A stretch of 64,000 bases of DNA from Paeniglutamicibacter psychrophenolicus (lineage in GTDB: Bacteria > Actinomycetota > Actinomycetes > Actinomycetales > Micrococcaceae): positions 62,001-126,000 of the forward strand of contig NZ_JAUSSH010000001.1 of assembly GCF_030812255.1 (NCBI RefSeq), in the 5' to 3' direction. The first letter of the stretch is position 1. The number at the start of each line of letters is the position of its first letter. This document shows, piece by piece, positions 1-64,000 of this stretch. Under the pieces are notes generated by a model. That model was not told where the DNA came from, searched no databases, and saw only the letters and a list, made by a program, of their open reading frames with translations. A program made the position numbers and the translations under genes.

Positions 1-231
1 TCCACCTTCGGCGGGACCGAGCGCCGCGCCAACCGCTTCCGGCTGGTTTCCTACCCGACGGCCAAGGGCTGCGCCGCGGCCTACTTCCCGGAAGCGAACG
101 CGCTGGTGCACCGGGACCTGGTGGCCCGAGAGTCCAACACCCCGGGCTTCAAGGCCATCATGGTGCGCTTTGTGCCGCATACCCGCGAGGCCGCGCGGAT
201 GTTCGACGAGGACGCCGTAGCGGTCGGCTGA
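1..231 (+). CDS. C-terminal end of FdhF/YdeP-family molybdopterin oxidoreductase (partial)
   Basis: The left edge cuts this gene, so only the last 76 residues are visible, in frame from base 1 to a TGA at 229-231. The tail (YPTAKGCAAAYFPEANALV, then SNTPGFKAIMVRF) resembles the C-terminus of FdhF/YdeP-type oxidoreductases, where the chain contacts the bis-molybdopterin guanine dinucleotide cofactor. Family members are large, about 750 residues, and are annotated as formate-dehydrogenase-like with unclear physiological substrates. No partner subunit is visible downstream, and the next gene is an unrelated exporter. The family call rests on this short tail alone. Catalytic residues lie outside the window. 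Confidence 0.6.
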   Translation, partial: STFGGTERRANRFRLVSYPTAKGCAAAYFPEANALVHRDLVARESNTPGFKAIMVRFVPHTREAARMFDEDAVAVG

Positions 232-362
232 GCCGGCGCCGGCGGGCAGGGGGCCGCACCGGCAATCCCATTCATTGGGCATGTCGGCCCCATGCCGGCC
301 CGGTGATGGCTAGGCTGGGCGGTTGATCGATCCGTCCAGCCCAAAGATCCAAAGGTACCGCC

Positions 363-1409
363 ATGTCCACCAGGTTTTCCCCGCGCACGATCATGGTTGC
401 CGGCGTCCTGCTGGCCGTGCTGGCGGGCCACGCAATGCCCCTGCAGGCCCGCATCAACGGGGAAATGGGGATTCGGCTCCAGGACGCGGTCGCGGCCGCG
501 CTGGTGAGCATGGTGGTGGCCCTGGTGGTCATCCTCGCCGTCACCGCCGGTACCCCCGGCGGGCGCCGGGGCCTGGACCGCCTGCGCACCGAAACCCGCG
601 CCGGAACCATCGGCTGGTGGAACTACCTGGCCGGGATCATGGGCGCGGTCTTCGTGGTGGTGATGGCGGCCACCGCTCCAATCATCGGGTTGGCCATCTA
701 CACCGTGGTCGTGGTCGCGGGCCAGACGGTGTCCGGATTGATGGTCGACCGCCTCGGCCTGGGCCCCGGAGGACGGCGGCGGATCACGCCTGCCCGGGGA
801 CTCGGGGTGCTGCTGGCCATCGCCGGGGTGCTGGTGGCCGTGTCCCCGCGGTTGTCCGGGCTGGCCGACCCCGCTGCCCTGGTGGTGCCCATCCTGGCGG
901 TGTTTGCCTCGGGCATCATCATGAGCCTCCAGCACGGTTTCAACGGGACCGTGGCCGCGCGTGCGGGTTCCCCGCTGCCCGGAACCCTGGTGAACTACAT
1001 CCTCGGGGCGGCCGTCCTGCTGGCGGTATGGCTGGTGAAGCTGGCCCTCGGCGGCCACGTCCCGGTGCTGCCCCGCGAACCGTGGCTGTATGTGGCCGGG
1101 GCGCTGGGGACCGGAAACCTGATCCTTTCGGCGATCCTGACTCGGCATATCGGGATCCTGGTCACCGGGCTGGGCATGATTGCCGGCCAGCTGATCGGTG
1201 CGTTGCTGCTTGACCTGCTGCTGCCCGCCGAGGGCACAGCCATCTACGTGCAGACGGTCGTGGGGATCGCGATCGTGTTGGCCGCCATGTTCCTGGCCGC
1301 CCTGGGCCCGGGCCGGCCGCGGGTCGGCCGGGGTGCCGGTGGCGAACAGGGGAAGAAAAACGAGGCAGAATCGGTTGGAACCACAGTCGGCGGTTCGCCT
1401 GCCGACTAG
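363..1409 (+). CDS. DMT-superfamily exporter, YdcZ type, duplicated
   Basis: The 348-residue protein is almost entirely hydrophobic, with about ten predicted membrane segments. It reads as two YdcZ-like (DUF606) units, roughly residues 8-150 and 155-315. The signature at the start of the first unit (AGHAMPLQARINGEMG) and its echo in the second (SLQHGFNGTVAARAGSPLPG) are typical of this branch of the drug/metabolite transporters. Many family members are single four- to five-helix units, so this is the fused form. A charged tail of about 30 residues follows the last helix. Start at 363 is preceded by AAAGGT. Substrate unknown. It is probably transcribed with, or just before, the ABC exporter. 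Confidence 0.75.
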   Translation: MSTRFSPRTIMVAGVLLAVLAGHAMPLQARINGEMGIRLQDAVAAALVSMVVALVVILAVTAGTPGGRRGLDRLRTETRAGTIGWWNYLAGIMGAVFVVVMAATAPIIGLAIYTVVVVAGQTVSGLMVDRLGLGPGGRRRITPARGLGVLLAIAGVLVAVSPRLSGLADPAALVVPILAVFASGIIMSLQHGFNGTVAARAGSPLPGTLVNYILGAAVLLAVWLVKLALGGHVPVLPREPWLYVAGALGTGNLILSAILTRHIGILVTGLGMIAGQLIGALLLDLLLPAEGTAIYVQTVVGIAIVLAAMFLAALGPGRPRVGRGAGGEQGKKNEAESVGTTVGGSPAD

Positions 1410-1482
1410 TATCGGCCAGTGGCATGCATCCGGGATCCCCGCTGCGTGCTTTATGGCCCCGTCTGCATGAAAAGAGCACCAC

Positions 1483-3336
1483 ATGAGCATGGAAAACGCG
1501 GCCTGGCATTCGCTGTGGCGGATGTCCGGAGACAAGGGCAAGGCCTACGCGGATACGACCCCGCGACGGGTGCTGTCCTTTGCGGCGAGCTACAAGAACA
1601 GGTTGCTGGTCTTCGTGCTCTTCTCGGTGTTCTCCGCGGTGCTGGCGGTGATCACCCCGGTGCTGGCCGGGCGCGTGGTCGATGCCATCGTGGCCCAGAC
1701 CGGGGTCCAGGTGGTGCTGAAGCTTGCCGGGATCATCGCGATCGTGGCCGTCGCCGATGCCGTCGTCTCGCTGGTGGTGCGCTGGTATTCCTCGCGCCTG
1801 GGCGAGGGAATCATCTTCGATCTGCGCACCGCGGTCTTTGACCACGTGCAGAAGATGCCCGTGGCCTTCTTCACCCGCACCCGCACCGGCGCGCTGGTCA
1901 GCCGGCTGAACAACGACGTGATCGGCGCCCAGTCCGCCTTCGCCGGCACGCTCTCGGGACTGGTGTCCAACACCGTGGCCCTGCTGCTGACCGCCGGGGT
2001 CATGTTCTCCACCTCCTGGCAGGTCACCGCGCTGGCGCTGGTGCTGCTGCCGATCTTCCTGCTCCCGGCCCGGCACTTCGGCAAGTCCATCGCGCTGCTG
2101 CGCCGGGAATCGGCCGACCTGAACGCCTCCATGGGCACCCAGATGACCGAGCGCTTCTCCGCCCCCGGCGCCACCTTGATCAAGCTCTTTGGCCGCCCCG
2201 CCGAGGAATCGGCGCAATTCGGGCTGCGCGCCGGACGCGTGCGGGACATCGGGGTGAAGATGGCCATGCGCCAGTTCTTCTTCGTCGCGATGCTCACCCT
2301 GGTCGCCGCGCTGGCCCTGGCCCTGGTCTACGGGCTCGGCGGGGTCTATGCCATGCGCGGGGAGCTGGCCGCCGGCGACGTGGTGGTCCTGGGCATGCTG
2401 CTGACCCGGCTCTATGCCCCGCTGACCGCCCTGGCCAACGCCCGCGTGGAGATCACCAGCGCGCTGGTCAGCTTCGACCGGGTCTTTGAGATCCTCGACC
2501 TCGAGCCGCTGATCCACGATGCACCCGATGCCCGGGTGCTGGATGCCGGACCGGTGTCGGTGAAGTTCACCAACGTCTCCTTCGCCTACCCCAGCGCCGA
2601 GAAGGTGTCCCTCGCCTCGCTGGAGGACGTCTCGGTGCTCGACACGCGGGGAGGGGAAACGGTGCTGCACGGCATCGACTTCGAAATCCCCGCAGGGTCC
2701 ACGGTGGCCCTGGTCGGTTCCTCGGGCGCCGGCAAGTCCACCATCGCTTCGCTGCTGGCGCGGCTGTACGACGTGGATTCGGGCAGCGTGCAACTGGCCG
2801 GCGTCGACATCCGCAAGCTCAAGCTCGACTCGCTGCGCTCCACGGTCTCGATGGTCACCCAGGACGGGCACCTCTTCCATGAGACCATCGGCTCGAACCT
2901 GCGCCTGGCAAAGCCCGAGGCCAGCGACGCGGAGATCTGGCAGGCCTTGGAAAGGGCACGCCTGGAACCGACCATCTCGGCGCTGCCCGACGGGCTGGAC
3001 ACCGTGGTGGGGGAGCGCGGCTACCGGCTCTCGGGCGGGGAACGCCAGCGCATGACCATCGCCCGGCTGCTGCTGGCCGCCCCGCAGGTGGTCATCCTGG
3101 ACGAGGCCACCGCGGCGCTGGACTCCGCCAACGAGGCCGCCGTGCAGGCGGCCCTGGCCGAGGCCCTGGAGAACCGCACCGCGCTGGTGATCGCCCACCG
3201 GCTCTCCACCATCCGCTCGGCGGATTTGATCCTGGTCATCGAGGACGGGCGGGTCGCCGAGCGCGGCACCCACGCCGAGCTCATGGCCGTGCGCGGGCGC
3301 TACGCCGAGCTGCACGACACCCAGTTCGCGCAGTGA
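1483..3336 (+). CDS. ABC exporter, fused permease and ATPase
   Basis: This 617-residue half-transporter has an N-terminal six-helix ABC membrane domain (about residues 35-330) followed by a nucleotide-binding domain. Visible ATPase motifs are Walker A GSSGAGKS near residue 411, a Q-loop (VTQDGHLF), the signature LSGGERQR, Walker B VVILDEATAALD near 535, and the switch histidine in IAHRLST. It should form a homodimer that exports a lipid, peptide or drug. The substrate cannot be read from sequence. An ATG two codons downstream is an alternative start. The neighbouring exporter and Nudix hydrolase give no functional clue. Confidence 0.88.
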   Translation: MSMENAAWHSLWRMSGDKGKAYADTTPRRVLSFAASYKNRLLVFVLFSVFSAVLAVITPVLAGRVVDAIVAQTGVQVVLKLAGIIAIVAVADAVVSLVVRWYSSRLGEGIIFDLRTAVFDHVQKMPVAFFTRTRTGALVSRLNNDVIGAQSAFAGTLSGLVSNTVALLLTAGVMFSTSWQVTALALVLLPIFLLPARHFGKSIALLRRESADLNASMGTQMTERFSAPGATLIKLFGRPAEESAQFGLRAGRVRDIGVKMAMRQFFFVAMLTLVAALALALVYGLGGVYAMRGELAAGDVVVLGMLLTRLYAPLTALANARVEITSALVSFDRVFEILDLEPLIHDAPDARVLDAGPVSVKFTNVSFAYPSAEKVSLASLEDVSVLDTRGGETVLHGIDFEIPAGSTVALVGSSGAGKSTIASLLARLYDVDSGSVQLAGVDIRKLKLDSLRSTVSMVTQDGHLFHETIGSNLRLAKPEASDAEIWQALERARLEPTISALPDGLDTVVGERGYRLSGGERQRMTIARLLLAAPQVVILDEATAALDSANEAAVQAALAEALENRTALVIAHRLSTIRSADLILVIEDGRVAERGTHAELMAVRGRYAELHDTQFAQ

Positions 3337-3345
3337 TCCCCGGGC

Positions 3346-3747
3346 TCAGCGGCCCAGCAAGCCCGGCAGCACCTTGTCCCGCAGCAGCGGGGTGATATCG
3401 CCGCGGGTGAGTGCCGCCGCCGGGTCGATCCAGAGCATCTGTTCGATTTCGGCCTGGATCCTGGGCGTGTCGGAAGTGCATGCCCCGAAGAGGTGCGCAT
3501 GGATATCCGTGTCGGCCTCGTTGGCCGCCGGGCCCTTCCACAGGCCCATGGATTCGACCTGGCCAGGGGCGAAGGCCAGCCCCAGTTCCTCCTGGACTTC
3601 GCGCAATACCGCGGCCATCGGGCTTTCGCCGGGTTCGAGCTTGCCACCAGGCTGCATGAACATCACGGTGCCCTGCTTACGCACCAAGAGGATGCGTCCG
3701 GAGGGGTCGAGCAATTGCAGGGCGGCGATGGTGAGAATCTTTGGCAC
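3346..3747 (-). CDS. Nudix hydrolase
   Basis: A 133-residue protein consisting essentially of one Nudix fold. The Nudix box GX5EX7REUXEEXGU is complete: G35, E41, then REVQEELG at residues 49-56. It should hydrolyse a nucleoside-diphosphate-linked substrate with Mg2+ or Mn2+. The MutT-like size suggests oxidised nucleotide or related housecleaning, but substrate is not predictable. The start is GTG with only a weak upstream purine stretch. It converges on the ABC exporter with a gap of 9 bases and is divergent from the ROK regulator. Confidence 0.85.
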   Translation of the reverse strand: MPKILTIAALQLLDPSGRILLVRKQGTVMFMQPGGKLEPGESPMAAVLREVQEELGLAFAPGQVESMGLWKGPAANEADTDIHAHLFGACTSDTPRIQAEIEQMLWIDPAAALTRGDITPLLRDKVLPGLLGR

Positions 3748-3955
3748 AACTTGAGCTTAACAACCATTCAAAGCACAGGTGGGGGTGATAACGTGCTTGG
3801 TGGACAAGCCTCGTCGCGCGTTTTTCCATTTAACGGTGGATACTGGAGTCAAATCGGCCAGGCGCCACGTCCGACGAACCGGCCTAGTCATTGGGGACTA
3901 ACGGTTCGGGCAAGGCCAGCGGGGGATCAAATGTGGATCTACAAATGGAGAATTG

Positions 3956-5185
3956 ATGCAGCGGGGCACCAACTTAGGTCGACTCGGGGATTTTAATCAG
4001 GCGGTCATCTTTGAATCGATCCGCCGTGCAGCCGACGGGGTCAGTCGTGTAGAGCTTGCCGGTTCCACCGGGCTTTCCCCGCAAACCATCTCAAACGTCG
4101 TGCGCCGTCTTCTGGACGAGGGGCTCGTCCGCGAGGACCGCACGATTGTTTCCGGTCCGGGCAAACCCCGAACCGTTCTGGAACTCGAAGCCAACCGCAT
4201 GGTGGCCGTGGGCATCCACCTCGACCCGGGTGTCATCACCGTGGCCATGCTGAACCTCCGCGGCGAAATCATGCACTCGCGTCGCCTGGACATCCCTGCC
4301 GTCGAGGTCCCCGAGAAAACCATCGAGACCATGGCACAGACCGTGGACGAGATCATTTCCGAATCCGGCGTGCCGCGCAGCAACGTGCTTGGCGTGGGCG
4401 TGGTGGTCCCCGGTCCGCTGGATCCCGTGCGCGGGGTCATGATCGACCCGCCGTTGCTCGACGGCTGGAAAGACGTCGACATGGTCGAACCGCTGCACCG
4501 GATGCTCAAGCTCGACGTGGTCATCGAAAAAGACACCATTGCCGCTTCCATCGCCGAGCAGTGGAAGGGCAACGACGCCGAACGCGACAACTTCGTCACG
4601 ATGTATGTGGGTGCCGGAATCGGCGCCGGCATGGTCCTAAACGGGGAAATCCACCGCGGCATCAGCAACAACGCCGGCGAGATCGGGCACTACTCCACCG
4701 GTGTCATTTCCCAGGAATGCGAGATCTGCAGCCGCAACGACTGCCTGCACGCCTCCTTGTCGTTCAACCTGATCGCGCAGCGTGCCCGCGCCCGAGGGCT
4801 GGGCCTCACGGTGCCCGACGACGGCACCGCGGAACAGCGTGCGGCAGGCATGAACGAAATCGTGGCGCTGGCGAAGTCCGGCAATGAAATCGCCGTGGAA
4901 CTGATCCGCGAATGCATGGGACACGTCGGCCAGGTCGCCGGACAGCTGTGCAACACCCTGGACGTAGGCCTGGTGGTCCTTGCCGGGCCATTGTGGTCAG
5001 AGGTCGGCCAGTGGTGCCTGGAAGACGTGCGGGCAATCATCAACGAACGCTTCAGCTCCAAGAACGTCCATGCCGTCGAGGTCCGATCCTCGACCTTGGG
5101 CCATGAAGTGGGGGCGATTGGCGGTGCCTGCGTCGTCATGGACGAAAGCCTCTCGCCCAAGGCCGCGGCACTATTGTTGCGCTAA
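3956..5185 (+). CDS. ROK-family transcriptional regulator
   Basis: A 409-residue protein with an N-terminal winged helix (about residues 15-70; the recognition region includes STGLSPQTISNVVRRL) and a C-terminal ROK sugar-kinase-like domain. The ROK zinc motif is present as CEICSRNDC, and the ROK glycine-rich loop is seen as GAGIGAGMVLNGE. Such proteins repress sugar uptake or catabolic genes and are released by a sugar or sugar phosphate. The ATG at 3956 is preferred over the in-frame TTG at 3953 because GGAG at 3947-3950 is correctly spaced for the ATG. No sugar genes are adjacent, so its targets are unknown. Confidence 0.88.
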   Translation: MQRGTNLGRLGDFNQAVIFESIRRAADGVSRVELAGSTGLSPQTISNVVRRLLDEGLVREDRTIVSGPGKPRTVLELEANRMVAVGIHLDPGVITVAMLNLRGEIMHSRRLDIPAVEVPEKTIETMAQTVDEIISESGVPRSNVLGVGVVVPGPLDPVRGVMIDPPLLDGWKDVDMVEPLHRMLKLDVVIEKDTIAASIAEQWKGNDAERDNFVTMYVGAGIGAGMVLNGEIHRGISNNAGEIGHYSTGVISQECEICSRNDCLHASLSFNLIAQRARARGLGLTVPDDGTAEQRAAGMNEIVALAKSGNEIAVELIRECMGHVGQVAGQLCNTLDVGLVVLAGPLWSEVGQWCLEDVRAIINERFSSKNVHAVEVRSSTLGHEVGAIGGACVVMDESLSPKAAALLLR

Positions 5186-5205
5186 ACGGTCATATATTGC
5201 GTCGA

Positions 5206-5237
5206 TGGGTCGTCGAATGTGACTATCTGACGACCCA
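5206..5237 (+). terminator. Inverted repeat downstream of the ROK gene
   Basis: TGGGTCGTC (5206-5214) is repeated in inverted form as GACGACCCA (5229-5237), a perfect 9-bp stem with a 14-base loop just after the ROK stop codon. There is no T-run after it, so it is a weak terminator or an RNA-stabilising hairpin. A protein-binding site is also possible. Confidence 0.4.
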
Positions 5238-5260
5238 ATGTCTTACTACTTGTGGGTCGG

Positions 5261-5478
5261 TTGACAATCTATCTCTAATGGATTTAGATGACCGGTAAGA
5301 GTTGGTTGCATCCGAGCTGCCCACCGTTGTTTGTGTGACAGTCTTGATTTTCCGCAAAGCCAACGCGTGGGGGAACGGCAGGTCGGCTGCTGGGGACCCG
5401 GCTCTTAACGCCGTCGACCGGTGCCGTGGGATGTAATGGGAGTTATCCCACGGTTTCACCGGTCGGCGGCACCTTTTT
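5261..5478 (+). ncRNA. Candidate structured small RNA ending in a strong terminator
   Basis: This stretch of the 514-base gap between the ROK gene and the tRNA has a consensus -35 hexamer TTGACA at 5261-5266, though the -10 region (TTAGAT, 17 bases on) is poor. It ends in a two-tier hairpin at 5410-5470. The outer arms are 14 bp (5410-5423 with 5457-5470, one G-T pair), the inner arms 9 bp (5424-5432 with 5445-5453), and TTTTT follows at 5474-5478. A terminator of this strength after about 200 bases without a convincing ORF suggests a short transcript. It matches no RNA family I recognise. It could instead be a remote terminator of the ROK gene. Confidence 0.35.
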
Positions 5479-5488
5479 CTTAACGCCG
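5403..5488. repeat. 11-bp direct repeats flanking the hairpin
   Basis: TCTTAACGCCG occurs at 5403-5413 and again at 5478-5488, exactly bracketing the terminator-like hairpin with a 75-base offset. Direct repeats on both sides of a palindromic segment can mark insertion of a small non-autonomous element with target duplication. They could also be a local duplication, and no transposon ends are recognisable. Confidence 0.45.
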
Positions 5489-5662
5489 GATTGTGTGGCA
5501 CGGCCCGAAACCACACGGGGCGATGGATGCCATGACGAGCACGGACTGCATGTGCCTGACCGAGAAAACCGGGCATCGGCGGGGCCGGCAGGCACTTGCC
5601 ACTTGTTCAACCTGCGGTGGGGCCCAGGTATCCGGGCACACCCGAAACAGGGCCAACGGCAA

Positions 5663-5698
5663 GAGCGCAACCTGCAGGTTTGCAGGTTGCGCTCTTGT
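5663..5698 (-). terminator. Hairpin terminator just 3' of the tRNA
   Basis: AAGAGCGCAACCTGCA and its perfect complement TGCAGGTTGCGCTCTT form a 16-bp stem with a GGTT loop. It lies directly beyond the CCA end of the minus-strand tRNA, the expected place for a tRNA terminator. The GTTT tail is on the plus-strand side, so it may also stop plus-strand transcripts. Confidence 0.65.
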
Positions 5699-5699
5699 T

Positions 5700-5776
5700 T
5701 GGTGCCCCTGACCGGAATTGAACCGATGGCCTACTCTTTAGGAGAGAGTCGCTCTATCCAACTGAGCTACAGGGGC
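5700..5776 (-). tRNA. tRNA-Arg (anticodon CCU)
   Basis: The reverse complement folds as a complete cloverleaf. The acceptor stem GCCCCTG pairs with CAGGGGC, the D stem is GCTC/GAGC, and the anticodon stem ACTCT/AGAGT carries the loop CTCCTAA with anticodon CCT. The T arm has the loop TTCAATT, and CCA is encoded. It reads the rare codon AGG. In such high-GC genomes this tRNA gene is a common integration target, but no integrase or attachment duplication is visible here. Confidence 0.96.
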
Positions 5777-5877
5777 GCGTTTCGCCAAAAAACGATCCGG
5801 GTCAATCCTAACGGTATTTGGCGAAGCTTGGTCAATGTGGCGCAGCGCGCCGTCTGGCGGCCGCAAACTTCCAGGCG

Positions 5878-6513
5878 CTAGAGCAGACCCTTCTTGGACA
5901 ATTCCCACTTTTCGCGGAACGTGCGCACAAACGAGGCGATGAGCACCCCGAAGAGGATTGCCGCGGTGGCAAAGAGCAGGATCCAGCGGGTGGTGGTCAG
6001 CGTGGAGGCCAGGGACACCGCGGCCGGGTCCAGTGCACCGGTGAACAAGGCATCGATGGCACGGTTCTCCCACAGGTCGACGACCGCGAAGAGCATGGGC
6101 ACCGCCCACAGGAGCCAGCGGCCCATGCCGCGGGAGGTGTTGATGTTCACGGCCAGCATGGTGACCAGCGCCAGGAAGAGCGGGAAGAGCAGGCCAGCGG
6201 TCTTGTGCACGTAGTTCAACTGTCCGACGGCGTCCGCATCCATGGCCTGGCGCAACGCCTCGATGTGCCCGGCGGAGTAGCCGCCGATCATCTGGTCCGG
6301 CATGGCCAACCCGTTGGACAGATCCGTCATCTGGTTAAGCACGAGCAGGTGGTAGTACCAAAAGAGGAAGAGCACCACGACGAACCCGGCGACCAGGATC
6401 AGGCTCCCGTTGCTGGCAGCCTTCTCCGGGGAGCGCTGCGTCGAGGGGTTGGGAGCCGGTGCCGCCGGGGCGGGACGGTTGTACTGCTTCTTTTTCTTCT
6501 GTGACTTGACCAT
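5878..6513 (-). CDS. Uncharacterised four-helix membrane protein
   Basis: A 211-residue protein. The N-terminus is very basic (MVKSQKKKKQ), then a Pro/Ala-rich stretch, then about four hydrophobic segments. The first is near residues 38-58, with three more in the second half, separated by an exposed loop of about 45 residues (DLSNGLAMPDQMIGG and following). The C-terminus is charged. I recognise no family. The ATG at 6513 is the only start that excludes the long antisense reading through pcrA. It is divergent from pcrA with 72 bases between start codons, so the two share a promoter region. A role near the cell membrane is all the sequence supports. Confidence 0.7.
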   Translation of the reverse strand: MVKSQKKKKQYNRPAPAAPAPNPSTQRSPEKAASNGSLILVAGFVVVLFLFWYYHLLVLNQMTDLSNGLAMPDQMIGGYSAGHIEALRQAMDADAVGQLNYVHKTAGLLFPLFLALVTMLAVNINTSRGMGRWLLWAVPMLFAVVDLWENRAIDALFTGALDPAAVSLASTLTTTRWILLFATAAILFGVLIASFVRTFREKWELSKKGLL

Positions 6514-6585
6514 GACCCCAATTATGCCGCCAAATGATCGGGGCCAGGCCAACGGGTGGGCGCACCGCCGTAGACTGGGGCCATC

Positions 6586-8991
6586 ATGGATTTTCTTTTC
6601 GATGACTTCGTCGCGCCCGCCCAAGCCCCTCCCCTCCCAGATGCCCAGGCGCTGCTTGCCGGGCTGAACCCCCAGCAGGAGCAAGCCGTCAAGCACGCCG
6701 GGTCCCCACTGCTGATCGTTGCCGGTGCCGGCTCCGGCAAGACGCGCGTGCTCTCGCACCGCATGGCCTACCTGCTGGCCACCGGAAGGGCGCGTCCGCA
6801 CGAGATCCTGGCCATCACCTTCACCAACAAGGCCGCCGCCGAGATGCGTGAACGCATTTCCGCTCTGGTGGGCGAGGACGTGGCGAAGAAGATGTGGGTG
6901 TCCACCTTCCACTCCTCGTGCGTGCGGATCCTGCGCCGCGAGGCGGCCTCGGTGGGACTGAAGTCCAGCTTCTCCATCTACGACTCCGCCGACTCCCTGC
7001 GCCTGATCACGCTGGTGTCCAAGGGCCTGGAACTGGACCCCAAGAGGTTCACGCCCAAGTCCATGGCGCACAAGATCTCCGCGCTGAAGAACGAACTCAT
7101 CGACGACGAGCAATATGCGGCTACCGTTGCCTCCAACGACCCGTTCGCCGCGGCGGTTTCGCAGGTCTACCGGGGCTACACCGAACGGCTTCGCGCGGCC
7201 AACGCCCTGGACTTCGATGACCTCATTGCCCACGTGGTCAACATCTTCCGTGCCTTCCCGGCGGTGGCGGACAACTACCGCCGGCGCTTCCGCCACGTCA
7301 TGGTCGACGAGTATCAGGACACCAACCACGCCCAGTACGCCCTGGTGCGCGAGCTGACCGGGCCCGACGGCCCGACCCCGGGCGGGGAACTGACCGTGGT
7401 GGGCGACTCCGACCAGTCGATCTACGCCTTCCGCGGGGCCGACATCCGCAACATCGTCGAGTTCGCCAAGGACTACCCGGATGCTGTGACCATCAAGCTC
7501 GAGCAGAACTACCGCTCCACCCAGACCATCCTTTCGGCCGCCAACGACGTCATCAAGCGCAACCCGGACCGGCCCGAGAAGCGGCTGTGGACCGCCGAGG
7601 GCGACGGCGAGAAGATCATCGGCTACGTGGGGGAGTCGGAGTCGGACGAGGCCCGCTGGATCGCCGAGGAGATCCTGCGCCTGAACGACGAGGAGTCCAT
7701 CCGTCCCGGCGACGTTGCCATCTTCTACCGCACCAACGCGCAGTCCCGTTCCCTCGAGGAGCAGTTGATCCGCGTGGACTTGAAGTACAAGGTCATTGGC
7801 GGAACCCGCTTCTACGACCGCAAGGAAGTCAAGGACGCCCTGGCCTACCTGCGGGTGCTGGTGAACCCGGAGGACGACATCAACGTGCGCCGGATCCTCA
7901 ACGAGCCCAAGCGCGGCATCGGGGACCGGGCCGAATACTCGGTGGCCGCGCTGGCCGAACGTGAGCGGATCTCCTTCATGGAGGCGCTGCGCCGGGCCGA
8001 GGACGCACCCGGGCTGGGAACCCGCGGCCAGAACATGGTCGGAGCGTTCGTGAAGATCATGGACGACCTGGCCGTGGTCGCCGACGGATCCGGCCCGGCC
8101 GAGGCGCTCGAGGCGGTGCTGGAGCAGACCGGCTACCTGGAGATGCTGCGTTCCTCCAGCGACCCCCAGGACGAGTCCCGCGTGGAGAACCTTGCCGAGC
8201 TGGTGGCGGTGGTCCGGGACTTCATGAAGGAGAACCCCGAAGGCACGCTCACCGACTTCCTCGAGCGCGTGGCGCTGGTGGCGGACGCCGACTCCATCCC
8301 CGACGCGCCCTCCGACGCGGAGGGCGTGGACATGGCCCACCGTGAGGGAATGGTCACGTTGATGACGCTGCACACGGCCAAGGGCCTGGAATTCCCCGTG
8401 GTCTTCCTCACCGGCATGGAGCACGGCATCTTCCCGCACCAACGGTCCCTGACCGATGAAAAGGAGCTGGCCGAGGAACGCCGGCTGGCCTACGTGGGGC
8501 TCACCCGGGCCCGCCAGCGCCTGTACCTGACCCGCGCCGAGTACCGCAGCCTGTGGGGCCAGGCGCAGTACAACCCCGCCAGCCAGTTCCTCGAGGAAAT
8601 CCCGGAAGCCCTGGTCGAGTGGAAGCGCGAGGGCACCAAGCGTTCCAGCTTCGAGTCCTTTGGCGGGAGCAGCAACTTCGCCACCAGCCGCTACGAGTCG
8701 GGCTCCTACTGGGGTGCGGGCGCCGGATCCGGTGGCGGGGGAAGGCTCTCCGGCGCCCCGGAAATCCACACGCTGAGCACCGCGCCCACGGCGCGGGCCA
8801 AGGGCCGGGTCCAGCCGAACAAGGAAATCATTTCCCTGTCGGTGGGGGACAAGGTCAGCCATGGCACCTTCGGCGAGGGCGTGGTCCTGGCCCTGGAAGG
8901 TGCCGGGGACAAGACCGTGGCCAAGGTGAAGTTCGCGGACGCGGAGAAACGGCTATTGCTGCGCTATGCCCCGTTGGCCAAGCTTGACTAG
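6586..8991 (+). CDS. pcrA: ATP-dependent DNA helicase PcrA/UvrD
   Basis: An 801-residue superfamily 1A helicase. Motifs appear in order: Q-motif (LNPQQEQAV), Walker A GAGSGKT at about 47-53, motif Ia (AITFTNKAAAEMRER), motif II VDEYQDTN near 240, motif III (GDSDQSIYAFRGAD), motif IV (LEQNYRST), motif V (MTLHTAKGLEFPVVF) and motif VI (AYVGLTRAR). The C-terminal tail has the Gly-rich linker and a terminal beta-barrel that resembles the PcrA RNA-polymerase-binding domain (VGDKVSHGTFGEGVV). It unwinds DNA 3' to 5' in nucleotide excision repair and replication restart. Length is typical for actinobacterial PcrA. Confidence 0.95.
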   Translation: MDFLFDDFVAPAQAPPLPDAQALLAGLNPQQEQAVKHAGSPLLIVAGAGSGKTRVLSHRMAYLLATGRARPHEILAITFTNKAAAEMRERISALVGEDVAKKMWVSTFHSSCVRILRREAASVGLKSSFSIYDSADSLRLITLVSKGLELDPKRFTPKSMAHKISALKNELIDDEQYAATVASNDPFAAAVSQVYRGYTERLRAANALDFDDLIAHVVNIFRAFPAVADNYRRRFRHVMVDEYQDTNHAQYALVRELTGPDGPTPGGELTVVGDSDQSIYAFRGADIRNIVEFAKDYPDAVTIKLEQNYRSTQTILSAANDVIKRNPDRPEKRLWTAEGDGEKIIGYVGESESDEARWIAEEILRLNDEESIRPGDVAIFYRTNAQSRSLEEQLIRVDLKYKVIGGTRFYDRKEVKDALAYLRVLVNPEDDINVRRILNEPKRGIGDRAEYSVAALAERERISFMEALRRAEDAPGLGTRGQNMVGAFVKIMDDLAVVADGSGPAEALEAVLEQTGYLEMLRSSSDPQDESRVENLAELVAVVRDFMKENPEGTLTDFLERVALVADADSIPDAPSDAEGVDMAHREGMVTLMTLHTAKGLEFPVVFLTGMEHGIFPHQRSLTDEKELAEERRLAYVGLTRARQRLYLTRAEYRSLWGQAQYNPASQFLEEIPEALVEWKREGTKRSSFESFGGSSNFATSRYESGSYWGAGAGSGGGGRLSGAPEIHTLSTAPTARAKGRVQPNKEIISLSVGDKVSHGTFGEGVVLALEGAGDKTVAKVKFADAEKRLLLRYAPLAKLD

Positions 8992-9230
8992 CTACGTTGC
9001 CAAGCGCGAGGATACCCCCGAAAACGCCATGTTTGCGGGGCCTGTGGCGGGTGTCACGGCGCATTGGGCTCTACCGTTTGTAGAACTGTGCCATTGGGCG
9101 CCAAGGCGCTAGGCTGTGGGATGGAGCCCGCCCTGTTTCCAGGATGGACTCTCCCCCTCAAAGCATGGATCCGTGTATATGGAGCCGTGTCTTGAGTCAG
9201 CATAGACTTCGACAAGAAGGACACAAGCCC

Positions 9231-10400
9231 GTGGACCTGTATGAATACCAGGCGCGCGATATGTTCGAGTCGCACGGTGTACCCGTGCTGGCCGGCATCG
9301 TTGCCTACACACCTGAAGAAGCCAAGGCCGCTGCCGAGAAAATCGGTGGCGTCGTGGTCGTTAAAGCCCAGGTAAAGGTCGGAGGCCGCGGCAAGGCCGG
9401 TGGCGTGAAGGTCGCAAAGACCGCCGACGAGGCGTTCAAGTACGCATCCGACATTCTCGGCATGGACATCAAGGGCCACACCGTGAACAAGGTCATGATC
9501 GCCCAGGGCGCCGACATCGCCGAGGAGTTCTACTTCTCCGTGCTGCTGGATCGCGCGAACCGCAACTACCTGGCCATGTGCTCGGTTGAAGGCGGCATGG
9601 AAATCGAGGAACTCGCCGTTGAGCGTCCCGAGGCCCTGGCCCGCATCGCCGTTGACCCGGCCGTAGGCATCGACCAGGCCAAGGCCGACGAGATCGTTGC
9701 CGCAGCAGGCTTCGCGCCGGAGCTGACCGAAAAGGTCGCCGCGGCAATCCTGAAGCTGTGGGACGTCTTCAAGAAGGAAGACGCAACCCTGGTCGAGGTC
9801 AACCCGCTGGTTCGCACCGGCGCCGGCGACATCGTTGCACTGGACGGCAAGGTCTCCATCGACGAGAACGCCGAATTCCGCAACCCGCACCACGTCGAGC
9901 TCGAGGACAAGGACGCAGCGGATCCGCTCGAGGCCAAGGCCAAGGCGATGGACCTGAACTACGTCAAGCTGGACGGCGAAGTGGGCATCATCGGCAACGG
10001 TGCAGGCCTGGTCATGTCGACCCTGGACGTCGTCGCCTACGCCGGCGAAAACCACGGCAACGTGAAGCCCGCCAACTTCCTGGACATCGGCGGCGGAGCC
10101 TCCGCCGAGGTCATGGCCGCAGGCCTTGACGTCATCCTGAACGACGAGCAGGTCAAGTCGGTCTTCGTGAACGTCTTCGGTGGCATCACCGCGTGTGACG
10201 CCGTTGCCAAGGGCATCGTCGGTGCACTGGCCGAGCTCGGTTCCGCAGCCAACAAGCCGCTGGTCGTGCGCCTGGACGGCAACAACGTCGAAGAGGGCCG
10301 CCGCATTCTTGCCGAGGCCAACCACCCGTTGGTCACCCTGGCAGCAACCATGGACGAGGGCGCCGACAAGGCCGCCGAGCTCGCCAACGCAGCGAAGTAA
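9231..10400 (+). CDS. sucC: Succinyl-CoA ligase (ADP-forming) beta subunit
   Basis: A 389-residue ATP-grasp protein that, with SucD, interconverts succinyl-CoA and succinate plus ATP in the citric acid cycle. The N-terminus [18 protein letters not shown] is diagnostic. The ATP-grasp core ([19 protein letters not shown]) and the C-terminal ligase domain ([17 protein letters not shown]) follow. The start is GTG at 9231, set by AAGAAGG at 9214-9220 and by the family's usual N-terminus. The longer in-frame reading from 9144 is not supported. sucD follows 16 bases later, so the pair is an operon. Confidence 0.96.
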
Positions 10401-10416
10401 GTAGGGATACGCGAAC

Positions 10417-11319
10417 ATGAGCATTTACCTTAACAAGGATTCCAAGGTCATCGTTCAGGGCATCACCGGTGGCGAGGGTACCAAGCACACCGCCCTGATG
10501 CTGAAGGCCGGCACCAACATCGTCGGTGGCGTCAATGCCCGCAAGGCCGGCACCACCGTGCTGCACGGCGACAAGGAAATCAAGGTCTTCGGCGCAGTGG
10601 CGGAAGCCATGGCCGAAACCGGTGCAGACGTTTCCATCGTCTTCGTGCCGCCTGCCTTCACCAAGGATGCAGTCGTCGAGGCCATCGAGGCAGGCATCGG
10701 CCTGGTCGTTGTCATCACCGAGGGCGTTCCGGTACAGGACTCGGCCGAGTTCTGGGCCCTGGCCCAGTCCAAGGTCGACGCCGACGGCAACCAGGTCACC
10801 CGCATCATCGGCCCGAACTGCCCCGGCATCATCACCCCGGGCGAGGCACTGGTCGGTATCACGCCGAACAACATCACCCAGAAGGGCCCGATCGGCTTGG
10901 TCTCCAAGTCCGGCACCCTGACCTACCAGATGATGTACGAACTGCGCGACCTGGGCTTCTCCACCGCCATCGGCATCGGCGGCGACCCGGTCATCGGAAC
11001 CACCCACATCGACGCCCTGGCTGCGTTCGAGGCGGACCCGGAGACCAAGGCCATCGTCATGATCGGCGAAATCGGCGGCGACGCCGAAGAGCGTGCCGCC
11101 GAGTACATCAAGGCCAACGTCACCAAGCCGGTCGTCGGCTACGTGGCAGGCTTCACCGCACCCGAGGGCAAGACCATGGGCCACGCCGGCGCCATCGTCT
11201 CGGGCTCGGCCGGTACTGCACAGGCCAAGCAGGAAGCCCTTGAGGCTGCCGGCGTGAAGGTCGGCAAGACCCCGTCGGAAACCGCAACGCTGCTGCGCGA
11301 AGTTTACGCCGCCCTCTAA
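10417..11319 (+). CDS. sucD: Succinyl-CoA ligase alpha subunit
   Basis: A 300-residue alpha subunit of succinyl-CoA synthetase. The CoA-binding Rossmann domain opens the protein ([17 protein letters not shown]). The active-site histidine that carries phosphate is in [10 protein letters not shown] at about residue 255, and the conserved [13 protein letters not shown] segment is present. AGGGA precedes the ATG at normal spacing. The length equals the family norm. Transcription probably ends at the 8-bp GC hairpin at 11341-11384. Confidence 0.96.
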
Positions 11320-11340
11320 TTCCATAGAGTGCACCAAAGC

Positions 11341-11384
11341 GGTGGCGGTCATCTTGTTACTCACGTAGCGAGGTGGCCGCCACC
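11341..11384 (+). terminator. Hairpin downstream of sucD
   Basis: GGTGGCGG at 11341-11348 pairs with CCGCCACC at 11377-11384, with a 28-base loop and a short T tract shortly after. It lies between the converging sucD and the small minus-strand gene, so it may serve both. The large loop lowers confidence. Confidence 0.4.
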
Positions 11385-11415
11385 GGTCGTTTAAGCGCTC
11401 GTGGTCTCTCCCAGC

Positions 11416-11709
11416 TCAGGCCCGAAGGCGGAAGAACGAGTCCCCGACCAGCTCGTGGGCCCCGGGAACCAGCACCACCAGGAGCTCGGGGTTGAACTGC
11501 ACCTCGACTGGACCGCGGCCCGCCAAGGCCGCCGAGAGCTTGTGCGGGGCGAGCGCCTCGAGCACCCACTCGTCGGGCCCGGAGCCCACGTGCAGCAGGC
11601 TGGTGTCTTTGTCGAGGTCGAGCCACGCGGTGATCCAGTCGCCGGCAAAGCGCGGCAGGGGATTGGCGGGCGAAGCTGTGGCCAGGCTGGGGCTGTACAA
11701 GATGCACAC
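11416..11709 (-). CDS. Small conserved-looking protein of unknown function
   Basis: A reading frame of 97 residues if the GTG at 11709 is the start, with TTG at 11700 as a well-spaced alternative behind AAGGA. The coding character is clear from residue 10 onward: strong G/C at third positions and a smooth hydrophobic-acidic pattern (FAGDWITAWLDLDKDTSLL, ALAPHKLSAALAGRGPVEVQ, ELLVVLVPGAHELVGD). The frame stays open to 11865, but codons before about 11740 lose the G/C third-position bias, so I treat that part as leader. No signal peptide or membrane helix. I do not recognise the family. It converges on sucD. Confidence 0.5.
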   Translation of the reverse strand: MCILYSPSLATASPANPLPRFAGDWITAWLDLDKDTSLLHVGSGPDEWVLEALAPHKLSAALAGRGPVEVQFNPELLVVLVPGAHELVGDSFFRLRA

Positions 11710-12024
11710 GTCCTTGATATTCGTTGTCCTTGCCCCTGCGCGCGGGATGCGCGAAAGGGCCGCTTCGTCATCCGAACCACCCACCGTGCAACTATGGGGT
11801 TGGTATCTGTTTAGGTCGGAGCCTTGCCTTGCGGCAGCCAGAATTCGTGAAGCTGTTTCAACCATACGTTGAAACGGGGACACATTGCCACCACGGGTCA
11901 AGGGGGGCAACACAGGGTCATATGTTTCGGGAGCCCGGCACGTGGAGCGTTTTGCTGCTCCGTGTCCAACGAACGGGCATAGGCTGGAAAACGAAAACAC
12001 CAAGACCAGCCTGCGGAGGCAACC

Positions 12025-13083
12025 ATGCGCGCCACACTGATCCACGGACCGCGGGACATCCGCGTCGAGGACTGCCCCGATCCCGTCCTGCTCGCCGACA
12101 CCGACGCCATCGTGAAGGTCGGCGCGGCCTGCGTCTGCGGCTCGGACCTGTGGCCCTACCGCGGGATCAACCCGATCCCGGAGCCCCGGCGCATCGGCCA
12201 CGAGTTCATCGGAACCGTGACGGCGCTCGGTAGCAAGGTCGCCACCTTGAAGGTCGGCGACTTCGTGGTGGCACCCTGGGCCAATAGCTGCGGCACCTGC
12301 CCGCCGTGCCGCAACGGCGTCCAGGTCGCCTGCGAGCACCGGGCGTCCTGGGGCGGGAACGACGAGAACGGGTTGCCGGTGGACGGCGGACAGGGCGAGG
12401 CGGTGCGGGTCCCCAACGCCGACGGCACCCTGGTTCCGGTCCCGGGCGTCAGCGAACCGGACGAGGTGCTGTCCAAGTCGCTGCTGGCGCTCTCGGACGT
12501 GATGGGCACCGGGCACCACGCCGCGCTCGGGGCCAGGGTGGCACCCGGGCGCAGCGTCGTGGTCGTCGGCGACGGCGCCGTGGGCCTGTGCGGGGTCCTT
12601 GCCGCCAAGCGCCTGGGGGCGACGCGCATCATCGCGATGTCCCGGCACGCCGACCGCGCGGCCCTGGCCCGCGAATTCGGGGCCACCGACGTGGTTGCCG
12701 AGCGCGGGGCCGAGGCCGCAGTGAAGGTGCGCGAACTGCTCGGGGGAGTGCTGGCGGATTCGGTGCTCGAATGCGTGGGCACCGCCGAGGCCATGGACCA
12801 GGCACTGCGCTGCACCAGGCCCGGCGGCTCGCTGGGCTTCGTGGGAGTTCCACACGGCCAGGACGGGCTGCCGATCTCGGTGCTGTTCTCCAAGAACATC
12901 TCGGTCGCCGGCGGTGCCGCCAGCACCCGGGCGTACCTGCCCGAGCTGCTCGAGGATGTGCTGGCCGGCCTCATCAACCCCGGCCTGGTCTTCGACACCG
13001 TCATGGGCCTGGAGCAGGCGCCCGAGGCCTACCGGGCCATGGACGAGCGACGTGCGATCAAGGTCATGCTCAAGCTGGGCTGA
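12025..13083 (+). CDS. Zinc-dependent alcohol dehydrogenase (MDR family)
   Basis: A 352-residue medium-chain dehydrogenase. The catalytic zinc ligands are recognisable (C in VCGSDLWPYRG, H and E in RIGHEFIGTV), and the structural zinc site has four cysteines spaced C-x2-C-x2-C-x7-C (SCGTCPPCRNGVQVAC). The nucleotide-binding fold follows (VVVVGDGAVGLCGVLAAKRLG). It should oxidise an alcohol or polyol with NAD(P)+. The close family includes threonine, glutathione-dependent and sugar-alcohol dehydrogenases, and substrate is not determined. CGGAGG precedes the ATG. It is a single-gene unit ended by a strong terminator. Confidence 0.88.
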   Translation: MRATLIHGPRDIRVEDCPDPVLLADTDAIVKVGAACVCGSDLWPYRGINPIPEPRRIGHEFIGTVTALGSKVATLKVGDFVVAPWANSCGTCPPCRNGVQVACEHRASWGGNDENGLPVDGGQGEAVRVPNADGTLVPVPGVSEPDEVLSKSLLALSDVMGTGHHAALGARVAPGRSVVVVGDGAVGLCGVLAAKRLGATRIIAMSRHADRAALAREFGATDVVAERGAEAAVKVRELLGGVLADSVLECVGTAEAMDQALRCTRPGGSLGFVGVPHGQDGLPISVLFSKNISVAGGAASTRAYLPELLEDVLAGLINPGLVFDTVMGLEQAPEAYRAMDERRAIKVMLKLG

Positions 13084-13088
13084 TGCCC

Positions 13089-13140
13089 CCTTCCGACGTG
13101 TGGCCCGGCAACCCGTCGGACCACACGTCGGAAGGTTTTT
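13089..13140 (+). terminator. Rho-independent terminator of the alcohol dehydrogenase gene
   Basis: A perfect 15-bp stem (CCTTCCGACGTGTGG at 13089-13103 with its complement at 13121-13135) is followed at once by TTTTT at 13136-13140. It lies 6 bases after the stop codon. Confidence 0.9.
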
Positions 13141-13242
13141 CCCTTAGTCCCGTGCGACGCGCAATTCAAGGGCGACGGGCCTCGGGAATTGTCATCGTGA
13201 CCATTTTGTGACCTTTGCGGGCGTGCGTTATCGTTGGGCCCG

Positions 13243-13845
13243 ATGCCAGCTTTTACCCAAAACCCCGTCCGAGGATCGTCCTACGCCGCAAGCGACCCCG
13301 TCTTCGTCGACCCCTCCGGCAGGCGCCTGCAGCGACTCAAGAAGGCCGGCATGGTGGTCGTGGGCCTGATGGCGCTGTACGTGGCACTCCTCCTGGTCGC
13401 CTTCCTGGGCGGCTCCACAACCGCGGCACCGAGGCTGCCCGTTTCAGGGGGGCAGCCAGCGGTCGCGGCCGGGCCCGAAGCCTCGACGAAACCGCGGCCA
13501 ACACCAACCCCGACCCCGGCATCCGAACGCGCCGAGGAACCACCCGTGGCGGCACCCGATGCGACCGCCGGCACCGAGGCGGCCACAAGCGCCCCTGAGG
13601 AAACCGCGCCCACCGCCGCGCCTTCTTCCGCAACCGAATCCGCTGCCCCTTCCAGCTCGGCCGTTCCCCGTGAAACCACGGCCCCCCAAACAGCACCGAG
13701 CACCGCTCCCGCGAGTGCCGCGCCGAGCCCCGGCAGCGAGCCGACCGCACCGGGAAGGAGCCAGGACGCACCGGGCCGCAATGCAACAGCCCCCGGACAC
13801 GGCGGCACCGGCCCGGCCAAGCCCACCCGGGAGCCCCTTCCGTGA
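13243..13845 (+). CDS. Membrane-anchored Pro/Ala/Ser/Thr-rich protein
   Basis: A 200-residue protein. A basic cytoplasmic segment of about 35 residues (QRLKKAG at its end) precedes one membrane helix (MVVVGLMALYVALLLVAFLGG, split by the 20-residue limit here). Then comes about 140 residues of low-complexity Pro/Ala/Ser/Thr/Glu sequence, predicted outside the cell and disordered. Its stop overlaps the GTG of the deacetylase-glycosyltransferase by 4 bases (GTGA), so the two are translationally coupled. An accessory or wall-spanning role for the downstream enzyme is inferred from that coupling. Low-complexity tails like this are often O-glycosylated in actinobacteria. Confidence 0.75.
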   Translation: MPAFTQNPVRGSSYAASDPVFVDPSGRRLQRLKKAGMVVVGLMALYVALLLVAFLGGSTTAAPRLPVSGGQPAVAAGPEASTKPRPTPTPTPASERAEEPPVAAPDATAGTEAATSAPEETAPTAAPSSATESAAPSSSAVPRETTAPQTAPSTAPASAAPSPGSEPTAPGRSQDAPGRNATAPGHGGTGPAKPTREPLP

Positions 13846-16013
13846 GCCGCGGACGCCGGGTGGCCCGCACCGGCGGCATCGCGGCGCACTGGTTACTCAT
13901 GGTTGTCGTCGTCCTGACACTGGGGCTGTCGCTGGCCATCCAGGGATACATGAACCACCTGGCAGGCATCGGCGATCGCCCCGCGCCCGTGAGCCGCGCC
14001 GCCGGGAATGTCCCGGAGGCAGTCCTGGACGGTGGCCCGATCATTGATGCCCGCGGGCAGGATGTCCGCACGGCCGGTCCCTCCGCCCGCACCGTGGCCC
14101 TGACCTTCGACGACGGGCCCGACCCGGCCTGGACCCCGAAGATCCTCGATGTCCTGCGGGAGCACGGGGTCCATGCCACCTTCTTCGTCACCGGCACCTC
14201 GGCGATCCGGCATCCCGGGCTGCTGCGGCGCATGGCCGCCGAGGGCCACGAGATCGGCATCCAGACCCTCACGCACGCCGACCTCTCCGGGGCCCCCTCG
14301 TGGCGGCGCGAGCTCGAGATCCGGGGTGCCCAGAAGGTCGTCGCGGGGATCACCGGCCAATCGCCGTCGCTGCTGCGCCCGCCCCACAGCTCGGGGAACG
14401 CGGCCACGACGAACGGACAGTGGTCGGCCATGGAGACGGCAGCGGACGAGGGCTTCCTGACCGTGCTGAGCACACTCAACAGCGCAGACGAGCGCGCCCC
14501 CGGCGCCAAGGTGATCACCGGCCAGTTGCTGCTGCACGGGGCCGGGGGCCAGGTGCTCCTGATGCACGACGGCGGGGGGAACCGTTCCCAGACCGTCGAG
14601 GCGCTGTCCGCGGCGCTGGGGAAGCAGGACGCGCCCGGCCACCGCTTCACCACGGTCGGCGACTCGATCGGCGTGGACAGCACCCGGCAGGCGTCCGTAG
14701 CCGATTCCTTGATCGGGACCGCATTCGTCTTCGGTGTCCGCTTCACCGATGCCGTTGCCACGGCCATCTCCTGGGGCCTGGTCGCGGCCGGGATCGTGAC
14801 GCTGGCGCGGGCGGTGCTGGTGATGGTGGTCGCCTTCCGGCACAGCCGGGCGGTGCGGCGCAGCCGCGAGGCCGAGCGCGGCCGGGCCTGGTTCACCTCG
14901 CCGATGCGCACCGAGGTCCTCGACCCGGTCAGCGTGATCGTCCCGGCCTACAACGAATCGGCCGGCATCGAGGCGGCCGTGCGGTCCATCGCCGCCTCGA
15001 CCCATCCGGTGCAGGTCATCGTCGTCGACGACGGCTCGAGCGACGGCACCGCCGACATCGTCGAGGCGCTCGGACTGCCCGGCGTCGAGGTCATCCGCAA
15101 GGAGAACGGCGGGAAGCCCTCGGCACTGAACGCCGGGATCGCCGCGGCCCGCCACGAGCTGGTGGTGATGGTTGACGGGGACACCGTGTTCGAGCCCGAC
15201 ACCGTCCACGTGCTTATCCAGCGCTTTTCCGATCCGCGGGTCGGCGCCATCTCGGGCAACACCAAGATCGCCAACCGCGGCGGCATCCTCGGTGCGTGGC
15301 AGCACATCGAATACGTCGTCGGGTTCAACCTGGACCGGCGCCTGTTCGACGTCGCCGAATGCATGCCCACGGTCCCCGGGGCGATCGGCGCGTTCCGCCG
15401 CGAGGCCCTGGCCAGGGTGGGCGGGGTCAGCAGCGACACCCTCGCCGAGGACACCGACCTGACCATGGCCCTGTGCCGCGACGGCTGGCGGGTCGTGTAC
15501 GAGGACGACGCCCTGGCCTGGACCGAGGCCCCGGCAACCCTCGGGGCCTTGTGGAAGCAGCGCTACCGCTGGTGCTATGGCACGCTGCAGGCCATGTTCA
15601 AGCACCGCGGGGCCGTTGCGCAATCGGGTGCTGCCGGGAAGCTGGGGCGCCGGGGGCTTGGCTACCTGCTGCTCTTCCAGGTCCTGCTTCCGCTCTTCGC
15701 GCCCGTGGTCGACATCTTTGCCATCTACGGGCTGGTGTTCCTGGATCCCGTCAGGATTGCCGTGCTCTGGGGCACCTTCCTGCTGATCCAGTTCATCATG
15801 GCGGCCTACGCGTTCCGGCTCGACCGCGAGCCGCTGCGCGCCCTGTGGACGCTGCCGCTGCAGCAGTTCGTGTACCGGCAGCTGATGTACCTGGTGGTGA
15901 TCCAGTCGGTGGTCACCGCGCTGGCCGGCGTGCGCCTGCGCTGGCACCGCATGGAACGCTACGGCTCGCTGCGCGCTCCGATGGATTCGAAGGCCCGGAC
16001 CCCGGCGCCGTAG
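13842..16013 (+). CDS. Bifunctional polysaccharide deacetylase / GT2 glycosyltransferase
   Basis: A 723-residue membrane fusion: an N-terminal helix (about 15-35), an extracytoplasmic NodB deacetylase domain (about 80-265), further helices, a cytoplasmic processive GT2 domain (about 355-590) and C-terminal helices. The GT2 motifs are complete: VVDDGSSDGT, MVDGDTVF, LAEDTDLT and QRYRW, as in chitin, hyaluronan or poly-N-acetylglucosamine synthases. The NodB domain keeps the TFDDGPD motif (residues 88-94) and LMHDGGG. However, the metal-binding H-x3-H motif reads QTLTH, with Gln141 where the first His is expected. It may make and modify a surface polysaccharide. The start is GTG, coupled to the upstream gene. 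Confidence 0.88.
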   Translation: MSRGRRVARTGGIAAHWLLMVVVVLTLGLSLAIQGYMNHLAGIGDRPAPVSRAAGNVPEAVLDGGPIIDARGQDVRTAGPSARTVALTFDDGPDPAWTPKILDVLREHGVHATFFVTGTSAIRHPGLLRRMAAEGHEIGIQTLTHADLSGAPSWRRELEIRGAQKVVAGITGQSPSLLRPPHSSGNAATTNGQWSAMETAADEGFLTVLSTLNSADERAPGAKVITGQLLLHGAGGQVLLMHDGGGNRSQTVEALSAALGKQDAPGHRFTTVGDSIGVDSTRQASVADSLIGTAFVFGVRFTDAVATAISWGLVAAGIVTLARAVLVMVVAFRHSRAVRRSREAERGRAWFTSPMRTEVLDPVSVIVPAYNESAGIEAAVRSIAASTHPVQVIVVDDGSSDGTADIVEALGLPGVEVIRKENGGKPSALNAGIAAARHELVVMVDGDTVFEPDTVHVLIQRFSDPRVGAISGNTKIANRGGILGAWQHIEYVVGFNLDRRLFDVAECMPTVPGAIGAFRREALARVGGVSSDTLAEDTDLTMALCRDGWRVVYEDDALAWTEAPATLGALWKQRYRWCYGTLQAMFKHRGAVAQSGAAGKLGRRGLGYLLLFQVLLPLFAPVVDIFAIYGLVFLDPVRIAVLWGTFLLIQFIMAAYAFRLDREPLRALWTLPLQQFVYRQLMYLVVIQSVVTALAGVRLRWHRMERYGSLRAPMDSKARTPAP

Positions 16014-16062
16014 CCGCCCCGGCGCTGGCCGCTGCGCAGCCCCGGGGCGTATCGTGGTGCCC

Positions 16063-17658
16063 ATGGAGGGCGAAGCCGCGCATCGGGCGGTGGGAAGCGG
16101 AATCCGGTTGGCCGAGCTGGTGGGCACGCTGTCGCTGGCGGTGGACCTGGGACTCGGCCAGCCCATGGAGCATGTGGCCCGCTCCGCGCTGTTGGCGACC
16201 AGGTTGGGCGAACTGATCGGGCTGGGGCCCGACGACCGCGCCGACCTCTATTACGTGGCGCTGCTCGGCTGGGTGGGATGCATCGCCGACAGCCCGGAGT
16301 CTTCGCGCCGCTTCGGCGATGACATCGCCTACCGGGCCGGGGTGTTCGACGTGGACATGGCCCCGCTGCCGTTCCTGGGCTACCTGCTGCGCAGCGCGGG
16401 CTCCGGTTCCCCGGCCTCCCGACGGCTGGGTACCCGGGCCACGCTGTTGGCCACCGGAGCCGCCGGCGTTAAGGCCTCGCTGCGGACGCATTGCCTGGTG
16501 GCGGCCGAGTTCGCCGGCCGGCTGGGACTGGGCGCGGGAGTTTCCGGCCCGCTGCAACAGGTCTTTGCCCGCTGGGACGGCCGCGGCCTGCCCGCGGGGC
16601 TTGGCGGGAACAGGATCGCTGTGGCCACCCGGCTCTGGCAGCTGTGCGACGTGCTGGAGGTGCACCATCGGCGGGGCGGCACCGCAGCCGCACTGGCGGT
16701 GGCCGAGGCGCGCCGCGGCACCCAGTGCGACCCGGAGCTGGTGGCCGCCTTCACCCGGGACGCCGAGGAGCTCTTCGCCGCACTTCCCTCCGGATCGGCC
16801 TTCGAGACACTGATCGATGCGGAGCCTGGCCTGCACCGCGAAGTCACCGGCGCGGAGCTGGACCCCGTGCTTGGGGTGCTGGCCGATTACGCCGACCTGA
16901 AGGCCCCTCAGCTACGCGGGCACAGCCGCGCCGTGGCCCGGCTCGCCCAGGCCGCGGCCCGCCGGCTGGGGCTGGAGGACGAACAGGTCAGGTTGCTGGG
17001 GCGCGCCGCCCTGCTGCACGACCTGGGGCGCACGGGGATCCCGAACGCGATCCTGGAAAAGGAAGGGACGCTGGGCCGCGCCGAGGCCGAACGGTTGCGG
17101 ATGCTGCCGTACTACACCGAACGCATGCTCGCGCGGCCCGCGCCGCTACGCGAGATCGGGCAGCTGGCCGCGCTGGCGCACGAACGGCTCGACGGAACCG
17201 GGCACCACCGCGGCCTGAACGCGACGATGATCCCGCTGCCGGGCCGGATCCTGGCGGCGGCCAACGAATACCAGCGCTTGTGCGAACCGCGCCCGGTTCC
17301 GCACACCGCCGAGCAGGCAGCCCGCCTGCTGGTGGCCCAGGTGGCCGCCGGCGGGCTGGATGCCGGGGCCGTCGACGCGGTCCTGGCCTGCGCCGGGCAG
17401 GCCCCCGAACGCCGGCCCTCCGGGCCCGCGGGTCTCACCGCCCGTGAGGTCCAGGTGCTGGTGCTGCTGGCCCGCGGTGCCTCCAACCGGCAGATCGCCG
17501 CACGGCTGGGCATCGCGCCCAAGACTGCAGGGAACCACATCGAACGGATCTATGCGAAGGCCGGTGTCGGCAGCCGCGCGGCAGCAACCCTGTTTGCGAT
17601 GCGGCACGGGCTGCTGGACCGGCTCCAGGAGTTCGGTGATGGGGTAAACGCCCCATGA
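16063..17658 (+). CDS. HD-domain protein with LuxR-type DNA-binding domain
   Basis: A 531-residue regulator. Its body is built of HD-GYP-like sequence. An N-terminal part has a GYP-like remnant (FARWDGRGLPAGLGG). A second unit has the HD signature LLHDLGRTGIPN near residue 319, then AHERLDGTGHHRGL, where the GYP tripeptide is replaced. The C-terminus is a GerE/LuxR helix-turn-helix (GLTAREVQVLVLLARGASN through KTAGNHIERIYAKAG). It probably senses a nucleotide or small ligand and binds DNA. The altered GYP makes canonical cyclic-di-GMP hydrolysis uncertain. DUF4242 and cupin genes follow in the same direction and are likely co-transcribed. ATG at 16063 is chosen over GTG at 16054. Confidence 0.8.
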   Translation: MEGEAAHRAVGSGIRLAELVGTLSLAVDLGLGQPMEHVARSALLATRLGELIGLGPDDRADLYYVALLGWVGCIADSPESSRRFGDDIAYRAGVFDVDMAPLPFLGYLLRSAGSGSPASRRLGTRATLLATGAAGVKASLRTHCLVAAEFAGRLGLGAGVSGPLQQVFARWDGRGLPAGLGGNRIAVATRLWQLCDVLEVHHRRGGTAAALAVAEARRGTQCDPELVAAFTRDAEELFAALPSGSAFETLIDAEPGLHREVTGAELDPVLGVLADYADLKAPQLRGHSRAVARLAQAAARRLGLEDEQVRLLGRAALLHDLGRTGIPNAILEKEGTLGRAEAERLRMLPYYTERMLARPAPLREIGQLAALAHERLDGTGHHRGLNATMIPLPGRILAAANEYQRLCEPRPVPHTAEQAARLLVAQVAAGGLDAGAVDAVLACAGQAPERRPSGPAGLTAREVQVLVLLARGASNRQIAARLGIAPKTAGNHIERIYAKAGVGSRAAATLFAMRHGLLDRLQEFGDGVNAP

Positions 17659-17734
17659 AACCCGGGTGCCGGCAATCCTACGGTTGTTGCATGCGGTGAA
17701 GGACACCGCGGCAGAACCACAGGAGATGGGCACG

Positions 17735-18013
17735 ATGCCGAAGTTTGTCATCGAACGGACCGTTCCGGGCGCCGGCCGGATGGACGAGGGTCAATTGCAG
17801 GAGTTGGCGGCGGGCTCCAACGGCGTGCTGCGGCAGCTGGGCGAGGGCATCCAGTGGGTGCACAGCTACGTGGCCGAGGACCGGCTCTTTTGTGTGTACA
17901 ACGCCAGGGACAAGGGGCTGATCCGCGAGCACGCCCGCATCGGCGGGTTCCCGTGCGACAGCATCCGGCAGGTCTCCGCAATCATCGATCCGGTGACGGG
18001 AGAGGCGCCATGA
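17735..18013 (+). CDS. DUF4242 / SCO4226-like small protein
   Basis: A 92-residue protein with the DUF4242 pattern from end to end: MPKFVIERTVPGAGRM, then GVLRQLGEGIQWVHSYV, then RLFCVYNARDKGLIREHA and GGFPCDSIRQV. The family fold is a ferredoxin-like dimer, and the characterised Streptomyces SCO4226 protein binds nickel. The function here is not known beyond that. The ATG at 17735 has AGGAG 9 bases upstream. Its stop overlaps the cupin start (ATGA). Confidence 0.8.
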   Translation: MPKFVIERTVPGAGRMDEGQLQELAAGSNGVLRQLGEGIQWVHSYVAEDRLFCVYNARDKGLIREHARIGGFPCDSIRQVSAIIDPVTGEAP

Positions 18014-18378
18014 GCACCCTCGGCGCGGTCCTGGCCGCGAAGAACCTGGACTCCCCGGATGAGGTGCGCGATTTCGCGCACGGGCACATGGACATCGTGC
18101 AGGTTGCCGGGAGAACAGTGGGGCGGATGGTCTTCGAACCGGGCTGGCGCTGGTCGGTGCACATGCGTCCGACGGCGGGCACCGACAGCTGCCGGGTGCT
18201 GCACACCGGTGCAGTGCTCTCCGGCCGGCTTGCGGTGCGCATGGACGACGGGACCGAGGCCGTCGCCGGCCCGGGCGACGTGTTTGTCATTGAGCCCGGG
18301 CACGACGGCTGGGTGCTCGGGGACGAGCCCTGCGTGCTGCTGGACTGGACCGGAGCCGGCGGCTACGCCCGGCACTGA
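18010..18378 (+). CDS. Cupin-domain protein
   Basis: A 122-residue single-cupin protein, with the beta-barrel region at about 45-115. Motifs are VFEPGWRWSVHMRP and a later GDVFVIEPGHDGWVLGDEP. The HxH metal-ligand pattern is only partial (HMRPTAGTDSC, then H in GHDGW), so metal binding is uncertain. It is coupled to the DUF4242 gene by an ATGA overlap and lies two genes after the HD/LuxR regulator. The three plausibly form one response unit, perhaps a ligand-sensing module. It is far too short to be IolB. Confidence 0.75.
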   Translation: MSTLGAVLAAKNLDSPDEVRDFAHGHMDIVQVAGRTVGRMVFEPGWRWSVHMRPTAGTDSCRVLHTGAVLSGRLAVRMDDGTEAVAGPGDVFVIEPGHDGWVLGDEPCVLLDWTGAGGYARH

Positions 18379-18396
18379 CCCGCACCCGGCCCGGCG

Positions 18397-18957
18397 CTAG
18401 CCCCTGAGCCCGTAGGTTTCGAGGAAGTGCTGGCGCTGGTCGTGGAACATGACCACGCCGAAGCGCTCATCGAGTTCGTCAAAGCGCCGGATGATGGCAG
18501 GGTCCCCGTGGCCCAGCGGGCTGCGGTCCCCGGCCTCGAGGATCCTGAAGTATTCGACCAGGTACTCGTCGAAGTTCTGGTTGAAGAACATGTCCGCGAA
18601 CCTGACAGGTTCGTCGGTGGCATTGAAGAAGGTGTGGACCAGCCCGGCCGGGCGCAGTTGCATGCCGCCGGCCGGGACCTCGTAGACGGTCCCGTCGACG
18701 TACACGCTCAGCGTCCCGGCCAGCACCAGCGAGAGCTCGTCGAGGGTGTGGTGCAGGTGGGGATCGGGGCCCAGCAGCTTCGGGCCCAGCGCCGTTTCGA
18801 CGCACGCGTACTGGTAGCCGGTCGCCTTGCCGGGCACCAGCACGCGGATCGCGACCCCGCGCGGACCGGGGTCCAGCGGCGGTTGCGGCGGCCACAGCCT
18901 CGGTTCGTTGGCCAGGACCTGGACGGCGGTTTCGGGGGTGATGCAGGTGGTGGTCAC
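18397..18957 (-). CDS. Cupin-domain protein, quercetinase-like size
   Basis: A 186-residue protein with one conserved cupin barrel (about 65-125). The first motif reads HLHHTLDELSLVLAGTLSVYV, with the HxH...E metal ligands intact, and the second is GGMQLRPAGLVHTFFN with the C-terminal His. The long tail (FDEYLVEYFRILEAGDRSP) resembles that of quercetin-dioxygenase-like cupins, so a small-molecule oxygenase or isomerase role is possible. GTG start behind AAGGGG. It lies 15 bases after the methyltransferase pseudogene in the same operon, divergent from the SARP regulator. It may still be intact and expressed although its neighbours are broken. Confidence 0.75.
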   Translation of the reverse strand: MTTTCITPETAVQVLANEPRLWPPQPPLDPGPRGVAIRVLVPGKATGYQYACVETALGPKLLGPDPHLHHTLDELSLVLAGTLSVYVDGTVYEVPAGGMQLRPAGLVHTFFNATDEPVRFADMFFNQNFDEYLVEYFRILEAGDRSPLGHGDPAIIRRFDELDERFGVVMFHDQRQHFLETYGLRG

Positions 18958-18972
18958 GGTGACGCACCCCTT

Positions 18973-20101
18973 TCACTGATCGGAGGGCCGGCGTTGGGCC
19001 GCCAGCACCAGGTTGAACGGCGTTTCCGCGACCTTCTCGACCGCGGTGAATCCGGCCTGTGCCAGGACCCCGCGCAGTGTTTGCTCCCCGGACATCGCAC
19101 CCAGCGCCAAACCGACGGGCTGGGACAGCGAGTTGGGCGTGCACAGGAAGGTGGAGGCGGCGTAGCCGAAGGCGGCGGCGGGGTTTTGAGCCAGGTTCTG
19201 CGCGAGCGAACCGGCGGAGTACGGCTCGATGAGCAGCAGCGTCCCGCCGTCGGCCAGCGCGTCCCGGGCATGGATGGCCGCCCCGAGCGGGTCGCCCAGG
19301 TCATGGAACGCATCAAAGAACGTGATCAGGTCGTATCCCGTGCCCGGGTAGCCTGCCGCGTCGGAGAGGGCGAAATCGACCCGTGCTGCGAGGCCGGCAG
19401 CATTCGCGCGTTCCCGCGCCAGCTGGATCGATGGTTCGTGGGCATCGAATCCGGTGATGCGCGCGTCGGGATACATCCCGGCCAGCAGCACCGAGGGATA
19501 GCCGCGACCGCAGCCGACATCGGCCACCGTGGCGCCGGTGCGCAGCGCCGCATCGAGCTCCGGAAGCAGGGCCAGCCAGCCTTCGAGTCCCGCGCGGTAG
19601 CGCGCCCCAGAAGCGTTCGGTGGCTTCGAACACCAGCGGATCATGGAGTGCCCAGTCCAGGCCGTGCCCGGAGCCGAAGGCCCCGGCCACCGCTTCGGTG
19701 TCCCGGAACAGGGTCGCCGCCATGGTGATGTCGCCGATCATCGAGGCCGGGGAGGCCCCGTCCACCAGCACCGCGGCGTGCGCCGGCGGCAGGGAGAAGC
19801 TCTGGGTTGGGGCCTCGTAGCGAAGGAAACCGGCGGTGGCCTGCTGGGCCAGCCATTCGCGCAGCAGGTGCTCGTCGAACCCGGTGGCGTCGGCCAGTTC
19901 CCCCGAGGTGGCCGGTGGTTTGCCGGCCATGGCCGCGTAGAGCCCCAGCCGGTCGCCGAGCACGACGGCGGCCAGGGATGCCGCACCGATCATGGCCCCG
20001 GCGAGCTGCCCGGCGAAGGCCTCGATGTCCTTTTCAACCGCCTGCCCGGCGGCATGCGCCGGTGCGTCCGGGGTGATGGTGTTTTCTGCGGGGCCGTTCA
20101 T
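18973..20101 (-). pseudogene. SAM-dependent methyltransferase, frameshifted
   Basis: Two overlapping frames together make one class I methyltransferase of about 375 residues. The first, from ATG 20101, gives a winged-helix/dimerisation region (AAVVLGDRLGLYAAMAGKP, GFDEHLLREWLAQQATAGFL) and runs to ERFWG near 19605. The second then continues RYRAGLEGWLALLPELD, SAM motif I VADVGCGRGYPSVLLAG, motif II (ITGFDAH) and motif IV (DLITFFDAFHDLGDP). The break is in GCGCGC at 19600-19605, where one more GC unit would restore FWGARYR. The start is clear (GGAGGAG upstream). Related enzymes methylate small secondary metabolites. A sequencing slip cannot be excluded. Confidence 0.8.
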
Positions 20102-20193
20102 GGCTCCTCCTTCGGGGTGGGCCGCCGGATTCTCCGGGGCAGGAACTCGGGGTTTCCGGCGAGCGGTAATGCGCGGCGGTATTCGTCTTCCAT
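20098..20193 (-). CDS. Small ORF translationally coupled to the methyltransferase
   Basis: A 31-codon frame beginning MEDEYRRALPLAGNPEF and ending PTPKEEP. Its TGA overlaps the methyltransferase ATG (ATGA), the arrangement used for translational coupling. The peptide is charged, with an acidic start, a Pro/Arg-rich second half (FLPRRIRRP) and a PKEEP end, and it has no Cys. GGGG lies just before its ATG. It could be a leader peptide, a small protein or a chance frame. A peptide-product precursor is possible given the methyltransferase, cupin and SARP regulator around it, but nothing in the peptide itself proves that. Confidence 0.35.
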   Translation of the reverse strand: MEDEYRRALPLAGNPEFLPRRIRRPTPKEEP

Positions 20194-20259
20194 GACCCCA
20201 GCCTGCGCGGTTGGCCTTTCACCGACCTTTCACTGGACTTCACGCGGTGAGTCAGGACA

Positions 20260-23200
20260 ATGGCAGGTATGGACGGGCCTGTCATTGGATTCGCGGTGCT
20301 TGGCCCCCTGCGGGCCACCGTGGACGGTGTCCCCGTCGTTTTGCCCGCGGGCCGTCGCCGGGCGGTGCTGGCGGTCCTGTTGCTGCACCGCGGGTACATG
20401 GTGGGAGCAGACGCACTCATCGATGCCGCGTGGGGCCGGGACCTGCCGGAGTCTCCGCCGGCAGCGCTTTACACCGTCATCTCGCGGCTGCGCGGGCTTC
20501 TGGGCCGACAATGCCTCGACGCGGTTCCCGGTGGCTACCGGCTGGACCTCCCGCCCGGCAGCACCGATGCCGAGTACTTTGAGGAACTGCGCACCAGGGC
20601 CGCACGCAGCCCCGCGGAGCCGGCGGCACGTTTGCTGGATGCCGCGCTGGGACTGTGGCGCGGAGCTGCCTACCAGGAGTACAACGACCGTGACTTCGCC
20701 CGGGCGGAAGCCGCCCGGCTCGATGGGCTGCGGCTGGATGCCTTCGAGGAGCGGGCTGCCATCGATCTGGAACTCGGGGCAGCGGACGCTGCGTCGGCGC
20801 GGCTGCTGCCCTTTGTCACGGAGAATCCCTTCCGGGAGCGGGCCGTGGGACTGCTGATGAGTGCGCTGTCCCGATCCGGGCGGACGCCGGAGGCACTGCA
20901 GGAGTACAGCGGGTACCGCAGGACCCTGGCCCGGGAACTCGGGCTGGATCCCTCCCCCTACCTCGAAGGCCTGCAACAACGCATCCTGGGGAACACCGGA
21001 ACCACGGGGCCCGTGCGCCCGGGGCGGCGAAACCTGCCGGCTTTCGGCGGGCCGCCTCCCACCAGCTTCGTGGGCCGGGAGCAGGAAACCGCCCGGCTGC
21101 TTGACATGGTTGCCACCCACCGTCTGGTGACGGTGACGGGGCCCGGGGGAGTGGGCAAGACCCGCCTGGTCACCGAGGCGTTGGGAGCCCTGGGGGACCG
21201 CACGGGACTCGCCCCCGTGCTGGTGGACCTGGCGGGCGTGGCCCGCCCGGCACCCGGAGGAACCGCCGCGGTGGGCACCGAGGTCTGCGCGGTGCTGGGC
21301 ATGGAACCGGGCACCGGGGACGACCCCCTGGAGGCGATCGCCGAGGCGCTGCGCGCGGCCCCCGGGCTGCTGGTGCTGGATAATTGCGAGCACGTGCGTG
21401 CCGAGGTCCGCGAGCTGGCAGGTACCTTGGCCCGCGCCTGCCCCGATTCCCCGCTGCTGGCCACCAGCAGGGCCAGGCTGGGCCTTGAGCACGAGGCGGT
21501 GCTGGTGCTGGACCCGCTGCCCGTCCCGGCTCTCGGCGCCCGAAGCACAGAGATCAACGCCTCCTCCGCGGTGCGCCTGTTCGTCGAGCGATCCGGCACC
21601 GACCCGCCCCGGGACGGCGCCGCGGACACCGTGGCCGCCCCGGGACGGCGCCGCGGACACCGTGGCCGCCCCGGGACGGCGCCGCGGACACCGTGGCCGC
21701 GCTGGTGCGGCGGCTGGACGGGCTGCCGCTGGCCATCGAGCAGGCCGCCGGCCGGGCGGCCGTGCTGGGGGCCGGACCGCTGCTCGAACGCCTGGAACGG
21801 GGCCTGGATTTGGTCTCCGGGAACGGGGGCGGGCGGCAGGAATCGCTGGCCCGCGTGCTGGACTTCTCCTGGGAACTGCTGGACCCGGCGACCCGGCAGC
21901 TGCTCGAATCCTTGTCGGTCTTCGGCGGAGAATTCGACCTGGACGCGGCCGAGGCGATGGCCCCGGGCCCGGGAACCCCCGCGGACCTGCGGCTGGCCGA
22001 ACTCGTGGAATGCTCGATGCTCGTACTCATCCGGGACCCGGCCGGCACCCGCTACCGCTTGCTGGAAACGGTGCGGGCGCATGCCGCCGCCAGGCTGGAG
22101 GCCGCGCACCGCACCGATGCCGCCCGGATCGCCCATGCCCGCTGGGCCGCAGCCCTGGCCGGCAGGTTCGCCGCCGCCTCCGTGTCCCGCGGCATGCGCG
22201 GCTTCGGCCTGCTGGACCGGGCCAAGGCGGAATTCGCCGCCGCGGTGCGCTTCGCGCTGGACACCGGCAGGTGCTCCCTGGCCGCGAGAATCACCGGGCA
22301 GCTGGCCCTGGTGCCGCATTGGATGCCGGGGCCGCGGCTGTGGCAGTTGTTCACCGAAGCGGGCCGCGCCCCCGGGCTGCGCGGGCAACGGGCCGAAGCG
22401 CTGGGCCTGGCCGCCGCCGCGATGGCTGCGGCCCAACAGGGGACGCCGGGCGAGGCACTGGAACTCGCCGCCCGGGCCCGGGAACTGGCCACCACGGTGC
22501 AACCGGCGTACCTGGCGGGCCTGACGTCGGGCATCGCCGCGCTGTATGCAGGCCGGCTGCCCGACGCCGCCGCGAACTTCGCCGGGGCGTTGGACATCGC
22601 GGGCCCCACACCAGGGAACCGCGCCGAGCTGCACGCCTCGCTGGCCCTGGTCCACTGCTACGCCGGGGACCTGGCCGCCGCACGGGCTTCGGTTGGGGCC
22701 GCCCGGTTGGCGGCCGAGGGGCCCGTCCACGGGGCCATCCGCGCCTTCGCCACCTACGCCAGCGGGGAGGTGTTGGCCGTGCGGGACCCGGCAACGGCCA
22801 CTGCGGTGTTCCGCGATGCGGCGCTGCAGGCGGACAGGATCGCGGCGCAACAGGTGGGGCTGGTGGCCAGGATCGCCTGGCTCGCTGCCCTGGCCACGAT
22901 CGGTGAGCACCGCAAGGCGCTGGACATGGCCGGGCCGCTGCTGGAGGGCCTGCTCCGGGAGGGGAACTGGCCGCAGCTCTGGACCACGGTGCGGACGCTG
23001 GCCGGGTCGTTCGCCGCCACGGGGCGCGACGCCCTTGCCGAATTCCTGCTGGCCGCGGCGGACGCCGCGACCTCCGCCACGACGCTGGCGGGCCCCGATG
23101 CCCTGCGCCAGACCGAATTGCGCGAACGCCTCCGCGGACGGTTGGGGGAGAGTCGCAGCGCACGGATCGCGGCGCTCGCCGGAGCGTTGCCCCGCACCGA

Positions 23201-23264
23201 CATCGTGCACCGGGCCTGGGCCGCCCTGCAGGACGGTGCCCCGGTGCTGGACCCCGGAGCCTGA
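20260..23264 (+). pseudogene. SARP/AfsR-type regulator broken by a tandem repeat
   Basis: The first frame, from 20260, has a winged-helix OmpR-like domain (VIGFAVLGPLRATVDG...), a BTAD domain (SPAEPAARLLDAALGLWRG; RTPEALQEYSGYRRTLAREL) and the start of an NB-ARC/AAA ATPase (TVTGPGGVGKTRLVTEAL). The correct frame resumes at about 21693 with ALVRRLDGLPLAIEQAAG and runs through a tetratricopeptide-like region to 23264. Between them lie three copies of a 31-bp unit. One copy alone would join the frames into about 980 residues. Three copies add 62 bases and send translation to a stop at 22524. The regulator should control the divergent methyltransferase-cupin genes. ATG 20269 is an alternative start. 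Confidence 0.85.
21607..21699. repeat. Three perfect copies of a 31-bp tandem repeat
   Basis: Units lie at 21607-21637, 21638-21668 and 21669-21699 and are identical. Each starts CCCCGGGACGGCGCCG and ends CACCGTGGCCG. Because 31 is not a multiple of 3, copy number decides the reading frame of the SARP gene: 1 or 4 copies keep it open, and 2 or 3 break it. Confidence 0.97.
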
Positions 23265-23297
23265 ACCACCTGCCGGACCGGGCCCGGCCTGCCGTCC

Positions 23298-23714
23298 CTA
23301 CACGCGCTCGCGCCCCGAGGCCGGAGCCCGCCGGGGCAGGGAGCGGCCGGAGAAGAACTCCGGACGGCGAGCCGCGGCCCCCACCAGGAACACCGCACCG
23401 AGGGCGATGATGCCCACGCCGAGCACGAAGACCAGCCCGACCCCGAAGATCTGGGAACCGGACCCGTAGGCCGGGTCCCAGAAATCGACGGCGGTCTGGA
23501 TGAAGACGGCCACCAGCGCGATCCCGCCCAGCAGCGGGGCCAGCAGCCGGAGGGCGAAGTCGCGCAGCGAGTCCAGGGCCGTGTGGCGGAAGTACCAGAC
23601 GCAGGCCAGGGCGGTGAGCCCCAGTTGGCCGGAGGCCAAGCCCTTGGAGCGGATGCGCCCGGTGCCGAAGGAGCGTGCGGGCGCCTGGGCGCGCCGGGCG
23701 GTGGACACGCTCAT
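23298..23714 (-). pseudogene. APC-family amino-acid/polyamine permease remnant, internally deleted
   Basis: Only 138 codons remain of what should be about 500. The end is a typical APC permease C-terminus: ALACVWYFRHTALDSLRDF, a helix (LLAPLLGGIALVAVFIQTA), DFWDPAYG, another helix and RRPEFFSGRSLP. The start (MSVSTARRAQAP... to RSKGLASGQLGLTAL) looks like a normal permease N-terminus. The two are joined directly at QLGLTALACVWYF, so the ten or so helices between them are missing. The ATG overlaps the agmatine deiminase stop (ATGA), which supports this as the original start. The remnant cannot form a transporter. It was presumably the agmatine or putrescine importer of the operon. Confidence 0.75.
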
Positions 23715-24741
23715 GGCCGGTCCCCGGCCACGGGTTCCTGCTGGGTGATGCAGTGGATGCCTCCGCCGCGGGCGTAGAGCTCGCGGGCATCCACGCCCAC
23801 GACCTTCCGCCCCGGGTAGGCCGCGGCCAGCACGGCAAGGGCGGCTTCGTCGTGCGGATCGTCGAAGGTGCAGGCCACCACGCCGCCGTTGATGACCAGG
23901 TGGTTGATGTAGCTGTAGTCCACGAAGCCCTCCGCGTCGCGCAGCACGGTCGGGGCGGGGACCTCGATGACGTTGAATTCGCGGCCCTTCGCGTCGGTGG
24001 CGCCGCGGAAGGTGGAGATCAGTTCCTGGCAGATCGCATAATCCGGGTGTTCCGGGTTTTGCTGGGAGTGGATGAGCACGGTGCCGGGGGAGGGGATCGT
24101 GGCGACGATGTCCACGTGTCCGCGGGTGCCGAACTCCTGGGAGTCGCGGGCCAGGCCGCGGGGAAGCCAGTGCACCTTGGTGGCCCCCAGGGTGCGGGCG
24201 AATTCCGCCTCGATTTCTTCCTTGGTGGTCCCGGGGTTGCGTCCCGGGTCCAGCTGCACCGATTCGGTGGCCAGCACGGTGCCCTCGCCGTCCACGTGGA
24301 TGGCGCCGCCCTCGTTGACCAGCGCGGTGGCGATGCGCGGAACCCCGGCCCATTCGGCCACCGCGGAGCCGATCAACGCGTCCTTGTCCCAGGCCGCCCA
24401 GTCCTGGGCGCCCCAGCCGTTGAACACCCAGTCGACGGCCGCCAGTTCGCCCGCGGCATTGGTGACGAAGGTGGGGCCGATGTCGCGCATTCAGGCGTCG
24501 TTGAGCTCGACGGTGCGGATCTCGATCCGCTCGTCGAGGTATCGCGCGGCGATCTGTGTGTCGGCGGGATCCACGACCATGGAGACCGGTGCGAACTCGG
24601 CCACCGCATGGGCTACGTTGGCCCAGGTCGAGCGGGCCGCGTGGGCTTCGGCCTCGGTGTCGCCAAGCGTGTAGCCCCCGTGGGGAAGGCCATCCACACG
24701 CGCTTCTGGGCCGAGGTCTCGGCGGGCATGGTCCAGTTCAC
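23711..24741 (-). pseudogene. aguA: Agmatine deiminase, frameshifted and interrupted by a stop
   Basis: Three pieces reconstruct one agmatine deiminase of about 343 residues (agmatine to N-carbamoylputrescine). The GTG start at 24741 behind AGGAG reads VNWTMPAETSAQKRVWMAFP. One missing G in a run (CCCCC at 24675-24679 on the plus strand) shifts the frame before GGYTLGDTEAEAHAARSTW. The next piece ends NDA, then TGA (24491-24493), then MRDIGPTF. Family members have NDAWMRDIGPTF, so TGG has become TGA. The catalytic Cys region near the end (GGGIHCITQQEP) and HVDIVATIP are still present. Two independent lesions make this a real pseudogene rather than one sequencing error. Confidence 0.88.
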
Positions 24742-24817
24742 GTCTGACTCCTGCAAGGTGCCGGGTGTGTGGGAGGCGATCGAGGCGGAAGGTCCCGCGT
24801 GGAGGTCGCCGCCACAT

Positions 24818-24838
24818 AAATGAATATCGTTCGTTTTA
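24818..24838 (-). promoter_or_regulatory. TetR operator candidate, aguA side
   Basis: On the minus strand this reads TAAAACGAA, five bases, TTCATT. It is the same motif, in opposite orientation, as the site at 24871-24891, and it sits just upstream of the agmatine deiminase start. Confidence 0.6.
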
Positions 24839-24870
24839 GTATGGTGGCTTGCGTCACGTGGCACAAGGGG

Positions 24871-24891
24871 TAAAACGAATGTAGTTCGTTA
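24871..24891 (+). promoter_or_regulatory. TetR operator candidate, tetR side
   Basis: TAAAACGAA, five bases, TTCGTT. The core AACGAATGTAGTTCGTT (24874-24890) is a perfect 6-5-6 palindrome, 46 bases before the TetR start. Paired copies facing both genes fit autoregulation plus control of the aguA operon. Confidence 0.65.
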
Positions 24892-24936
24892 GGCTTTGGG
24901 GAACAGGTCCCCGACCCCCGCTTTCAGGAGCCATCC

Positions 24937-25488
24937 ATGGCACGGCCCGGCGCCCCCAAGCTCTCCGCCTGCGCGATTGCCGCCGCCGCCCTGGAACTGG
25001 TTGACGCGCACGGCGGGTTCACCATCCCGGCCCTGGCCAGGGCCATGGGCGTGGGCCCGTCCTCGCTCTACAACCACGTCGCGTCGAAGTCCGACATCAT
25101 CGAATTGATGCGCGGGGAGGCGATGGGGGAGATCGGGCTGCCCGGGCCGGGCACCGACTGGGTGGACACGCTGCGGCGGATCGCGACCGGCTACCTGCGC
25201 TCCTACGCCCGGCACCCGAGGCTGATCCCGCTGCTGACCGCCCACACGGTGCGCGACGCGGCGACGCTGCAGGTCTGCGAACTGCTCGCCGACGCCCTGG
25301 CCGCGGGCGGGTTCGGCGCCGAGGCGTCACTGGCCGCGATCACGGTGCTGGACTCGTTCGTGCTCGGCTCGGCGCTCGAGGCGGGCCTGGGGTCCGGGGA
25401 CCGCGCGCAGCGGACCTTCGAGTACGGCCTGGAGATCCTGCTGGCGGGATTCGCCCTCCAGGCCGCCGCGAAGGCACCGGCGCCCTAG
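24937..25488 (+). CDS. TetR/AcrR-family repressor
   Basis: A 183-residue regulator with an N-terminal TetR helix-turn-helix (about residues 10-55: CAIAAAALELVDAHGGFTI, ALARAMGVGPSSLYNHVASK) and an all-helical ligand domain ending in a hydrophobic C-terminus. ATG 24937 has CAGGAG upstream. It is divergent from the agmatine deiminase/permease operon, and two matching palindromes lie between them. The likely ligand is therefore agmatine or a related polyamine (inference). The gene is intact even though its presumed targets are dead. Its last 4 bases overlap the end of the convergent SNF2 helicase gene. Confidence 0.85.
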   Translation: MARPGAPKLSACAIAAAALELVDAHGGFTIPALARAMGVGPSSLYNHVASKSDIIELMRGEAMGEIGLPGPGTDWVDTLRRIATGYLRSYARHPRLIPLLTAHTVRDAATLQVCELLADALAAGGFGAEASLAAITVLDSFVLGSALEAGLGSGDRAQRTFEYGLEILLAGFALQAAAKAPAP

Positions 25489-28400
25489 CGCAGCAGTTCG
25501 CGGATGTCGTCCGCGTTGAGCACCTTGCCGAAGCCCGCGCCCTCGTCCATCACCGAGGAGATCAGCTGGCGCTTGGAATCCTGCAGTGCCACCACCTTCT
25601 CCTCGATGGTGTCCTTGGCGACCATCCGGTAGACCATCACGTTGCGGGTCTGGCCGATGCGGTGCGCCCGGTCCACGGCCTGCGACTCCGCGGCCGGGTT
25701 CCACCAGGGATCCAGCAGGAAGCAGTAGTCCGCCTCGGTGAGGTTCAGCCCGAAGCCGCCGGCCTTCAGCGAAATCAGGAACACCGGCGCCTGGCCCGAC
25801 TTGAAGGAATCGATGACCTCGGCGCGCTTGCGCGTGGAGCCGTCCAGGTAGGCATAGGGCACCCCGGCGGCATCCAGCCGGTCAGCTGCCTTCTTCAGGA
25901 AGGAGGTGAACTGGGAGAAGATCAGTGCGCGGTGGCCCTCGGCCAGCACATCCTCGAGCTGCTCGAAGAGCACGTCCAGCTTGGCGCTGGGCACATCGGC
26001 ATAGTCGGTATCCACCAGCGAGGCATCCAGCGCCAGCATCCGCAGCAGGGTCAGCGACTGGAAGATCGTGAACCGGTTCTTGTCCATGTCATCGACCAGG
26101 CGCAGCACCTTCTGCCGCTCGCGGTGCAGGTGCGTGTCGTAGACCTTCCGGTGCGCCTCGCCCAGCTCCACGTGCAGCACCTGTTCCTGCTTCGGCGGCA
26201 GGTCGGTGACCACCGCGTCCTTGGTCCTGCGCAGCATGAACGGGCGGATCCGCCGGCGCAGGCGCACCAGCGGCTCGGGCAGGCCCTGGCGCTCGATGGG
26301 CCGCTGGTAGTTCTCCGCGAAGCGCACCGCGGAGGGGAAGAGCCCGGGGGAGACGATGGCGAAGATCGACCAGAGCTCCATGAGGTTGTTCTCCATGGGC
26401 GTGCCGGTGATCGCCAGCTTGAAGCGGGCGGGCATGTCACGGGCCACGTGGTGCGCCTTGGTCGCCTTGTTCTTCACGAACTGCGCCTCGTCCAGGATCA
26501 GCCCGGCCCAGTTGATGTCCGCGTACGCGTCGTCGTCCAGGCGCAGCAGCGTGTAGGAGGTGACCACCACGTCGTACTCCCGGGCCAGGGCCGCCAGCGA
26601 GGCGCTGGCGCGCGATTCGGTGTCGGTGACCGCCACGACCCGCAGGGAAGGGGCGAAGCGCGCGGCCTCGTCCTTCCAGTTGGACACCACCGAGGTCGGG
26701 GCGACCACCAGGAACGGGGCGCGGACCTTGGCCTGGGCGGTGATGCCCTCGAAGGCGTCGGGGTTGGCCCACACCTGGTGGGCGTGCAGCATCAGGGCCA
26801 GGGTCTGCACGGTCTTGCCCAGGCCCATGTCGTCGGCCAGCACCCCGCCCAGCCCGTTGCGCCACAGCGTGGCCAGCCAGCCGAAGCCCTCCACCTGGTA
26901 GGGGCGCAGCGTCGCGTTCAGGGTCTCGGGCAGGTCGGTGACGGCGGTGGTCTTCAAGTCCACCAGCGAGTTCAGCGCGCTGACCCATTGGTCCGGGCCC
27001 TCGATGTGCGTGGCCAGCGCGTCCAGTTCCTCCCACATGGCGTACTGGTACTGCGTCAGCGAGATGTCCGCTTCCTTGTCCTTCATGTCCCGCAGCCCGC
27101 TGGCCTCGGTGACCAGGGCGCGGAGCTTGGCGAAGAGCGGATCCTCCAGGGAGAAATAGGTGCGGTCCGGCATCAGCAGCTTGGTCTGGCCCTGGGCCAG
27201 GGCGCGCAGGATGTCGGCGTAGGGGATCTGGCGCCCGCCGATGGAGATCAGCAGGCCCAGGTCGAACCAGTCGCGGCGGTCCGATTCCACGGTGGTGATG
27301 ACCAGCTCCGGGGCCTCGGTGAGCTCGTGGAACACCGGGCGGGTGCCGGTTTCGTTGAGCACCAGGTCCTTGATCCCGGCCAGGGCCGGCAGCACGCGGC
27401 GCACGAAGTCGATGACCTCAAGTCCCGCCAGGTGCTTGGGGCCCAGCACCGTGGACTCGAAGGCCGGGTAGTGGTTCAGGATTTGAAGCACTTCGGATTC
27501 CAGCGCGGATTCCACCGCGGTGTCGCGGTCCGCCGCGTCCACTACCATGCCCTGGTAGTCGAAGACCCAGTCCACGTCGACGGTTTCGCCGGTGCCGTAG
27601 CGGATCCTGGCCACCAGCTTGGGCGGCAGCACCGCCGGCAGCGCCACGGAATCGTCGGGGCTGGTGACCCGCAGCTTGCGGGCCAGGCGCGGGTAGACGC
27701 GGGAGAAGAATTCCTCGGTCTCGGATTCCGGGACGTTGAGGGTTTCGGGGTGGTGCAGCATCGAGAGCTCGGTGTGGCTCAGCCCGCCGGGGACCTGGCC
27801 CAGGAAGATCTCGTTCTGGTCCTCGGTGGCGGCGTAGACGCCGTGGTTGCCGATGGATCCGGCCGGCGAATGCGCGTCGAGGATGAAGCGGTGCCCGCCC
27901 ATCGACAGCGACGGTGCCAGCGCCAGGCCGTCTTCGCCGGCCTGCGCGCCCAGGGCGACGTGGGCCGGGGAGGCGAGCAGGATCCGGGTGTTGGTGCGCA
28001 TGCCCACCAGCGCCACGCCCAGGGCCTTGGCCGTGGGCAGCAGTTCCCAGAGCAGCGCGGAGGCGTATTCGTCGAGATAGAGCCAGTCGTTGTCCTCGCC
28101 GAAGTAGAGCTCGCCCTTGGCCCGGTAGAGCGGCACGAACTGGCAGAACCAGCGGTACTGCTCGATGTCCAGGTTCAGCCCGAAGGTCTTGAAGCTGATG
28201 GTGTTCCAGCGCAGGTTCGACCGCGCCCAGCGGTCGGACCCGGCGCGCACCACCGGGCGCACGCCCAGCCGCCAGCGCCTCGAGGCGACCTTCAGCTGCC
28301 CCACCCCGGACCCGGGGGCCCATTGCTGGTGCGCCGAGAGCGTGGTGTCCTGCAGCTCGAACTGCAGGCCCATCTGCAGCACCGGGTGCTTGGAGTTGGC

Positions 28401-28817
28401 CCCGCCCAGGGACGTGGGGGTGGCCGGCGCCGGGGCGAGCAGCTCCTGCAGTGCCTGCTGCCAGGCCGGAACGGCCACGGCGGTGTTGCGGTACACCACG
28501 TCCTTGGCGCGCAGGTGCATGGAGTTCGAGTAAATGAGCACGGCCGCCACGTGGCGGCATGCCGGGGCCGCCCCGCACGGGCAGGTGGCGTCGTCGATGA
28601 CGCGCTCGCCCTTCTTGGTGGCCAGCGCGATGCGCACCTCGTGGGCGGGCTCGGAATCCCCGGACACCGTGGCGGACATGGCCTGGCCGACCGGATCCCA
28701 CGCGAACCCGCTCAGCGCGGCGTCGGTGGCCAGCACCTTGCCGCGGGTGAAGGAGACACCGCCGACGACACGCAGGATTTCACGCGCATCGACCATGGGA
28801 AAAGCAGATTCGGTCAT
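25485..28817 (-). CDS. SWIM-domain SNF2-family helicase
   Basis: A 1110-residue DEAD/DEAH-type helicase. A SWIM zinc finger lies near the N-terminus (CPCGAAPACRHVAAVL, about residues 78-95), followed by a long bacterial SNF2 accessory region. The SNF2 ATPase then shows ADDMGLGKTVQTLAL near residue 662, the DEAQ box in LILDEAQFVKN near 775 and the RecA2 motifs (ALIFSQFTSFL, LISLKAGGFGLNLT, RAHRIGQTRNV). It is a DNA-dependent translocase, probably acting in repair or chromosome remodelling, and may associate with RNA polymerase as RapA/HepA does. Length is normal for the actinobacterial form. It is monocistronic as far as seen. Confidence 0.92.
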   Translation of the reverse strand: MTESAFPMVDAREILRVVGGVSFTRGKVLATDAALSGFAWDPVGQAMSATVSGDSEPAHEVRIALATKKGERVIDDATCPCGAAPACRHVAAVLIYSNSMHLRAKDVVYRNTAVAVPAWQQALQELLAPAPATPTSLGGANSKHPVLQMGLQFELQDTTLSAHQQWAPGSGVGQLKVASRRWRLGVRPVVRAGSDRWARSNLRWNTISFKTFGLNLDIEQYRWFCQFVPLYRAKGELYFGEDNDWLYLDEYASALLWELLPTAKALGVALVGMRTNTRILLASPAHVALGAQAGEDGLALAPSLSMGGHRFILDAHSPAGSIGNHGVYAATEDQNEIFLGQVPGGLSHTELSMLHHPETLNVPESETEEFFSRVYPRLARKLRVTSPDDSVALPAVLPPKLVARIRYGTGETVDVDWVFDYQGMVVDAADRDTAVESALESEVLQILNHYPAFESTVLGPKHLAGLEVIDFVRRVLPALAGIKDLVLNETGTRPVFHELTEAPELVITTVESDRRDWFDLGLLISIGGRQIPYADILRALAQGQTKLLMPDRTYFSLEDPLFAKLRALVTEASGLRDMKDKEADISLTQYQYAMWEELDALATHIEGPDQWVSALNSLVDLKTTAVTDLPETLNATLRPYQVEGFGWLATLWRNGLGGVLADDMGLGKTVQTLALMLHAHQVWANPDAFEGITAQAKVRAPFLVVAPTSVVSNWKDEAARFAPSLRVVAVTDTESRASASLAALAREYDVVVTSYTLLRLDDDAYADINWAGLILDEAQFVKNKATKAHHVARDMPARFKLAITGTPMENNLMELWSIFAIVSPGLFPSAVRFAENYQRPIERQGLPEPLVRLRRRIRPFMLRRTKDAVVTDLPPKQEQVLHVELGEAHRKVYDTHLHRERQKVLRLVDDMDKNRFTIFQSLTLLRMLALDASLVDTDYADVPSAKLDVLFEQLEDVLAEGHRALIFSQFTSFLKKAADRLDAAGVPYAYLDGSTRKRAEVIDSFKSGQAPVFLISLKAGGFGLNLTEADYCFLLDPWWNPAAESQAVDRAHRIGQTRNVMVYRMVAKDTIEEKVVALQDSKRQLISSVMDEGAGFGKVLNADDIRELLR

Positions 28818-28917
28818 CCTCCCATCGTTTCACGTTCCTGACCCCCAGCCCTAACCCGGGCGGGCCAGCGTGCCGAAGAATACGGCCCGGGACCCGAAAG
28901 TCGCTAGCCTAGGTGTC

Positions 28918-30123
28918 ATGAACAGCACTCCGGCCCTTCATCCGCTCCCGCGCATCATTGAGATTGCGTCGCTGGGCGACTTCGACCGGCATGCGGCCAC
29001 GGCGCTGGCGCTGACGGACAAGCGCCTGGCGGCCTCCATGCACGGCTGGCACGTGCAGTCGGTGGACCTGCGCGCCCGCAGCGCGGTGCTGGAAAAGCTG
29101 CGCTCGGCAGGCTCGGTGTTCATGGGCTGCGACATCGAGGGCAAGACCGAGCGCCGGCTGCGCGGGGGCGGGGCACTGGTCTTCCCCGAGATCCCCGGGC
29201 TGCCCTTCGACCCCTACCGCGGGGAGCTGTATTCCGGGGGCGAGCTCTATGCGGGCCTGGACGCCGGGTCCTACGAGTCGGTGCCCGACGCACGGATCTA
29301 CGCCTGGGCCTCGCACCGCTACGGAGCCGGCGCCCACGACGCCTTGAACGCCGCGCTGTCCACCACCCTGCACGACCACGCCATCGGTTCGCGGCTGGAT
29401 TCGCAGATCCGCGACGGCGCGCTGGCCCACGCCCCGCTGGTCGGGGTCATGGGCGGGCACGCCCAGGAACGGGGATCGGCGGGGTACGAGCGGGCCGCAC
29501 GGCTGGGCCATGCCCTGTCCGGGGCCGGATTCATCGTCGCCACCGGAGGCGGGCCCGGGGCCATGGAAGCGGCGAACCTGGGTGCCTACCTGGGATCGGG
29601 CAGCACCGAGAACCTGGCCGAGGCGCTGGGCATGCTGGCTCAGGAGCCGGGGTTCACCCCGTCGGTGACCCGCTGGGCGCGGGCCGCGGCACGCGTGCGC
29701 GAACGCTGGCCCGCGGGCCTGGCGAACCTGGGGATCCCCACCTGGTTTTACGGGCACGAGCCGCCGAACATGTTCGCCACCCACATCGCCAAGTACTTCG
29801 CCAACGCCACCCGCGAGGCCGTGCTGCTGAAGAGCTGCCCCGGGGGCATCGTGTTCCTGCCCGGCGCCGCCGGGACCGTGCAGGAAATCTTCCAGGACGC
29901 GTGCGAGAACTTTTACGGGGCCGAAGGCAGCATCAGCCCGATGGTGCTGGTGGGCATCGAGCACTGGACCCGGACGCTGCCGGCCTATCCGTTGCTGGCC
30001 GAACTGGCCCGCGGCAGGGCCATGGAGGAGAAGGTCTTCCTGGTCGACGATGCGGCCGAGGCCGTGCGGATCCTGGTGGACCTGAACGACGGCTCGATCT
30101 CCGGGGTCCGGGGACTGGCCTGA
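28918..30123 (+). CDS. LOG-family Rossmann-fold protein
   Basis: A 401-residue protein. The C-terminal two thirds hold the lysine-decarboxylase-like (LOG) fold with GGGPGAMEAANLGAYLGSG and LPGAAGTVQEIFQ, the family's PGGxGTxxE nucleotide site in slightly altered form. The N-terminal 150 residues lack an obvious match. Small LOG proteins release cytokinin-type bases from nucleoside monophosphates. This larger form probably has another nucleotide substrate, so the function is open. AGGTG precedes the ATG, which fixes the start 48 bases inside the longer open frame. It is divergent from the SNF2 helicase gene. Confidence 0.75.
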   Translation: MNSTPALHPLPRIIEIASLGDFDRHAATALALTDKRLAASMHGWHVQSVDLRARSAVLEKLRSAGSVFMGCDIEGKTERRLRGGGALVFPEIPGLPFDPYRGELYSGGELYAGLDAGSYESVPDARIYAWASHRYGAGAHDALNAALSTTLHDHAIGSRLDSQIRDGALAHAPLVGVMGGHAQERGSAGYERAARLGHALSGAGFIVATGGGPGAMEAANLGAYLGSGSTENLAEALGMLAQEPGFTPSVTRWARAAARVRERWPAGLANLGIPTWFYGHEPPNMFATHIAKYFANATREAVLLKSCPGGIVFLPGAAGTVQEIFQDACENFYGAEGSISPMVLVGIEHWTRTLPAYPLLAELARGRAMEEKVFLVDDAAEAVRILVDLNDGSISGVRGLA

Positions 30124-30266
30124 GTGCCGCAACCGCCGGTGCGCAGCGGATAGGATGTTGAAGATCATTTCCCCACATCCACGACTGTTCTTGGCGAAAA
30201 AGCCCTGCCCGGCACCCCGGGCCGTCCCCGCGAGGCAGTTGCACACGTATTGACCGAAGAGGGCAC

Positions 30267-31226
30267 ATGCCAGCGGAAGAACTAGCCATCGGCGTCGACA
30301 TCGGTGGAACAAAGATCGCGGCAGGACTGGTGACCCCCGAGGGCAAGGTCCTCGGCCGGCTCCGTCGTTCCACGCCCGGCCACGACGCGCGTGCCGTCGA
30401 GTCGACGGTCGTCGAACTGGTGACGCTGCTCGGCGCCCGGGCCCCGCACGCAGCGGTCGGGGTTGGTGCCGCGGGCTGGATGGATTCGACCGGCAGCACG
30501 GTGCTCTTCAGCCCCCACCTGGCCTGGCGCAACGAGCCGCTGCGTGCGCGACTCGAGGGCGCGCTGGGGCGCAGTGTGATGCTCAGCAACGACGCCGATG
30601 CGGCCGGCTGGGCCGAACACCGCTTCGGGGCCGCCCGCGGCGAGAACGAGATGCTGTGCCTGACCCTGGGCACCGGGATCGGCGGGGCCATCGTCCTGGG
30701 CGGGAAGCTGCAGCGCGGCAGGTTCGGCGTGGCCGGGGAATTCGGGCACCAGACCCTGGTTCCGGGCGGCCACCGCTGTGCCTGCGGAAACCGCGGCTGC
30801 TGGGAGCAATATGCCTCGGGCAACGCCCTGGGACGCGAGGGACGTGCCCTGGCCGGTTCGAACTCGCCGGTGGCCCACGCACTTCGATCCGAAACCCACG
30901 GGGACGCCTCGGCGGTGACCGGGGAAATGGTCACGCGCCTGGCGGAGGCCGGGGATCCGGCCTGTGCCGACCTGGTCGCAGAGGCCGGCGAATGGCTGGG
31001 CCTGGGCCTGGCGAACCTGGCCGCGGTGCTGGACCCGGGAATCATGGTCATCGGCGGGGGACTGGGCTCGGCCTCCCCCACCCTGATCGAGGTGGCCACG
31101 GCCGCCTACAAGAAGGCCCTGAGCGGGCGCGGGTACCGGCCCTTTGCGAAAATCCTGCGGGCCGAGCTGGGCCCCGACGCCGGCCTGGTCGGTGCCGCCG
31201 ATCTGGCCCGGCTGCCCCGCGGCTAG
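30267..31226 (+). CDS. ROK-family sugar kinase (glucokinase-like)
   Basis: A 319-residue ROK kinase without a DNA-binding domain. The ATP phosphate loop is IGVDIGGTKIAAGLV at residues 8-22. The catalytic Asp is in LSNDADAAGWAEHRF, the second phosphate motif is LTLGTGIGGAIVLGG, and the zinc site is CACGNRGCWEQYASG. It phosphorylates glucose or a related hexose. Actinobacterial homologues are the main ATP glucokinases. It stands alone between the LOG gene and the GntR regulator, and it converges with the latter across 72 bases. Confidence 0.88.
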   Translation: MPAEELAIGVDIGGTKIAAGLVTPEGKVLGRLRRSTPGHDARAVESTVVELVTLLGARAPHAAVGVGAAGWMDSTGSTVLFSPHLAWRNEPLRARLEGALGRSVMLSNDADAAGWAEHRFGAARGENEMLCLTLGTGIGGAIVLGGKLQRGRFGVAGEFGHQTLVPGGHRCACGNRGCWEQYASGNALGREGRALAGSNSPVAHALRSETHGDASAVTGEMVTRLAEAGDPACADLVAEAGEWLGLGLANLAAVLDPGIMVIGGGLGSASPTLIEVATAAYKKALSGRGYRPFAKILRAELGPDAGLVGAADLARLPRG

Positions 31227-31298
31227 GCGTATTTGCCCAGCCGCAGGGCAGGAGAACCGGCCGAAGTGACCGGCGGGCTCTTGCATGGTGCCGCGGTG

Positions 31299-32048
31299 TC
31301 AGCGATTCGGCAACAGCTCGGACATGTCCAGCTGACCCACCGTGAGCGTCCGGCCATAGCTGAACTTCACCCGGCTGGCCACCCACGAGGTGCGTGCCAG
31401 CTCGACCAGCTCGCCCGTTTCCCTGAGCCGACTCTGCGTGATGATCTCCAGCAATTGGACGTCATGGTATGAGCCCAGAAGCTTGGCCTGACCTGCATCC
31501 GCGAAACAGATGCGAATCGAACTCGAGGCGCTGATGACGGCCGAACGAGCGTTGCGCCCGAGAACAGCCGCTCCATTGGCCGGCATCCAGGATTCCGTGA
31601 TGGCAATGGCCACGCCGTTGACCTCTTGGACGTGCACTCCGAAACCGAGCCTGTCCCCATCGTCATGTTGGATCACGGCGAGCAATTCCTCCGGCACCTC
31701 GCCGTTCCGTGAATAGGAGATCAGTCGTGAACGCGCCACGTGGCCGGTGGCAAGCAATTGTTCGCGCCAGGGGCGCAAGAGATTGACTTCGCAGCGAATC
31801 AGGTCGCTGCGCTCGGTGACAAAGCTGCCCGAGCCGCGTCGGCTGAAAAGAAGTCCGTCGGTGGCCAGGGCCTCGATTGCGCGGCGCACCGTCATCCTGC
31901 TCACCCCGTAGTGGGGCACCAACGCCGACTCCGACGGGATGCGGGCGCCAGGGGCGAATTCTCCCTGCTCGATGCGCTGGCGAAGGTCTCGCTGTACCTG
32001 CCCCCACACGGTCAACGGCGAGTCCTGTTTGACGGTGAACGCTTCCAT
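31299..32048 (-). CDS. GntR/HutC-type repressor of the P450 operon (inferred target)
   Basis: A 249-residue regulator with an N-terminal winged helix (QVQRDLRQRIEQGEFAPG, PHYGVSRMTVRRAIEALAT) and a C-terminal UTRA ligand domain (about 95-240). The ATG at 32048 is chosen because GGAAGGA lies 7 bases upstream. It is divergent from the reductase-flavodoxin-P450 operon, and the 233-base gap contains two matched 7-6-7 palindromes plus a 15-bp palindrome, so it most likely represses that operon and itself. UTRA domains bind small sugars, phosphosugars, amino acids or fatty acids. The inducer is unknown. Confidence 0.85.
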   Translation of the reverse strand: MEAFTVKQDSPLTVWGQVQRDLRQRIEQGEFAPGARIPSESALVPHYGVSRMTVRRAIEALATDGLLFSRRGSGSFVTERSDLIRCEVNLLRPWREQLLATGHVARSRLISYSRNGEVPEELLAVIQHDDGDRLGFGVHVQEVNGVAIAITESWMPANGAAVLGRNARSAVISASSSIRICFADAGQAKLLGSYHDVQLLEIITQSRLRETGELVELARTSWVASRVKFSYGRTLTVGQLDMSELLPNR

Positions 32049-32107
32049 GAACATATCCTTCCATGCCACACCGCCCCCCGAACATGCAACAGCCGATGGT
32101 GAAGCGA

Positions 32108-32122
32108 AACGGGAGTCCCGTT
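32108..32122. promoter_or_regulatory. Perfect 15-bp palindrome between GntR and P450 operon
   Basis: AACGGGA G TCCCGTT is a perfect palindrome 60 bases before the GntR start. It is a candidate third operator, unlike the two sites that follow. Confidence 0.45.
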
Positions 32123-32131
32123 GGCGCGAAG

Positions 32132-32184
32132 TTGTCTGCTTTCCCGGACAGCCTTGGCCCAAAGCTGTCCGTCTTAGCGGGCAG
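32132..32184. promoter_or_regulatory. Twin GntR operator candidates
   Basis: Site 1 (32132-32151) is TTGTCTG-N6-CGGACAG and site 2 (32165-32184) is CTGTCCG-N6-CGGGCAG. Both fit YTGTCYG-N6-CGGRCAG, and their centres are 33 bp apart, about three helical turns. Site 2 has one imperfect pair. They lie about 100-150 bases before the reductase start. Confidence 0.6.
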
Positions 32185-32281
32185 CAGGCCCTTATTTTAC
32201 CCACCAACGTGGCCTGACGCACACCTCGACCCCTAGGTTGGGTTCGAGAGCTGAAAACAAGTACCGAAGGAGCCCAGCACA

Positions 32282-33421
32282 GTGAACCAGACCCAGATCC
32301 CGCAGCCGCGGATCGCCATCGTGGGGAGCGGACCCGCGGGTTGCTACACTGCAGGCTTCCTCCGCAAGCGCTGGCCCGAGGCACCGATCGTGCTCTTTGA
32401 TCGGTTGACCACACCCTACGGCCTGGTCCGTTACGGCGTGGCCCCGGACCATCTGGGCACGAAGGGCATCGCCAAGCAATTCGACAGGCTTTTTGCCAGG
32501 GACCGCGTGGAATTCCGCGGGGGCGTGGAAATCGGCAGGGACCTGGGCCTCGACCAACTGCGCGCCGAATATGACATCGTGGTGCTGGCCACCGGCCTGT
32601 GGGCCGATCGGAGCATCGACGGGTTCCGCGATGTCGAAGGCAACGCCACCCATGCCGGAGTCCACGGCTCGGGTGAGCTGACCCGGATGATCAACGGCCA
32701 CCCGGACCGTGACTCCGAGAACCTGGTCATCGGGCGCAACACGGTAATCGTGGGCAACGGAAACGTCGCGGTGGACCTAGTGCGTCTGATGCTCACCGAT
32801 CCGGGGGTCTTGACCGGGCTCGACGTGCCCATCGATGCCATCAATGCGCTGCATGAGGGACCGGTGGCGCGGATCGATGTCGTCGGACGCTCGGCGGCCG
32901 ACGAAGCAAAGTTCGATCCCGCCATGATCCGCGAACTGGGAAAACTCCCGGATGTGCGATTCACCAGCGACGCGGTCGCCGTTCCGGGGAATGGAGACCG
33001 GGACGCCACGGCCAAGATGGCGGCCATAGTCGAACTGGTCGAACAATCGCCTGTTGCCGCAACCCGTAGCGTGAACTTCCATTTCGGCTGGACCCCCGAC
33101 ACCCTGCAGGGAAGCGAGCGGGTTGCCTCGGTAATCTTCCGCGATACGGGTGGGCAACGCGGGCAGTTGGTGCTTGAAACCGACAGCGTGTGTACAGCAG
33201 TGGGCTTCACCGAAGTCGGCGACGACGTTCTGTTGCGCAGCGCGTTGGAAGGCGAGGCCACCAACCTTGAACGCGGGATGCTGGCCGAGGGACTCTATTG
33301 CGTCGGATGGCTCCGACGCGGCCCTGTCGGCACGATCCCCGTCAACAGGGCAGACGCCAAGATGGTCGCCAACGCCATCATCAATGACGTCGAATCCAGT
33401 GTCGCCACTGTCGCTCGATAG
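32282..33421 (+). CDS. FprA-like NADPH:ferredoxin/flavodoxin reductase
   Basis: A 379-residue reductase of the adrenodoxin-reductase type. The N-terminal FAD fold reads RIAIVGSGPAGCYTAGFL, followed by the FprA signature YGLVRYGVAPDH. The NADP site is NTVIVGNGNVAVDLVRLML. The C-terminus shows the conserved WLRRGPVGTIPVNRADA. It is shorter than mycobacterial FprA (about 450). It should pass electrons from NADPH through FAD to the flavodoxin encoded next and thence to the P450. The start is GTG at 32282 behind AAGGAG. It is the first gene of the six-gene operon and lies 50 bases before the flavodoxin. Confidence 0.9.
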   Translation: MNQTQIPQPRIAIVGSGPAGCYTAGFLRKRWPEAPIVLFDRLTTPYGLVRYGVAPDHLGTKGIAKQFDRLFARDRVEFRGGVEIGRDLGLDQLRAEYDIVVLATGLWADRSIDGFRDVEGNATHAGVHGSGELTRMINGHPDRDSENLVIGRNTVIVGNGNVAVDLVRLMLTDPGVLTGLDVPIDAINALHEGPVARIDVVGRSAADEAKFDPAMIRELGKLPDVRFTSDAVAVPGNGDRDATAKMAAIVELVEQSPVAATRSVNFHFGWTPDTLQGSERVASVIFRDTGGQRGQLVLETDSVCTAVGFTEVGDDVLLRSALEGEATNLERGMLAEGLYCVGWLRRGPVGTIPVNRADAKMVANAIINDVESSVATVAR

Positions 33422-33471
33422 CCCGCCTGCACCGTCACCCTCCAAATCAACCTTTCAAGGAAAGAGCAACC

Positions 33472-33936
33472 ATGAATATCACGGTCCTGTACGGCACCGA
33501 ATCCGGCAACGCCGAGACGGTGGCCGACGACATCATCGAAGAATTCGACGGACAGTTCGAGGTCACCGGCCTCGACATGGGCGATGCAGCCGCCGTGGAC
33601 CTGGACCCCGCCTCCATCTACTTGGTCGTGTGCTCGACCCACGGCGAGGGCGGGCTGCCAGCAAGCGCCGTGCCCTTCGCCGAAATGCTGGACGAGGAAA
33701 AGCCCGACCTGTCCGGCATCCGGTACGCCATGTTCGGCCTGGGCGACAGCTCATACGAGATCTACAGCCGCGGCAGCGAGCGCATCGACGAGCGTCTGGC
33801 CGCCCTGGGTGCCGTGCGCGTCGGTGAATACGGACGGCACGACGCCGGCGACGGCTCACTGCCCAACGAACCCGCCCTTGCCTGGTCCCGCGAAACGCTT
33901 CCCGTCCTTGCCCAGCTGAGCGAGGTGGCCTCATGA
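33472..33936 (+). CDS. Flavodoxin, probable electron carrier to the P450
   Basis: A 154-residue protein made of a single flavodoxin fold. The FMN phosphate loop is YGTESGNAETVADD at residues 7-20. The FMN isoalloxazine loops are visible as CSTHGEGGLPASA and FGLGDSSYEIY. Its position between an FprA-type reductase and a P450 is the arrangement known for cindoxin in the 1,8-cineole P450cin system, where a flavodoxin replaces the usual ferredoxin. No ferredoxin is encoded nearby. AAGGAAAG precedes the ATG. Its stop overlaps the P450 start (ATGA), so stoichiometric coupled translation is likely. Confidence 0.92.
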   Translation: MNITVLYGTESGNAETVADDIIEEFDGQFEVTGLDMGDAAAVDLDPASIYLVVCSTHGEGGLPASAVPFAEMLDEEKPDLSGIRYAMFGLGDSSYEIYSRGSERIDERLAALGAVRVGEYGRHDAGDGSLPNEPALAWSRETLPVLAQLSEVAS

Positions 33937-35180
33937 CCATCACCACGGCCGCCGCCAACGCCCGGGCTATCACGGTTCCCCGCGACCTGACCGTTCACTA
34001 CGACCCGCTGTCCTACGCCGATTACGACTACCCATACGATCTGTTCAAGCGGCTGCGCGATGCAGCCCCGGTGTTCCACAACCGCGAACGCAACCTGTAT
34101 GTCGTCTCGCGCTACGCCGATGTGCGTGCCGGGCTCGGCGACCACGAACGCTTGTCCAACAAGCACGGCAATGACATTGACGGCACCCACGACTCCTACG
34201 GCGACGGCATGCTGGTTACCCTCGATCCGCCGCGGCACACGGTGCTCCGCTCAGCGATCCGCCGCACTTTCTCCGCCCGCGAGATCCTCGCCAAGGAAGA
34301 CGGATTGCGCGAATTCGCCCGGCACCTGCTGAGCGAGCTGCGCGAGGACGGCGGCGGAGACTTTGCCGCACGATTCGCCGTGCCCATGGGCATCGGCACC
34401 GGCATGACCCTGCTCGGCGCGCCGGCCGAGGACAACCCGGCATTTTCCGAACTCCTTGAACGGTCCATGGTGCGCATCGTTGGCCAACTCGGAGTCCCCG
34501 CGGATGCCGCGGCCGCGAACCGGGAAGCCGAGGAAATCATTGCCCAGCGATTCTCCGAACGACGAGCCGCCATCGACGCGGGTGCCGAAGCCACTGGCAA
34601 GGACGCCTTCACCCAAATCCTGGTGGCCGCCCACGCCGGCAAGGTCCTGCCCGGCGAGGAAGACGGACTGGCCCATCTGGTGCTCTCGGCCGGAAGCGAC
34701 GCCCCGGCGGCGCTGCTCACCAACTGCATTGCGGTGTTGGACAAGTTTCCTGCGCTGCAGGGTTTTCTCCGCGAAAATCCCTCGATGATTCCCGATTTCA
34801 TCGAGGAGACGCTGCGCTATGAAACCCCCAGCCAGAACCTGTCGCGGCAAACCACCCAGGAGATTGAAATTGCCGGAACGGTGATCCCCCAAGACTCGCG
34901 GGTGATGTTCCTACAGGCCTCGGCCAACCGTGACGAACGCGTCTACGAGGACCCTGACACCTTTGACCTGACCCGTGGATTCACCCCGGCAAACCGGATC
35001 ATGACCTTCGGCGAAGGCGCCCATGCCTGCATGGGCGCCCCCGCCGCACGGTTGGTTGCCAGGGTAGTGCTCGAAGAACTCCTGCCGGGACCTGACTTCA
35101 GGATTGTCGGGCAACCGAAGCGCTGGACAAAGCAGTTGGTGCGCGGGTTTGAGAAACTGCCCATCAAATTCATCTCATGA
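33933..35180 (+). CDS. Cytochrome P450
   Basis: A 415-residue soluble bacterial P450. The haem-thiolate motif is complete (FGEGAHACMG, Cys as ligand). The K-helix ExxR is EETLR, and the segment PANRIMTFGEG leads into the haem loop. The I helix reads LSAGSDAPAALL, so the conserved acid is kept (Asp) but the usual neighbouring Thr is Ala followed by Pro. P450cin and P450eryF also lack that Thr, which usually means substrate-assisted or altered oxygen activation. The substrate is unknown. A role in hydroxylation or O-dealkylation of a carbon source is inferred from its catabolic setting. It overlaps its neighbours by 4 bases on both sides. Confidence 0.93.
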   Translation: MTITTAAANARAITVPRDLTVHYDPLSYADYDYPYDLFKRLRDAAPVFHNRERNLYVVSRYADVRAGLGDHERLSNKHGNDIDGTHDSYGDGMLVTLDPPRHTVLRSAIRRTFSAREILAKEDGLREFARHLLSELREDGGGDFAARFAVPMGIGTGMTLLGAPAEDNPAFSELLERSMVRIVGQLGVPADAAAANREAEEIIAQRFSERRAAIDAGAEATGKDAFTQILVAAHAGKVLPGEEDGLAHLVLSAGSDAPAALLTNCIAVLDKFPALQGFLRENPSMIPDFIEETLRYETPSQNLSRQTTQEIEIAGTVIPQDSRVMFLQASANRDERVYEDPDTFDLTRGFTPANRIMTFGEGAHACMGAPAARLVARVVLEELLPGPDFRIVGQPKRWTKQLVRGFEKLPIKFIS

Positions 35181-35608
35181 GCACAGCCACGCTCATCTGG
35201 CCACTGCGCAGCAGTTTCGTCTCGTACATCGAGGCACTCCCCGACGGCATGGTGGAAGCCGGGAACGGTGCGCGGCGCCAGGGACGCAACTTCATGTTTC
35301 CCGGGCACTCCGCTTCCGGCGGTGGGTTCGGCTTCGAGGGCTGGCTGCACTTTGCAGGCCACCACGGGAGCCTGGACATCACGCTGGAATCGCTGGAAGT
35401 CCAAACCGAGGGGGCGAACGCGACACTCTGGACCGTGGTGTCCGGCTACCGGATGCGAATGGCCACGATGAGCGGCGTCCAAGTGTCCGGCGAGGTGCTT
35501 TTACATTCCGACGCGGTGAGGCTGACAGGCGACGGTGCGCACGTCCTGGGCGGGGTGTACGCCCCGGGAGCCGAACTGGAACCCCTAACCATCCGTACCG
35601 TTCGCTAA
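35177..35608 (+). CDS. Cytosolic HtaA-domain (haem-binding family) protein
   Basis: A 143-residue protein that consists of one HtaA-like domain: LIWPLRSSFVSYIEALPDG at the start, FMFPGHSASGGGFGFEGWL, HFAGHHGSLDITLESLEV, then a beta-rich end. In corynebacterial HtaA the haem is held by a Tyr with a Ser four residues before it and an assisting His. Ser13-Tyr17 and the His of HFAGHHG occupy those places here. Known HtaA proteins are secreted or wall-anchored, but this one has no signal peptide and no membrane helix. Its ATG overlaps the P450 stop. Haem delivery to the P450, or binding of the P450 product, are inferences. It could also be a non-haem relative. Confidence 0.7.
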   Translation: MSTATLIWPLRSSFVSYIEALPDGMVEAGNGARRQGRNFMFPGHSASGGGFGFEGWLHFAGHHGSLDITLESLEVQTEGANATLWTVVSGYRMRMATMSGVQVSGEVLLHSDAVRLTGDGAHVLGGVYAPGAELEPLTIRTVR

Positions 35609-35637
35609 CGCGCGCGGACAACCCCGAGAGGAAACGC

Positions 35638-36612
35638 ATGCAGTATCGCAATTTTGGCCGCACTGGCTGGAACGTCAGTGAGATTTCGTTTGGCGCTTGG
35701 CAACTGGGAGGGCAATGGGGCGCCGTCGACGACAAAAAGTCCGTCCAGGCGCTCCTGGAAGCCTACGAAAGAGGCATCAACTTCGTGGACACCGCAGAAT
35801 CCTACGGTGCGGGGCACAGTGAAACGGTGATCGGCGAGTCCCTGCGCCAATGGGGCAGGGCGAAGGTCTACGTTGCCACCAAGGTCCAACCGCTGAGGTG
35901 GCCGGACCCGGCACTGGACGATCCGCAGATGCGCGGCAGATATCCCGCGTGGTACCTGCGCGAAAGCGTTGATGAGTCGCTGAAGCGGTTGGGCGTTGAA
36001 CGCCTGGACCTGCTGCAGCTGCACTGCTGGCTGGGCTCGGGCATCAACGAGCTGGACTGGCTGGAAACCCTCAACGACTTGCGTGTGGAAGGAAAAATCG
36101 ACAAGATCGGCGTCTCGATCCGCGATTACCGCCCCGAAGAGGGTGCCAAACTGGCCGAACTTGGCCTGGTCGACTCCATCCAGGTCATCTTCAACATGTT
36201 CGAACAGCGCCCCATCGAGGACTTGTTTCCATCGGCAGCCAAGACCAATACGGCCATCATCGACCGAGTCGCGTTCGACTCCGGATCGCTCTCCGGCTCG
36301 TGGACCCCTGAAACCTACGCAGGTTGGGAACCGGGCTCGCAGCAGCGCGAGATGTTCCGCGGCGAGAGGTTTGCCGAAACGCTGCGCCGGGTCGAGGAGC
36401 TGAAGAAGATTGTTTCCCCGTACTACGAGTCGTTGGCCGAAGCCGCCATGCGTTACGTGCTGGCCTCGCCGGAGGTGTCCACAGTGATCGCCGGCATGAG
36501 CAGCTCGCGCAACATCGCCCGCAACGTCAGCTACTCCGACGGCCAGCCGTTCCCCGGGGACCTCCGCACGGCACTGGCCGAACACGGCTGGATCAGGAAC
36601 TACTACGCATGA
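35638..36612 (+). CDS. Aldo/keto reductase
   Basis: A 324-residue TIM-barrel oxidoreductase. The family signatures are clear: GRTGWNVSEISFGAW, NFVDTAESYGAGHSE with the catalytic Asp and Tyr, a Lys in YVATKVQPL and the His of LLQLHCWLG. The NADP-binding C-terminus includes the segment STVIAGMSSSRNIARN. It would reduce, or in catabolism oxidise, a carbonyl or sugar-like substrate formed by the P450. GAGAGGA precedes the ATG. It lies 29 bases after the HtaA-domain gene and overlaps the creatininase-like gene by 4. Confidence 0.9.
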   Translation: MQYRNFGRTGWNVSEISFGAWQLGGQWGAVDDKKSVQALLEAYERGINFVDTAESYGAGHSETVIGESLRQWGRAKVYVATKVQPLRWPDPALDDPQMRGRYPAWYLRESVDESLKRLGVERLDLLQLHCWLGSGINELDWLETLNDLRVEGKIDKIGVSIRDYRPEEGAKLAELGLVDSIQVIFNMFEQRPIEDLFPSAAKTNTAIIDRVAFDSGSLSGSWTPETYAGWEPGSQQREMFRGERFAETLRRVEELKKIVSPYYESLAEAAMRYVLASPEVSTVIAGMSSSRNIARNVSYSDGQPFPGDLRTALAEHGWIRNYYA

Positions 36613-37379
36613 GCCATCCCAAAACGGTGCAGGTCGAACTGCTCAGCCCTGCCGAGCTGGATGCGTGCCTCGCCGCGGCAGCTGTCGCCTACCTGCCGCT
36701 GGGCACCCTCGAATTCCATGGACCGCATCTGCCCATCGGCTTGGATGCGCTCACCGCCCACGGCGTGTGTCTTGCCGCTGCCCGGTTGGGCGGCGGCATC
36801 GTGCTCCCGACCGTCTACCAGGGGTTCGGAGGCGGGCATGGTCACTACCCGTGGACCATCATGATGGAGAACGGCGAAGGCATCGCCGCACACCTGACGG
36901 CGACCCTTTCCCGATTGGAGGATTTCGGGGTGCGCACCGCCGTGATCTTCTCCGGTCACTTTGCCGACGAACAGCTCCAAGTGATCGACGACGTTGCGGC
37001 GGCATTCAACCAACACGCCGGCGGATCGCTGCGGGTGCTCGCCTCGGCCGTCAACAGGTGCCCAACAGCATCGTTGCAGGCCGACCACGCAGGTGAGTTC
37101 GAGACGACCTTGCTGGGGGCAATAGCCCCAGGGCTGGTGCACCTGGACCGGTTGCCCCCTGTCGACACATATCCGGCGGCCGACCCCGGCGGAGATTCCC
37201 AAGGCGTCCACCGCCATGACAAAAGCCATCCGCTGTGGGGAGTCTTCGGGCCCGACCCGCGACTGGCGGACCTCTCGCGCTCGCCGGAGCTGCTCGCAGA
37301 TCTCGCTGCTTGGTTGGTCCGGTCGGTCGATGACCAAAGCCAAGGCACTGCAGGCATCGGAGTCCAGGCGGGGGAATGA
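36609..37379 (+). CDS. Creatininase-family hydrolase
   Basis: A 256-residue creatininase-superfamily protein. Metal-site motifs are LGTLEFHGPHLPIGLDA (Glu, His, Asp) and, further on, SGHFADEQ in place of the usual NGHGGN, then DHAGEFETT with the last Glu. The family includes creatinine amidohydrolase, an F420/riboflavin-pathway deformylase, MftE, and as I recall the diketo-inositol hydrolase IolN. So a ring-opening hydrolase for a P450/AKR product next to an inositol island is plausible but unproven. Last gene of the operon, ATGA-coupled to the aldo/keto reductase. Confidence 0.8.
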   Translation: MSHPKTVQVELLSPAELDACLAAAAVAYLPLGTLEFHGPHLPIGLDALTAHGVCLAAARLGGGIVLPTVYQGFGGGHGHYPWTIMMENGEGIAAHLTATLSRLEDFGVRTAVIFSGHFADEQLQVIDDVAAAFNQHAGGSLRVLASAVNRCPTASLQADHAGEFETTLLGAIAPGLVHLDRLPPVDTYPAADPGGDSQGVHRHDKSHPLWGVFGPDPRLADLSRSPELLADLAAWLVRSVDDQSQGTAGIGVQAGE

Positions 37380-37537
37380 GTTGGTTCCTTCGGCCCCTGT
37401 CGTTTTCGTGCCACGGGCGAGCTGCCCCGTTTCAGTGAGAAGGCAATGCAGGGGCTCTTCGCCGGTTTACGGAGATTACTTGGAACCTCGGATTGCTCCG
37501 GGATTACGACGGGGAATGCGAGGGGGAAGGCCTCGTT

Positions 37538-37590
37538 GAACAGCAGGTTCCCATCGGAGCAAACATTGCTCCGGTGGGAACCTGCTGTTC
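37538..37590 (+). terminator. Very long perfect hairpin after the P450 operon
   Basis: Arms of 25 bp (37538-37562 with 37566-37590, one G-T pair) close on a 3-base loop. It starts GAACAGCAGG and ends CCTGCTGTTC. No T-run follows. It lies 159 bases after the last operon gene and probably stops transcription or protects the 3' end of the message. Confidence 0.65.
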
Positions 37591-37943
37591 GCGTTAAGGC
37601 GTGTTGAACCTGGCCGAAGGTGCAGCAGATGCCAGCGTCCTGGGCGCTGGGTTTCTTCCGGCAGGGTTACAAAGAAACGATGGAAAGCAATCGTCCGGGC
37701 GTCCCCCTGCGGGGTAGACGCACCGTTTCAGGGCGGTGTACGCAGGTGGGCTTTTGCGCTGGAGTGGTTGTGCCGATCCGATGGATTCGGGATCCGAAGT
37801 TCATACAAAAATGACAGTGTCCTTGGGGTGGTTTCCTCCGCACACCCATGCGGTGCGGAGAAAGTCGGTGCAAGTACCGGGTTCGACAGCTTGCGGTCGG
37901 TCTCGTTCCGCAGGACGAAATGCGGTGTCGGTGCAGCAATGCA
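37591..37943. other. Intergenic stretch with no supported gene
   Basis: About 350 bases between the long hairpin and the MFS terminator. Frames here are short and lack coding bias. The only structure seen is a small hairpin near 37835-37862 (CTCCGCAC with GTGCGGAG). I see no RNA family, promoter or element that I can name. Confidence 0.5.
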
Positions 37944-37985
37944 GGAAAGCCGAGGTGCACCCCCTGAGGTGTGCCTCGGCCTTCC
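37944..37985 (-). terminator. Terminator of the minus-strand sugar porter gene
   Basis: GGAAAGCCGAGGTGCACC pairs with GGTGTGCCTCGGCCTTCC around a CCCTGA loop, giving a GC-rich stem of about 17 bp with minor mismatches. It lies 25 bases beyond the stop of the MFS gene. Confidence 0.65.
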
Positions 37986-38010
37986 TCTTGCCTCCGTTCG
38001 CACAGGTTCC

Positions 38011-39444
38011 CTAGCGAACCCCGTACTTGGTTTGGAATTCCATTTCGAGTTCCTCCAATGAACGCCCCCTGGTTTCCGGGACGGAGGTGGCGATGAAGGT
38101 GATTGCGACCAGCCCGATGGCCGCGAAGATCCAAAAGGTGCCGAAGCCGACGGCTTCGATCAGCGAGGGGAAGACCAGCGAGACGACGGCGTTGGTCAAC
38201 CAGAGAACCAGGACCGTGGCCCCGATCATCCGGCCACGGAACTTCAACGGGAAAATCTCCGCGATCATGAGCCAGGCCAGTGCGCCGATGGTGCCGGCCA
38301 TGAAAGCGATGAAGGCCAAGATGCCGATCAATAGCAGCCATGGCCGCAGCGGGTTGCCGTCCTCCATGAAAATGCCGACCGAGCCCACGAAGGCGTGGGC
38401 CAGGGTGGTTCCCGAGAGTCCGATGAGCAACAGCGTGCGGCGATTGAACTTGTTGATGATGGCCAGCGCAACCAACGTCGCCCCGACATTGACCACGCCA
38501 TTGAGCACGTTGAAGCCCAATGCAGCATTGCGGGTGAAGCCGGCCTGTTCAAGGACCTGGGTTCCGTAATACATCATGGAGTTGATGCCGGTGAGTTGTT
38601 GGAAGGCAGCCAATCCCATGCCGATGAACAGCAGGCGGCGCAACCACGGCTGGGAAAGGATCTCGGACCAGCCAACGGACTGCTCCTTCTTTTCCAGGAG
38701 CGTGAGTTCCTGGATCTCGTTGATCTCCGCCACTGCCCGTTCGTCCGAGCGGATGGTGCGCAGCGCCGCGAGGGCCTCGGCATAGCGTCCCTTGGAGGCG
38801 AGCCAGCGAGGGCTTTCGGGCATGCGCAGCATGCCGAAGAAGAGGACCAACGCCGGCAGGACGGCAATGGTAAGCATGTAGCGCCAGACCTCACCGTGTC
38901 CGCCCCAGAGATTGCCGATAATGGCGTTGATCGCAAAGGCGAGGAACTGGCCGGAAACAATCATGAGTTCATTAAGCGAGACCAACGAGCCTCGGCGCTC
39001 GAAGGGAGCGACTTCGGCCAGGTATACCGGGACGGTGACCGATGCCCCGCCCACGGCCAGGCCCAGGATGAAGCGGAAGACCAACAGGGATTCGTAGGTC
39101 GGTGCAAGCACGCAGCCCAGTGCACCGACAAAGAACAAGACTGCAAGGCCGATGATCAGCTTGCGTCGGCCCAATCCATCGGAGATTCGACCTCCGAAGA
39201 ATGCGCCAAGTGCGGCGCCGGCCAGCAGGATGAAGGTGATGAGCCCTTCTTGGATCGCATTGATCTGGAAGTAGTCGACCATGAATGAAAGTGCGCCGTT
39301 GAGCACCCCGGTGTCGTAGCCGAAAAGGAGGCCGCCGAACGTTGCGATGACCGCAACCTGGCCAATGCGCTTGTTGTAGGCGCCCTGGCCCAGCGGTGGC
39401 AGTGATGTCTTGCCGGCGCTCGGGGCCACTGGTTGTTTGGACAT
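38011..39444 (-). CDS. MFS sugar porter (polyol/inositol type)
   Basis: A 477-residue twelve-helix sugar porter. Signatures are [19 protein letters not shown] (helix 1), DGLGRRKLI (loop 2-3), [38 protein letters not shown] (helix 7) and PETRGRSLEELE. The pattern is shared with inositol and polyol proton symporters. The ATG at 39444 has AGGGAG upstream and is preferred to the in-frame ATG at 39468. It is divergent from a LacI regulator, which probably controls it, and it sits at the edge of the inositol island, so a cyclitol or sugar alcohol is the likely cargo. Confidence 0.88.
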   Translation of the reverse strand: MSKQPVAPSAGKTSLPPLGQGAYNKRIGQVAVIATFGGLLFGYDTGVLNGALSFMVDYFQINAIQEGLITFILLAGAALGAFFGGRISDGLGRRKLIIGLAVLFFVGALGCVLAPTYESLLVFRFILGLAVGGASVTVPVYLAEVAPFERRGSLVSLNELMIVSGQFLAFAINAIIGNLWGGHGEVWRYMLTIAVLPALVLFFGMLRMPESPRWLASKGRYAEALAALRTIRSDERAVAEINEIQELTLLEKKEQSVGWSEILSQPWLRRLLFIGMGLAAFQQLTGINSMMYYGTQVLEQAGFTRNAALGFNVLNGVVNVGATLVALAIINKFNRRTLLLIGLSGTTLAHAFVGSVGIFMEDGNPLRPWLLLIGILAFIAFMAGTIGALAWLMIAEIFPLKFRGRMIGATVLVLWLTNAVVSLVFPSLIEAVGFGTFWIFAAIGLVAITFIATSVPETRGRSLEELEMEFQTKYGVR

Positions 39445-39676
39445 GTCTCGCTCCCTTGAGAGATTCATTCCGTCACCCCACGGAATGGCGGAGGAGGTTT
39501 GATGAAAAGATCTTTGGCCTAATGTCAGTACATACTAGCACGAGCCAGTGAGCTGTGTCACAGGTATTTTGATACAATTTTCTACCGTTGATCAACATGG
39601 CGAATAACCCGTTGGTGACCTGAAGCAACGAGGCATTCGAGGAGCGACAGATGCCAGGCAGGTAGGGTGGTTCACG

Positions 39677-40729
39677 ATGAACAACGAGGGTGCGGGCGCA
39701 CGCAACGCCAGAAATTCGGGGTCCGACCGAATCGGCCGCAGGGCAACCATGTCCGATGTGGCCGCCCGGGTTGGCGTTTCACGGCAATTGGTCGGTCTGG
39801 TCTTCCGCAACGAGGCAGGGGTCGGGGTCGAAACGCGTAATCGCATCCTTGCCGCAGCGCGCCAACTGGGGTACAGCCCGAATACCGCAGCCCAATCCCT
39901 TCGCGGATCCTCCACCCGGTCCATAGGGGTCATTTTCAATCCCTATGAGCTCACTCCGCTGGATATCCTGAGTCGGATTTATGAACACGCAGCGACGGCC
40001 GGCTATCGCGTCCTGGTGAGCACCACAACGGAGACCCGGACCGAGCAGGTTGCCATCGACGAACTGGTTGGATACCGGTGCGAGGCGTTGATTCTCATTG
40101 CGCCGAAGGCTGGATTTGTGGAATTGCGACGGGCTATCGGCCCCACGCCGGTTGTCGTGGTGGGCCGAGGCATGCCCGGTTCCGACTTTGACGTTGTTCG
40201 GTCACAGGGTGCCGACGGCATGGACGGCATGGTCCGTCATCTGGCGAGCTTGGGGCACCGGAGCATTTGCTACGTGCATTGCCTGGACGTGCTCGATTCG
40301 GACGTGCGCCTGGGCGGTTACCGCAGGGCGATGGCCGGACTCGGGTTGGAGCAACGGGTCATCGAATTGTCGGGTGATTTCACCGAGGAAGCCGGGGCGC
40401 GGGCTGCCGAGTTGCTTATGAGCGGCGGGGACCTGCCGGGCGCGGTCATGTGCAACAACGACCTTGCGGCATCGGGACTGAGCCACCGCCTCCTGCAGTT
40501 CGGGCTCCACTGTCCTCGGGACATTTCGATCACCGGCTACGATGACAACCGCATTGCGGGACTGTCCTATCTCGATCTGACGACGGTGTGCCAGGATCCG
40601 AATGAGATGGCCCGGGCTGCGGTCGAGGCGGCCGTGGCACGGGCGGCAGGTTCCGCAGGACTCCCTCGGGAGATCTTCACCGGTGCCCGGCTGGTCATCC
40701 GCTCGAGCACGGCCGCCCCTTCCGTTTGA
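39677..40729 (+). CDS. LacI-family regulator
   Basis: A 350-residue LacI/GalR regulator. The helix-turn-helix is ATMSDVAARVGVSRQLVGLVF near residues 23-45 (note the 20-residue limit splits it), with a hinge (NTAAQSLRGSSTRSIGVIF) and a periplasmic-binding-protein-type ligand domain (GAVMCNNDLAASGL; ISITGYDDNRIAGLSYLDLT). An extra N-terminal 20 residues precede the DNA-binding helices. It is divergent from the sugar porter and convergent with the SDR gene. Likely ligand: a cyclitol or sugar. Confidence 0.88.
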   Translation: MNNEGAGARNARNSGSDRIGRRATMSDVAARVGVSRQLVGLVFRNEAGVGVETRNRILAAARQLGYSPNTAAQSLRGSSTRSIGVIFNPYELTPLDILSRIYEHAATAGYRVLVSTTTETRTEQVAIDELVGYRCEALILIAPKAGFVELRRAIGPTPVVVVGRGMPGSDFDVVRSQGADGMDGMVRHLASLGHRSICYVHCLDVLDSDVRLGGYRRAMAGLGLEQRVIELSGDFTEEAGARAAELLMSGGDLPGAVMCNNDLAASGLSHRLLQFGLHCPRDISITGYDDNRIAGLSYLDLTTVCQDPNEMARAAVEAAVARAAGSAGLPREIFTGARLVIRSSTAAPSV

Positions 40730-40760
40730 GGTGGAGCGGCCGTACTTGCGATTTCCGCGG

Positions 40761-41540
40761 CTACAGTGCCCGCGGCGTGCCGGAGGAAGCTGTCGTACCA
40801 CCGTCCACCGGAAGGATGATGCCGGTGATGTAGCCGGCGTCAGGGGAGGCGAGGAATAGCACGGATCGGGCGATGTCCTCCGGTTCCCCCGCCCGCTCCA
40901 GGGCGACGCGATCCATCAAGCGTGCCGAGAACTCCGGATTCTCCAGCCGCTCGACGGTGAGCCTGGAAGCGGTGAATGCCGGAGCGACGGCATTCACGCG
41001 GACACCGTGGGCACCCATGTCCAGTGCCAGTGACTGCACCATCGCATTGAGGGCGCCCTTGGTGGCGTTGTAGGCAAACTGTTTCCAGTCGCCTCGGATG
41101 CCGGCAGTGGAGGAAATGGCAACGATGTTTCCTCGGGTTAGTTTCAGCGCAGGGACCACCGCCCGGGCAAGGGTGATGAAGGCATCGAGGTTCACGCTGC
41201 GCATCCGTTCCCAAGCCGCGTCCTCGAAGTCCTCGATGATGCTTGGCTCACTGGTGCCGGCATTGGATACCACGACATCAATGCGGCCAAAGTGCTCCAT
41301 GATGCCGGCCACGGCGGACTCCACCGCAGATCGTGACGTCACGTCGGCGACAAGGACCAAGGCGTCTTCTGGGGGAAATCCCGCAATGGTCTCCTCAAGC
41401 GGCCCCGCGGACCGCCCAAGCACCGCGACGCTGGCACCCTGCTCCAGGAAGCCCCGGGCGATGCTGCGCCCGATGCCGGAACCTGCGCCGGTGACCAGCA
41501 CGACCTGGCCCTCGTAGGGGTAGCGCGCCCAAGCGATCAA
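40761..41540 (-). CDS. Short-chain dehydrogenase/reductase
   Basis: A 259-residue SDR. The NAD(P) motif is VVLVTGAGSGIGRSIARGF, then the NAG motif (VVSNAGTSEPS), the catalytic Ser (AISSTAGIRG), Tyr-x3-Lys (YNATK), and IILPVDGGTTAS near the C-terminus. The start is TTG at 41540, which overlaps the stop of the upstream isomerase gene (TTGA). That arrangement and the normal N-terminus decide the start. It is co-transcribed with the isomerase and would oxidise or reduce a polyol or cyclitol. Confidence 0.85.
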   Translation of the reverse strand: MIAWARYPYEGQVVLVTGAGSGIGRSIARGFLEQGASVAVLGRSAGPLEETIAGFPPEDALVLVADVTSRSAVESAVAGIMEHFGRIDVVVSNAGTSEPSIIEDFEDAAWERMRSVNLDAFITLARAVVPALKLTRGNIVAISSTAGIRGDWKQFAYNATKGALNAMVQSLALDMGAHGVRVNAVAPAFTASRLTVERLENPEFSARLMDRVALERAGEPEDIARSVLFLASPDAGYITGIILPVDGGTTASSGTPRAL

Positions 41541-42544
41541 CGGACCGAAACCTCGAGGGCGGCGTTGGCTTCGCGCAGCACGGCCGAGGCCACTTCCAGG
41601 CCCTCGATGCGGCCCAGGGACACGTCCTCGTGCTCGATGTTGACCCACATCTCGGGGTCGACCTCGTGCAGGGCGCGTAGGAACTCGGTCCAGTACGCGG
41701 TGTCATGTCCCTTGCCCAGGGCCACGAAGTCCCAGGCTGCATCCTTGGGCCACTCGTTGGCCCATTCGTCCCCGCCCAGGTTCGTGCGCGGCTCGGAGGG
41801 GTCCAGCTTGCGGAAGCGGTTGTCCAGCACCCCGTAGATCGCGGCGGACGGGTTCACCCGCACGTCCTTGGCGGCGGCGTGGAAGACCAGCGGTCCCAAG
41901 TCGCGGATGACGGCCACCGGATCCATCTGCTGCCAGAACAGGTGCGAGGCATCCAGTTCCACACCCACGTTGGTGGCGCCGGTGCGTTCGACCAGCTCGC
42001 GAATGCCTGCCGGGTTGAAGACGACGTTTTGCGGGTGGAGTTCAAGGGCAACCTTCACCCCGTGGTCGACGGCGAGCTTGTCGATGTCCTTCCAGAAATC
42101 GGCGGCCACGCCCATTTGGTAGTCAAGGACATCGAGCGATGCGGAGTTCCAGGCGTTGACGATCCAGTTCGGCGTGGTGGCTCCGGGTTCCCCGCCGGGC
42201 AGGCCGGACATCGTGACCACGCGGTCCTGGCCCAGGCGTTCGGCCAGGCGGATCGAGCGGCGGATGTCCTCGGCGTGGGCATCGCCGATCAGGGGATTGG
42301 GGTGCAGCGGGTTGCCGTTGCAGTTGAGCCCGGCAATCGAGACGCCGGTGCCTTCGAAGATCCCCAGGTATTCGTCGCGGGCGACGTCGCTGGCCAGGAT
42401 GTCGTCATAGGTCGGGATGTGCACGGGGGGAAGGAATCCGCCGGAGTTGATCTCAATGCCGGTCAATCCGGCCTTGGCGATGGCAACAAGCGCCTCGGGC
42501 AGTGGGCGGTCGTGCAGAATGGCGTTGTAGACACCGAGTTTCAT
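41537..42544 (-). CDS. TIM-barrel sugar isomerase/epimerase
   Basis: A 335-residue AP-endonuclease-2-type TIM barrel (xylose isomerase-like). Metal-binding residues are visible in strand ends: LELHPQNVVF (Glu, His), GVELDASHLFW (Asp, His) and VFHAAAKDVRV (His), with WVNIEHEDVSL (Glu) late. Such proteins isomerise or epimerise free sugars or keto-inositols (IolE, IolH, IolO relatives). It is the first gene of a two-gene unit with the SDR. A perfect LacI-type palindrome lies 93 bases before its ATG, so LacI control is likely. Confidence 0.82.
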   Translation of the reverse strand: MKLGVYNAILHDRPLPEALVAIAKAGLTGIEINSGGFLPPVHIPTYDDILASDVARDEYLGIFEGTGVSIAGLNCNGNPLHPNPLIGDAHAEDIRRSIRLAERLGQDRVVTMSGLPGGEPGATTPNWIVNAWNSASLDVLDYQMGVAADFWKDIDKLAVDHGVKVALELHPQNVVFNPAGIRELVERTGATNVGVELDASHLFWQQMDPVAVIRDLGPLVFHAAAKDVRVNPSAAIYGVLDNRFRKLDPSEPRTNLGGDEWANEWPKDAAWDFVALGKGHDTAYWTEFLRALHEVDPEMWVNIEHEDVSLGRIEGLEVASAVLREANAALEVSVR

Positions 42545-42636
42545 GGCTTTCCTTGCTTTCTTGGATGGAGAAGGGCATTCCACGGTTCGTGGCGAGGTCG
42601 GCCTGTGACACTGGACGTGGGGGCCGCACCGAGTTC

Positions 42637-42650
42637 TTGGAGCGCTCCAA
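42637..42650. promoter_or_regulatory. LacI-type operator, perfect palindrome
   Basis: TTGGAGCGCTCCAA is a perfect 14-bp palindrome with the central CG typical of LacI/GalR sites. It lies upstream of the isomerase-SDR unit and also upstream of the tautomerase-iol side. Confidence 0.65.
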
Positions 42651-42688
42651 ACGATGGCGCACCTAAAATATATCCACACAAGGTCAAG

Positions 42689-42801
42689 TTGTCCATACAA
42701 AGTTTCCGACGAGAAAAATTCCCTTCCGCCGCGGGCGCGGAATGGGGCCCCCGGGATTGCCCGACGGCCTTCTATTGACTTTGTAAACATGTCAGGACAA
42801 A
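42689..42801. promoter_or_regulatory. IolR-like operator pair upstream of the tautomerase
   Basis: TTGTCCATACAA (42689-42700) and ATGTCAGGACAA (42790-42801) share a TTGWC-N3-ACAA pattern. The complement of the second contains TGTCCTGACA, which agrees with the KGWCHTRACA consensus I recall for the corynebacterial inositol repressor IolR. The remainder of the 325-base gap (42545-42869) shows no gene; TTGACT at 42775 is a possible -35. Confidence 0.55.
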
Positions 42802-42869
42802 CTGTTTTTAGGACCCGCCGGAATCCCGGCGGGCCGCCCAGCGTCGAACAGGAAGGGAGCGTCGGAGCC

Positions 42870-43286
42870 GTGCCGATGATTCGCATTGATGTCACCCAGG
42901 GGCGCACGCCCGAAGAGCTGGCCGCACTCAGCAAGGCGATCCATGCCGCGGTGGTGGGGGAATACCGCATCCCGGCGGGCGACTACTTCCACGTCATGAC
43001 CGAGCATCCGCGCGGACAGGTCGTCGCGCTGGATGCCGGGCTCGGGTTCGAGCGCAGCGATGGCGTGGTGATGATCCAGGTCTTCACCCAGCGCGGGCGT
43101 TCCGGGGAGGCCAGGGCGGCTCTGTTTGCAGCGATCGCACGCGAGCTGCGGGGCGTCGGCGTGGCCGGGGAGGACGTGTTTATTGGCTATGTGGAAAACG
43201 GCGCCGAGGACTGGTCGTTCGGATTCGGCCGGGCCCAGTACTCCACCGGCGAGTTGGCCGCACCCGATGCCCGGGACGCTTCGTGA
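42870..43286 (+). CDS. Tautomerase-superfamily protein
   Basis: A 138-residue protein of the 4-oxalocrotonate tautomerase/MIF superfamily. The GTG start at 42870 is chosen because it places Pro directly after the initiator (MPMIRIDVTQG), and the free N-terminal Pro is the catalytic base of this family. AAGGGAG lies 10 bases upstream. Two beta-alpha-beta units are visible (to about residue 60 and from 65 to 130; FIGYVENGAEDWSFGFG near the end). It lies just before iolC behind the same type of operator. Keto-enol tautomerisation of an inosose or diketone intermediate is inferred. Confidence 0.8.
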   Translation: MPMIRIDVTQGRTPEELAALSKAIHAAVVGEYRIPAGDYFHVMTEHPRGQVVALDAGLGFERSDGVVMIQVFTQRGRSGEARAALFAAIARELRGVGVAGEDVFIGYVENGAEDWSFGFGRAQYSTGELAAPDARDAS

Positions 43287-43327
43287 TCCGGCGCCGGGCG
43301 GCCCGGACCGCCGTTACGTGACGTTTG

Positions 43328-43363
43328 TTGTAAATATGACAGTACAAACTTTTGACAGGACAA
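43328..43363. promoter_or_regulatory. IolR-like operator pair upstream of iolC
   Basis: ATGACAGTACAA (43336-43347) and TTGACAGGACAA (43352-43363) lie 110-137 bases before the iolC start. Bases 43328-43350 match 42782-42804 at 20 of 23 positions, so the two promoters share an extended site. TTGACA at 43352 may double as a -35 element. Confidence 0.55.
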
Positions 43364-43472
43364 AGTTTATGGTGCAGAGTATTTCCTGTGGCTTGACTCA
43401 CAGCAGCGAGACCTTCGGGGCTGATGTGCAACCTCCCAGCCAGGAACCAGACAAGAAAGGACGTCGATCCGC

Positions 43473-44471
43473 GTGACCCACGACGTACTCACCATCGGAC
43501 GCATCAGCGTCGACGTCTACCCGAACGACATCGGTGTTCCCCTTGGCGAGGTTAACAGCTTCGGCAAGTATCTTGGTGGTTCGCCAACCAATGTGGCGGT
43601 GGCCGCAGCCCGCCATGGGCGCCGCACCGCGGTCATCACCCGGATCGGCGATGACGAGTTCGGCAGCTACCTGGAACGCGAGCTGGACAAGTTCCAGGTC
43701 GACCGCAAGCATGTCAGCCGCGTCCCCGGGCTCCAGACACCGGTCACCTTTTGCGCAATCATGCCCCCGGAGGACTTCCCGCTGTACTTCTACGGACGCT
43801 TCCCCACCGCACCGGACTGGAAGATCGCCACCGACGAGCTGGACGTCGATGCCATCCGCAGCTCGCGGATCTTCTGGTCCACCGTCACCGGGCTGAGCCA
43901 GGAGCCCAGCGCCAGCGCCCACATCGCTGCGCACGAGATCAGGTCCCGCGACACGCTCGCGGCAAACCAGTTCACCATCCTGGACCTGGACTACCGCCCC
44001 ATGTTCTGGGAATCCGAGGAAGCGGCCCGCGCCCAGGTGGCCAAGGTCCTTCCCCACGTCACCGTCGCCATCGGCAACGACAAGGAATGCGCCGTGGCCG
44101 TCGGGGCGGGAACCCCCGACGAGCAGGCCGACCGGCTGCTGGCCGCCGGCGTGGAAATCGCCGTGGTCAAGCTCGGACCCGAGGGCGTCATGGCCAAGAC
44201 CCGCACCGAACGGGTGGTCTCCGCCCCGGTGCCGGTGCAGACCGTCAACGGGCTCGGTGCCGGGGACTCCTTCGGCGGCGCCTTCTGCCACGGACTGCTC
44301 TCCGGATGGCCGCTTGAGCAAGTCCTGGACTACGCCAATGCCGCCGGTGCCATCGTCGCCTCCCGTCTGGCCTGCTCCGACGACATGCCCACCCCATCCG
44401 AGGTCAACGCGCTGTTGGCCGAACGCGGCCGCACCGTACCGGGCCCAGCAACCATCGAGGTCTCCCCATGA
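43473..44471 (+). CDS. iolC: 5-dehydro-2-deoxygluconokinase
   Basis: A 332-residue PfkB kinase that phosphorylates 2-deoxy-5-keto-D-gluconate in inositol catabolism. N-terminal VLTIGRISVDVYPNDIGVPL and GGSPTNVAVAAARHGRR are typical of IolC. The PfkB signature with the catalytic Asp is VNGLGAGDSFGGAFCHGLL. The start is GTG behind AAAGGA. Its end overlaps the aldolase-like gene by 4 bases. First gene of the core iol operon. Confidence 0.94.
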   Translation: MTHDVLTIGRISVDVYPNDIGVPLGEVNSFGKYLGGSPTNVAVAAARHGRRTAVITRIGDDEFGSYLERELDKFQVDRKHVSRVPGLQTPVTFCAIMPPEDFPLYFYGRFPTAPDWKIATDELDVDAIRSSRIFWSTVTGLSQEPSASAHIAAHEIRSRDTLAANQFTILDLDYRPMFWESEEAARAQVAKVLPHVTVAIGNDKECAVAVGAGTPDEQADRLLAAGVEIAVVKLGPEGVMAKTRTERVVSAPVPVQTVNGLGAGDSFGGAFCHGLLSGWPLEQVLDYANAAGAIVASRLACSDDMPTPSEVNALLAERGRTVPGPATIEVSP

Positions 44472-45391
44472 GCAACGGCCCAGCCATCGACCGCGAGGAC
44501 CCGCGCCGCTACGCGCACCTGACCAGTATCCGCCTGGAGGATCCGGGAGCCGTGGCCCGTGCGGCCGCCACCCGCATCCGCCACGTGGGGGCGCGCACGG
44601 GACGGCAGAACTTCATCATCGCCGCTGACCACCCTGCCCGCGGAGCGCTGTCGGTCGGCGAGAACCAGCTGGCCATGGCCGATCGCCGCGACCTGCTCGA
44701 CCGCCTGCGCATCTCCCTGCAGAACCCCGCCGTCGACGGCGTGCTGGCAAGCCCCGACATCCTCGATGACCTGCTGCTGCTCGGCGCGTTGGACCACAAG
44801 CTGGTCTTCGGGTCGATGAACCGCGGCGGGCTGTCCGGATACGTCAACGAGTTCGACGACCGCTTCACCGGGCACACCGCCCAGGCGCTGGCGGACATCG
44901 GCGCGGACGGCGGGAAGATGCTCACCCGCATCGCCCTGGGCGACCCGGCAACCGCGGTGACCCTCGAGGCCACCGCCCACGCCATCGACGAGCTGGCCGA
45001 ACGCAAGCTCTACGCCATGGTCGAGCCGTTCCTCTCCGAATGGCACAACGGACGGGTCCGCAACGACCTGAGCCCCGACGCCGTCATCAAATCGGTCGGC
45101 ATCGCCTCCGGGCTCGGCGGCACCAGCGCCTACACCTGGATGAAGCTCCCGGTGGTCCCGGAGATGGAACGCGTCATGGCCTCCACCACGCTGCCCACCG
45201 TGCTGCTGGGCGGGGACCCCGACGGCTCGCCCGACGAGGTCTTCGCCACCTGGCAGGCCGCACTGGCGCTGCCCGGGGTCCAGGGCCTGACGGTGGGGCG
45301 CACGCTGCTCTACCCGGCCGACGGAGACGTCGCCGCCGCGGTGGCCACCGCCGCCTCCCTGCTGAACCACAACACCATCCCCGCCGAGTAG
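44468..45391 (+). CDS. Cgl0159-family (beta/alpha)8 protein, probable IolJ-equivalent aldolase
   Basis: A 307-residue barrel protein of the family named for Corynebacterium glutamicum Cgl0159, which sits in its iol operon. Conserved stretches are FIIAADHPARGALSVG, KLVFGSMNRGGLSGYVNE and VLLGGDPDGSPDE. It occupies the place of IolJ and is thought to cleave 2-deoxy-5-keto-gluconate 6-phosphate to dihydroxyacetone phosphate and malonate semialdehyde. This role comes from genomic context, not from a known mechanism. It is coupled to iolC by ATGA. Confidence 0.82.
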   Translation: MSNGPAIDREDPRRYAHLTSIRLEDPGAVARAAATRIRHVGARTGRQNFIIAADHPARGALSVGENQLAMADRRDLLDRLRISLQNPAVDGVLASPDILDDLLLLGALDHKLVFGSMNRGGLSGYVNEFDDRFTGHTAQALADIGADGGKMLTRIALGDPATAVTLEATAHAIDELAERKLYAMVEPFLSEWHNGRVRNDLSPDAVIKSVGIASGLGGTSAYTWMKLPVVPEMERVMASTTLPTVLLGGDPDGSPDEVFATWQAALALPGVQGLTVGRTLLYPADGDVAAAVATAASLLNHNTIPAE

Positions 45392-45406
45392 GAGCACCGC
45401 AAGGCA

Positions 45407-47353
45407 ATGGCTACACGCAGAATGACGGTCGCCCAGGCCGTCGTGGAATTCCTGGGCAGGCAGTACACCGTGGACAACATCGGTTCGGAAACCTACCGCG
45501 AACGCCTGATACCGGGCATGTTCGGGATCTTCGGCCACGGCAACGTGGCGGGCGTCGGCCAGGCCCTGAAGCAGTTCCAGGCCAAGGACCCGGCCCTGAT
45601 GCCCTATTACCAGGGGCGCAACGAGCAGGCCCAGTCGCACCAGGCCGTCGGCTACGCCCGGCACACCCGGCGCCGGGCCACCTACGCGGTGTCCACCTCC
45701 ATCGGCCCGGGATCCTCGAACCTGCTCACCGGCGCCGCCCTGGCCACCGCCAACCGGCTTCCGGTGCTGCTGCTGCCGTCTGACACCTTCGCCACCCGCG
45801 CGGCCGACCCGGTGTTGCAGCAGCTCGAGCACTCCCACGGCTACGACATCACCGTCAACGACGCCTTCCGCCCGCTGTCCAAGTACTTCGACCGGGTCAA
45901 CCGCCCCGAGCAGCTGTTCTCCGCGATGATGAACGGGCTGCGCGTGCTCACCGACCCCGTCGAAACCGGCGCGGTGACCATCTCGCTGCCGCAGGACGTG
46001 CAGGCCGAGGTGTTCGAGGTGCCCGCCGAATTCCTGGCCGAACGCGACTGGAGGATCCGCCGCCCCGAGCCCGAGGCCGAGGACATCGCCCGCGCCGCAG
46101 CGCAGATCAAGGCCGCCAAGTGCCCGCTGATCATCGCCGGCGGCGGGGTGCTGTACTCCTTCGCGCAGGACGCGCTGCTGGAACTGGCGCAGAAAACCGG
46201 CATCCCGGTGGCCTACACGCAGGCCGGGGTCGGCACCATCGCCTGGGACTCGCCGTACTCGCTGGGCGCCATCGGTTCCACCGGCACCACCGCAGCCAAC
46301 GCGCTGGCCGCCGAGGCGGACCTGGTCATCGGCATCGGCACCCGCTACGAGGACTTCACCACCGCCTCACGCACCGCGTTCCAGAACCCGGAACTGCGGT
46401 TCATCAACATCAACGTCGCGCCGCTTGACGCCTACAAGCACGGCACCGCGCTGCCCATCGTCGCCGATGCCCGCAAGGCCCTGGTGGCGCTGAACACCGC
46501 CCTGGGCGGCTACCGGGTCGGGGCAGACCTCGAAGCAGCCATCGCCTCGCAGAAGCAGCGCTGGGACGCAACGGTCGATGCCGCCTTCGCCACCCGGCAC
46601 AACCCGCTTCCGGCGCAGAACGAGATCATCGGCGCGGTGCACGGGGCCATGGACGAACGCGACGTGGTCATCTGCGCCGCCGGATCGCTGCCCGGGGACC
46701 TGCACAAGATGTGGCGGATCAAGGACGCCCACGGCTACCACGTGGAATACGCGTTCTCCTGCATGGGCTACGAGATCGCCGGCGGCCTGGGCGTCAAGCG
46801 CGCGGTCATCGACGAGGCCGCCCGCGGCGCGGCGGCAAACCGCGACGTCGTGGTCATGGTCGGGGACGGGTCCTACCTGATGATGCACACCGAGCTGGTC
46901 ACCGCCGTGGCCGAGGGCATCAAGCTCATCACGGTGCTGATCCAGAACCACGGCTACGCCTCCATCGGCTCGCTCTCCGAATCCCTGGGTTCCCAGCGCT
47001 TCGGCACCCAATACCGCCAGCTGGATGCAGAAACGCATTCCTTCGACGCCGGTGCCAAGCTGCCCATCGACCTGGCCACCAATGCCGAGTCCCTGGGCGT
47101 GAAGGTCATCAGGATCGAACCGGGCACCGACGCCATCGACAAGCTCGCCGCGGCCGTCGCCACGGCCAAGGCGGCACCCGAGGGCAGCGGCCCGATCCTC
47201 ATCCACGTCGAATCCGACCCGCTGCTCGATGCCCCGGACTCCGAGTCCTGGTGGGACGTGCCGGTCTCCGGCGAATCCGACCTCGAATCGACCCGGGCCG
47301 CCTACGCGACCTACACCGGGCACAAGGCGCGCCAGCGCAACTTCCTGGGCTAG
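45407..47353 (+). CDS. iolD: 3D-(3,5/4)-trihydroxycyclohexane-1,2-dione hydrolase
   Basis: A 648-residue thiamine-diphosphate enzyme that opens the diketone ring to 5-deoxyglucuronate. The N-terminal TPP domain carries PGMFGIFGHGNVAGVGQAL, and the pyrimidine-domain Glu region is YQGRNEQAQSHQAVGYAR. The central domain is LIIAGGGVLYSFAQDAL, and the C-terminal TPP/Mg motif is VVMVGDGSYLMMHTEL with a following NHGYASIGSLSES. Full length for IolD. It follows the aldolase gene by 15 bases with AGGAG upstream. Confidence 0.95.
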   Translation: MATRRMTVAQAVVEFLGRQYTVDNIGSETYRERLIPGMFGIFGHGNVAGVGQALKQFQAKDPALMPYYQGRNEQAQSHQAVGYARHTRRRATYAVSTSIGPGSSNLLTGAALATANRLPVLLLPSDTFATRAADPVLQQLEHSHGYDITVNDAFRPLSKYFDRVNRPEQLFSAMMNGLRVLTDPVETGAVTISLPQDVQAEVFEVPAEFLAERDWRIRRPEPEAEDIARAAAQIKAAKCPLIIAGGGVLYSFAQDALLELAQKTGIPVAYTQAGVGTIAWDSPYSLGAIGSTGTTAANALAAEADLVIGIGTRYEDFTTASRTAFQNPELRFININVAPLDAYKHGTALPIVADARKALVALNTALGGYRVGADLEAAIASQKQRWDATVDAAFATRHNPLPAQNEIIGAVHGAMDERDVVICAAGSLPGDLHKMWRIKDAHGYHVEYAFSCMGYEIAGGLGVKRAVIDEAARGAAANRDVVVMVGDGSYLMMHTELVTAVAEGIKLITVLIQNHGYASIGSLSESLGSQRFGTQYRQLDAETHSFDAGAKLPIDLATNAESLGVKVIRIEPGTDAIDKLAAAVATAKAAPEGSGPILIHVESDPLLDAPDSESWWDVPVSGESDLESTRAAYATYTGHKARQRNFLG

Positions 47354-47395
47354 CCCCCCACCCGAACTTCCCCCCACCACAGAAGGAAAGCCGAC

Positions 47396-48916
47396 ATGAG
47401 CACCACCACCCAGGCCACCGCGGTGACCACCATCAACCACTTCATCAACGGGACCGAAACCGCCGGCGAGGGCGGCAACACCCAGCCGGTGTACAACCCC
47501 GCCACCGGCGAGGTCACCGCCAACCTGGCCCTGGCCTCCGCCGCCGACCTGGCCGCAACGGTCGCCGCGGCCCGCACCGCGGCCGATTCCTGGGGGGACA
47601 CCTCCATCGCCAAGCGCACCGCGGTGCTCTTCAAGTTCCGTGAACTGCTGGTGGCCAACACCGACGCGCTGGCCCGCATCGTGACGTCCGAGCACGGCAA
47701 GGTCCTCTCCGACGCGGCGGGCGAGATCGGCCGCGGCATCGAGGTCGTGGAGTACGCCTGCGGCATCTCGCAGTCGCTCAAGGGCGAATTCTCCGACCAG
47801 GTCTCCACCGGCATCGACGTGTTCTCCTTCCGCCAGCCCCTGGGCGTGGTCGCGGGCATCACCCCGTTCAACTTCCCGGTCATGGTGCCGCTGTGGATGG
47901 CCCCGGTCGCCATCGCCGCCGGCAACGCCTTCATCCTCAAGCCCTCCGAGCGCGACCCCTCCGCGGCCGTCTTCATGGCCCGGCTCTTCAAGGAAGCCGG
48001 CTTGCCCGACGGCGTGTTCCAGGTGCTGCACGGCGGAAAGGAAACCGTCGACGGGCTGCTGAACCACCCGGACATCGACGGGATCTCCTTCGTCGGCTCC
48101 ACCCCGATCGCCAAGTACGTCCACGAAACGGCAACCGCCAACGGCAAGCGCGTCCAGGCCCTGGGCGGGGCAAAGAACCACGCGGTCATCATGCCGGACG
48201 CCGACATGGAACTGGCCGCCGACCACCTCACCGCCGCAGCCTTCGGCTCGGCCGGACAGCGCTGCATGGCCATCTCCGTGGCCGTGGCCGTGGGTTCGGC
48301 CGCCGACGTGCTGGTGGACAAGCTGGTGGCCCGCGCCAACGACATCAAGGTCTCCCACGGCCTTGACGCCGAGGCGGACATGGGCCCGGTCATCACCCCG
48401 GCCTCCAAGACCCGCATCGAAAAGATCGTCGGCGAGGCCGCCGAAGCCGGGGCCGCGGTCATCGTCGATGGCCGCGACCTGGTGGTCGCCGACCACGAGA
48501 ACGGCTTCTTCGTCGGCCCGACCATCATCGACAAGGTCAAGCGCGAAATGACCGCCTACACCGAGGAGGTCTTCGGACCCGTCCTGGCAGTCATCCGCGT
48601 AGACACCCTGGCCGAGGCCATCGAGGTCGTCAACGCCAACCCCTACGGCAACGGAACGGCGATCTTTACCTCCAACGGGGCCGACGCCCGCACCTACACC
48701 CGCAAGGTCCACGTCGGCATGGTGGGCGTCAACATCCCGCTGCCGGTGCCGGTGGCCTGGCACTCCTTCGGCGGCTGGAAGAACTCGCTCTTTGGCGAGC
48801 ACCACATCTACGGCCCGGACGGGGTGCGCTTCTACACCCGCGGCAAGGCCGTCACCCAGCGCTGGCCCGAACACAAGGAAGACTCGAACGCCTCCTTCGC
48901 GTTCCCGTCCAACTAG
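47396..48916 (+). CDS. iolA: CoA-acylating (methyl)malonate-semialdehyde dehydrogenase
   Basis: A 506-residue aldehyde dehydrogenase that converts malonate semialdehyde to acetyl-CoA, the last step of the pathway (also called MmsA). The segment GVVAGITPFNFPVMVPLWM is diagnostic, the catalytic Cys290 is in GSAGQRCMAISVAV, and the C-terminus includes GGWKNSLFGEHHIYGPDGV. AGAAGGAAAG precedes the ATG. It lies 42 bases after iolD. An intra-operon hairpin follows it. Confidence 0.95.
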   Translation: MSTTTQATAVTTINHFINGTETAGEGGNTQPVYNPATGEVTANLALASAADLAATVAAARTAADSWGDTSIAKRTAVLFKFRELLVANTDALARIVTSEHGKVLSDAAGEIGRGIEVVEYACGISQSLKGEFSDQVSTGIDVFSFRQPLGVVAGITPFNFPVMVPLWMAPVAIAAGNAFILKPSERDPSAAVFMARLFKEAGLPDGVFQVLHGGKETVDGLLNHPDIDGISFVGSTPIAKYVHETATANGKRVQALGGAKNHAVIMPDADMELAADHLTAAAFGSAGQRCMAISVAVAVGSAADVLVDKLVARANDIKVSHGLDAEADMGPVITPASKTRIEKIVGEAAEAGAAVIVDGRDLVVADHENGFFVGPTIIDKVKREMTAYTEEVFGPVLAVIRVDTLAEAIEVVNANPYGNGTAIFTSNGADARTYTRKVHVGMVGVNIPLPVPVAWHSFGGWKNSLFGEHHIYGPDGVRFYTRGKAVTQRWPEHKEDSNASFAFPSN

Positions 48917-48984
48917 TTCCGCCGCACCAACCTCCCACCGGGGGACCCGACATTGGGGACCAACGCCTTCCGGGGGAAGCACCA

Positions 48985-49020
48985 CGCCGTGCCGCGGGAT
49001 ACTTGTCCCGCGGCACGGCG
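48985..49020 (+). terminator. Intra-operon hairpin between iolA and iolE
   Basis: CGCCGTGCCGCGGGA (48985-48999) pairs perfectly with 49006-49020 around a 6-base loop. There is no T-run, so it may stabilise the upstream message or partially attenuate transcription into iolE rather than end it. Confidence 0.55.
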
Positions 49021-49067
49021 AACCTCACCAATGCCACGCCACGTTGCGCTAGAGAAAGGTCCGCCTG

Positions 49068-50000
49068 ATGCCGGACACACCGAACAAATTGGTCATCGGC
49101 ACCGCGCCGGACTCCTGGGGCGTCTGGTTCCCCAACGACCCGAAGCAGACCCCGTGGGAGCGCTTCCTGGACGAGGTCGCCGAATCCGGCTACAAGACCA
49201 TCGAACTGGGCCCCTACGGCTACCTGCCCACCGACCCGTCCCGGCTGGCCGACGAGTTGGCGGCCCGCGACCTGAACGTCTGCGCCGGCACCGTGTTCAC
49301 CGCCTTCCACCGCGGGCTCGACGGCTCCGCCGATGCCTGGGACGAGGCCTGGGAACCGGCCCGGAAGGTCGCCGAACTGACCGCGGCGATGGGCGGGGAA
49401 CACATCGTGGTCATCCCGGCCATGTGGCGCGACGACGTCACCGGTGCGGCCGTGGAGGACGAGCACCTCACGGACGGGGGCTGGGATGCGCTGTTCAAGG
49501 GCCACGACCGGCTGGGGAAGATCCTGGCCGAGGACTTCGGGCTCAAGCAGCAATTCCACTCCCATGCCGACTCCCATGTATGCGCCCAGGAGGACATCGA
49601 GCGGTTCCTGCAGCACACCGATCCGGCGCTGGCCAACCTCTGCCTGGACACCGGGCACGCCGAATACGGAGGGGCCTCCTCGCTGGAGCTGATCCGCAAG
49701 CACCCCGAGCGTATCGGCTACCTGCACCTGAAGCAGATCGACCCCCAGGTGCTGGCCACGGTGCGTGAGCAGAACCTGACCTGGGCCGCGGCCAACCTGG
49801 CCGGGGTCATGGTTGAGCCGCCGAACGGGCTGCCCGACCTGCGCGCGGTCATCGAGGCCGTCGAGGAACTCAACCGCCCGATCTACGGGATCGTGGAACA
49901 GGACATGTACCCGGTCGCCGATTTCTCGGTGCCGATGCCCATCGCCAAGCGCACCGCCACCCACCTGCTTTCCTGCGGCTCGCGCACCCGCGTCCGCTAA
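49068..50000 (+). CDS. iolE: Inosose dehydratase
   Basis: A 310-residue TIM-barrel enzyme that dehydrates 2-keto-myo-inositol to the trihydroxycyclohexanedione. The opening IGTAPDSWGVWFPNDP is the IolE hallmark. Metal ligands are seen in QQFHSHADSHV (His, His), LCLDTGHAEYGG (Asp, His), LHLKQID and IVEQDMYP (Glu). GAAAGG precedes the ATG. It follows iolA after 151 bases that contain a hairpin. Confidence 0.93.
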   Translation: MPDTPNKLVIGTAPDSWGVWFPNDPKQTPWERFLDEVAESGYKTIELGPYGYLPTDPSRLADELAARDLNVCAGTVFTAFHRGLDGSADAWDEAWEPARKVAELTAAMGGEHIVVIPAMWRDDVTGAAVEDEHLTDGGWDALFKGHDRLGKILAEDFGLKQQFHSHADSHVCAQEDIERFLQHTDPALANLCLDTGHAEYGGASSLELIRKHPERIGYLHLKQIDPQVLATVREQNLTWAAANLAGVMVEPPNGLPDLRAVIEAVEELNRPIYGIVEQDMYPVADFSVPMPIAKRTATHLLSCGSRTRVR

Positions 50001-50055
50001 ACCCCACCCCACCAGGCATCGCGGCCCGCGGGCCGGACAGAAAAGGAACACCAGC

Positions 50056-51069
50056 ATGAGTCCAACATTGCGCGTAGCGGTCATCGGGGCCGGACGCATG
50101 GGAGCCGACCACATCCAGCGCCTGCACCACAGGATTTCCGGGGCCGAGGTCGCCGCCGTCGTGGACATCGACGAGGCCCGGGCCAACGCGGCCATCGCCG
50201 GCATCGAAGGCGCCGTGGCGCTCACCGATGCGCAGGCCGCCCTGGATTCCCCGGACGTGGACGCGCTCCTGATCGCAACCCCCGGCTTCCTGCACCACGA
50301 CATCCTGCTCAAGGCCCTGGAACGCGACATCCCGATCCTGTGCGAAAAGCCGTTGACCCCCGACGCTGCGTCGTCCTGGGAAATCGTGCAGGCCGAGGCC
50401 AAACTCGGCCGCAAGCGCATCCAGGTCGGCTTCATGCGCCGCTACGACGCCGAATACGCGCAGCTGCGCGCACTGGTCGCCGGCGGGGAGTTGGGCGAGC
50501 TGCTGATGCTCCACCACCAGCACCGCAACCCCGACACCCCGGCCGGCTTCACCAACGAGATGCTGATCAACGACTCGGTCGTCCACGAATTCGACGCCAT
50601 CCGCTTCTTCACGAACGAGGAAATCACCTCGGTGCAGGTGCGCCTGGGCAAGGCCACGAAGAACGCGCCGGCGGGCCAGCACGACCCGCAGCACGTGCTG
50701 ATCGAGACCGAATCCGGGGTGCTGGCGGACGTGGAGATCTACGTCAACGCGCTCTTCGGCTACGAGGTCGCCACCCAGGCTTCCTTCGAGACCGGCATCG
50801 TGTCCATCGGCAACGATTCGGGCCCCTACGTACGCACCGCGGGCAAGTGGGGCGGCAACGTCACCCCCGGCTTCGAGGAGCGCTTCGGCGCCGCCTACGA
50901 CACCGAGATCCAGGCCTGGGTCGACGCCGCGGCCAAGGGTGAACTGGGCGGCCCCAGCGCCTGGGACGGGTACGCCACCGCCGCCTGCTGCGAGGCCGGC
51001 GTCGAGGCCCAGCGCACCGGGCAGAAGGTCGCCGTGAAACTCAACGCCAAGCCCTCCCTGTACAGCTAG
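50056..51069 (+). CDS. iolG: Inositol 2-dehydrogenase
   Basis: A 337-residue Gfo/Idh/MocA dehydrogenase that oxidises myo-inositol to 2-keto-myo-inositol with NAD+. Rossmann motif LRVAVIGAGRMGADHIQRL, the catalytic Lys in ILCEKPLTPD, and the substrate-side Asp/His pair in LINDSVVHEFDAIRFF are clear. The ATG at 50056 has AAAAGGAAC upstream and is preferred to the longer frame that runs through iolE. 55 bases separate it from iolE. Confidence 0.93.
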   Translation: MSPTLRVAVIGAGRMGADHIQRLHHRISGAEVAAVVDIDEARANAAIAGIEGAVALTDAQAALDSPDVDALLIATPGFLHHDILLKALERDIPILCEKPLTPDAASSWEIVQAEAKLGRKRIQVGFMRRYDAEYAQLRALVAGGELGELLMLHHQHRNPDTPAGFTNEMLINDSVVHEFDAIRFFTNEEITSVQVRLGKATKNAPAGQHDPQHVLIETESGVLADVEIYVNALFGYEVATQASFETGIVSIGNDSGPYVRTAGKWGGNVTPGFEERFGAAYDTEIQAWVDAAAKGELGGPSAWDGYATAACCEAGVEAQRTGQKVAVKLNAKPSLYS

Positions 51070-51093
51070 CCACCAGACCCCAGGAGCCAGAGA

Positions 51094-51966
51094 ATGAAGA
51101 TCGCCCTTGACCCGACACCGTTCCACCACACGCACTCGCTGCTCGAATTCCCGGCGCTGGCCGCGGAACTCGGCTACAAGTACCTGCAGCTGACCCCGCA
51201 CCAGGACCTGCTGCCCTTCTTCAAGCACCCGAAGGCCGACGATGCACTGGTCGCGGACCTGAAGGCCGCGTGCCGGAAGGCCGGCGTCGAGGTCGCCTCG
51301 GTGCTGCCGGTGCACAAGTGGTCCTCCCCGGACCCGGTGCTGCGCGAGGCCGCGGTGCGCTACTGGAAGCGCGCCATCCAGATCACCGTGGATTTGGGCG
51401 TGAACCAGATGAACACCGAGTTCTCCGGCCGCCCGGAGCAGCCCGAGGAATCCGAGGCCGCGTTCTACCGCTCCATGGAGGAACTGGTCCCGCTCTTCGA
51501 ATCCGAGGGCATCAATGTGGCCTTCGACCCGCACCCGGACGACTTCGTGGAGGAAGGCCTGGCCGGCTGGCGGGTCATCCGCGGGGTGAACTCCCCGAAC
51601 CTGTCCTTCGCCTACGTCGCGGCGCACACCTTCCACATGAAGGACGAGCCGCTGGAGATCATGGCGGCGGTCGGCGAGAGGCTGCGCGTGGTGCACGTGG
51701 CGGACACCATGAACCACCACGCCTCGCACGGGCTGCGCTACATCACCAACCCCCCGGGAAACGCGGTGCGCGTGCACCAGCACCTGAAGATCGGTGACGG
51801 GGATGTGGACTGGGACGAGTTCTTCGGCGGACTGGCCGAGAACGGGTTCACCTCGCGCGAGGAAACCGTCATGGTCTCGTGTGTCTTTGCGGAGAACGAA
51901 AACGCCAAGGAAGTCGCAAGGTACCAGTTGCGCACCATGCAGGACTACGTTTCAAGCACCCTGTAG
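51094..51966 (+). CDS. iolH: IolH-like TIM-barrel isomerase/epimerase
   Basis: A 290-residue AP-endonuclease-2-type barrel, similar in position and size to IolH of other inositol operons, whose exact reaction is not settled. Motifs are KIALDPTPFHHTHSLLEFP, VNQMNTEFSGRPEQPEESE (Glu), NVAFDPHPDDFVEEG (Asp, His), FHMKDEPLEIM and VHVADTMNHHASHG. CAGGAG precedes the ATG, 24 bases after iolG. Confidence 0.85.
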   Translation: MKIALDPTPFHHTHSLLEFPALAAELGYKYLQLTPHQDLLPFFKHPKADDALVADLKAACRKAGVEVASVLPVHKWSSPDPVLREAAVRYWKRAIQITVDLGVNQMNTEFSGRPEQPEESEAAFYRSMEELVPLFESEGINVAFDPHPDDFVEEGLAGWRVIRGVNSPNLSFAYVAAHTFHMKDEPLEIMAAVGERLRVVHVADTMNHHASHGLRYITNPPGNAVRVHQHLKIGDGDVDWDEFFGGLAENGFTSREETVMVSCVFAENENAKEVARYQLRTMQDYVSSTL

Positions 51967-51996
51967 TCGAGGGCGAAGGTGAAAGCGGATTTTCGG

Positions 51997-53418
51997 ATGA
52001 TGACAGAGATGAAAGCCACCGTGACGGCAGGAATTGCTGCCAAGGCGGAGGCCAACCCCAAGAAATTCATGCGCAAGGTCGCATTGTTCTCCACCTTCGG
52101 CGGACTGCTCTTCGGCTACGACACCGGGGTGATCAACGGGGCGTTGCCGTTCATGCAACGCGACCTGGGACTCAGCCCGATGGCCGAGGGGCTGGTCACC
52201 TCCACGCTGCTGCTCGGTGCCGCCTTCGGGGCCCTGTTTGCCGGACGCCTCTCCGACACCTATGGCCGGCGCAAGACCATCATGGGGCTGGCCATCGTCT
52301 TCGCGGTGGCCACGATCGGATGCTCGATCTCCCCGACCGTCGGGCTGCTGGTGCTCTCACGCACCGTGCTGGGACTGGCGGTGGGCGGGGCCTCGGTGAT
52401 CGTCCCGGTGTACCTGGCCGAGATGTCGCCCGCGGCCCAACGCGGGCGCATCGTCACGCAGAACGAGCTGATGATCGTCACCGGCCAGTTCCTGGCCTTC
52501 ACCTTCAACGCGGTGCTGGGGAACATGTTCCCCGAGGCGAACCACATCTGGCGCTACATGCTGGTGATTGCCACGCTGCCGGCGGTGGTGCTGTGGTTCG
52601 GGATGCTGGTGCTGCCCGAATCCCCGCGCTGGCTGGCCTCGGCCGGACGCTACGACGCGGTCCTGGACGTATTGGGCCGCACGCGCCGGGCCGAGGACGT
52701 CACCGGGGAGTTCGAAGAGGTCCGGCAGGCAGCCCGCGACGACTACAAATCCAAGATGGGCGGGTTCAAGGACCTGATGGTCCCTTGGGTGCGGCGGATC
52801 TTCGTGATCGGGTTGGGCATGGCCGTGATCAACCAGATCAGCGGCATCAACGCCATCATGTACTACGGCACCACGATCCTCTCGTCCTCGGGCTTCGGGG
52901 ACCGCGGCGCCTTGATTGCCAATGTGCTCAACGGGGTCACCAGCGTGTTGGCGGTGCTGGCCGGAATCTGGATGATGAGCCGGCTGCCGCGCAAGTTCAT
53001 GCTGGTCATGGGGCTGACCGGCACCGCGATCTCGCTGACGGCCATCGCCCTGGTGTCCCTGCTGGTGGACGAGGGGCTGCTGCGCGGCTTCCTGGTGCTG
53101 CTGTTCATGGTGACCTTCCTGGCCGCCATGCAGTCATGCATCGGCACCGTGACCTGGCTGACGATGTCCGAGATCTTCCCGATGCACGTGCGCGGGGTCG
53201 GCATGGGAATCTGCGTGTTCGTGCTGTGGATCGTGAACTTCCTGGTCGGCTTCCTCTTCCCGCAGCTCGTTGCCGGGATCGGGATAGCACCGACCTTCCT
53301 GATCTTCGTGGCGCTGCAGGTCATCGCCATCGTGTGGGTCAAGCGCTCGGTGCCCGAAACCAGCGGCAAGACGCTGGAGGAACTCGAGCAGCACTTCAAG
53401 GGCGCCGAAGTCTCCTGA
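51997..53418 (+). CDS. iolT: Inositol/sugar MFS symporter
   Basis: A 473-residue twelve-helix sugar porter. Signatures are [20 protein letters not shown] (helix 1), [55 protein letters not shown] (helix 7), EIFPMHVRG and [14 protein letters not shown]. It is the last gene of the iol operon and resembles IolT proton symporters. Start codons at 51979 (GTG), 51997 and 52009 are all possible; 51997 has a purine-rich GCGGA at good spacing. Paralogous to the porter at 38011-39444. Confidence 0.88.
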
Positions 53419-53455
53419 CCATTCCTGACCACGGCCCCGGGCGGGGAGCGGGGGG

Positions 53456-54469
53456 TCAGGAAACCGGTGCGATGCCGGTGCTGTTGCGCACGACCAGGGC
53501 CGGGGCATGCCATTGCAGCCCCGGCCCCTGGCCCGCCAGCCGGGCCACGGCCCGCTCGATGGCCGCGCGGGCCAGGGCCGCCACGTCCTGGCGCACGCTG
53601 CTGAGCCCGATGTGCGCCAGCCGGGCAAACTGGCTGTCATCGAACCCCACGACGGAGATGTCGGCCGGAACCTCCAGGCCCGCGCGTTCAAGCGCGTCCA
53701 CGACCCCCAGGGCGCAGCGGTCGTTGAACACCACCAGGGCGCTGGGCGCCGGGTGCCGTGGATCGGCCAGCAGGCGTCCAGCCGCCGCGGCGCCCTCGCG
53801 TTCATCCGCACCGGCCGGCAGCACGCGTGCCAGATCGCCCAGCGAATGGCGCTCCATGGCCGCGAGGTAGGCGCTCCGGCGTTCGGCCGAGGCCACCGCG
53901 TCGCCCCCGTCCAGGTGGAAGATCCTTCTGTGCCCGAGGCCGACCAGGTGGGCGACGGCCTGGTCCATCCCCGATGCATCATCGGTGCACACCGAGTCGA
54001 TTCCCGGGACCTCGCGCAGCAGGCTGACGAGCGGGAGCCCGGCGTCCACCGCGGCGAGTTCCGCACGGGTGCCGGAGGCTGCGATCGCCAGGATGGCCTC
54101 GCACCCCGAATCGGCCAGTCCCTCCAGCGCCCTGGCCTCGCTTCGGTGTTTCCCGACGGCTCCGAGCACGACCTCGTAGCCGTGTTCCTCGGCGGCGGCA
54201 TAGATCTCGTCGACGAGCTCGGCATGGAACGGTTCGTCCAGGCGCAGCGAGACACCCAGCAGGCCCGAGCGCAGCGAACGCAGGGCACGGGCCCGGCTGT
54301 CGGGCCTGTAGCCAAGGGCTTGGGCGGCGGCCTTGACCTTGAGGCGGGAGGCTTCGCTGGCGCCTTCGGCCCCCCGCATCACGATCGATGCCAGGGCCAC
54401 CGACACCCCCGACTCCCTGGCGACATCGGCCAGGGTGGTGCGGCGTGGGGGCGGGGCGGGTTGGTTCAT
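53456..54469 (-). CDS. LacI-family regulator
   Basis: A 337-residue LacI/GalR regulator: helix-turn-helix TTLADVARESGVSVALASIV, hinge (YRPDSRARALRSLRSGLLG), and ligand domain with ALVVFNDRCALGVVDAL and ISVVGFDDSQFARLAHIGL. The ATG at 54469 is the normal family start; the frame stays open upstream to 54580. It is divergent from a dehydrogenase-isomerase pair, and two near-identical palindromes with central CG lie in the 109-base gap, so it very probably represses that pair and itself. Confidence 0.88.
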   Translation of the reverse strand: MNQPAPPPRRTTLADVARESGVSVALASIVMRGAEGASEASRLKVKAAAQALGYRPDSRARALRSLRSGLLGVSLRLDEPFHAELVDEIYAAAEEHGYEVVLGAVGKHRSEARALEGLADSGCEAILAIAASGTRAELAAVDAGLPLVSLLREVPGIDSVCTDDASGMDQAVAHLVGLGHRRIFHLDGGDAVASAERRSAYLAAMERHSLGDLARVLPAGADEREGAAAAGRLLADPRHPAPSALVVFNDRCALGVVDALERAGLEVPADISVVGFDDSQFARLAHIGLSSVRQDVAALARAAIERAVARLAGQGPGLQWHAPALVVRNSTGIAPVS

Positions 54470-54490
54470 TTCGGGCCTTTCGGGATTTCT

Positions 54491-54562
54491 TCTAGAACGA
54501 TCTAGACGACTGACTAACAGTGTGGCATAGTTGCCGGGACAGCAGAAACTAGAACGTTCTAG
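54491..54562. promoter_or_regulatory. Paired LacI operators
   Basis: TCTAGAACGATCTAGA at 54491-54506 and the perfect palindrome CTAGAACGTTCTAG at 54549-54562 share the core TAGAACG-TTCTA. Centres are about 57 bp apart between the divergent LacI and dehydrogenase genes. Confidence 0.75.
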
Positions 54563-54578
54563 AAGGATCGTGAACCAC

Positions 54579-55667
54579 ATGGCCTATTCCCCAAACACCC
54601 CGCCAATCCCGGAGCCCATCCGCATCGCGGTCATTGGCTGCGGCTGGATCGGCGCGTTCCACGCCCGCTCCCTCGCCGGCCACCTGCCCGGAGTGCGGCT
54701 CGAAGCCGTCGCCGACCCGGCGCCCGGTGCGGCCGCGGCGCTGGCCACCGAGCTCGGGATCGCCAAGCACACCACCGACCCGGTGGATCTGTTTGCCGAC
54801 CCGGAAATCGACGGGGTGCTCATTGCCGCGCCCTCCGCCTTCCACGCCACGCTGATCACCCAGGCCGCCGCCGCAGGGAAGCATGTGTTCAGCGAAAAGC
54901 CCGCGGGCCTGGACCTGGCGGAGCTGGAAGGTGCGCTGGATGCCGTGGATCGCGCCGGGGTTGAATTCCAGATCGGCTTCAACCGCCGCTTTGCCGCCGA
55001 CTTCACCGAAGCCAAGAACCGCATCAACGCCGGGGACATCGGAAGCGTGCAGCTCATGCGCTCGCTGACCCGCGACCCGGGCACCTCCGACGGCATCGCG
55101 CATGCTGCGCGCATCAAGCCCAACACCATCTTCCTGGAGACGCTGATCCATGACTTTGACACTCTGAACTGGTTCAACGAGGGCGCCCGGGTCACCGAGG
55201 TCCGTGCCATGGCCGATGCCCTGGTGGAACCGTCCTTCAAGGACGGGGGATTGCTGGACACCGCCGTGGTGACACTGCGCTACGACAACGGCGCGATCGC
55301 CGTGGCCGAGGCCAGCTTCAGTGCCCTCTACGGCTACGACGTGCGCGGGGAGGTCTTCGGCTCCGCCGGCATGGCCACCGCCGGGCACCCGGTGCAGCTG
55401 GCCGCCGGCACATTCACCGCAGCCGGTGCGCAGGCCCCCACCGAAAGGCTGAACATCGAGCTCTTCGCCGGGGCATACCGCGCGGAACTTGCCCACTTTG
55501 CCCAGCTGATCGCCGCCCGCAACGGCCACGCCGAGCCTCCGACGGCCCCCACCCCGGGCGCCCAGGCGGCACGTGACGCCTTGGAAATCGCGCTGGCCTG
55601 CGTGGAATCCATGCGCACCGGCGAAGCAGTCCGACTGGTCCGCGAAACCGCGGGCGGTGCCCGGTGA
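54579..55667 (+). CDS. Gfo/Idh/MocA dehydrogenase (inositol-like)
   Basis: A 362-residue NAD(P)-dependent dehydrogenase. Rossmann motif IRIAVIGCGWIGAFHARSL, catalytic Lys in VFSEKPAGLDL, and FLETLIHDFDTLNWF with the Asp/His pair. The C-terminal half has the usual beta-sheet substrate domain. AGAAGGA lies upstream; ATG 54579 is chosen. It is followed with a GTGA overlap by an isomerase gene. Its likely substrate is an inositol stereoisomer or derivative. Confidence 0.88.
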   Translation: MAYSPNTPPIPEPIRIAVIGCGWIGAFHARSLAGHLPGVRLEAVADPAPGAAAALATELGIAKHTTDPVDLFADPEIDGVLIAAPSAFHATLITQAAAAGKHVFSEKPAGLDLAELEGALDAVDRAGVEFQIGFNRRFAADFTEAKNRINAGDIGSVQLMRSLTRDPGTSDGIAHAARIKPNTIFLETLIHDFDTLNWFNEGARVTEVRAMADALVEPSFKDGGLLDTAVVTLRYDNGAIAVAEASFSALYGYDVRGEVFGSAGMATAGHPVQLAAGTFTAAGAQAPTERLNIELFAGAYRAELAHFAQLIAARNGHAEPPTAPTPGAQAARDALEIALACVESMRTGEAVRLVRETAGGAR

Positions 55668-56434
55668 GCCTGGACCTGGCCGTCTGCGCCGAGATGGTGT
55701 TCCTTCACCTGCCGTTCACCCAACGGGTCGAGAAGATCCACGAGCTGGGATTCGCGGTGGAAATGTGGGACTCGCGCACCAAGGACATCGCCGCGCTGGC
55801 GGCCACCGGCGCGGGCTTTTCCTCGATGACCGGCTACAGCGCCGGTTCCCTGATCGATCCGGACAGTTGCGGCGAGGTGCTGCGCACCGCCGCCGAATTG
55901 GTCCCCGCCGCCCTGGAGCTGGGCATCAAGCGGTTGGTGGTGCACCCTGCCGAACTCATCGACGGGCAGGCGGCCCGGCCGCTGTTCCGGGCCACGGGCC
56001 AGATGTGGCTGACCGCGGCCCGCACCCTTGAAAGGCTCGGCGAGCTCGGGGCCGAACACGGCCTGGTGTTCACCGTGGAAAACCTGAACACCATCGTGGA
56101 CCATCCCGGCATCCCGCTGGGCCGGGCCAAGGACACCCTGGCCCTGGTGTCGGGGGTCGGGCACCCGAACGTGAAGATGATGCTGGACCTGTACCACGCG
56201 CAGATCGGCGAGGGGAACCTGATCGCGCTGCTGCGCGACTCGATCGACCACCTCGGGGAGGTCCAGGTGGCCGACGTTCCGGGGCGCTGCGAACCGGGCA
56301 CCGGGGAGATCAACTACCCGGTGATCGCCGCCGAGCTGCGTGCCCTGGGCTACACCGGGACCGTGGGTCTGGAGGGTTGGGCCTCCGGGGATTCGGAGGC
56401 CGCCCTCTCCGGTTTCAGGGCTGCCTTCTCCTGA
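55664..56434 (+). CDS. Hydroxypyruvate-isomerase-like TIM barrel
   Basis: A 256-residue barrel of the hydroxypyruvate isomerase type (LAVCAEMVFLHLPFTQRVEK; FTVENLNTIVDHPGIPLG with Glu; VKMMLDLYHAQIGEGNL with Asp and His; VQVADVPGRCEPGTGEINY; GLEGWASGDSE with Glu). The start is GTG coupled to the dehydrogenase stop. Family members isomerise tartronate semialdehyde/hydroxypyruvate or keto sugars. With the dehydrogenase it forms a two-step oxidation-isomerisation module. Confidence 0.82.
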   Translation: MSLDLAVCAEMVFLHLPFTQRVEKIHELGFAVEMWDSRTKDIAALAATGAGFSSMTGYSAGSLIDPDSCGEVLRTAAELVPAALELGIKRLVVHPAELIDGQAARPLFRATGQMWLTAARTLERLGELGAEHGLVFTVENLNTIVDHPGIPLGRAKDTLALVSGVGHPNVKMMLDLYHAQIGEGNLIALLRDSIDHLGEVQVADVPGRCEPGTGEINYPVIAAELRALGYTGTVGLEGWASGDSEAALSGFRAAFS

Positions 56435-56451
56435 GGACTGTTTCGAACAGG

Positions 56452-56502
56452 GCCCGCCAGGCTTGCCTTGCCAAGGGGTTCGGCAAGCCAACCCCGGCGG
56501 GC
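56452..56502. terminator. Shared terminator hairpin between convergent genes
   Basis: GCCCGCC at 56452-56458 pairs with GGCGGGC at 56496-56502, and inside it GGCTTGCC pairs with GGCAAGCC. It separates the plus-strand isomerase from the minus-strand dioxygenase. Confidence 0.6.
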
Positions 56503-56523
56503 CGCCTCGAGACGACGCCTGGA

Positions 56524-57717
56524 TCAGCGTGCGCCGGTGCGGCGGCGGGATTCCTGGGCGTCCAGGGCCCCGTCCAGTGCGACGTGAGAGGCTGAGCGCC
56601 CCAGGTGTTCCAGGACGAGTTCGGCCTGGGACTGCGGGGCCAGCCCGCCTATGGGCTGGTCCCGGTCCAGGTTGGTCGGGAAGGCATACCCCTCGGCCGA
56701 GGATGCCACGATGTTCTTGAGCGCCTTCTGCGAGGCTCCGGAGGACTTCATGCCAAGCAGCACCGGGTACAGGGCCTTGCTCATGGCCGTGCGGTCGACG
56801 GTCTCCATGGCCCGCCCGAACGCCGAGGAAACCTGCAGCAGGTTGGCCATGCGCTTGATGTCGGTCGAGACGTTGTTGCCGGCCCCGTGGAACAGCGCCG
56901 GGTTGAAGAAGGCGGCGTCTCCCTTGTCCAACGGCAATTGGGCGAAGTTCGCCTGGAAGTATTCGGTGAAGTCCTCCCGGTGGAAGGCCACGTAGCCCGG
57001 GGCATACTTGTGGGAGTGCGGCAGGTAGAGGGTGGGACCCGATTCCAGCGGCATGTCGCAGTGTGCGACGGCCCCCTGCAGCGTCAGTGCCGGCGTGAGC
57101 AGGTGGGTGTGGGCAGGGTAGGCGGAAGCCTGCTCGGCGGACATGAAGCCCAGGTGGTAGTCGCGGTGCGCGCGCTGGGCAACGCCGCCGGGATTCACCA
57201 CATTGACCTGGCTGGTCACCTGGTAGTTGGGGCCCAGCCACGCCTCGGACACCAGGGCCAAAATGTCCGAGGAATAGTACTCGGCAAAGACCTCCGGTTC
57301 GGCCAGGGCCAGCTTGTCCAGCGCACCCCAGACCCTGTCGTTGGCACCCGGCTTGGCGAAGTGGTCCCCGCCGGTGACCCCTGCGGCCTTCTGGGCCGCG
57401 ATCAAGCGGTTGAAGGCGTCGGTGGCACGGTCCACGACGCCCAGATCGGGGAAGGCACCTTTGAACACCACGATGCCAGGGCCCTCGGTGAGTGCATGGG
57501 CCAACTCGGCCTGGACGTCGGCGCGCTCGGCCGGGTCATCCAGGTAGGAATGCAGTCGCGGGCCGTAAATGAGCACGTTCTGCTCCACGGCATCTGCATA
57601 CGGGTAGTCTTCCAACCGCGTTGCCGCGGACACGACCTGCTTGAAATCCTCGAGGTTGCAGTCTTCGGCGCGGAACCAGCGTGGGACGGCGTTCGCGGAG
57701 GTCGAGGTGGTGGTCAT
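56524..57717 (-). CDS. Phytanoyl-CoA dioxygenase family Fe(II)/2-oxoglutarate enzyme
   Basis: A 397-residue PhyH-family oxygenase. The iron ligands fit the H-x-D...H pattern: HRDYHLGFMS for the first two and FHGAGNNVSTDIKRM for the distal His, with the downstream Arg/Lys expected to bind 2-oxoglutarate. The N-terminal 100 residues are an added domain. Such enzymes hydroxylate or oxidatively demethylate small substrates. It stands divergent from a LacI regulator inside the inositol island, so a modified cyclitol or its transport-linked derivative is a reasonable but unproven substrate. Confidence 0.82.
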   Translation of the reverse strand: MTTTSTSANAVPRWFRAEDCNLEDFKQVVSAATRLEDYPYADAVEQNVLIYGPRLHSYLDDPAERADVQAELAHALTEGPGIVVFKGAFPDLGVVDRATDAFNRLIAAQKAAGVTGGDHFAKPGANDRVWGALDKLALAEPEVFAEYYSSDILALVSEAWLGPNYQVTSQVNVVNPGGVAQRAHRDYHLGFMSAEQASAYPAHTHLLTPALTLQGAVAHCDMPLESGPTLYLPHSHKYAPGYVAFHREDFTEYFQANFAQLPLDKGDAAFFNPALFHGAGNNVSTDIKRMANLLQVSSAFGRAMETVDRTAMSKALYPVLLGMKSSGASQKALKNIVASSAEGYAFPTNLDRDQPIGGLAPQSQAELVLEHLGRSASHVALDGALDAQESRRRTGAR

Positions 57718-57909
57718 GGTGCAAGCCTTTCGAAAAATGAGGATGGGACGTGGACCGACATCGCGGGAACCTCACGGATCCCTCACGGCAGTGTGACGGT
57801 ATAGGCTCGGAACTGCCAGGTGGATATTGTCGCCACCATCAATTCTGCTTCCGAAGCACCGTGCTGAACCAGCATCAAACACCTCAAAAACACCTCAAGG
57901 GGACCAACG

Positions 57910-58941
57910 ATGGCACATCGCTTTTCCATCCGGGACATAGCCCGGCAGGCCGGGGTCAGCGAGGCCACGGTGGACCGCGTCCTGCATGGGCGCACCGGGG
58001 TACGCCCAAGCACCGCTGGCCAAGTCGGTCGCGCCATCCAGGAGCTGGAAACCCAGCAGGCCCAATTGGAACTCTCGGGCCGAACCTTCGTGATCGACGT
58101 GGTGGTCGATGCGCCGTCGCGCTTCAGCCACGCGATGCGCGCGGCCTTGGAAGCCGAGTTGCCCCTGCTGCGGCCTGCAGCGTTCCGAGCCCGATTCCAC
58201 CTGAGCCAGCATTGGAGCGAGGGGGAATGCGTCGAGCAATTGGACAAGATTGCCCGCCGGGGATCCCACGGTGTGTTGCTCAAGGCAACCGATTCACCGG
58301 GGGTGGCCGAGGCAGTCGGGATGCTCTCGGGCAGGGGCATCCCCGTCGTGACGGTTGTGACCGATCTGCCGTCAACGGCCCGGATCACCTATGTGGGGCC
58401 GGACAACAGGGCGGCCGGGTCCACGGCCGCCTATCTGATGTGCGCATGGCTTGGCGACAGACCCGGAGATGTGGCCCTTACCGTGAGCAAAGACGGCTTC
58501 CGCGGCGAAGAGGAACGGGAAATGGGTTTCCGGGCCACACTGCGAAAGCTTGCTCCGACCCGGATCATTCACGAGCTGCCGGACTCCGAGGGCATGGATG
58601 GGGCTGCCGAACAGTACATGGAGCAGATGCTGGCCCGGCACTCCGATCTCGCCGGCGTGTATTCGATCGGAGGCGGTAATTCCGGCCTGGTGCGTGCCAT
58701 CCAGCGGGCAGGCTCACCGGGAACCGTGGTGATAGGCCACGACCTGAACAAGGAAAATTCCCTGTTGCTTTTGGGTGGCGCGTTGCATGCGGTGCTGGGG
58801 CACAACCTGCGCTCCGATATGCATGCTGCCTGCCGGGCCTTGATGCATTACCACCGGGCGCTGCCCGGCAGCCATGAGCCCGAGCGCTCGCCGATCGAGA
58901 TTCACACGCCCTACAACTTGCCGGCGGCCGCTGCCCAATAG
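57910..58941 (+). CDS. LacI-family regulator
   Basis: A 343-residue LacI-type regulator: SIRDIARQAGVSEATVDRVL is the helix-turn-helix, and a substrate-binding domain follows (IDVVVDAPSRFSHAMRAAL; ITYVGPDNRAAGSTAAYLM; GVYSIGGGNSGLVRAI; VVIGHDLNKENSLLL). The ligand domain is of the class seen with inositol and ribose binding proteins. It is divergent from the dioxygenase and likely controls it. In the 192-base gap, CCTCACGG occurs twice (near 57771-57778 and 57781-57788), followed by GTGACGG. Confidence 0.85.
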   Translation: MAHRFSIRDIARQAGVSEATVDRVLHGRTGVRPSTAGQVGRAIQELETQQAQLELSGRTFVIDVVVDAPSRFSHAMRAALEAELPLLRPAAFRARFHLSQHWSEGECVEQLDKIARRGSHGVLLKATDSPGVAEAVGMLSGRGIPVVTVVTDLPSTARITYVGPDNRAAGSTAAYLMCAWLGDRPGDVALTVSKDGFRGEEEREMGFRATLRKLAPTRIIHELPDSEGMDGAAEQYMEQMLARHSDLAGVYSIGGGNSGLVRAIQRAGSPGTVVIGHDLNKENSLLLLGGALHAVLGHNLRSDMHAACRALMHYHRALPGSHEPERSPIEIHTPYNLPAAAAQ

Positions 58942-59169
58942 CATCGACCTGCGCTGCCTCGCACCTGGCCTGCGAGCCAGTGATGGAACCCTTTTCGGCA
59001 GGGTGCTGGAGGGTCCAACGATTCCTGCGCGCAACGCGGTGCTCGTTGACATGTCCGGGGCCCCGCGGGGATGGGCAGGCAGCCCACTTCGGATTCACCG
59101 GGATGCGGGCCGACCAGAACATTGCCGGATTCCGCATTGACCAAGACGCGGGGCTCCGGCAGCAAAAAC
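58942..59169. other. Intergenic stretch without a supported gene
   Basis: The 305-base gap between the LacI gene and the next minus-strand dehydrogenase holds a terminator at its far end (59170-59208). In the rest I see only short frames without coding bias and no recognisable repeat or RNA. Confidence 0.5.
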
Positions 59170-59208
59170 GTCGGGGTGGTCTCACCTTGGCGGTGGGACC
59201 ACCCCGAC
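59170..59208 (-). terminator. Terminator of the dehydrogenase gene
   Basis: A 17-bp stem (GTCGGGGTGGTCTCACC with its complement, one G-T pair) is followed on the minus strand by GTTTTTGCT, the T-run side. It lies 38 bases after the stop codon of the minus-strand dehydrogenase. Confidence 0.85.
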
Positions 59209-59246
59209 GGTGGTGCCGTGCTGTGGCCTCGAGCCATTGCCCGGCG

Positions 59247-60260
59247 TCAGATCTTGCCGATCTTCACGGTCCTGCCGGTCTTTGCGGATTCGAGTGCCGC
59301 GTCGGCCAGCACCAAGGCGGCAACTCCGTCTTCGAAGCTCGGGGAGCAGGGGATGCCGTTTTGGATCGCGTGCGCGAAGGCATCGAGCTCACGCCGGTAG
59401 GCCTGCGTGTAGCGTTCCAGGAAGAAGGGCATGAAGGCCTCGCCTTCGCCGGTGCCCGAAGCGCCGTACTTGCGGACCGTGGTCGGGGTGATGTTCTTGG
59501 CTTCAAGCATGCCCTCGGAGCCGAAGGCCTCCAGCCGCTGATCGTATCCGTAGGAGCAGTGACGCGAATTGGTGATCGTGATCAGCTCGCCCCGGCTGCC
59601 ACGCAGGGTGACCACGACGGAATCGTAGTCTCCAAGCTCTTCGATGTAGCTGCTGAACTGGTTGGATCCCACTGCCGTGACCTCGACGATGTCCTCAACG
59701 AAGAACCGGGCCATGTCCAGGTCGTGGATCGTCATGTCCCGGAAAATTCCGCCCGAGGTTTCGATGTAGTCGCGGGGAGCAGGCGCCGGGTCGCGGCTGA
59801 TGATGGTGACTTGTTCCAATGCACCAATCTCACCGGCTTCAACGCGGGCGTTGATGGATGCGAAACTTGGGTCGAACCTGCGGTTGAAGCCGAGCATGAT
59901 GGGCACCGTCGTGTCCTTCAGCTTGTCGCGGCACGCCATGACGGTTGCCAGGTCCAGGTCGATGGGCTTCTCGCACAGTACTGCGAGGCCGTGGGCCGCA
60001 GCGCGGGTAATGAGGTCGACGTGGGTGCTTGTCGGCGAACCGATGATCACGGCGTCAAGGCCGGGTTCGGCAAACACCTCATCAGGGTCCTGTACGGCCC
60101 GGGCACCGGTCTGTTCGGCAAGCTTGCGGGCGGCGTCAATGAACGGATCGGCAATGAGGACCAGCTCAATGTCCGGGTGGGCGGCAAGGTTGCGGGCGTG
60201 AACCTGTCCAATGCGGCCGGAGCCGAAAAGTGCCATACGCAACGGTCGTGGTGAAGCCAT
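59247..60260 (-). CDS. Gfo/Idh/MocA dehydrogenase, IolG-like
   Basis: A 337-residue dehydrogenase close to IolG in layout: RMALFGSGRIGQVHARNLA (NAD fold), LCEKPIDLDLATV with the catalytic Lys, GFNRRFDPSF, and GGIFRDMTIHDLDMARFF with the Asp/His pair. It should oxidise myo-, scyllo- or chiro-inositol. AGGGAGGGG-like purines (AAAGGAC on the minus strand) precede the ATG. It is probably the last gene of the minus-strand unit that begins at 62332, although 93 bases separate it from the isomerase. Confidence 0.88.
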   Translation of the reverse strand: MASPRPLRMALFGSGRIGQVHARNLAAHPDIELVLIADPFIDAARKLAEQTGARAVQDPDEVFAEPGLDAVIIGSPTSTHVDLITRAAAHGLAVLCEKPIDLDLATVMACRDKLKDTTVPIMLGFNRRFDPSFASINARVEAGEIGALEQVTIISRDPAPAPRDYIETSGGIFRDMTIHDLDMARFFVEDIVEVTAVGSNQFSSYIEELGDYDSVVVTLRGSRGELITITNSRHCSYGYDQRLEAFGSEGMLEAKNITPTTVRKYGASGTGEGEAFMPFFLERYTQAYRRELDAFAHAIQNGIPCSPSFEDGVAALVLADAALESAKTGRTVKIGKI

Positions 60261-60353
60261 GAATTATAAGTCCTTTCAGGGAGGGGAATAACGTGTTGAA
60301 GATTCGACTTGGGCAGCACATGCGATGCCCTGGGCGTTGGTGGAGCCGTGGAG

Positions 60354-61229
60354 CTAACCGGGGAAGGAAGCAACCGCGGTGTCGAAGGCCCGCTGGAGTC
60401 CTTCGCGCAGCGGGGTTGAGCGGTGCTCGCGGGAAATGATCTCCACTCCCCATGGCCCGAGGTATCCGGCCTCGAGGGCAAGCTTGATGAATGTCGCGGG
60501 ATCGAAATCACCGCGGCCGCAGTATGCGCGGTTGTTGATGGTGTCCTCGAACAAGGTTCCATCGGTCTTGTGGAAACCATCGTCGATTTCCACTGCGAAT
60601 ACACGGTCCATCGGGGTGATATTCCACAGCTCTTCGTGTGAGAGCCCCGACTTGGCAGTGTGCCAGATATCGATCATCAGCCCCGCGGAGGGGCTGTCCG
60701 AAGCCGTCACCACCTGGATCGCCTCGGCAGTGGTGCGCAGGTTCGAGAACGGGGTTGCTTCCAGGGCAAGGCGGATGCCGACGTCGGCCGCCTGGTCCGC
60801 CAGATCGGAGAAGGCACCGGTCATCAATGAGATCGGCAGGGGTTCACCGGCGTTGCCGGCCCCCACCTTGATGTGGCGGGCGCCCAGCAGGGTCGCTGCC
60901 TCGAAAAGCTCGGCCTGGACCTTGTCCGCGGCCTTGCGTTCGGCGCCTGTGGACCACCAGCCGTTGATGAATTCGACCTCGACGATGCCGATTCCTGCGG
61001 CCTTGATCTGTCGACCGAGCTCTTCATAGCCGATGCTGTCGCGGACAACCAGCAGATCGTCATGAACCAGGCCGATGCCGGCCCATCCGGTCTCGGCAAC
61101 TGCGGCGATGCGCTCCGAGATCGCCAAGGGGCTGCATTCGGTGGGGCCCAGCGGCGCGGCATCCCCGGCGCTGGTCCAGCATGTGGCAATCAGCTGCGGG
61201 TTCTGCCCGGTGGATTCGTTGCTCTGCAT
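60354..61229 (-). CDS. TIM-barrel isomerase/epimerase
   Basis: A 291-residue AP-endonuclease-2-type barrel: LIATCWTSAGDAAPLGPTE at the start, EVEFINGWWSTGAER (Glu), IRLALEATPFSNLRTTAEA (Glu), GLMIDIWHTAKSGLSHEE (Asp, His), VFAVEIDDGFHKTDG and GPWGVEIISREH (Glu). ATG 61229 is preferred; an upstream TTG at 61235 would overlap the previous stop (TTGA). It follows the dehydrogenase at 61232-62332 directly and probably acts on its keto product. Confidence 0.85.
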   Translation of the reverse strand: MQSNESTGQNPQLIATCWTSAGDAAPLGPTECSPLAISERIAAVAETGWAGIGLVHDDLLVVRDSIGYEELGRQIKAAGIGIVEVEFINGWWSTGAERKAADKVQAELFEAATLLGARHIKVGAGNAGEPLPISLMTGAFSDLADQAADVGIRLALEATPFSNLRTTAEAIQVVTASDSPSAGLMIDIWHTAKSGLSHEELWNITPMDRVFAVEIDDGFHKTDGTLFEDTINNRAYCGRGDFDPATFIKLALEAGYLGPWGVEIISREHRSTPLREGLQRAFDTAVASFPG

Positions 61230-61231
61230 GC

Positions 61232-62332
61232 TCAAGGCACCTCAATAAGTGTAGGTTCGGTGATGCTGGCCATGCCACCGGCATTGTTGCTCGAACGGTA
61301 GCAGGCATCCACGATTCGGGCCACGGTGAGCGCATCGGACACCGGGGCAACATTAGGTGCACCGGTCCGGATGCTGTCAACCCAGCCGCGCATCTCGGTG
61401 CGGAAATTGCTGATGTTCTCCAACTCGGGGAGTTCGGAGAACTTGTTGCTCTCGGTCCGGGCAAAGGGCGGAGTGAAATAGCTTTCGGTCCACTCGGTCC
61501 AGCCTGCCGGCAGCCCGGCGGCGGCTTCGTCCAGATAGACGCGCAAACGTTGGGGAAGGATGCCGATTTCAATCATTCCCCGCGTGCCGTAGACGAAGAT
61601 GCGGGAGCTTTCGAACCACTCGAGTTTGTCGTGGCCGTCGAAGCTGAAGGTGGCTGACATGTCGGGGTAGTTAAGCAACACTGATGCGGAGTCTTCCCTG
61701 CTGCCCTCACCCGAGAGCCGCGCGGACTTGTGTACCCGGGCATTCACGGACTCCGGTGCACCGAAAATGTGGACCAATGAATCGAGCATGTGGCAGCCAA
61801 GGATCCACAGGACGCCGCCCATATCGGCTGGCTGGTTCAGGTGGTCGGTGACATGCTCGCCCACCATCGCAGCACCGCGTGCCGAAACGGTGACGACCTC
61901 TCCGACGGCTCCATCGTCGATCAGCTTCTTTGCCCATCTAATCGATTCGGCCAGACGTACGTTGTAGCCCACCTGGACCACCTGGCTCGAGGGGACCCTG
62001 CTTTCGGCCTCGGCCAGCTGCAGCAAGTCCTCAACCGTTCCGCCACCCGGCTTCTCGACGACTACCGACTTGCCTGCCGCCAGGGCGCGCAGGGCATGAG
62101 GGACCATGTCCTTGCTCTTTGAATGCACCATGATGGCATTGATCCGCTCGTCATTGAGCACTCCGTCGATGTCCCGAAGCTCGACATTGTACTTCTCTGC
62201 GAAGTATCCCAGTCGTGGATCTCCATCGGCTGCGGCAACCACTTCCACGTTCTCAATTTCACGCAGTGCTCGGACACGGGCAGATGCATGCGGGTGGGTG
62301 ATTCCCAGTAGTCCCACAACGATAGGTTTCAT
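61232..62332 (-). CDS. Gfo/Idh/MocA dehydrogenase
   Basis: A 366-residue oxidoreductase with a slightly unusual N-terminus (KPIVVGLLGITHPHASARV instead of the GxGxxG form), the Lys-containing VVVEKPGGGTVEDL and a longer substrate domain (ADMGGVLWILGCHMLDSLV with the His). CAGGAG sits 8 bases before the ATG at 62332. It heads the minus-strand unit with the isomerase and the IolG-like gene. The variant nucleotide loop may indicate a different cofactor preference or a substrate other than free inositol. Confidence 0.85.
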   Translation of the reverse strand: MKPIVVGLLGITHPHASARVRALREIENVEVVAAADGDPRLGYFAEKYNVELRDIDGVLNDERINAIMVHSKSKDMVPHALRALAAGKSVVVEKPGGGTVEDLLQLAEAESRVPSSQVVQVGYNVRLAESIRWAKKLIDDGAVGEVVTVSARGAAMVGEHVTDHLNQPADMGGVLWILGCHMLDSLVHIFGAPESVNARVHKSARLSGEGSREDSASVLLNYPDMSATFSFDGHDKLEWFESSRIFVYGTRGMIEIGILPQRLRVYLDEAAAGLPAGWTEWTESYFTPPFARTESNKFSELPELENISNFRTEMRGWVDSIRTGAPNVAPVSDALTVARIVDACYRSSNNAGGMASITEPTLIEVP

Positions 62333-62450
62333 CGAGTTTTCTCCTGTAGCTGTTTCCCGGGCGCTTTCGTCTTCGTACGACGGCACGTGGATCCTGGTCG
62401 GTCCTGGCCATGCGGTGTCCAGGTAAATTACTTCGACCTAGTCGCATCTA

Positions 62451-62467
62451 TTGGACAGTGTGTCCAA
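62451..62467. promoter_or_regulatory. Perfect 17-bp palindrome upstream of the dehydrogenase unit
   Basis: TTGGACAGTGTGTCCAA (7-3-7) is a perfect palindrome 119 bases before the dehydrogenase start and 69 bases after the IclR-type stop. It is the likely operator of the adjacent IclR-type regulator. Confidence 0.65.
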
Positions 62468-62535
62468 AGTATTGCATGTCACATGATTGAGGGTCAAGCC
62501 ATGGAGTGGACAGCGAGGTTGGCTGGTGAAAGTGC

Positions 62536-63999
62536 TTAGCTGTGCGCCGGGATCGGGGCGCCAAGGTACTCCGAGAGGCGGCGGGCGCCGTCCCTGGCCA
62601 GTTCAATCACGGTGCGACCGTCTACCGCTTCCGTCAGGATGCCCGCGCGCAGTCCGCTGACGGAGAGGGAGGCGACAACATGCCCCTTGTGGTCGAATAC
62701 CGGGGCACCGATGGCCGCGATGCCCGGCGTCAGGTCGTCGTCACTCACGGAGTATCCCGCGGAGCGGATGGCTTCGAGGTCCGCGTAGAACTTCGTCCGG
62801 GCGCGCGCGTCGAACTGGATGTCGGCGGTCTGTGAGACGACCGTCGCGTAGTCGTCCCAGGTTTGGCGGTCCTCGAAGGCCAGCAGCGCGCGGGGGGCTG
62901 CGCCGGTATGAAGGGGGAGCGAACCGCCAAGAGACAGCAAACGGCTGTTCACGCGCTTCCCATCGACTCGTTCGATGCAGACGGCACGGGTGTTTCGCCG
63001 GATACACATGAAGGCTGTTTCGCCGGTTGCTTCGTGGATAGAGCGAAGAACCGGAACTGCTGCGCGGCGCAGATCGAGGTCGTTGAGTAGTTTTCCCGAC
63101 AGCGAGATGAGCTTGCTGCCGATCCGGAAGGCACCGCGGGGTCCCAGCTGCTCAACCCAGCCCGCCTCGGCAAGGGTGGCCAGCATGCGATAGACCGAAC
63201 TTACCGGCTCGTCAAGGATCTCGGTCAGCCTGGCGGAGGTTGAGATGCGCTCGTTGGCAAGGGCCTCCATGAGTGCGTTTGCTTTGGCGATGATCGAGGA
63301 GATGTTGTTGATGGATGTGCTGAGCACGCGCTCGGCCGGTTTTGGAACGAAGTCCCGCATAGCCTTGGTCAGGGTCTGTGCGGCCTTGGCGATTACGGAC
63401 TTGGCTTCCTCCTGCTGGTCAAGCACCTGGTCCACGAGGCCGGCTGCGGTGAGCGAGCCGAAAATCGTCCCGTCCGGGTTCAGTACCGGGAAGCTGATGG
63501 CGGCAATCCCGTCTACGACTTCATTGACCTCTAGCCGCCAGCCTTGGTGCCTGGTTTCCTCGATGTGGCTCCGCAGGGTGACGGCGTCAGTCGGGGTCTT
63601 TGAGGAGAGCCTTTCGTACGGTGCTGCGCCGAGTACGCTTTCCAAGACCTCTGCCGGTTGGAAGGCGAGCAGCACATGGGAGGCCGCCCCCGCATGGAGG
63701 GGAAGGATGCGCCCGGAGGAAAGTTCGTACAGGTCGACATCCGTGGCGTCGACCTGTTCCAGGCACACCGCGGTGTCGTTTCGCGGGATCCAAAAAGATG
63801 CCGTGAGCCCAAGCTGGCGTTGGATGGAGCTTAGCTCGGTGGCCAATAGCTCTCGATCGATGATTGCATCTGCCGCGGCCTCTCCAAGGTGCAGGATCTG
63901 GGTCCCGAGTTCAACGCGTCCGTCATCGGAGCGCCGGACCAGCCCTGATTGTTCCAGGGCGGAGACGATTCGATAGACCGACGGGCGGGGCTCGTTCAC
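62536..63999 (-). CDS. Tandem double IclR-family regulator (5' end outside window)
   Basis: At least 487 residues, running off the right edge, hold two IclR units in one chain. Unit 1 is the end of a winged helix (PSVYRIVSALEQSGLVRRSD) and a full effector domain (ASFWIPRNDTAVCLEQVDA; LPLHAGAASHVLLAF; EVVDGIAAISFPVLNPDG). Unit 2 from about residue 225 has a complete winged helix (LTEILDEPVSSVYRMLATL) and a second effector domain (AFMCIRRNTRAVCIERVDG; LPLHTGAAPRALLAF; LTPGIAAIGAPVFDHKG). Ordinary IclR proteins are about 260 residues. The fusion would bring two DNA-binding and two ligand sites into one subunit. The true start lies beyond 64000. Confidence 0.85.
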   Translation of the reverse strand: MNEPRPSVYRIVSALEQSGLVRRSDDGRVELGTQILHLGEAAADAIIDRELLATELSSIQRQLGLTASFWIPRNDTAVCLEQVDATDVDLYELSSGRILPLHAGAASHVLLAFQPAEVLESVLGAAPYERLSSKTPTDAVTLRSHIEETRHQGWRLEVNEVVDGIAAISFPVLNPDGTIFGSLTAAGLVDQVLDQQEEAKSVIAKAAQTLTKAMRDFVPKPAERVLSTSINNISSIIAKANALMEALANERISTSARLTEILDEPVSSVYRMLATLAEAGWVEQLGPRGAFRIGSKLISLSGKLLNDLDLRRAAVPVLRSIHEATGETAFMCIRRNTRAVCIERVDGKRVNSRLLSLGGSLPLHTGAAPRALLAFEDRQTWDDYATVVSQTADIQFDARARTKFYADLEAIRSAGYSVSDDDLTPGIAAIGAPVFDHKGHVVASLSVSGLRAGILTEAVDGRTVIELARDGARRLSEYLGAPIPAHS

Positions 64000-64000
64000 C

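Follow-up and report, generated by a model that had tools for sequence, protein, structure and literature searches.

In the window, that is, the whole 64,000-nucleotide stretch of Paeniglutamicibacter psychrophenolicus DNA analyzed here, six co-directional genes encode an FprA-type reductase, a flavodoxin, a cytochrome P450, an HtaA-domain protein, an aldo/keto reductase (AKR), and a creatininase-family hydrolase, in this order (Table 1). Distances at their successive junctions are +50, −4 (ATGA), −4 (ATGA), +29, and −4 (ATGA), in agreement with the original prediction of ATGA overlaps or gaps below 30 bases at four of the five, +50 being the exception. The predicted GntR/UTRA repressor gene is indeed divergent, and its GntR domain is recognized by Pfam, but the UTRA domain is sub-threshold (18.9 bits; Pfam cut-off 23.8).

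Table 1. Features of the P450 cassette and its surroundings (positions in the window)
Feature	Position	Strand	Evidence
GntR/HutC-type repressor gene	31299..32048	-	Pfam GntR 6.8e-21; divergent from cassette
Divergent intergenic control region (candidate operator)	32049..32281	.	Half-site comparison, weak
FprA/adrenodoxin-reductase-type NADPH reductase	32282..33421	+	Pfam Pyr_redox_2 3.1e-9; PDB matches
Flavodoxin	33472..33936	+	Pfam Flavodoxin_1 1.1e-27; best PDB match cindoxin
Cytochrome P450	33933..35180	+	Pfam p450 4.7e-23; Cys366, ExxR (E292, R295), Ala257 replacing I-helix Thr
Single HtaA haem-binding-type domain, no visible leader	35177..35608	+	Pfam HtaA 2.1e-20
IolS-like aldo/keto reductase	35638..36612	+	Pfam Aldo_ket_red 1.1e-51; tetrad D51 Y56 K82 H129 invariant
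Creatininase-family metal hydrolase	36609..37379	+	Pfam Creatininase 9.1e-33
Hairpin, 25-nt arms	37538..37590	.	3' of last cassette gene
Sugar-porter MFS transporter, probable importer	38011..39468	-	TIGR00879 367 bits, cut-off 238
LacI-type regulator	39677..40729	+	51% identical relative adjoins P450 in L072
SDR dehydrogenase	40761..41585	-	Relative (63%) in Subtercola iol block (L069)
Xylose-isomerase-like TIM barrel	41537..42568	-	Relatives at L052, L053, Subtercola
iolC	43473..44471	+	TIGR04382 362 bits, cut-off 300
iolD	45407..47353	+	TIGR04377 815 bits, cut-off 715
CoA-acylating methylmalonate-semialdehyde dehydrogenase, MmsA (iolA type)	47396..48916	+	TIGR01722 710 bits, cut-off 449
iolE-like	49068..50000	+	TIGR04379 137 bits, below cut-off 290
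iolG	59247..60260	-	TIGR04380 399 bits, cut-off 355

Orthologues of the P450 were found at eight loci, the window among them. The full seven-gene set, GntR gene included, occurs in identical order at seven of these (window included), which represent at least five genera; the comparison thus comprises the window and six other genomes, two of which are from Subtercola and not independent of each other. Such identity of order in six other genomes, where the co-occurrence of the six families was searched for and found, argues for a gene set beyond chance. The constant order in 7/7 cassette loci, together with an open frame joining three of the genes in two of them, supports the view that the cassette genes form a single operon, as had been proposed. 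At the eighth locus, L072, the P450 is kept without the AKR, hydrolase, HtaA, FprA, and flavodoxin genes, and a different reductase is present. The AKR and hydrolase steps are therefore separable from the P450, whose reaction does not by itself entail any of the accessory steps. The GC content of the cassette is 63.9%, that of the region to its left 70.4%, and that of the iol island 66.0%; we dropped this trait as a sign of transfer, since the six other loci differ by at most 1.6 points. A plasmid source was likewise rejected, because all 1159 matching plasmid records are below 60% identity, the 30 listed reaching at most 32.7%.

The first two cassette genes point to a dedicated electron supply. 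The reductase matched adrenodoxin reductase (1cjc, 6.6e-41) and FprA (1lqt, 9.8e-38) in the PDB, and the best match of the flavodoxin was cindoxin (4oxx, 3.9e-26). In a search of the P. psychrophenolicus genome, this flavodoxin was the sole full-length match to PF00258. Reductase, flavodoxin, and P450 constitute a single open frame at L053 and L054 (1025 and 989 codons, respectively, counted from the first start codon; 91% identity across 989); carriers of this open frame are Gryllotalpicola and Microbacterium. The fusion speaks directly for the proposed electron chain. The claim that the P450 has its own flavodoxin chain is thus borne out by this fusion and by the order in 7/7 cassette loci. 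By sequence, a linked FAD reductase and FMN flavodoxin would serve the P450 in a P450cin-like chain, with electrons flowing from NADPH to the FprA-type FAD protein, the flavodoxin (FMN), and finally the P450.

Sequence comparison places the P450 in a separate, distant lineage, whose best-scoring outside match among 394 class genomes is only 38% identical. The haem-thiolate signature FxxGxHxCxG (F359, G360, G362, H364, C366, and G368) and the ExxR residues E292 and R295 are invariant in 8/8 orthologues. Conversely, the acid-alcohol (D/E-T) pair of the I helix is replaced by Asp-Ala in all eight, whereas 47/48 control P450s carry Thr. This pair is no strict P450 family requirement. As the usual Thr is absent, a hydroxyl of the substrate may deliver the protons, for which P450eryF is a precedent. 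Polarity of the substrate-recognition segments gave mixed results and was not used to support a polar substrate: SRS1 scored −0.97 versus −0.45 (sd 0.41) in controls, 14/48 of which were equally low; SRS5 was more polar (5/48 controls); SRS6 was indistinct from controls (23/40); and the I helix and F-G stretch were less polar. The predicted P450 model, built on an alignment of 8 rows, had a mean pLDDT of 56. Used as a profile against the PDB, the P450 alignment retrieved nothing at E 1e-60, and no XplA-named chain occurred among the 60 listed of 395 PDB matches.

The fourth gene encodes a haem-binding-family protein, as predicted, both by Pfam (PF04213, 74.4 bits; cut-off 24) and by fold, its predicted model (pLDDT 88.8) matching the HtaA C-terminal domain 6jsa (TM 0.80; Foldseek 2.1e-10). 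Tyr17, which we take to be the haem ligand, is present in 7/7 sequences, and His62, presumably the supporting His, in 6/7 (Tyr in L053). The fold and the Tyr are common to HtaA/HtaB of corynebacteria, and the His mutated in 6jsc is present in those 6/7 cassette proteins. In contrast to those proteins, the cassette protein is single-domain and lies within a P450 operon; its domain begins at residue 4 and no leader is visible by eye, at odds with secretion or surface exposure. This putatively cytosolic protein would hold haem or hand it over to the P450.

The AKR is the most conserved protein of the cassette. Besides the AKR domain and the D-Y-K-H tetrad, its sole PDB match below 1e-30, Bacillus subtilis IolS (1pyf), marks it as IolS-like. 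The hydrolase belongs to the creatininase family (PF02633, 114 bits; cut-off 31), and E34, H36, D45, and H116 (numbered on a sequence one residue short) are invariant in seven sequences; the later Glu ligand of bacterial creatininase has no conserved counterpart in the alignment. Its solved relatives are creatinine amidohydrolases, and it scored 69.2 bits against the creatininase equivalog TIGR04448 (cut-off 235). With Thermotoga-type IolN, a 3-dehydro-scyllo-inosose hydrolase, it has the creatininase family and the inositol context in common, but it reached just 23.3 bits against the IolN equivalog NF041098 (cut-off 245). The predicted ring-opening type is thus a guess.

A GntR orthologue (56-67% identity) occurs at all six other cassette loci. 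Between the GntR and reductase genes, a CTTGTCT/AGACAAG half-site is found at 5/7 loci; the window carries a GTTGTCT variant and L067 none. We did not accept the half-site as evidence that one operator unites the cassette and the iol genes in a regulon, as it is not consistently located 5' of iol genes. One AGACAAG lies at 43449, just upstream of iolC, and is explicable by chance. A sigma-70 promoter scan returned zero sites, and tRNA was the sole Rfam match in the window at gathering thresholds. The hairpin downstream of the hydrolase gene likely marks the end of the transcription unit.

The predicted inositol island beside the operon is real: iolC, iolD, MmsA, and one iolG score above curated cut-offs, a second iolG-like gene below. 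Relatives of the nearby transporter occur at L053 (44%) and L067 (46%), and those of the TIM-barrel protein beside the L052 cassette (79%), in both Subtercola iol blocks (81%), and in L053 (41%). The suspected link to cyclitol metabolism holds outside the window, too. Carbohydrate-type importers (sugar-porter MFS or Peripla_BP_4/BPD_transp_2 ABC type) lie within 8 kb of 8/8 P450 orthologues versus 1/20 control P450 loci, and inositol-type genes within 10 kb of 6/8 versus 0/20. The neighborhood queries were drawn from the cassette loci themselves; ignoring own-locus queries, the counts are 8/8 for importers and 5/8 for iol-type genes, the window dropping out. L067 and L072 have zero iol-type genes within 10 kb. 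True iolD is present in 8/8 genomes with this P450 versus 158/388 class genomes. In three of the eight, it lies 10-13 kb from the P450; four have it on another contig, and in one it is more than 400 kb away. Both Subtercola genomes have an iol block downstream of the cassette, to which the iolE/iolG/iolH-like block of L053 is 76-84% identical.

Since the cassette recurs intact across genera, mostly near inositol-breakdown or sugar-uptake genes, it probably lets its carriers use a modified, perhaps methylated, cyclitol. We favor, with a probability of about 0.4, the view that the cassette is self-contained and transferable and serves the aerobic use of a small polar polyol, with an O-methylated cyclitol as the likeliest candidate. 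In the best reading of the reaction, a modified cyclitol would be O-demethylated oxidatively (or hydroxylated) and so feed the iol pathway. The neighboring sugar importer would take up the cyclitol, and the P450 would hydroxylate its O-CH3 group, the hemiacetal then splitting into formaldehyde and free cyclitol. The IolS-like AKR would interconvert alcohol and ketone on the P450 product, and the hydrolase would open or trim the resulting ketone, lactone, or amide, whose carbon would then enter the iol pathway. The GntR protein would repress the cassette until the substrate or an intermediate is present. Candidate substrates are pinitol, ononitol, sequoyitol, bornesitol, and a rhizopine-like methyl-inosamine. 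Beyond the gene neighborhoods, this reading draws on the IolS likeness of the AKR, on rhizopine-type binding proteins (below cut-off) beside three loci, and on two precedents, a P450 acting on 6-O-methyl-D-galactose and the rhizopine oxygenase tied to the inositol pathway. Against it count the L072 P450 that stands without the accessory genes, the lack of iol-type genes near L067 and L072, the remoteness of iolD in five genomes, the mixed polarity results, the low IolN score of the hydrolase, and the failure to spot an annotated formaldehyde-specific gene among those scanned.

That the P450 acts not on a cyclitol but on a sugar or sugar acid, either modified or methylated, with the iol neighborhood being only one of several carbohydrate settings reached, strikes us as unlikely, albeit worth weighing. 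Indeed, the importers at the P450 loci are general carbohydrate types, L067 has a sugar porter as its only such neighbor, L072 has a mannitol-dehydrogenase gene ~11 kb from the P450, and a P450 acting on 6-O-methyl-D-galactose is the closest chemical precedent found in the accounts available. However, the inositol-type genes near 6/8 loci (5/8 without own-locus queries) versus 0/20 controls, and iolD in 8/8 genomes, speak against it. Alternatively, the P450 might act at a C-H bond, hydroxylating a deoxy-cyclitol (quercitol, viburnitol), or might directly oxidize a cyclitol carbon, to yield an inositol or inosose, no methyl group being involved. The context evidence is identical to that for an O-methylated cyclitol, a substrate hydroxyl could equally stand in for the missing I-helix Thr, and no formaldehyde-specific gene annotation was noticed in the cassette or the flanking genes scanned, a zinc alcohol dehydrogenase (12025-13083) left out. 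Nonetheless, dehydrogenases could begin deoxy-cyclitol breakdown without an oxygenase, so that the selective need for one is less clear, and we regard this route as improbable. Still lower ranks a nitrogen-containing cyclitol or amide (rhizopine, an aminocyclitol antibiotic fragment) whose amide or amidine is cut by the creatininase-family enzyme. The amidohydrolase relatives of the hydrolase fit this idea, as do rhizopine-type substrate-binding proteins adjoining L050, L052, and L054, but the latter score 89-169 bits, under the equivalog cut-off of 420, and the cassette has no transaminase or deaminase gene. Little credence is due to a module for detoxification or catabolism of terpenoids, alkaloids, or aromatics with inositol neighbors by chance, because importers and iol genes recur from locus to locus and the lineage is distant from other P450s (38% identity to its best-scoring outside match in 394 class genomes), even if known flavodoxin-fed P450s (P450cin and the CYP1232 pair of Arthrobacter papaverine metabolism), in the accounts available, use such compounds. 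Calystegine catabolism as the origin of the cassette was discarded, no title on its bacterial breakdown appearing among the matches listed.

Methylated inositols are common plant solutes, and the matches listed from open-licence literature include no bacterial enzyme removing their methyl ether. If the P450 demethylates inositols as favored here, it would fill this gap and be a counterpart to the demethylase of algal sugars. As a self-sufficient biocatalyst, the naturally fused FprA-flavodoxin-P450 frame would be ready for use; its layout is rare, and very polar substrates may be within its reach. The leaderless HtaA domain makes the route of haem to cytosolic P450s testable. That all parts hold jointly, namely, a hitherto undescribed P450 lineage starting aerobic O-methylated-cyclitol breakdown, its own FprA-flavodoxin supply (a single three-domain enzyme in two genera), and a cytosolic HtaA that would be the first protein known to be dedicated to loading a P450 with haem, is rather doubtful. 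Flavodoxin-fed P450s are already known; the cassette, the fusion, and the leaderless HtaA partner may be new, as no description of the gene set or reaction appeared among the matches listed from open-licence papers, an absence that weighs little.

P450cin was originally named as the known case of a supposedly rare flavodoxin-fed P450, but it is not the sole one: two Arthrobacter papaverine P450s, in the accounts available, are another, and XplA a further one. P450cin of Citrobacter, whose substrate is cineole, also lacks the I-helix Thr, having Asn there. In the descriptions available, its FAD reductase (cindoxin reductase), FMN flavodoxin (cindoxin), and P450 form a three-component chain common to the cassette, and cindoxin is the best solved relative of the cassette flavodoxin. 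The cassette differs in its adrenodoxin-reductase/FprA-type reductase and its carbohydrate, not cineole, context; we know of no AKR, creatininase, or HtaA partner in the P450cin system. XplA/XplB, acting on RDX, combines a flavodoxin-P450 with an adrenodoxin-type reductase, and Andeer and coworkers reportedly described an XplB-XplA fusion in Microbacterium in 2009. By description, all three traits resemble the cassette, but the XplA substrate is a xenobiotic and, to our knowledge, no operon partners of the cassette kind accompany it. The 6-O-methyl-D-galactose demethylase is CYP236A. In porphyran-degrading marine bacteria, this P450 releases formaldehyde by O-demethylation (PMC10033563), removing a carbohydrate methyl ether for use, as proposed for the cassette P450, but it depends on ferredoxin and ferredoxin reductase, belongs to Flavobacteriia, and is not known to have an inositol link. 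The actinobacterial CYP1232A24 and CYP1232F1 of Arthrobacter papaverine metabolism are clustered with flavodoxin and flavodoxin reductase genes (Klenk 2019, via a review), as in the cassette, to which they are likened by description, although the substrate context differs. Finally, rhizopine catabolism through mocDEF, although relying on a ferredoxin oxygenase complex and, in the account available, no flavodoxin-P450, ties a dedicated oxygenase with its electron chain to the inositol pathway for breakdown of a methyl-inosamine (Bahar 1998), much as the cassette would.

The window P450 lacks an orthologue in the 14 other searched genomes of its genus, where matches did not exceed 31% identity across most of the length (36% in one 187-residue piece), and the best-scoring other P450 match in 394 class genomes reached 38%. 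A pattern-seeded scan of genome contigs retrieved five loci at 64-76% identity, and genome-set searches added two (Table). At 1e-70, 2 of 396 order genomes gave matches, the window's own included; the 345 family genomes contributed three, namely the window's own, one already found and one further, the genome sets searched being overlapping. In a tree with 48 control P450s, all eight proteins formed a single clade with support of 1.0 and a long stem.

Inspection of the window along with Pfam/NCBIfam assignments confirmed the six-gene unit of the original prediction (FprA-like reductase, flavodoxin, P450, HtaA-domain protein, aldo/keto reductase [AKR] and creatininase-family hydrolase) and its divergent GntR gene. 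Four of the five junctions had been described as ATGA overlaps or gaps under 30 bases, and indeed three are ATGA overlaps and one is a 29-base gap, the fifth spanning 50 bases. A scan for a sigma-70-like promoter returned no site. Strong hairpins also occur between the cassette and an MFS gene, where a 221-nt stretch folds better than its shuffles (z -2.66) and yielded no Rfam match at gathering thresholds.

Features in the window (window positions) and loci carrying P450 orthologues
Feature	Location	Strand	Remarks
Hairpin, 25-base arms	37538-37590		3' of last cassette gene
221-nt stretch, strong hairpin	37780-38000		
Strong hairpin	37949-37980		
TIM-barrel isomerase-like gene	41537-42568	-	four loci elsewhere have relatives near cassette or in iol block (identity 79-81% and 41%)
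PhyH-type Fe(II)/2-oxoglutarate dioxygenase	56524-57717	-	within inositol island; neighbours are iolG-like, TIM-barrel and LacI genes
Further TIM-barrel and Gfo/Idh/MocA pair	60354-62386	-	right end of inositol island
L050	Subtercola lobariae		pattern-seeded P450 scan
L051	Subtercola MAG		pattern-seeded P450 scan
L052	Arthrobacter sp. MI7-26		pattern-seeded P450 scan
L053	Microbacterium yannicii		pattern-seeded P450 scan
L054	Gryllotalpicola ginsengisoli		pattern-seeded P450 scan
L067	genome G757		order/family searches; P450 72% identity
L072	genome G938		order/family searches; P450 62% identity
P450, then NHL-repeat protein and reductase with NAD-binding and 2Fe-2S domains	L072 14821-18170		

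The genome check for co-occurrence in this order, as originally proposed, revealed all seven genes in unchanged arrangement at L050-L054 and L067, with protein identities to the window from ~41% (HtaA) up to 83% (AKR). The strongest evidence that reductase, flavodoxin and P450 function as a single chain is their fusion into one open frame at L053 (1025 codons) and L054 (989 codons), both counted from the first start codon, with the true start possibly further in; internal stops are absent and linkers join the three parts. The cassette flavodoxin is the only full-length PF00258 protein of the window genome, a second match covering 56 positions (25.9 bits). At L072, tblastn gave no match to the five remaining genes of the operon. 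This locus is a natural redox-partner swap, in which the NHL-repeat protein and the 2Fe-2S/NAD reductase replace the flavodoxin chain; the electron partner is thus exchangeable, and the P450 can occur apart from the AKR, hydrolase and HtaA steps.

We compared the eight P450 neighbourhoods by tblastn with 20 control stretches from 20 genomes, taken from the places matched in the genus and class P450 searches. All eight targets had a sugar-porter MFS or an ABC component of sugar type within 8 kb of the P450, whereas one of the 20 controls was positive (22% identity). Six of eight targets and no control had inositol-type genes (IolC, D, E, G, H or the window TIM barrel) within 10 kb; their lack at two loci counts against a cyclitol substrate. 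Queries drawn from the target loci bias these counts in favor of the targets, for which they become 8/8 and 5/8 when own-locus queries are ignored (the window being lost from the second). There are also few controls, and some of the targets are related to one another. In both Subtercola genomes, the cassette is followed first by an ABC importer and a GntR gene and then by an iol block, to which an iolE/iolG/iolH-like block at L053 shows 76-84% identity. A true iolD is present in all eight P450-bearing genomes versus 158 of 388 class genomes. Its distance to the P450 is 10-13 kb in the window and the two Subtercola genomes and exceeds 400 kb in G757; in the remaining four it sits on a different contig. 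M. yannicii (G443), G757 and G938 each hold two above-cut-off iolD copies. Within the island, the PhyH-type dioxygenase is a second oxygenase, one that may accept a modified cyclitol, and the TIM-barrel and Gfo/Idh/MocA pair suggests use of several modified inositols. The ABC binding protein at L050, L052 and L054 matches a rhizopine-binding model, below cut-off. Among the precedents for the reading proposed below, rhizopine synthesis in nodules involves ononitol and 3-O-methyl-scyllo-inosose, according to PMC6668481.

The P450 retains Cys366 and ExxR, and the I-helix Thr position is Ala in all eight orthologues versus Thr in 47 of 48 controls. P450s devoid of this Thr, such as P450eryF and P450cin, rely on a substrate hydroxyl or another residue; by analogy, a polyol substrate would fit the loss. 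Polarity of the substrate-recognition stretches gave a mixed result and was not used as support. The AKR has a complete catalytic tetrad. In the PDB, B. subtilis IolS alone matches this protein below 1e-30. The hydrolase belongs by sequence to the creatininase family, with E34, H36, D45 and H116 invariant, and scores under the IolN, creatininase and MftE cut-offs. The predicted fold of the HtaA protein resembles the HtaA C-terminal domain (pLDDT 88.8, TM 0.80), with Tyr17 in 7/7 and His62 in 6/7 sequences. As no leader is visible by eye, it should be cytosolic, where it may load the P450 with haem.

We favor, with a probability of about 0.8, a dedicated P450 module aimed at a carbohydrate-like or cyclitol substrate. 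Less firmly, we tentatively propose O-demethylation of a methyl-cyclitol feeding the iol pathway. The accessory-free L072 counts against it, as does the fact that no formaldehyde-specific annotation was noticed among the cassette and scanned flanking genes.

Among the open-licence titles listed by literature searches, none described the seven-gene cassette and its spread, a P450 of this lineage in one open frame with FprA and flavodoxin, or a leaderless HtaA partner of a P450. The flavodoxin-type electron chain is itself of a known kind, with XplA/XplB, including its fused form, as a further related precedent. P450cin, originally put forward as the known flavodoxin-fed case, is joined by the Arthrobacter papaverine cluster, as PMC9687028 indicates. 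For the chemistry, 6-O-methyl-D-galactose is demethylated by a P450 with ferredoxin partners to galactose and formaldehyde, as described in PMC10033563.
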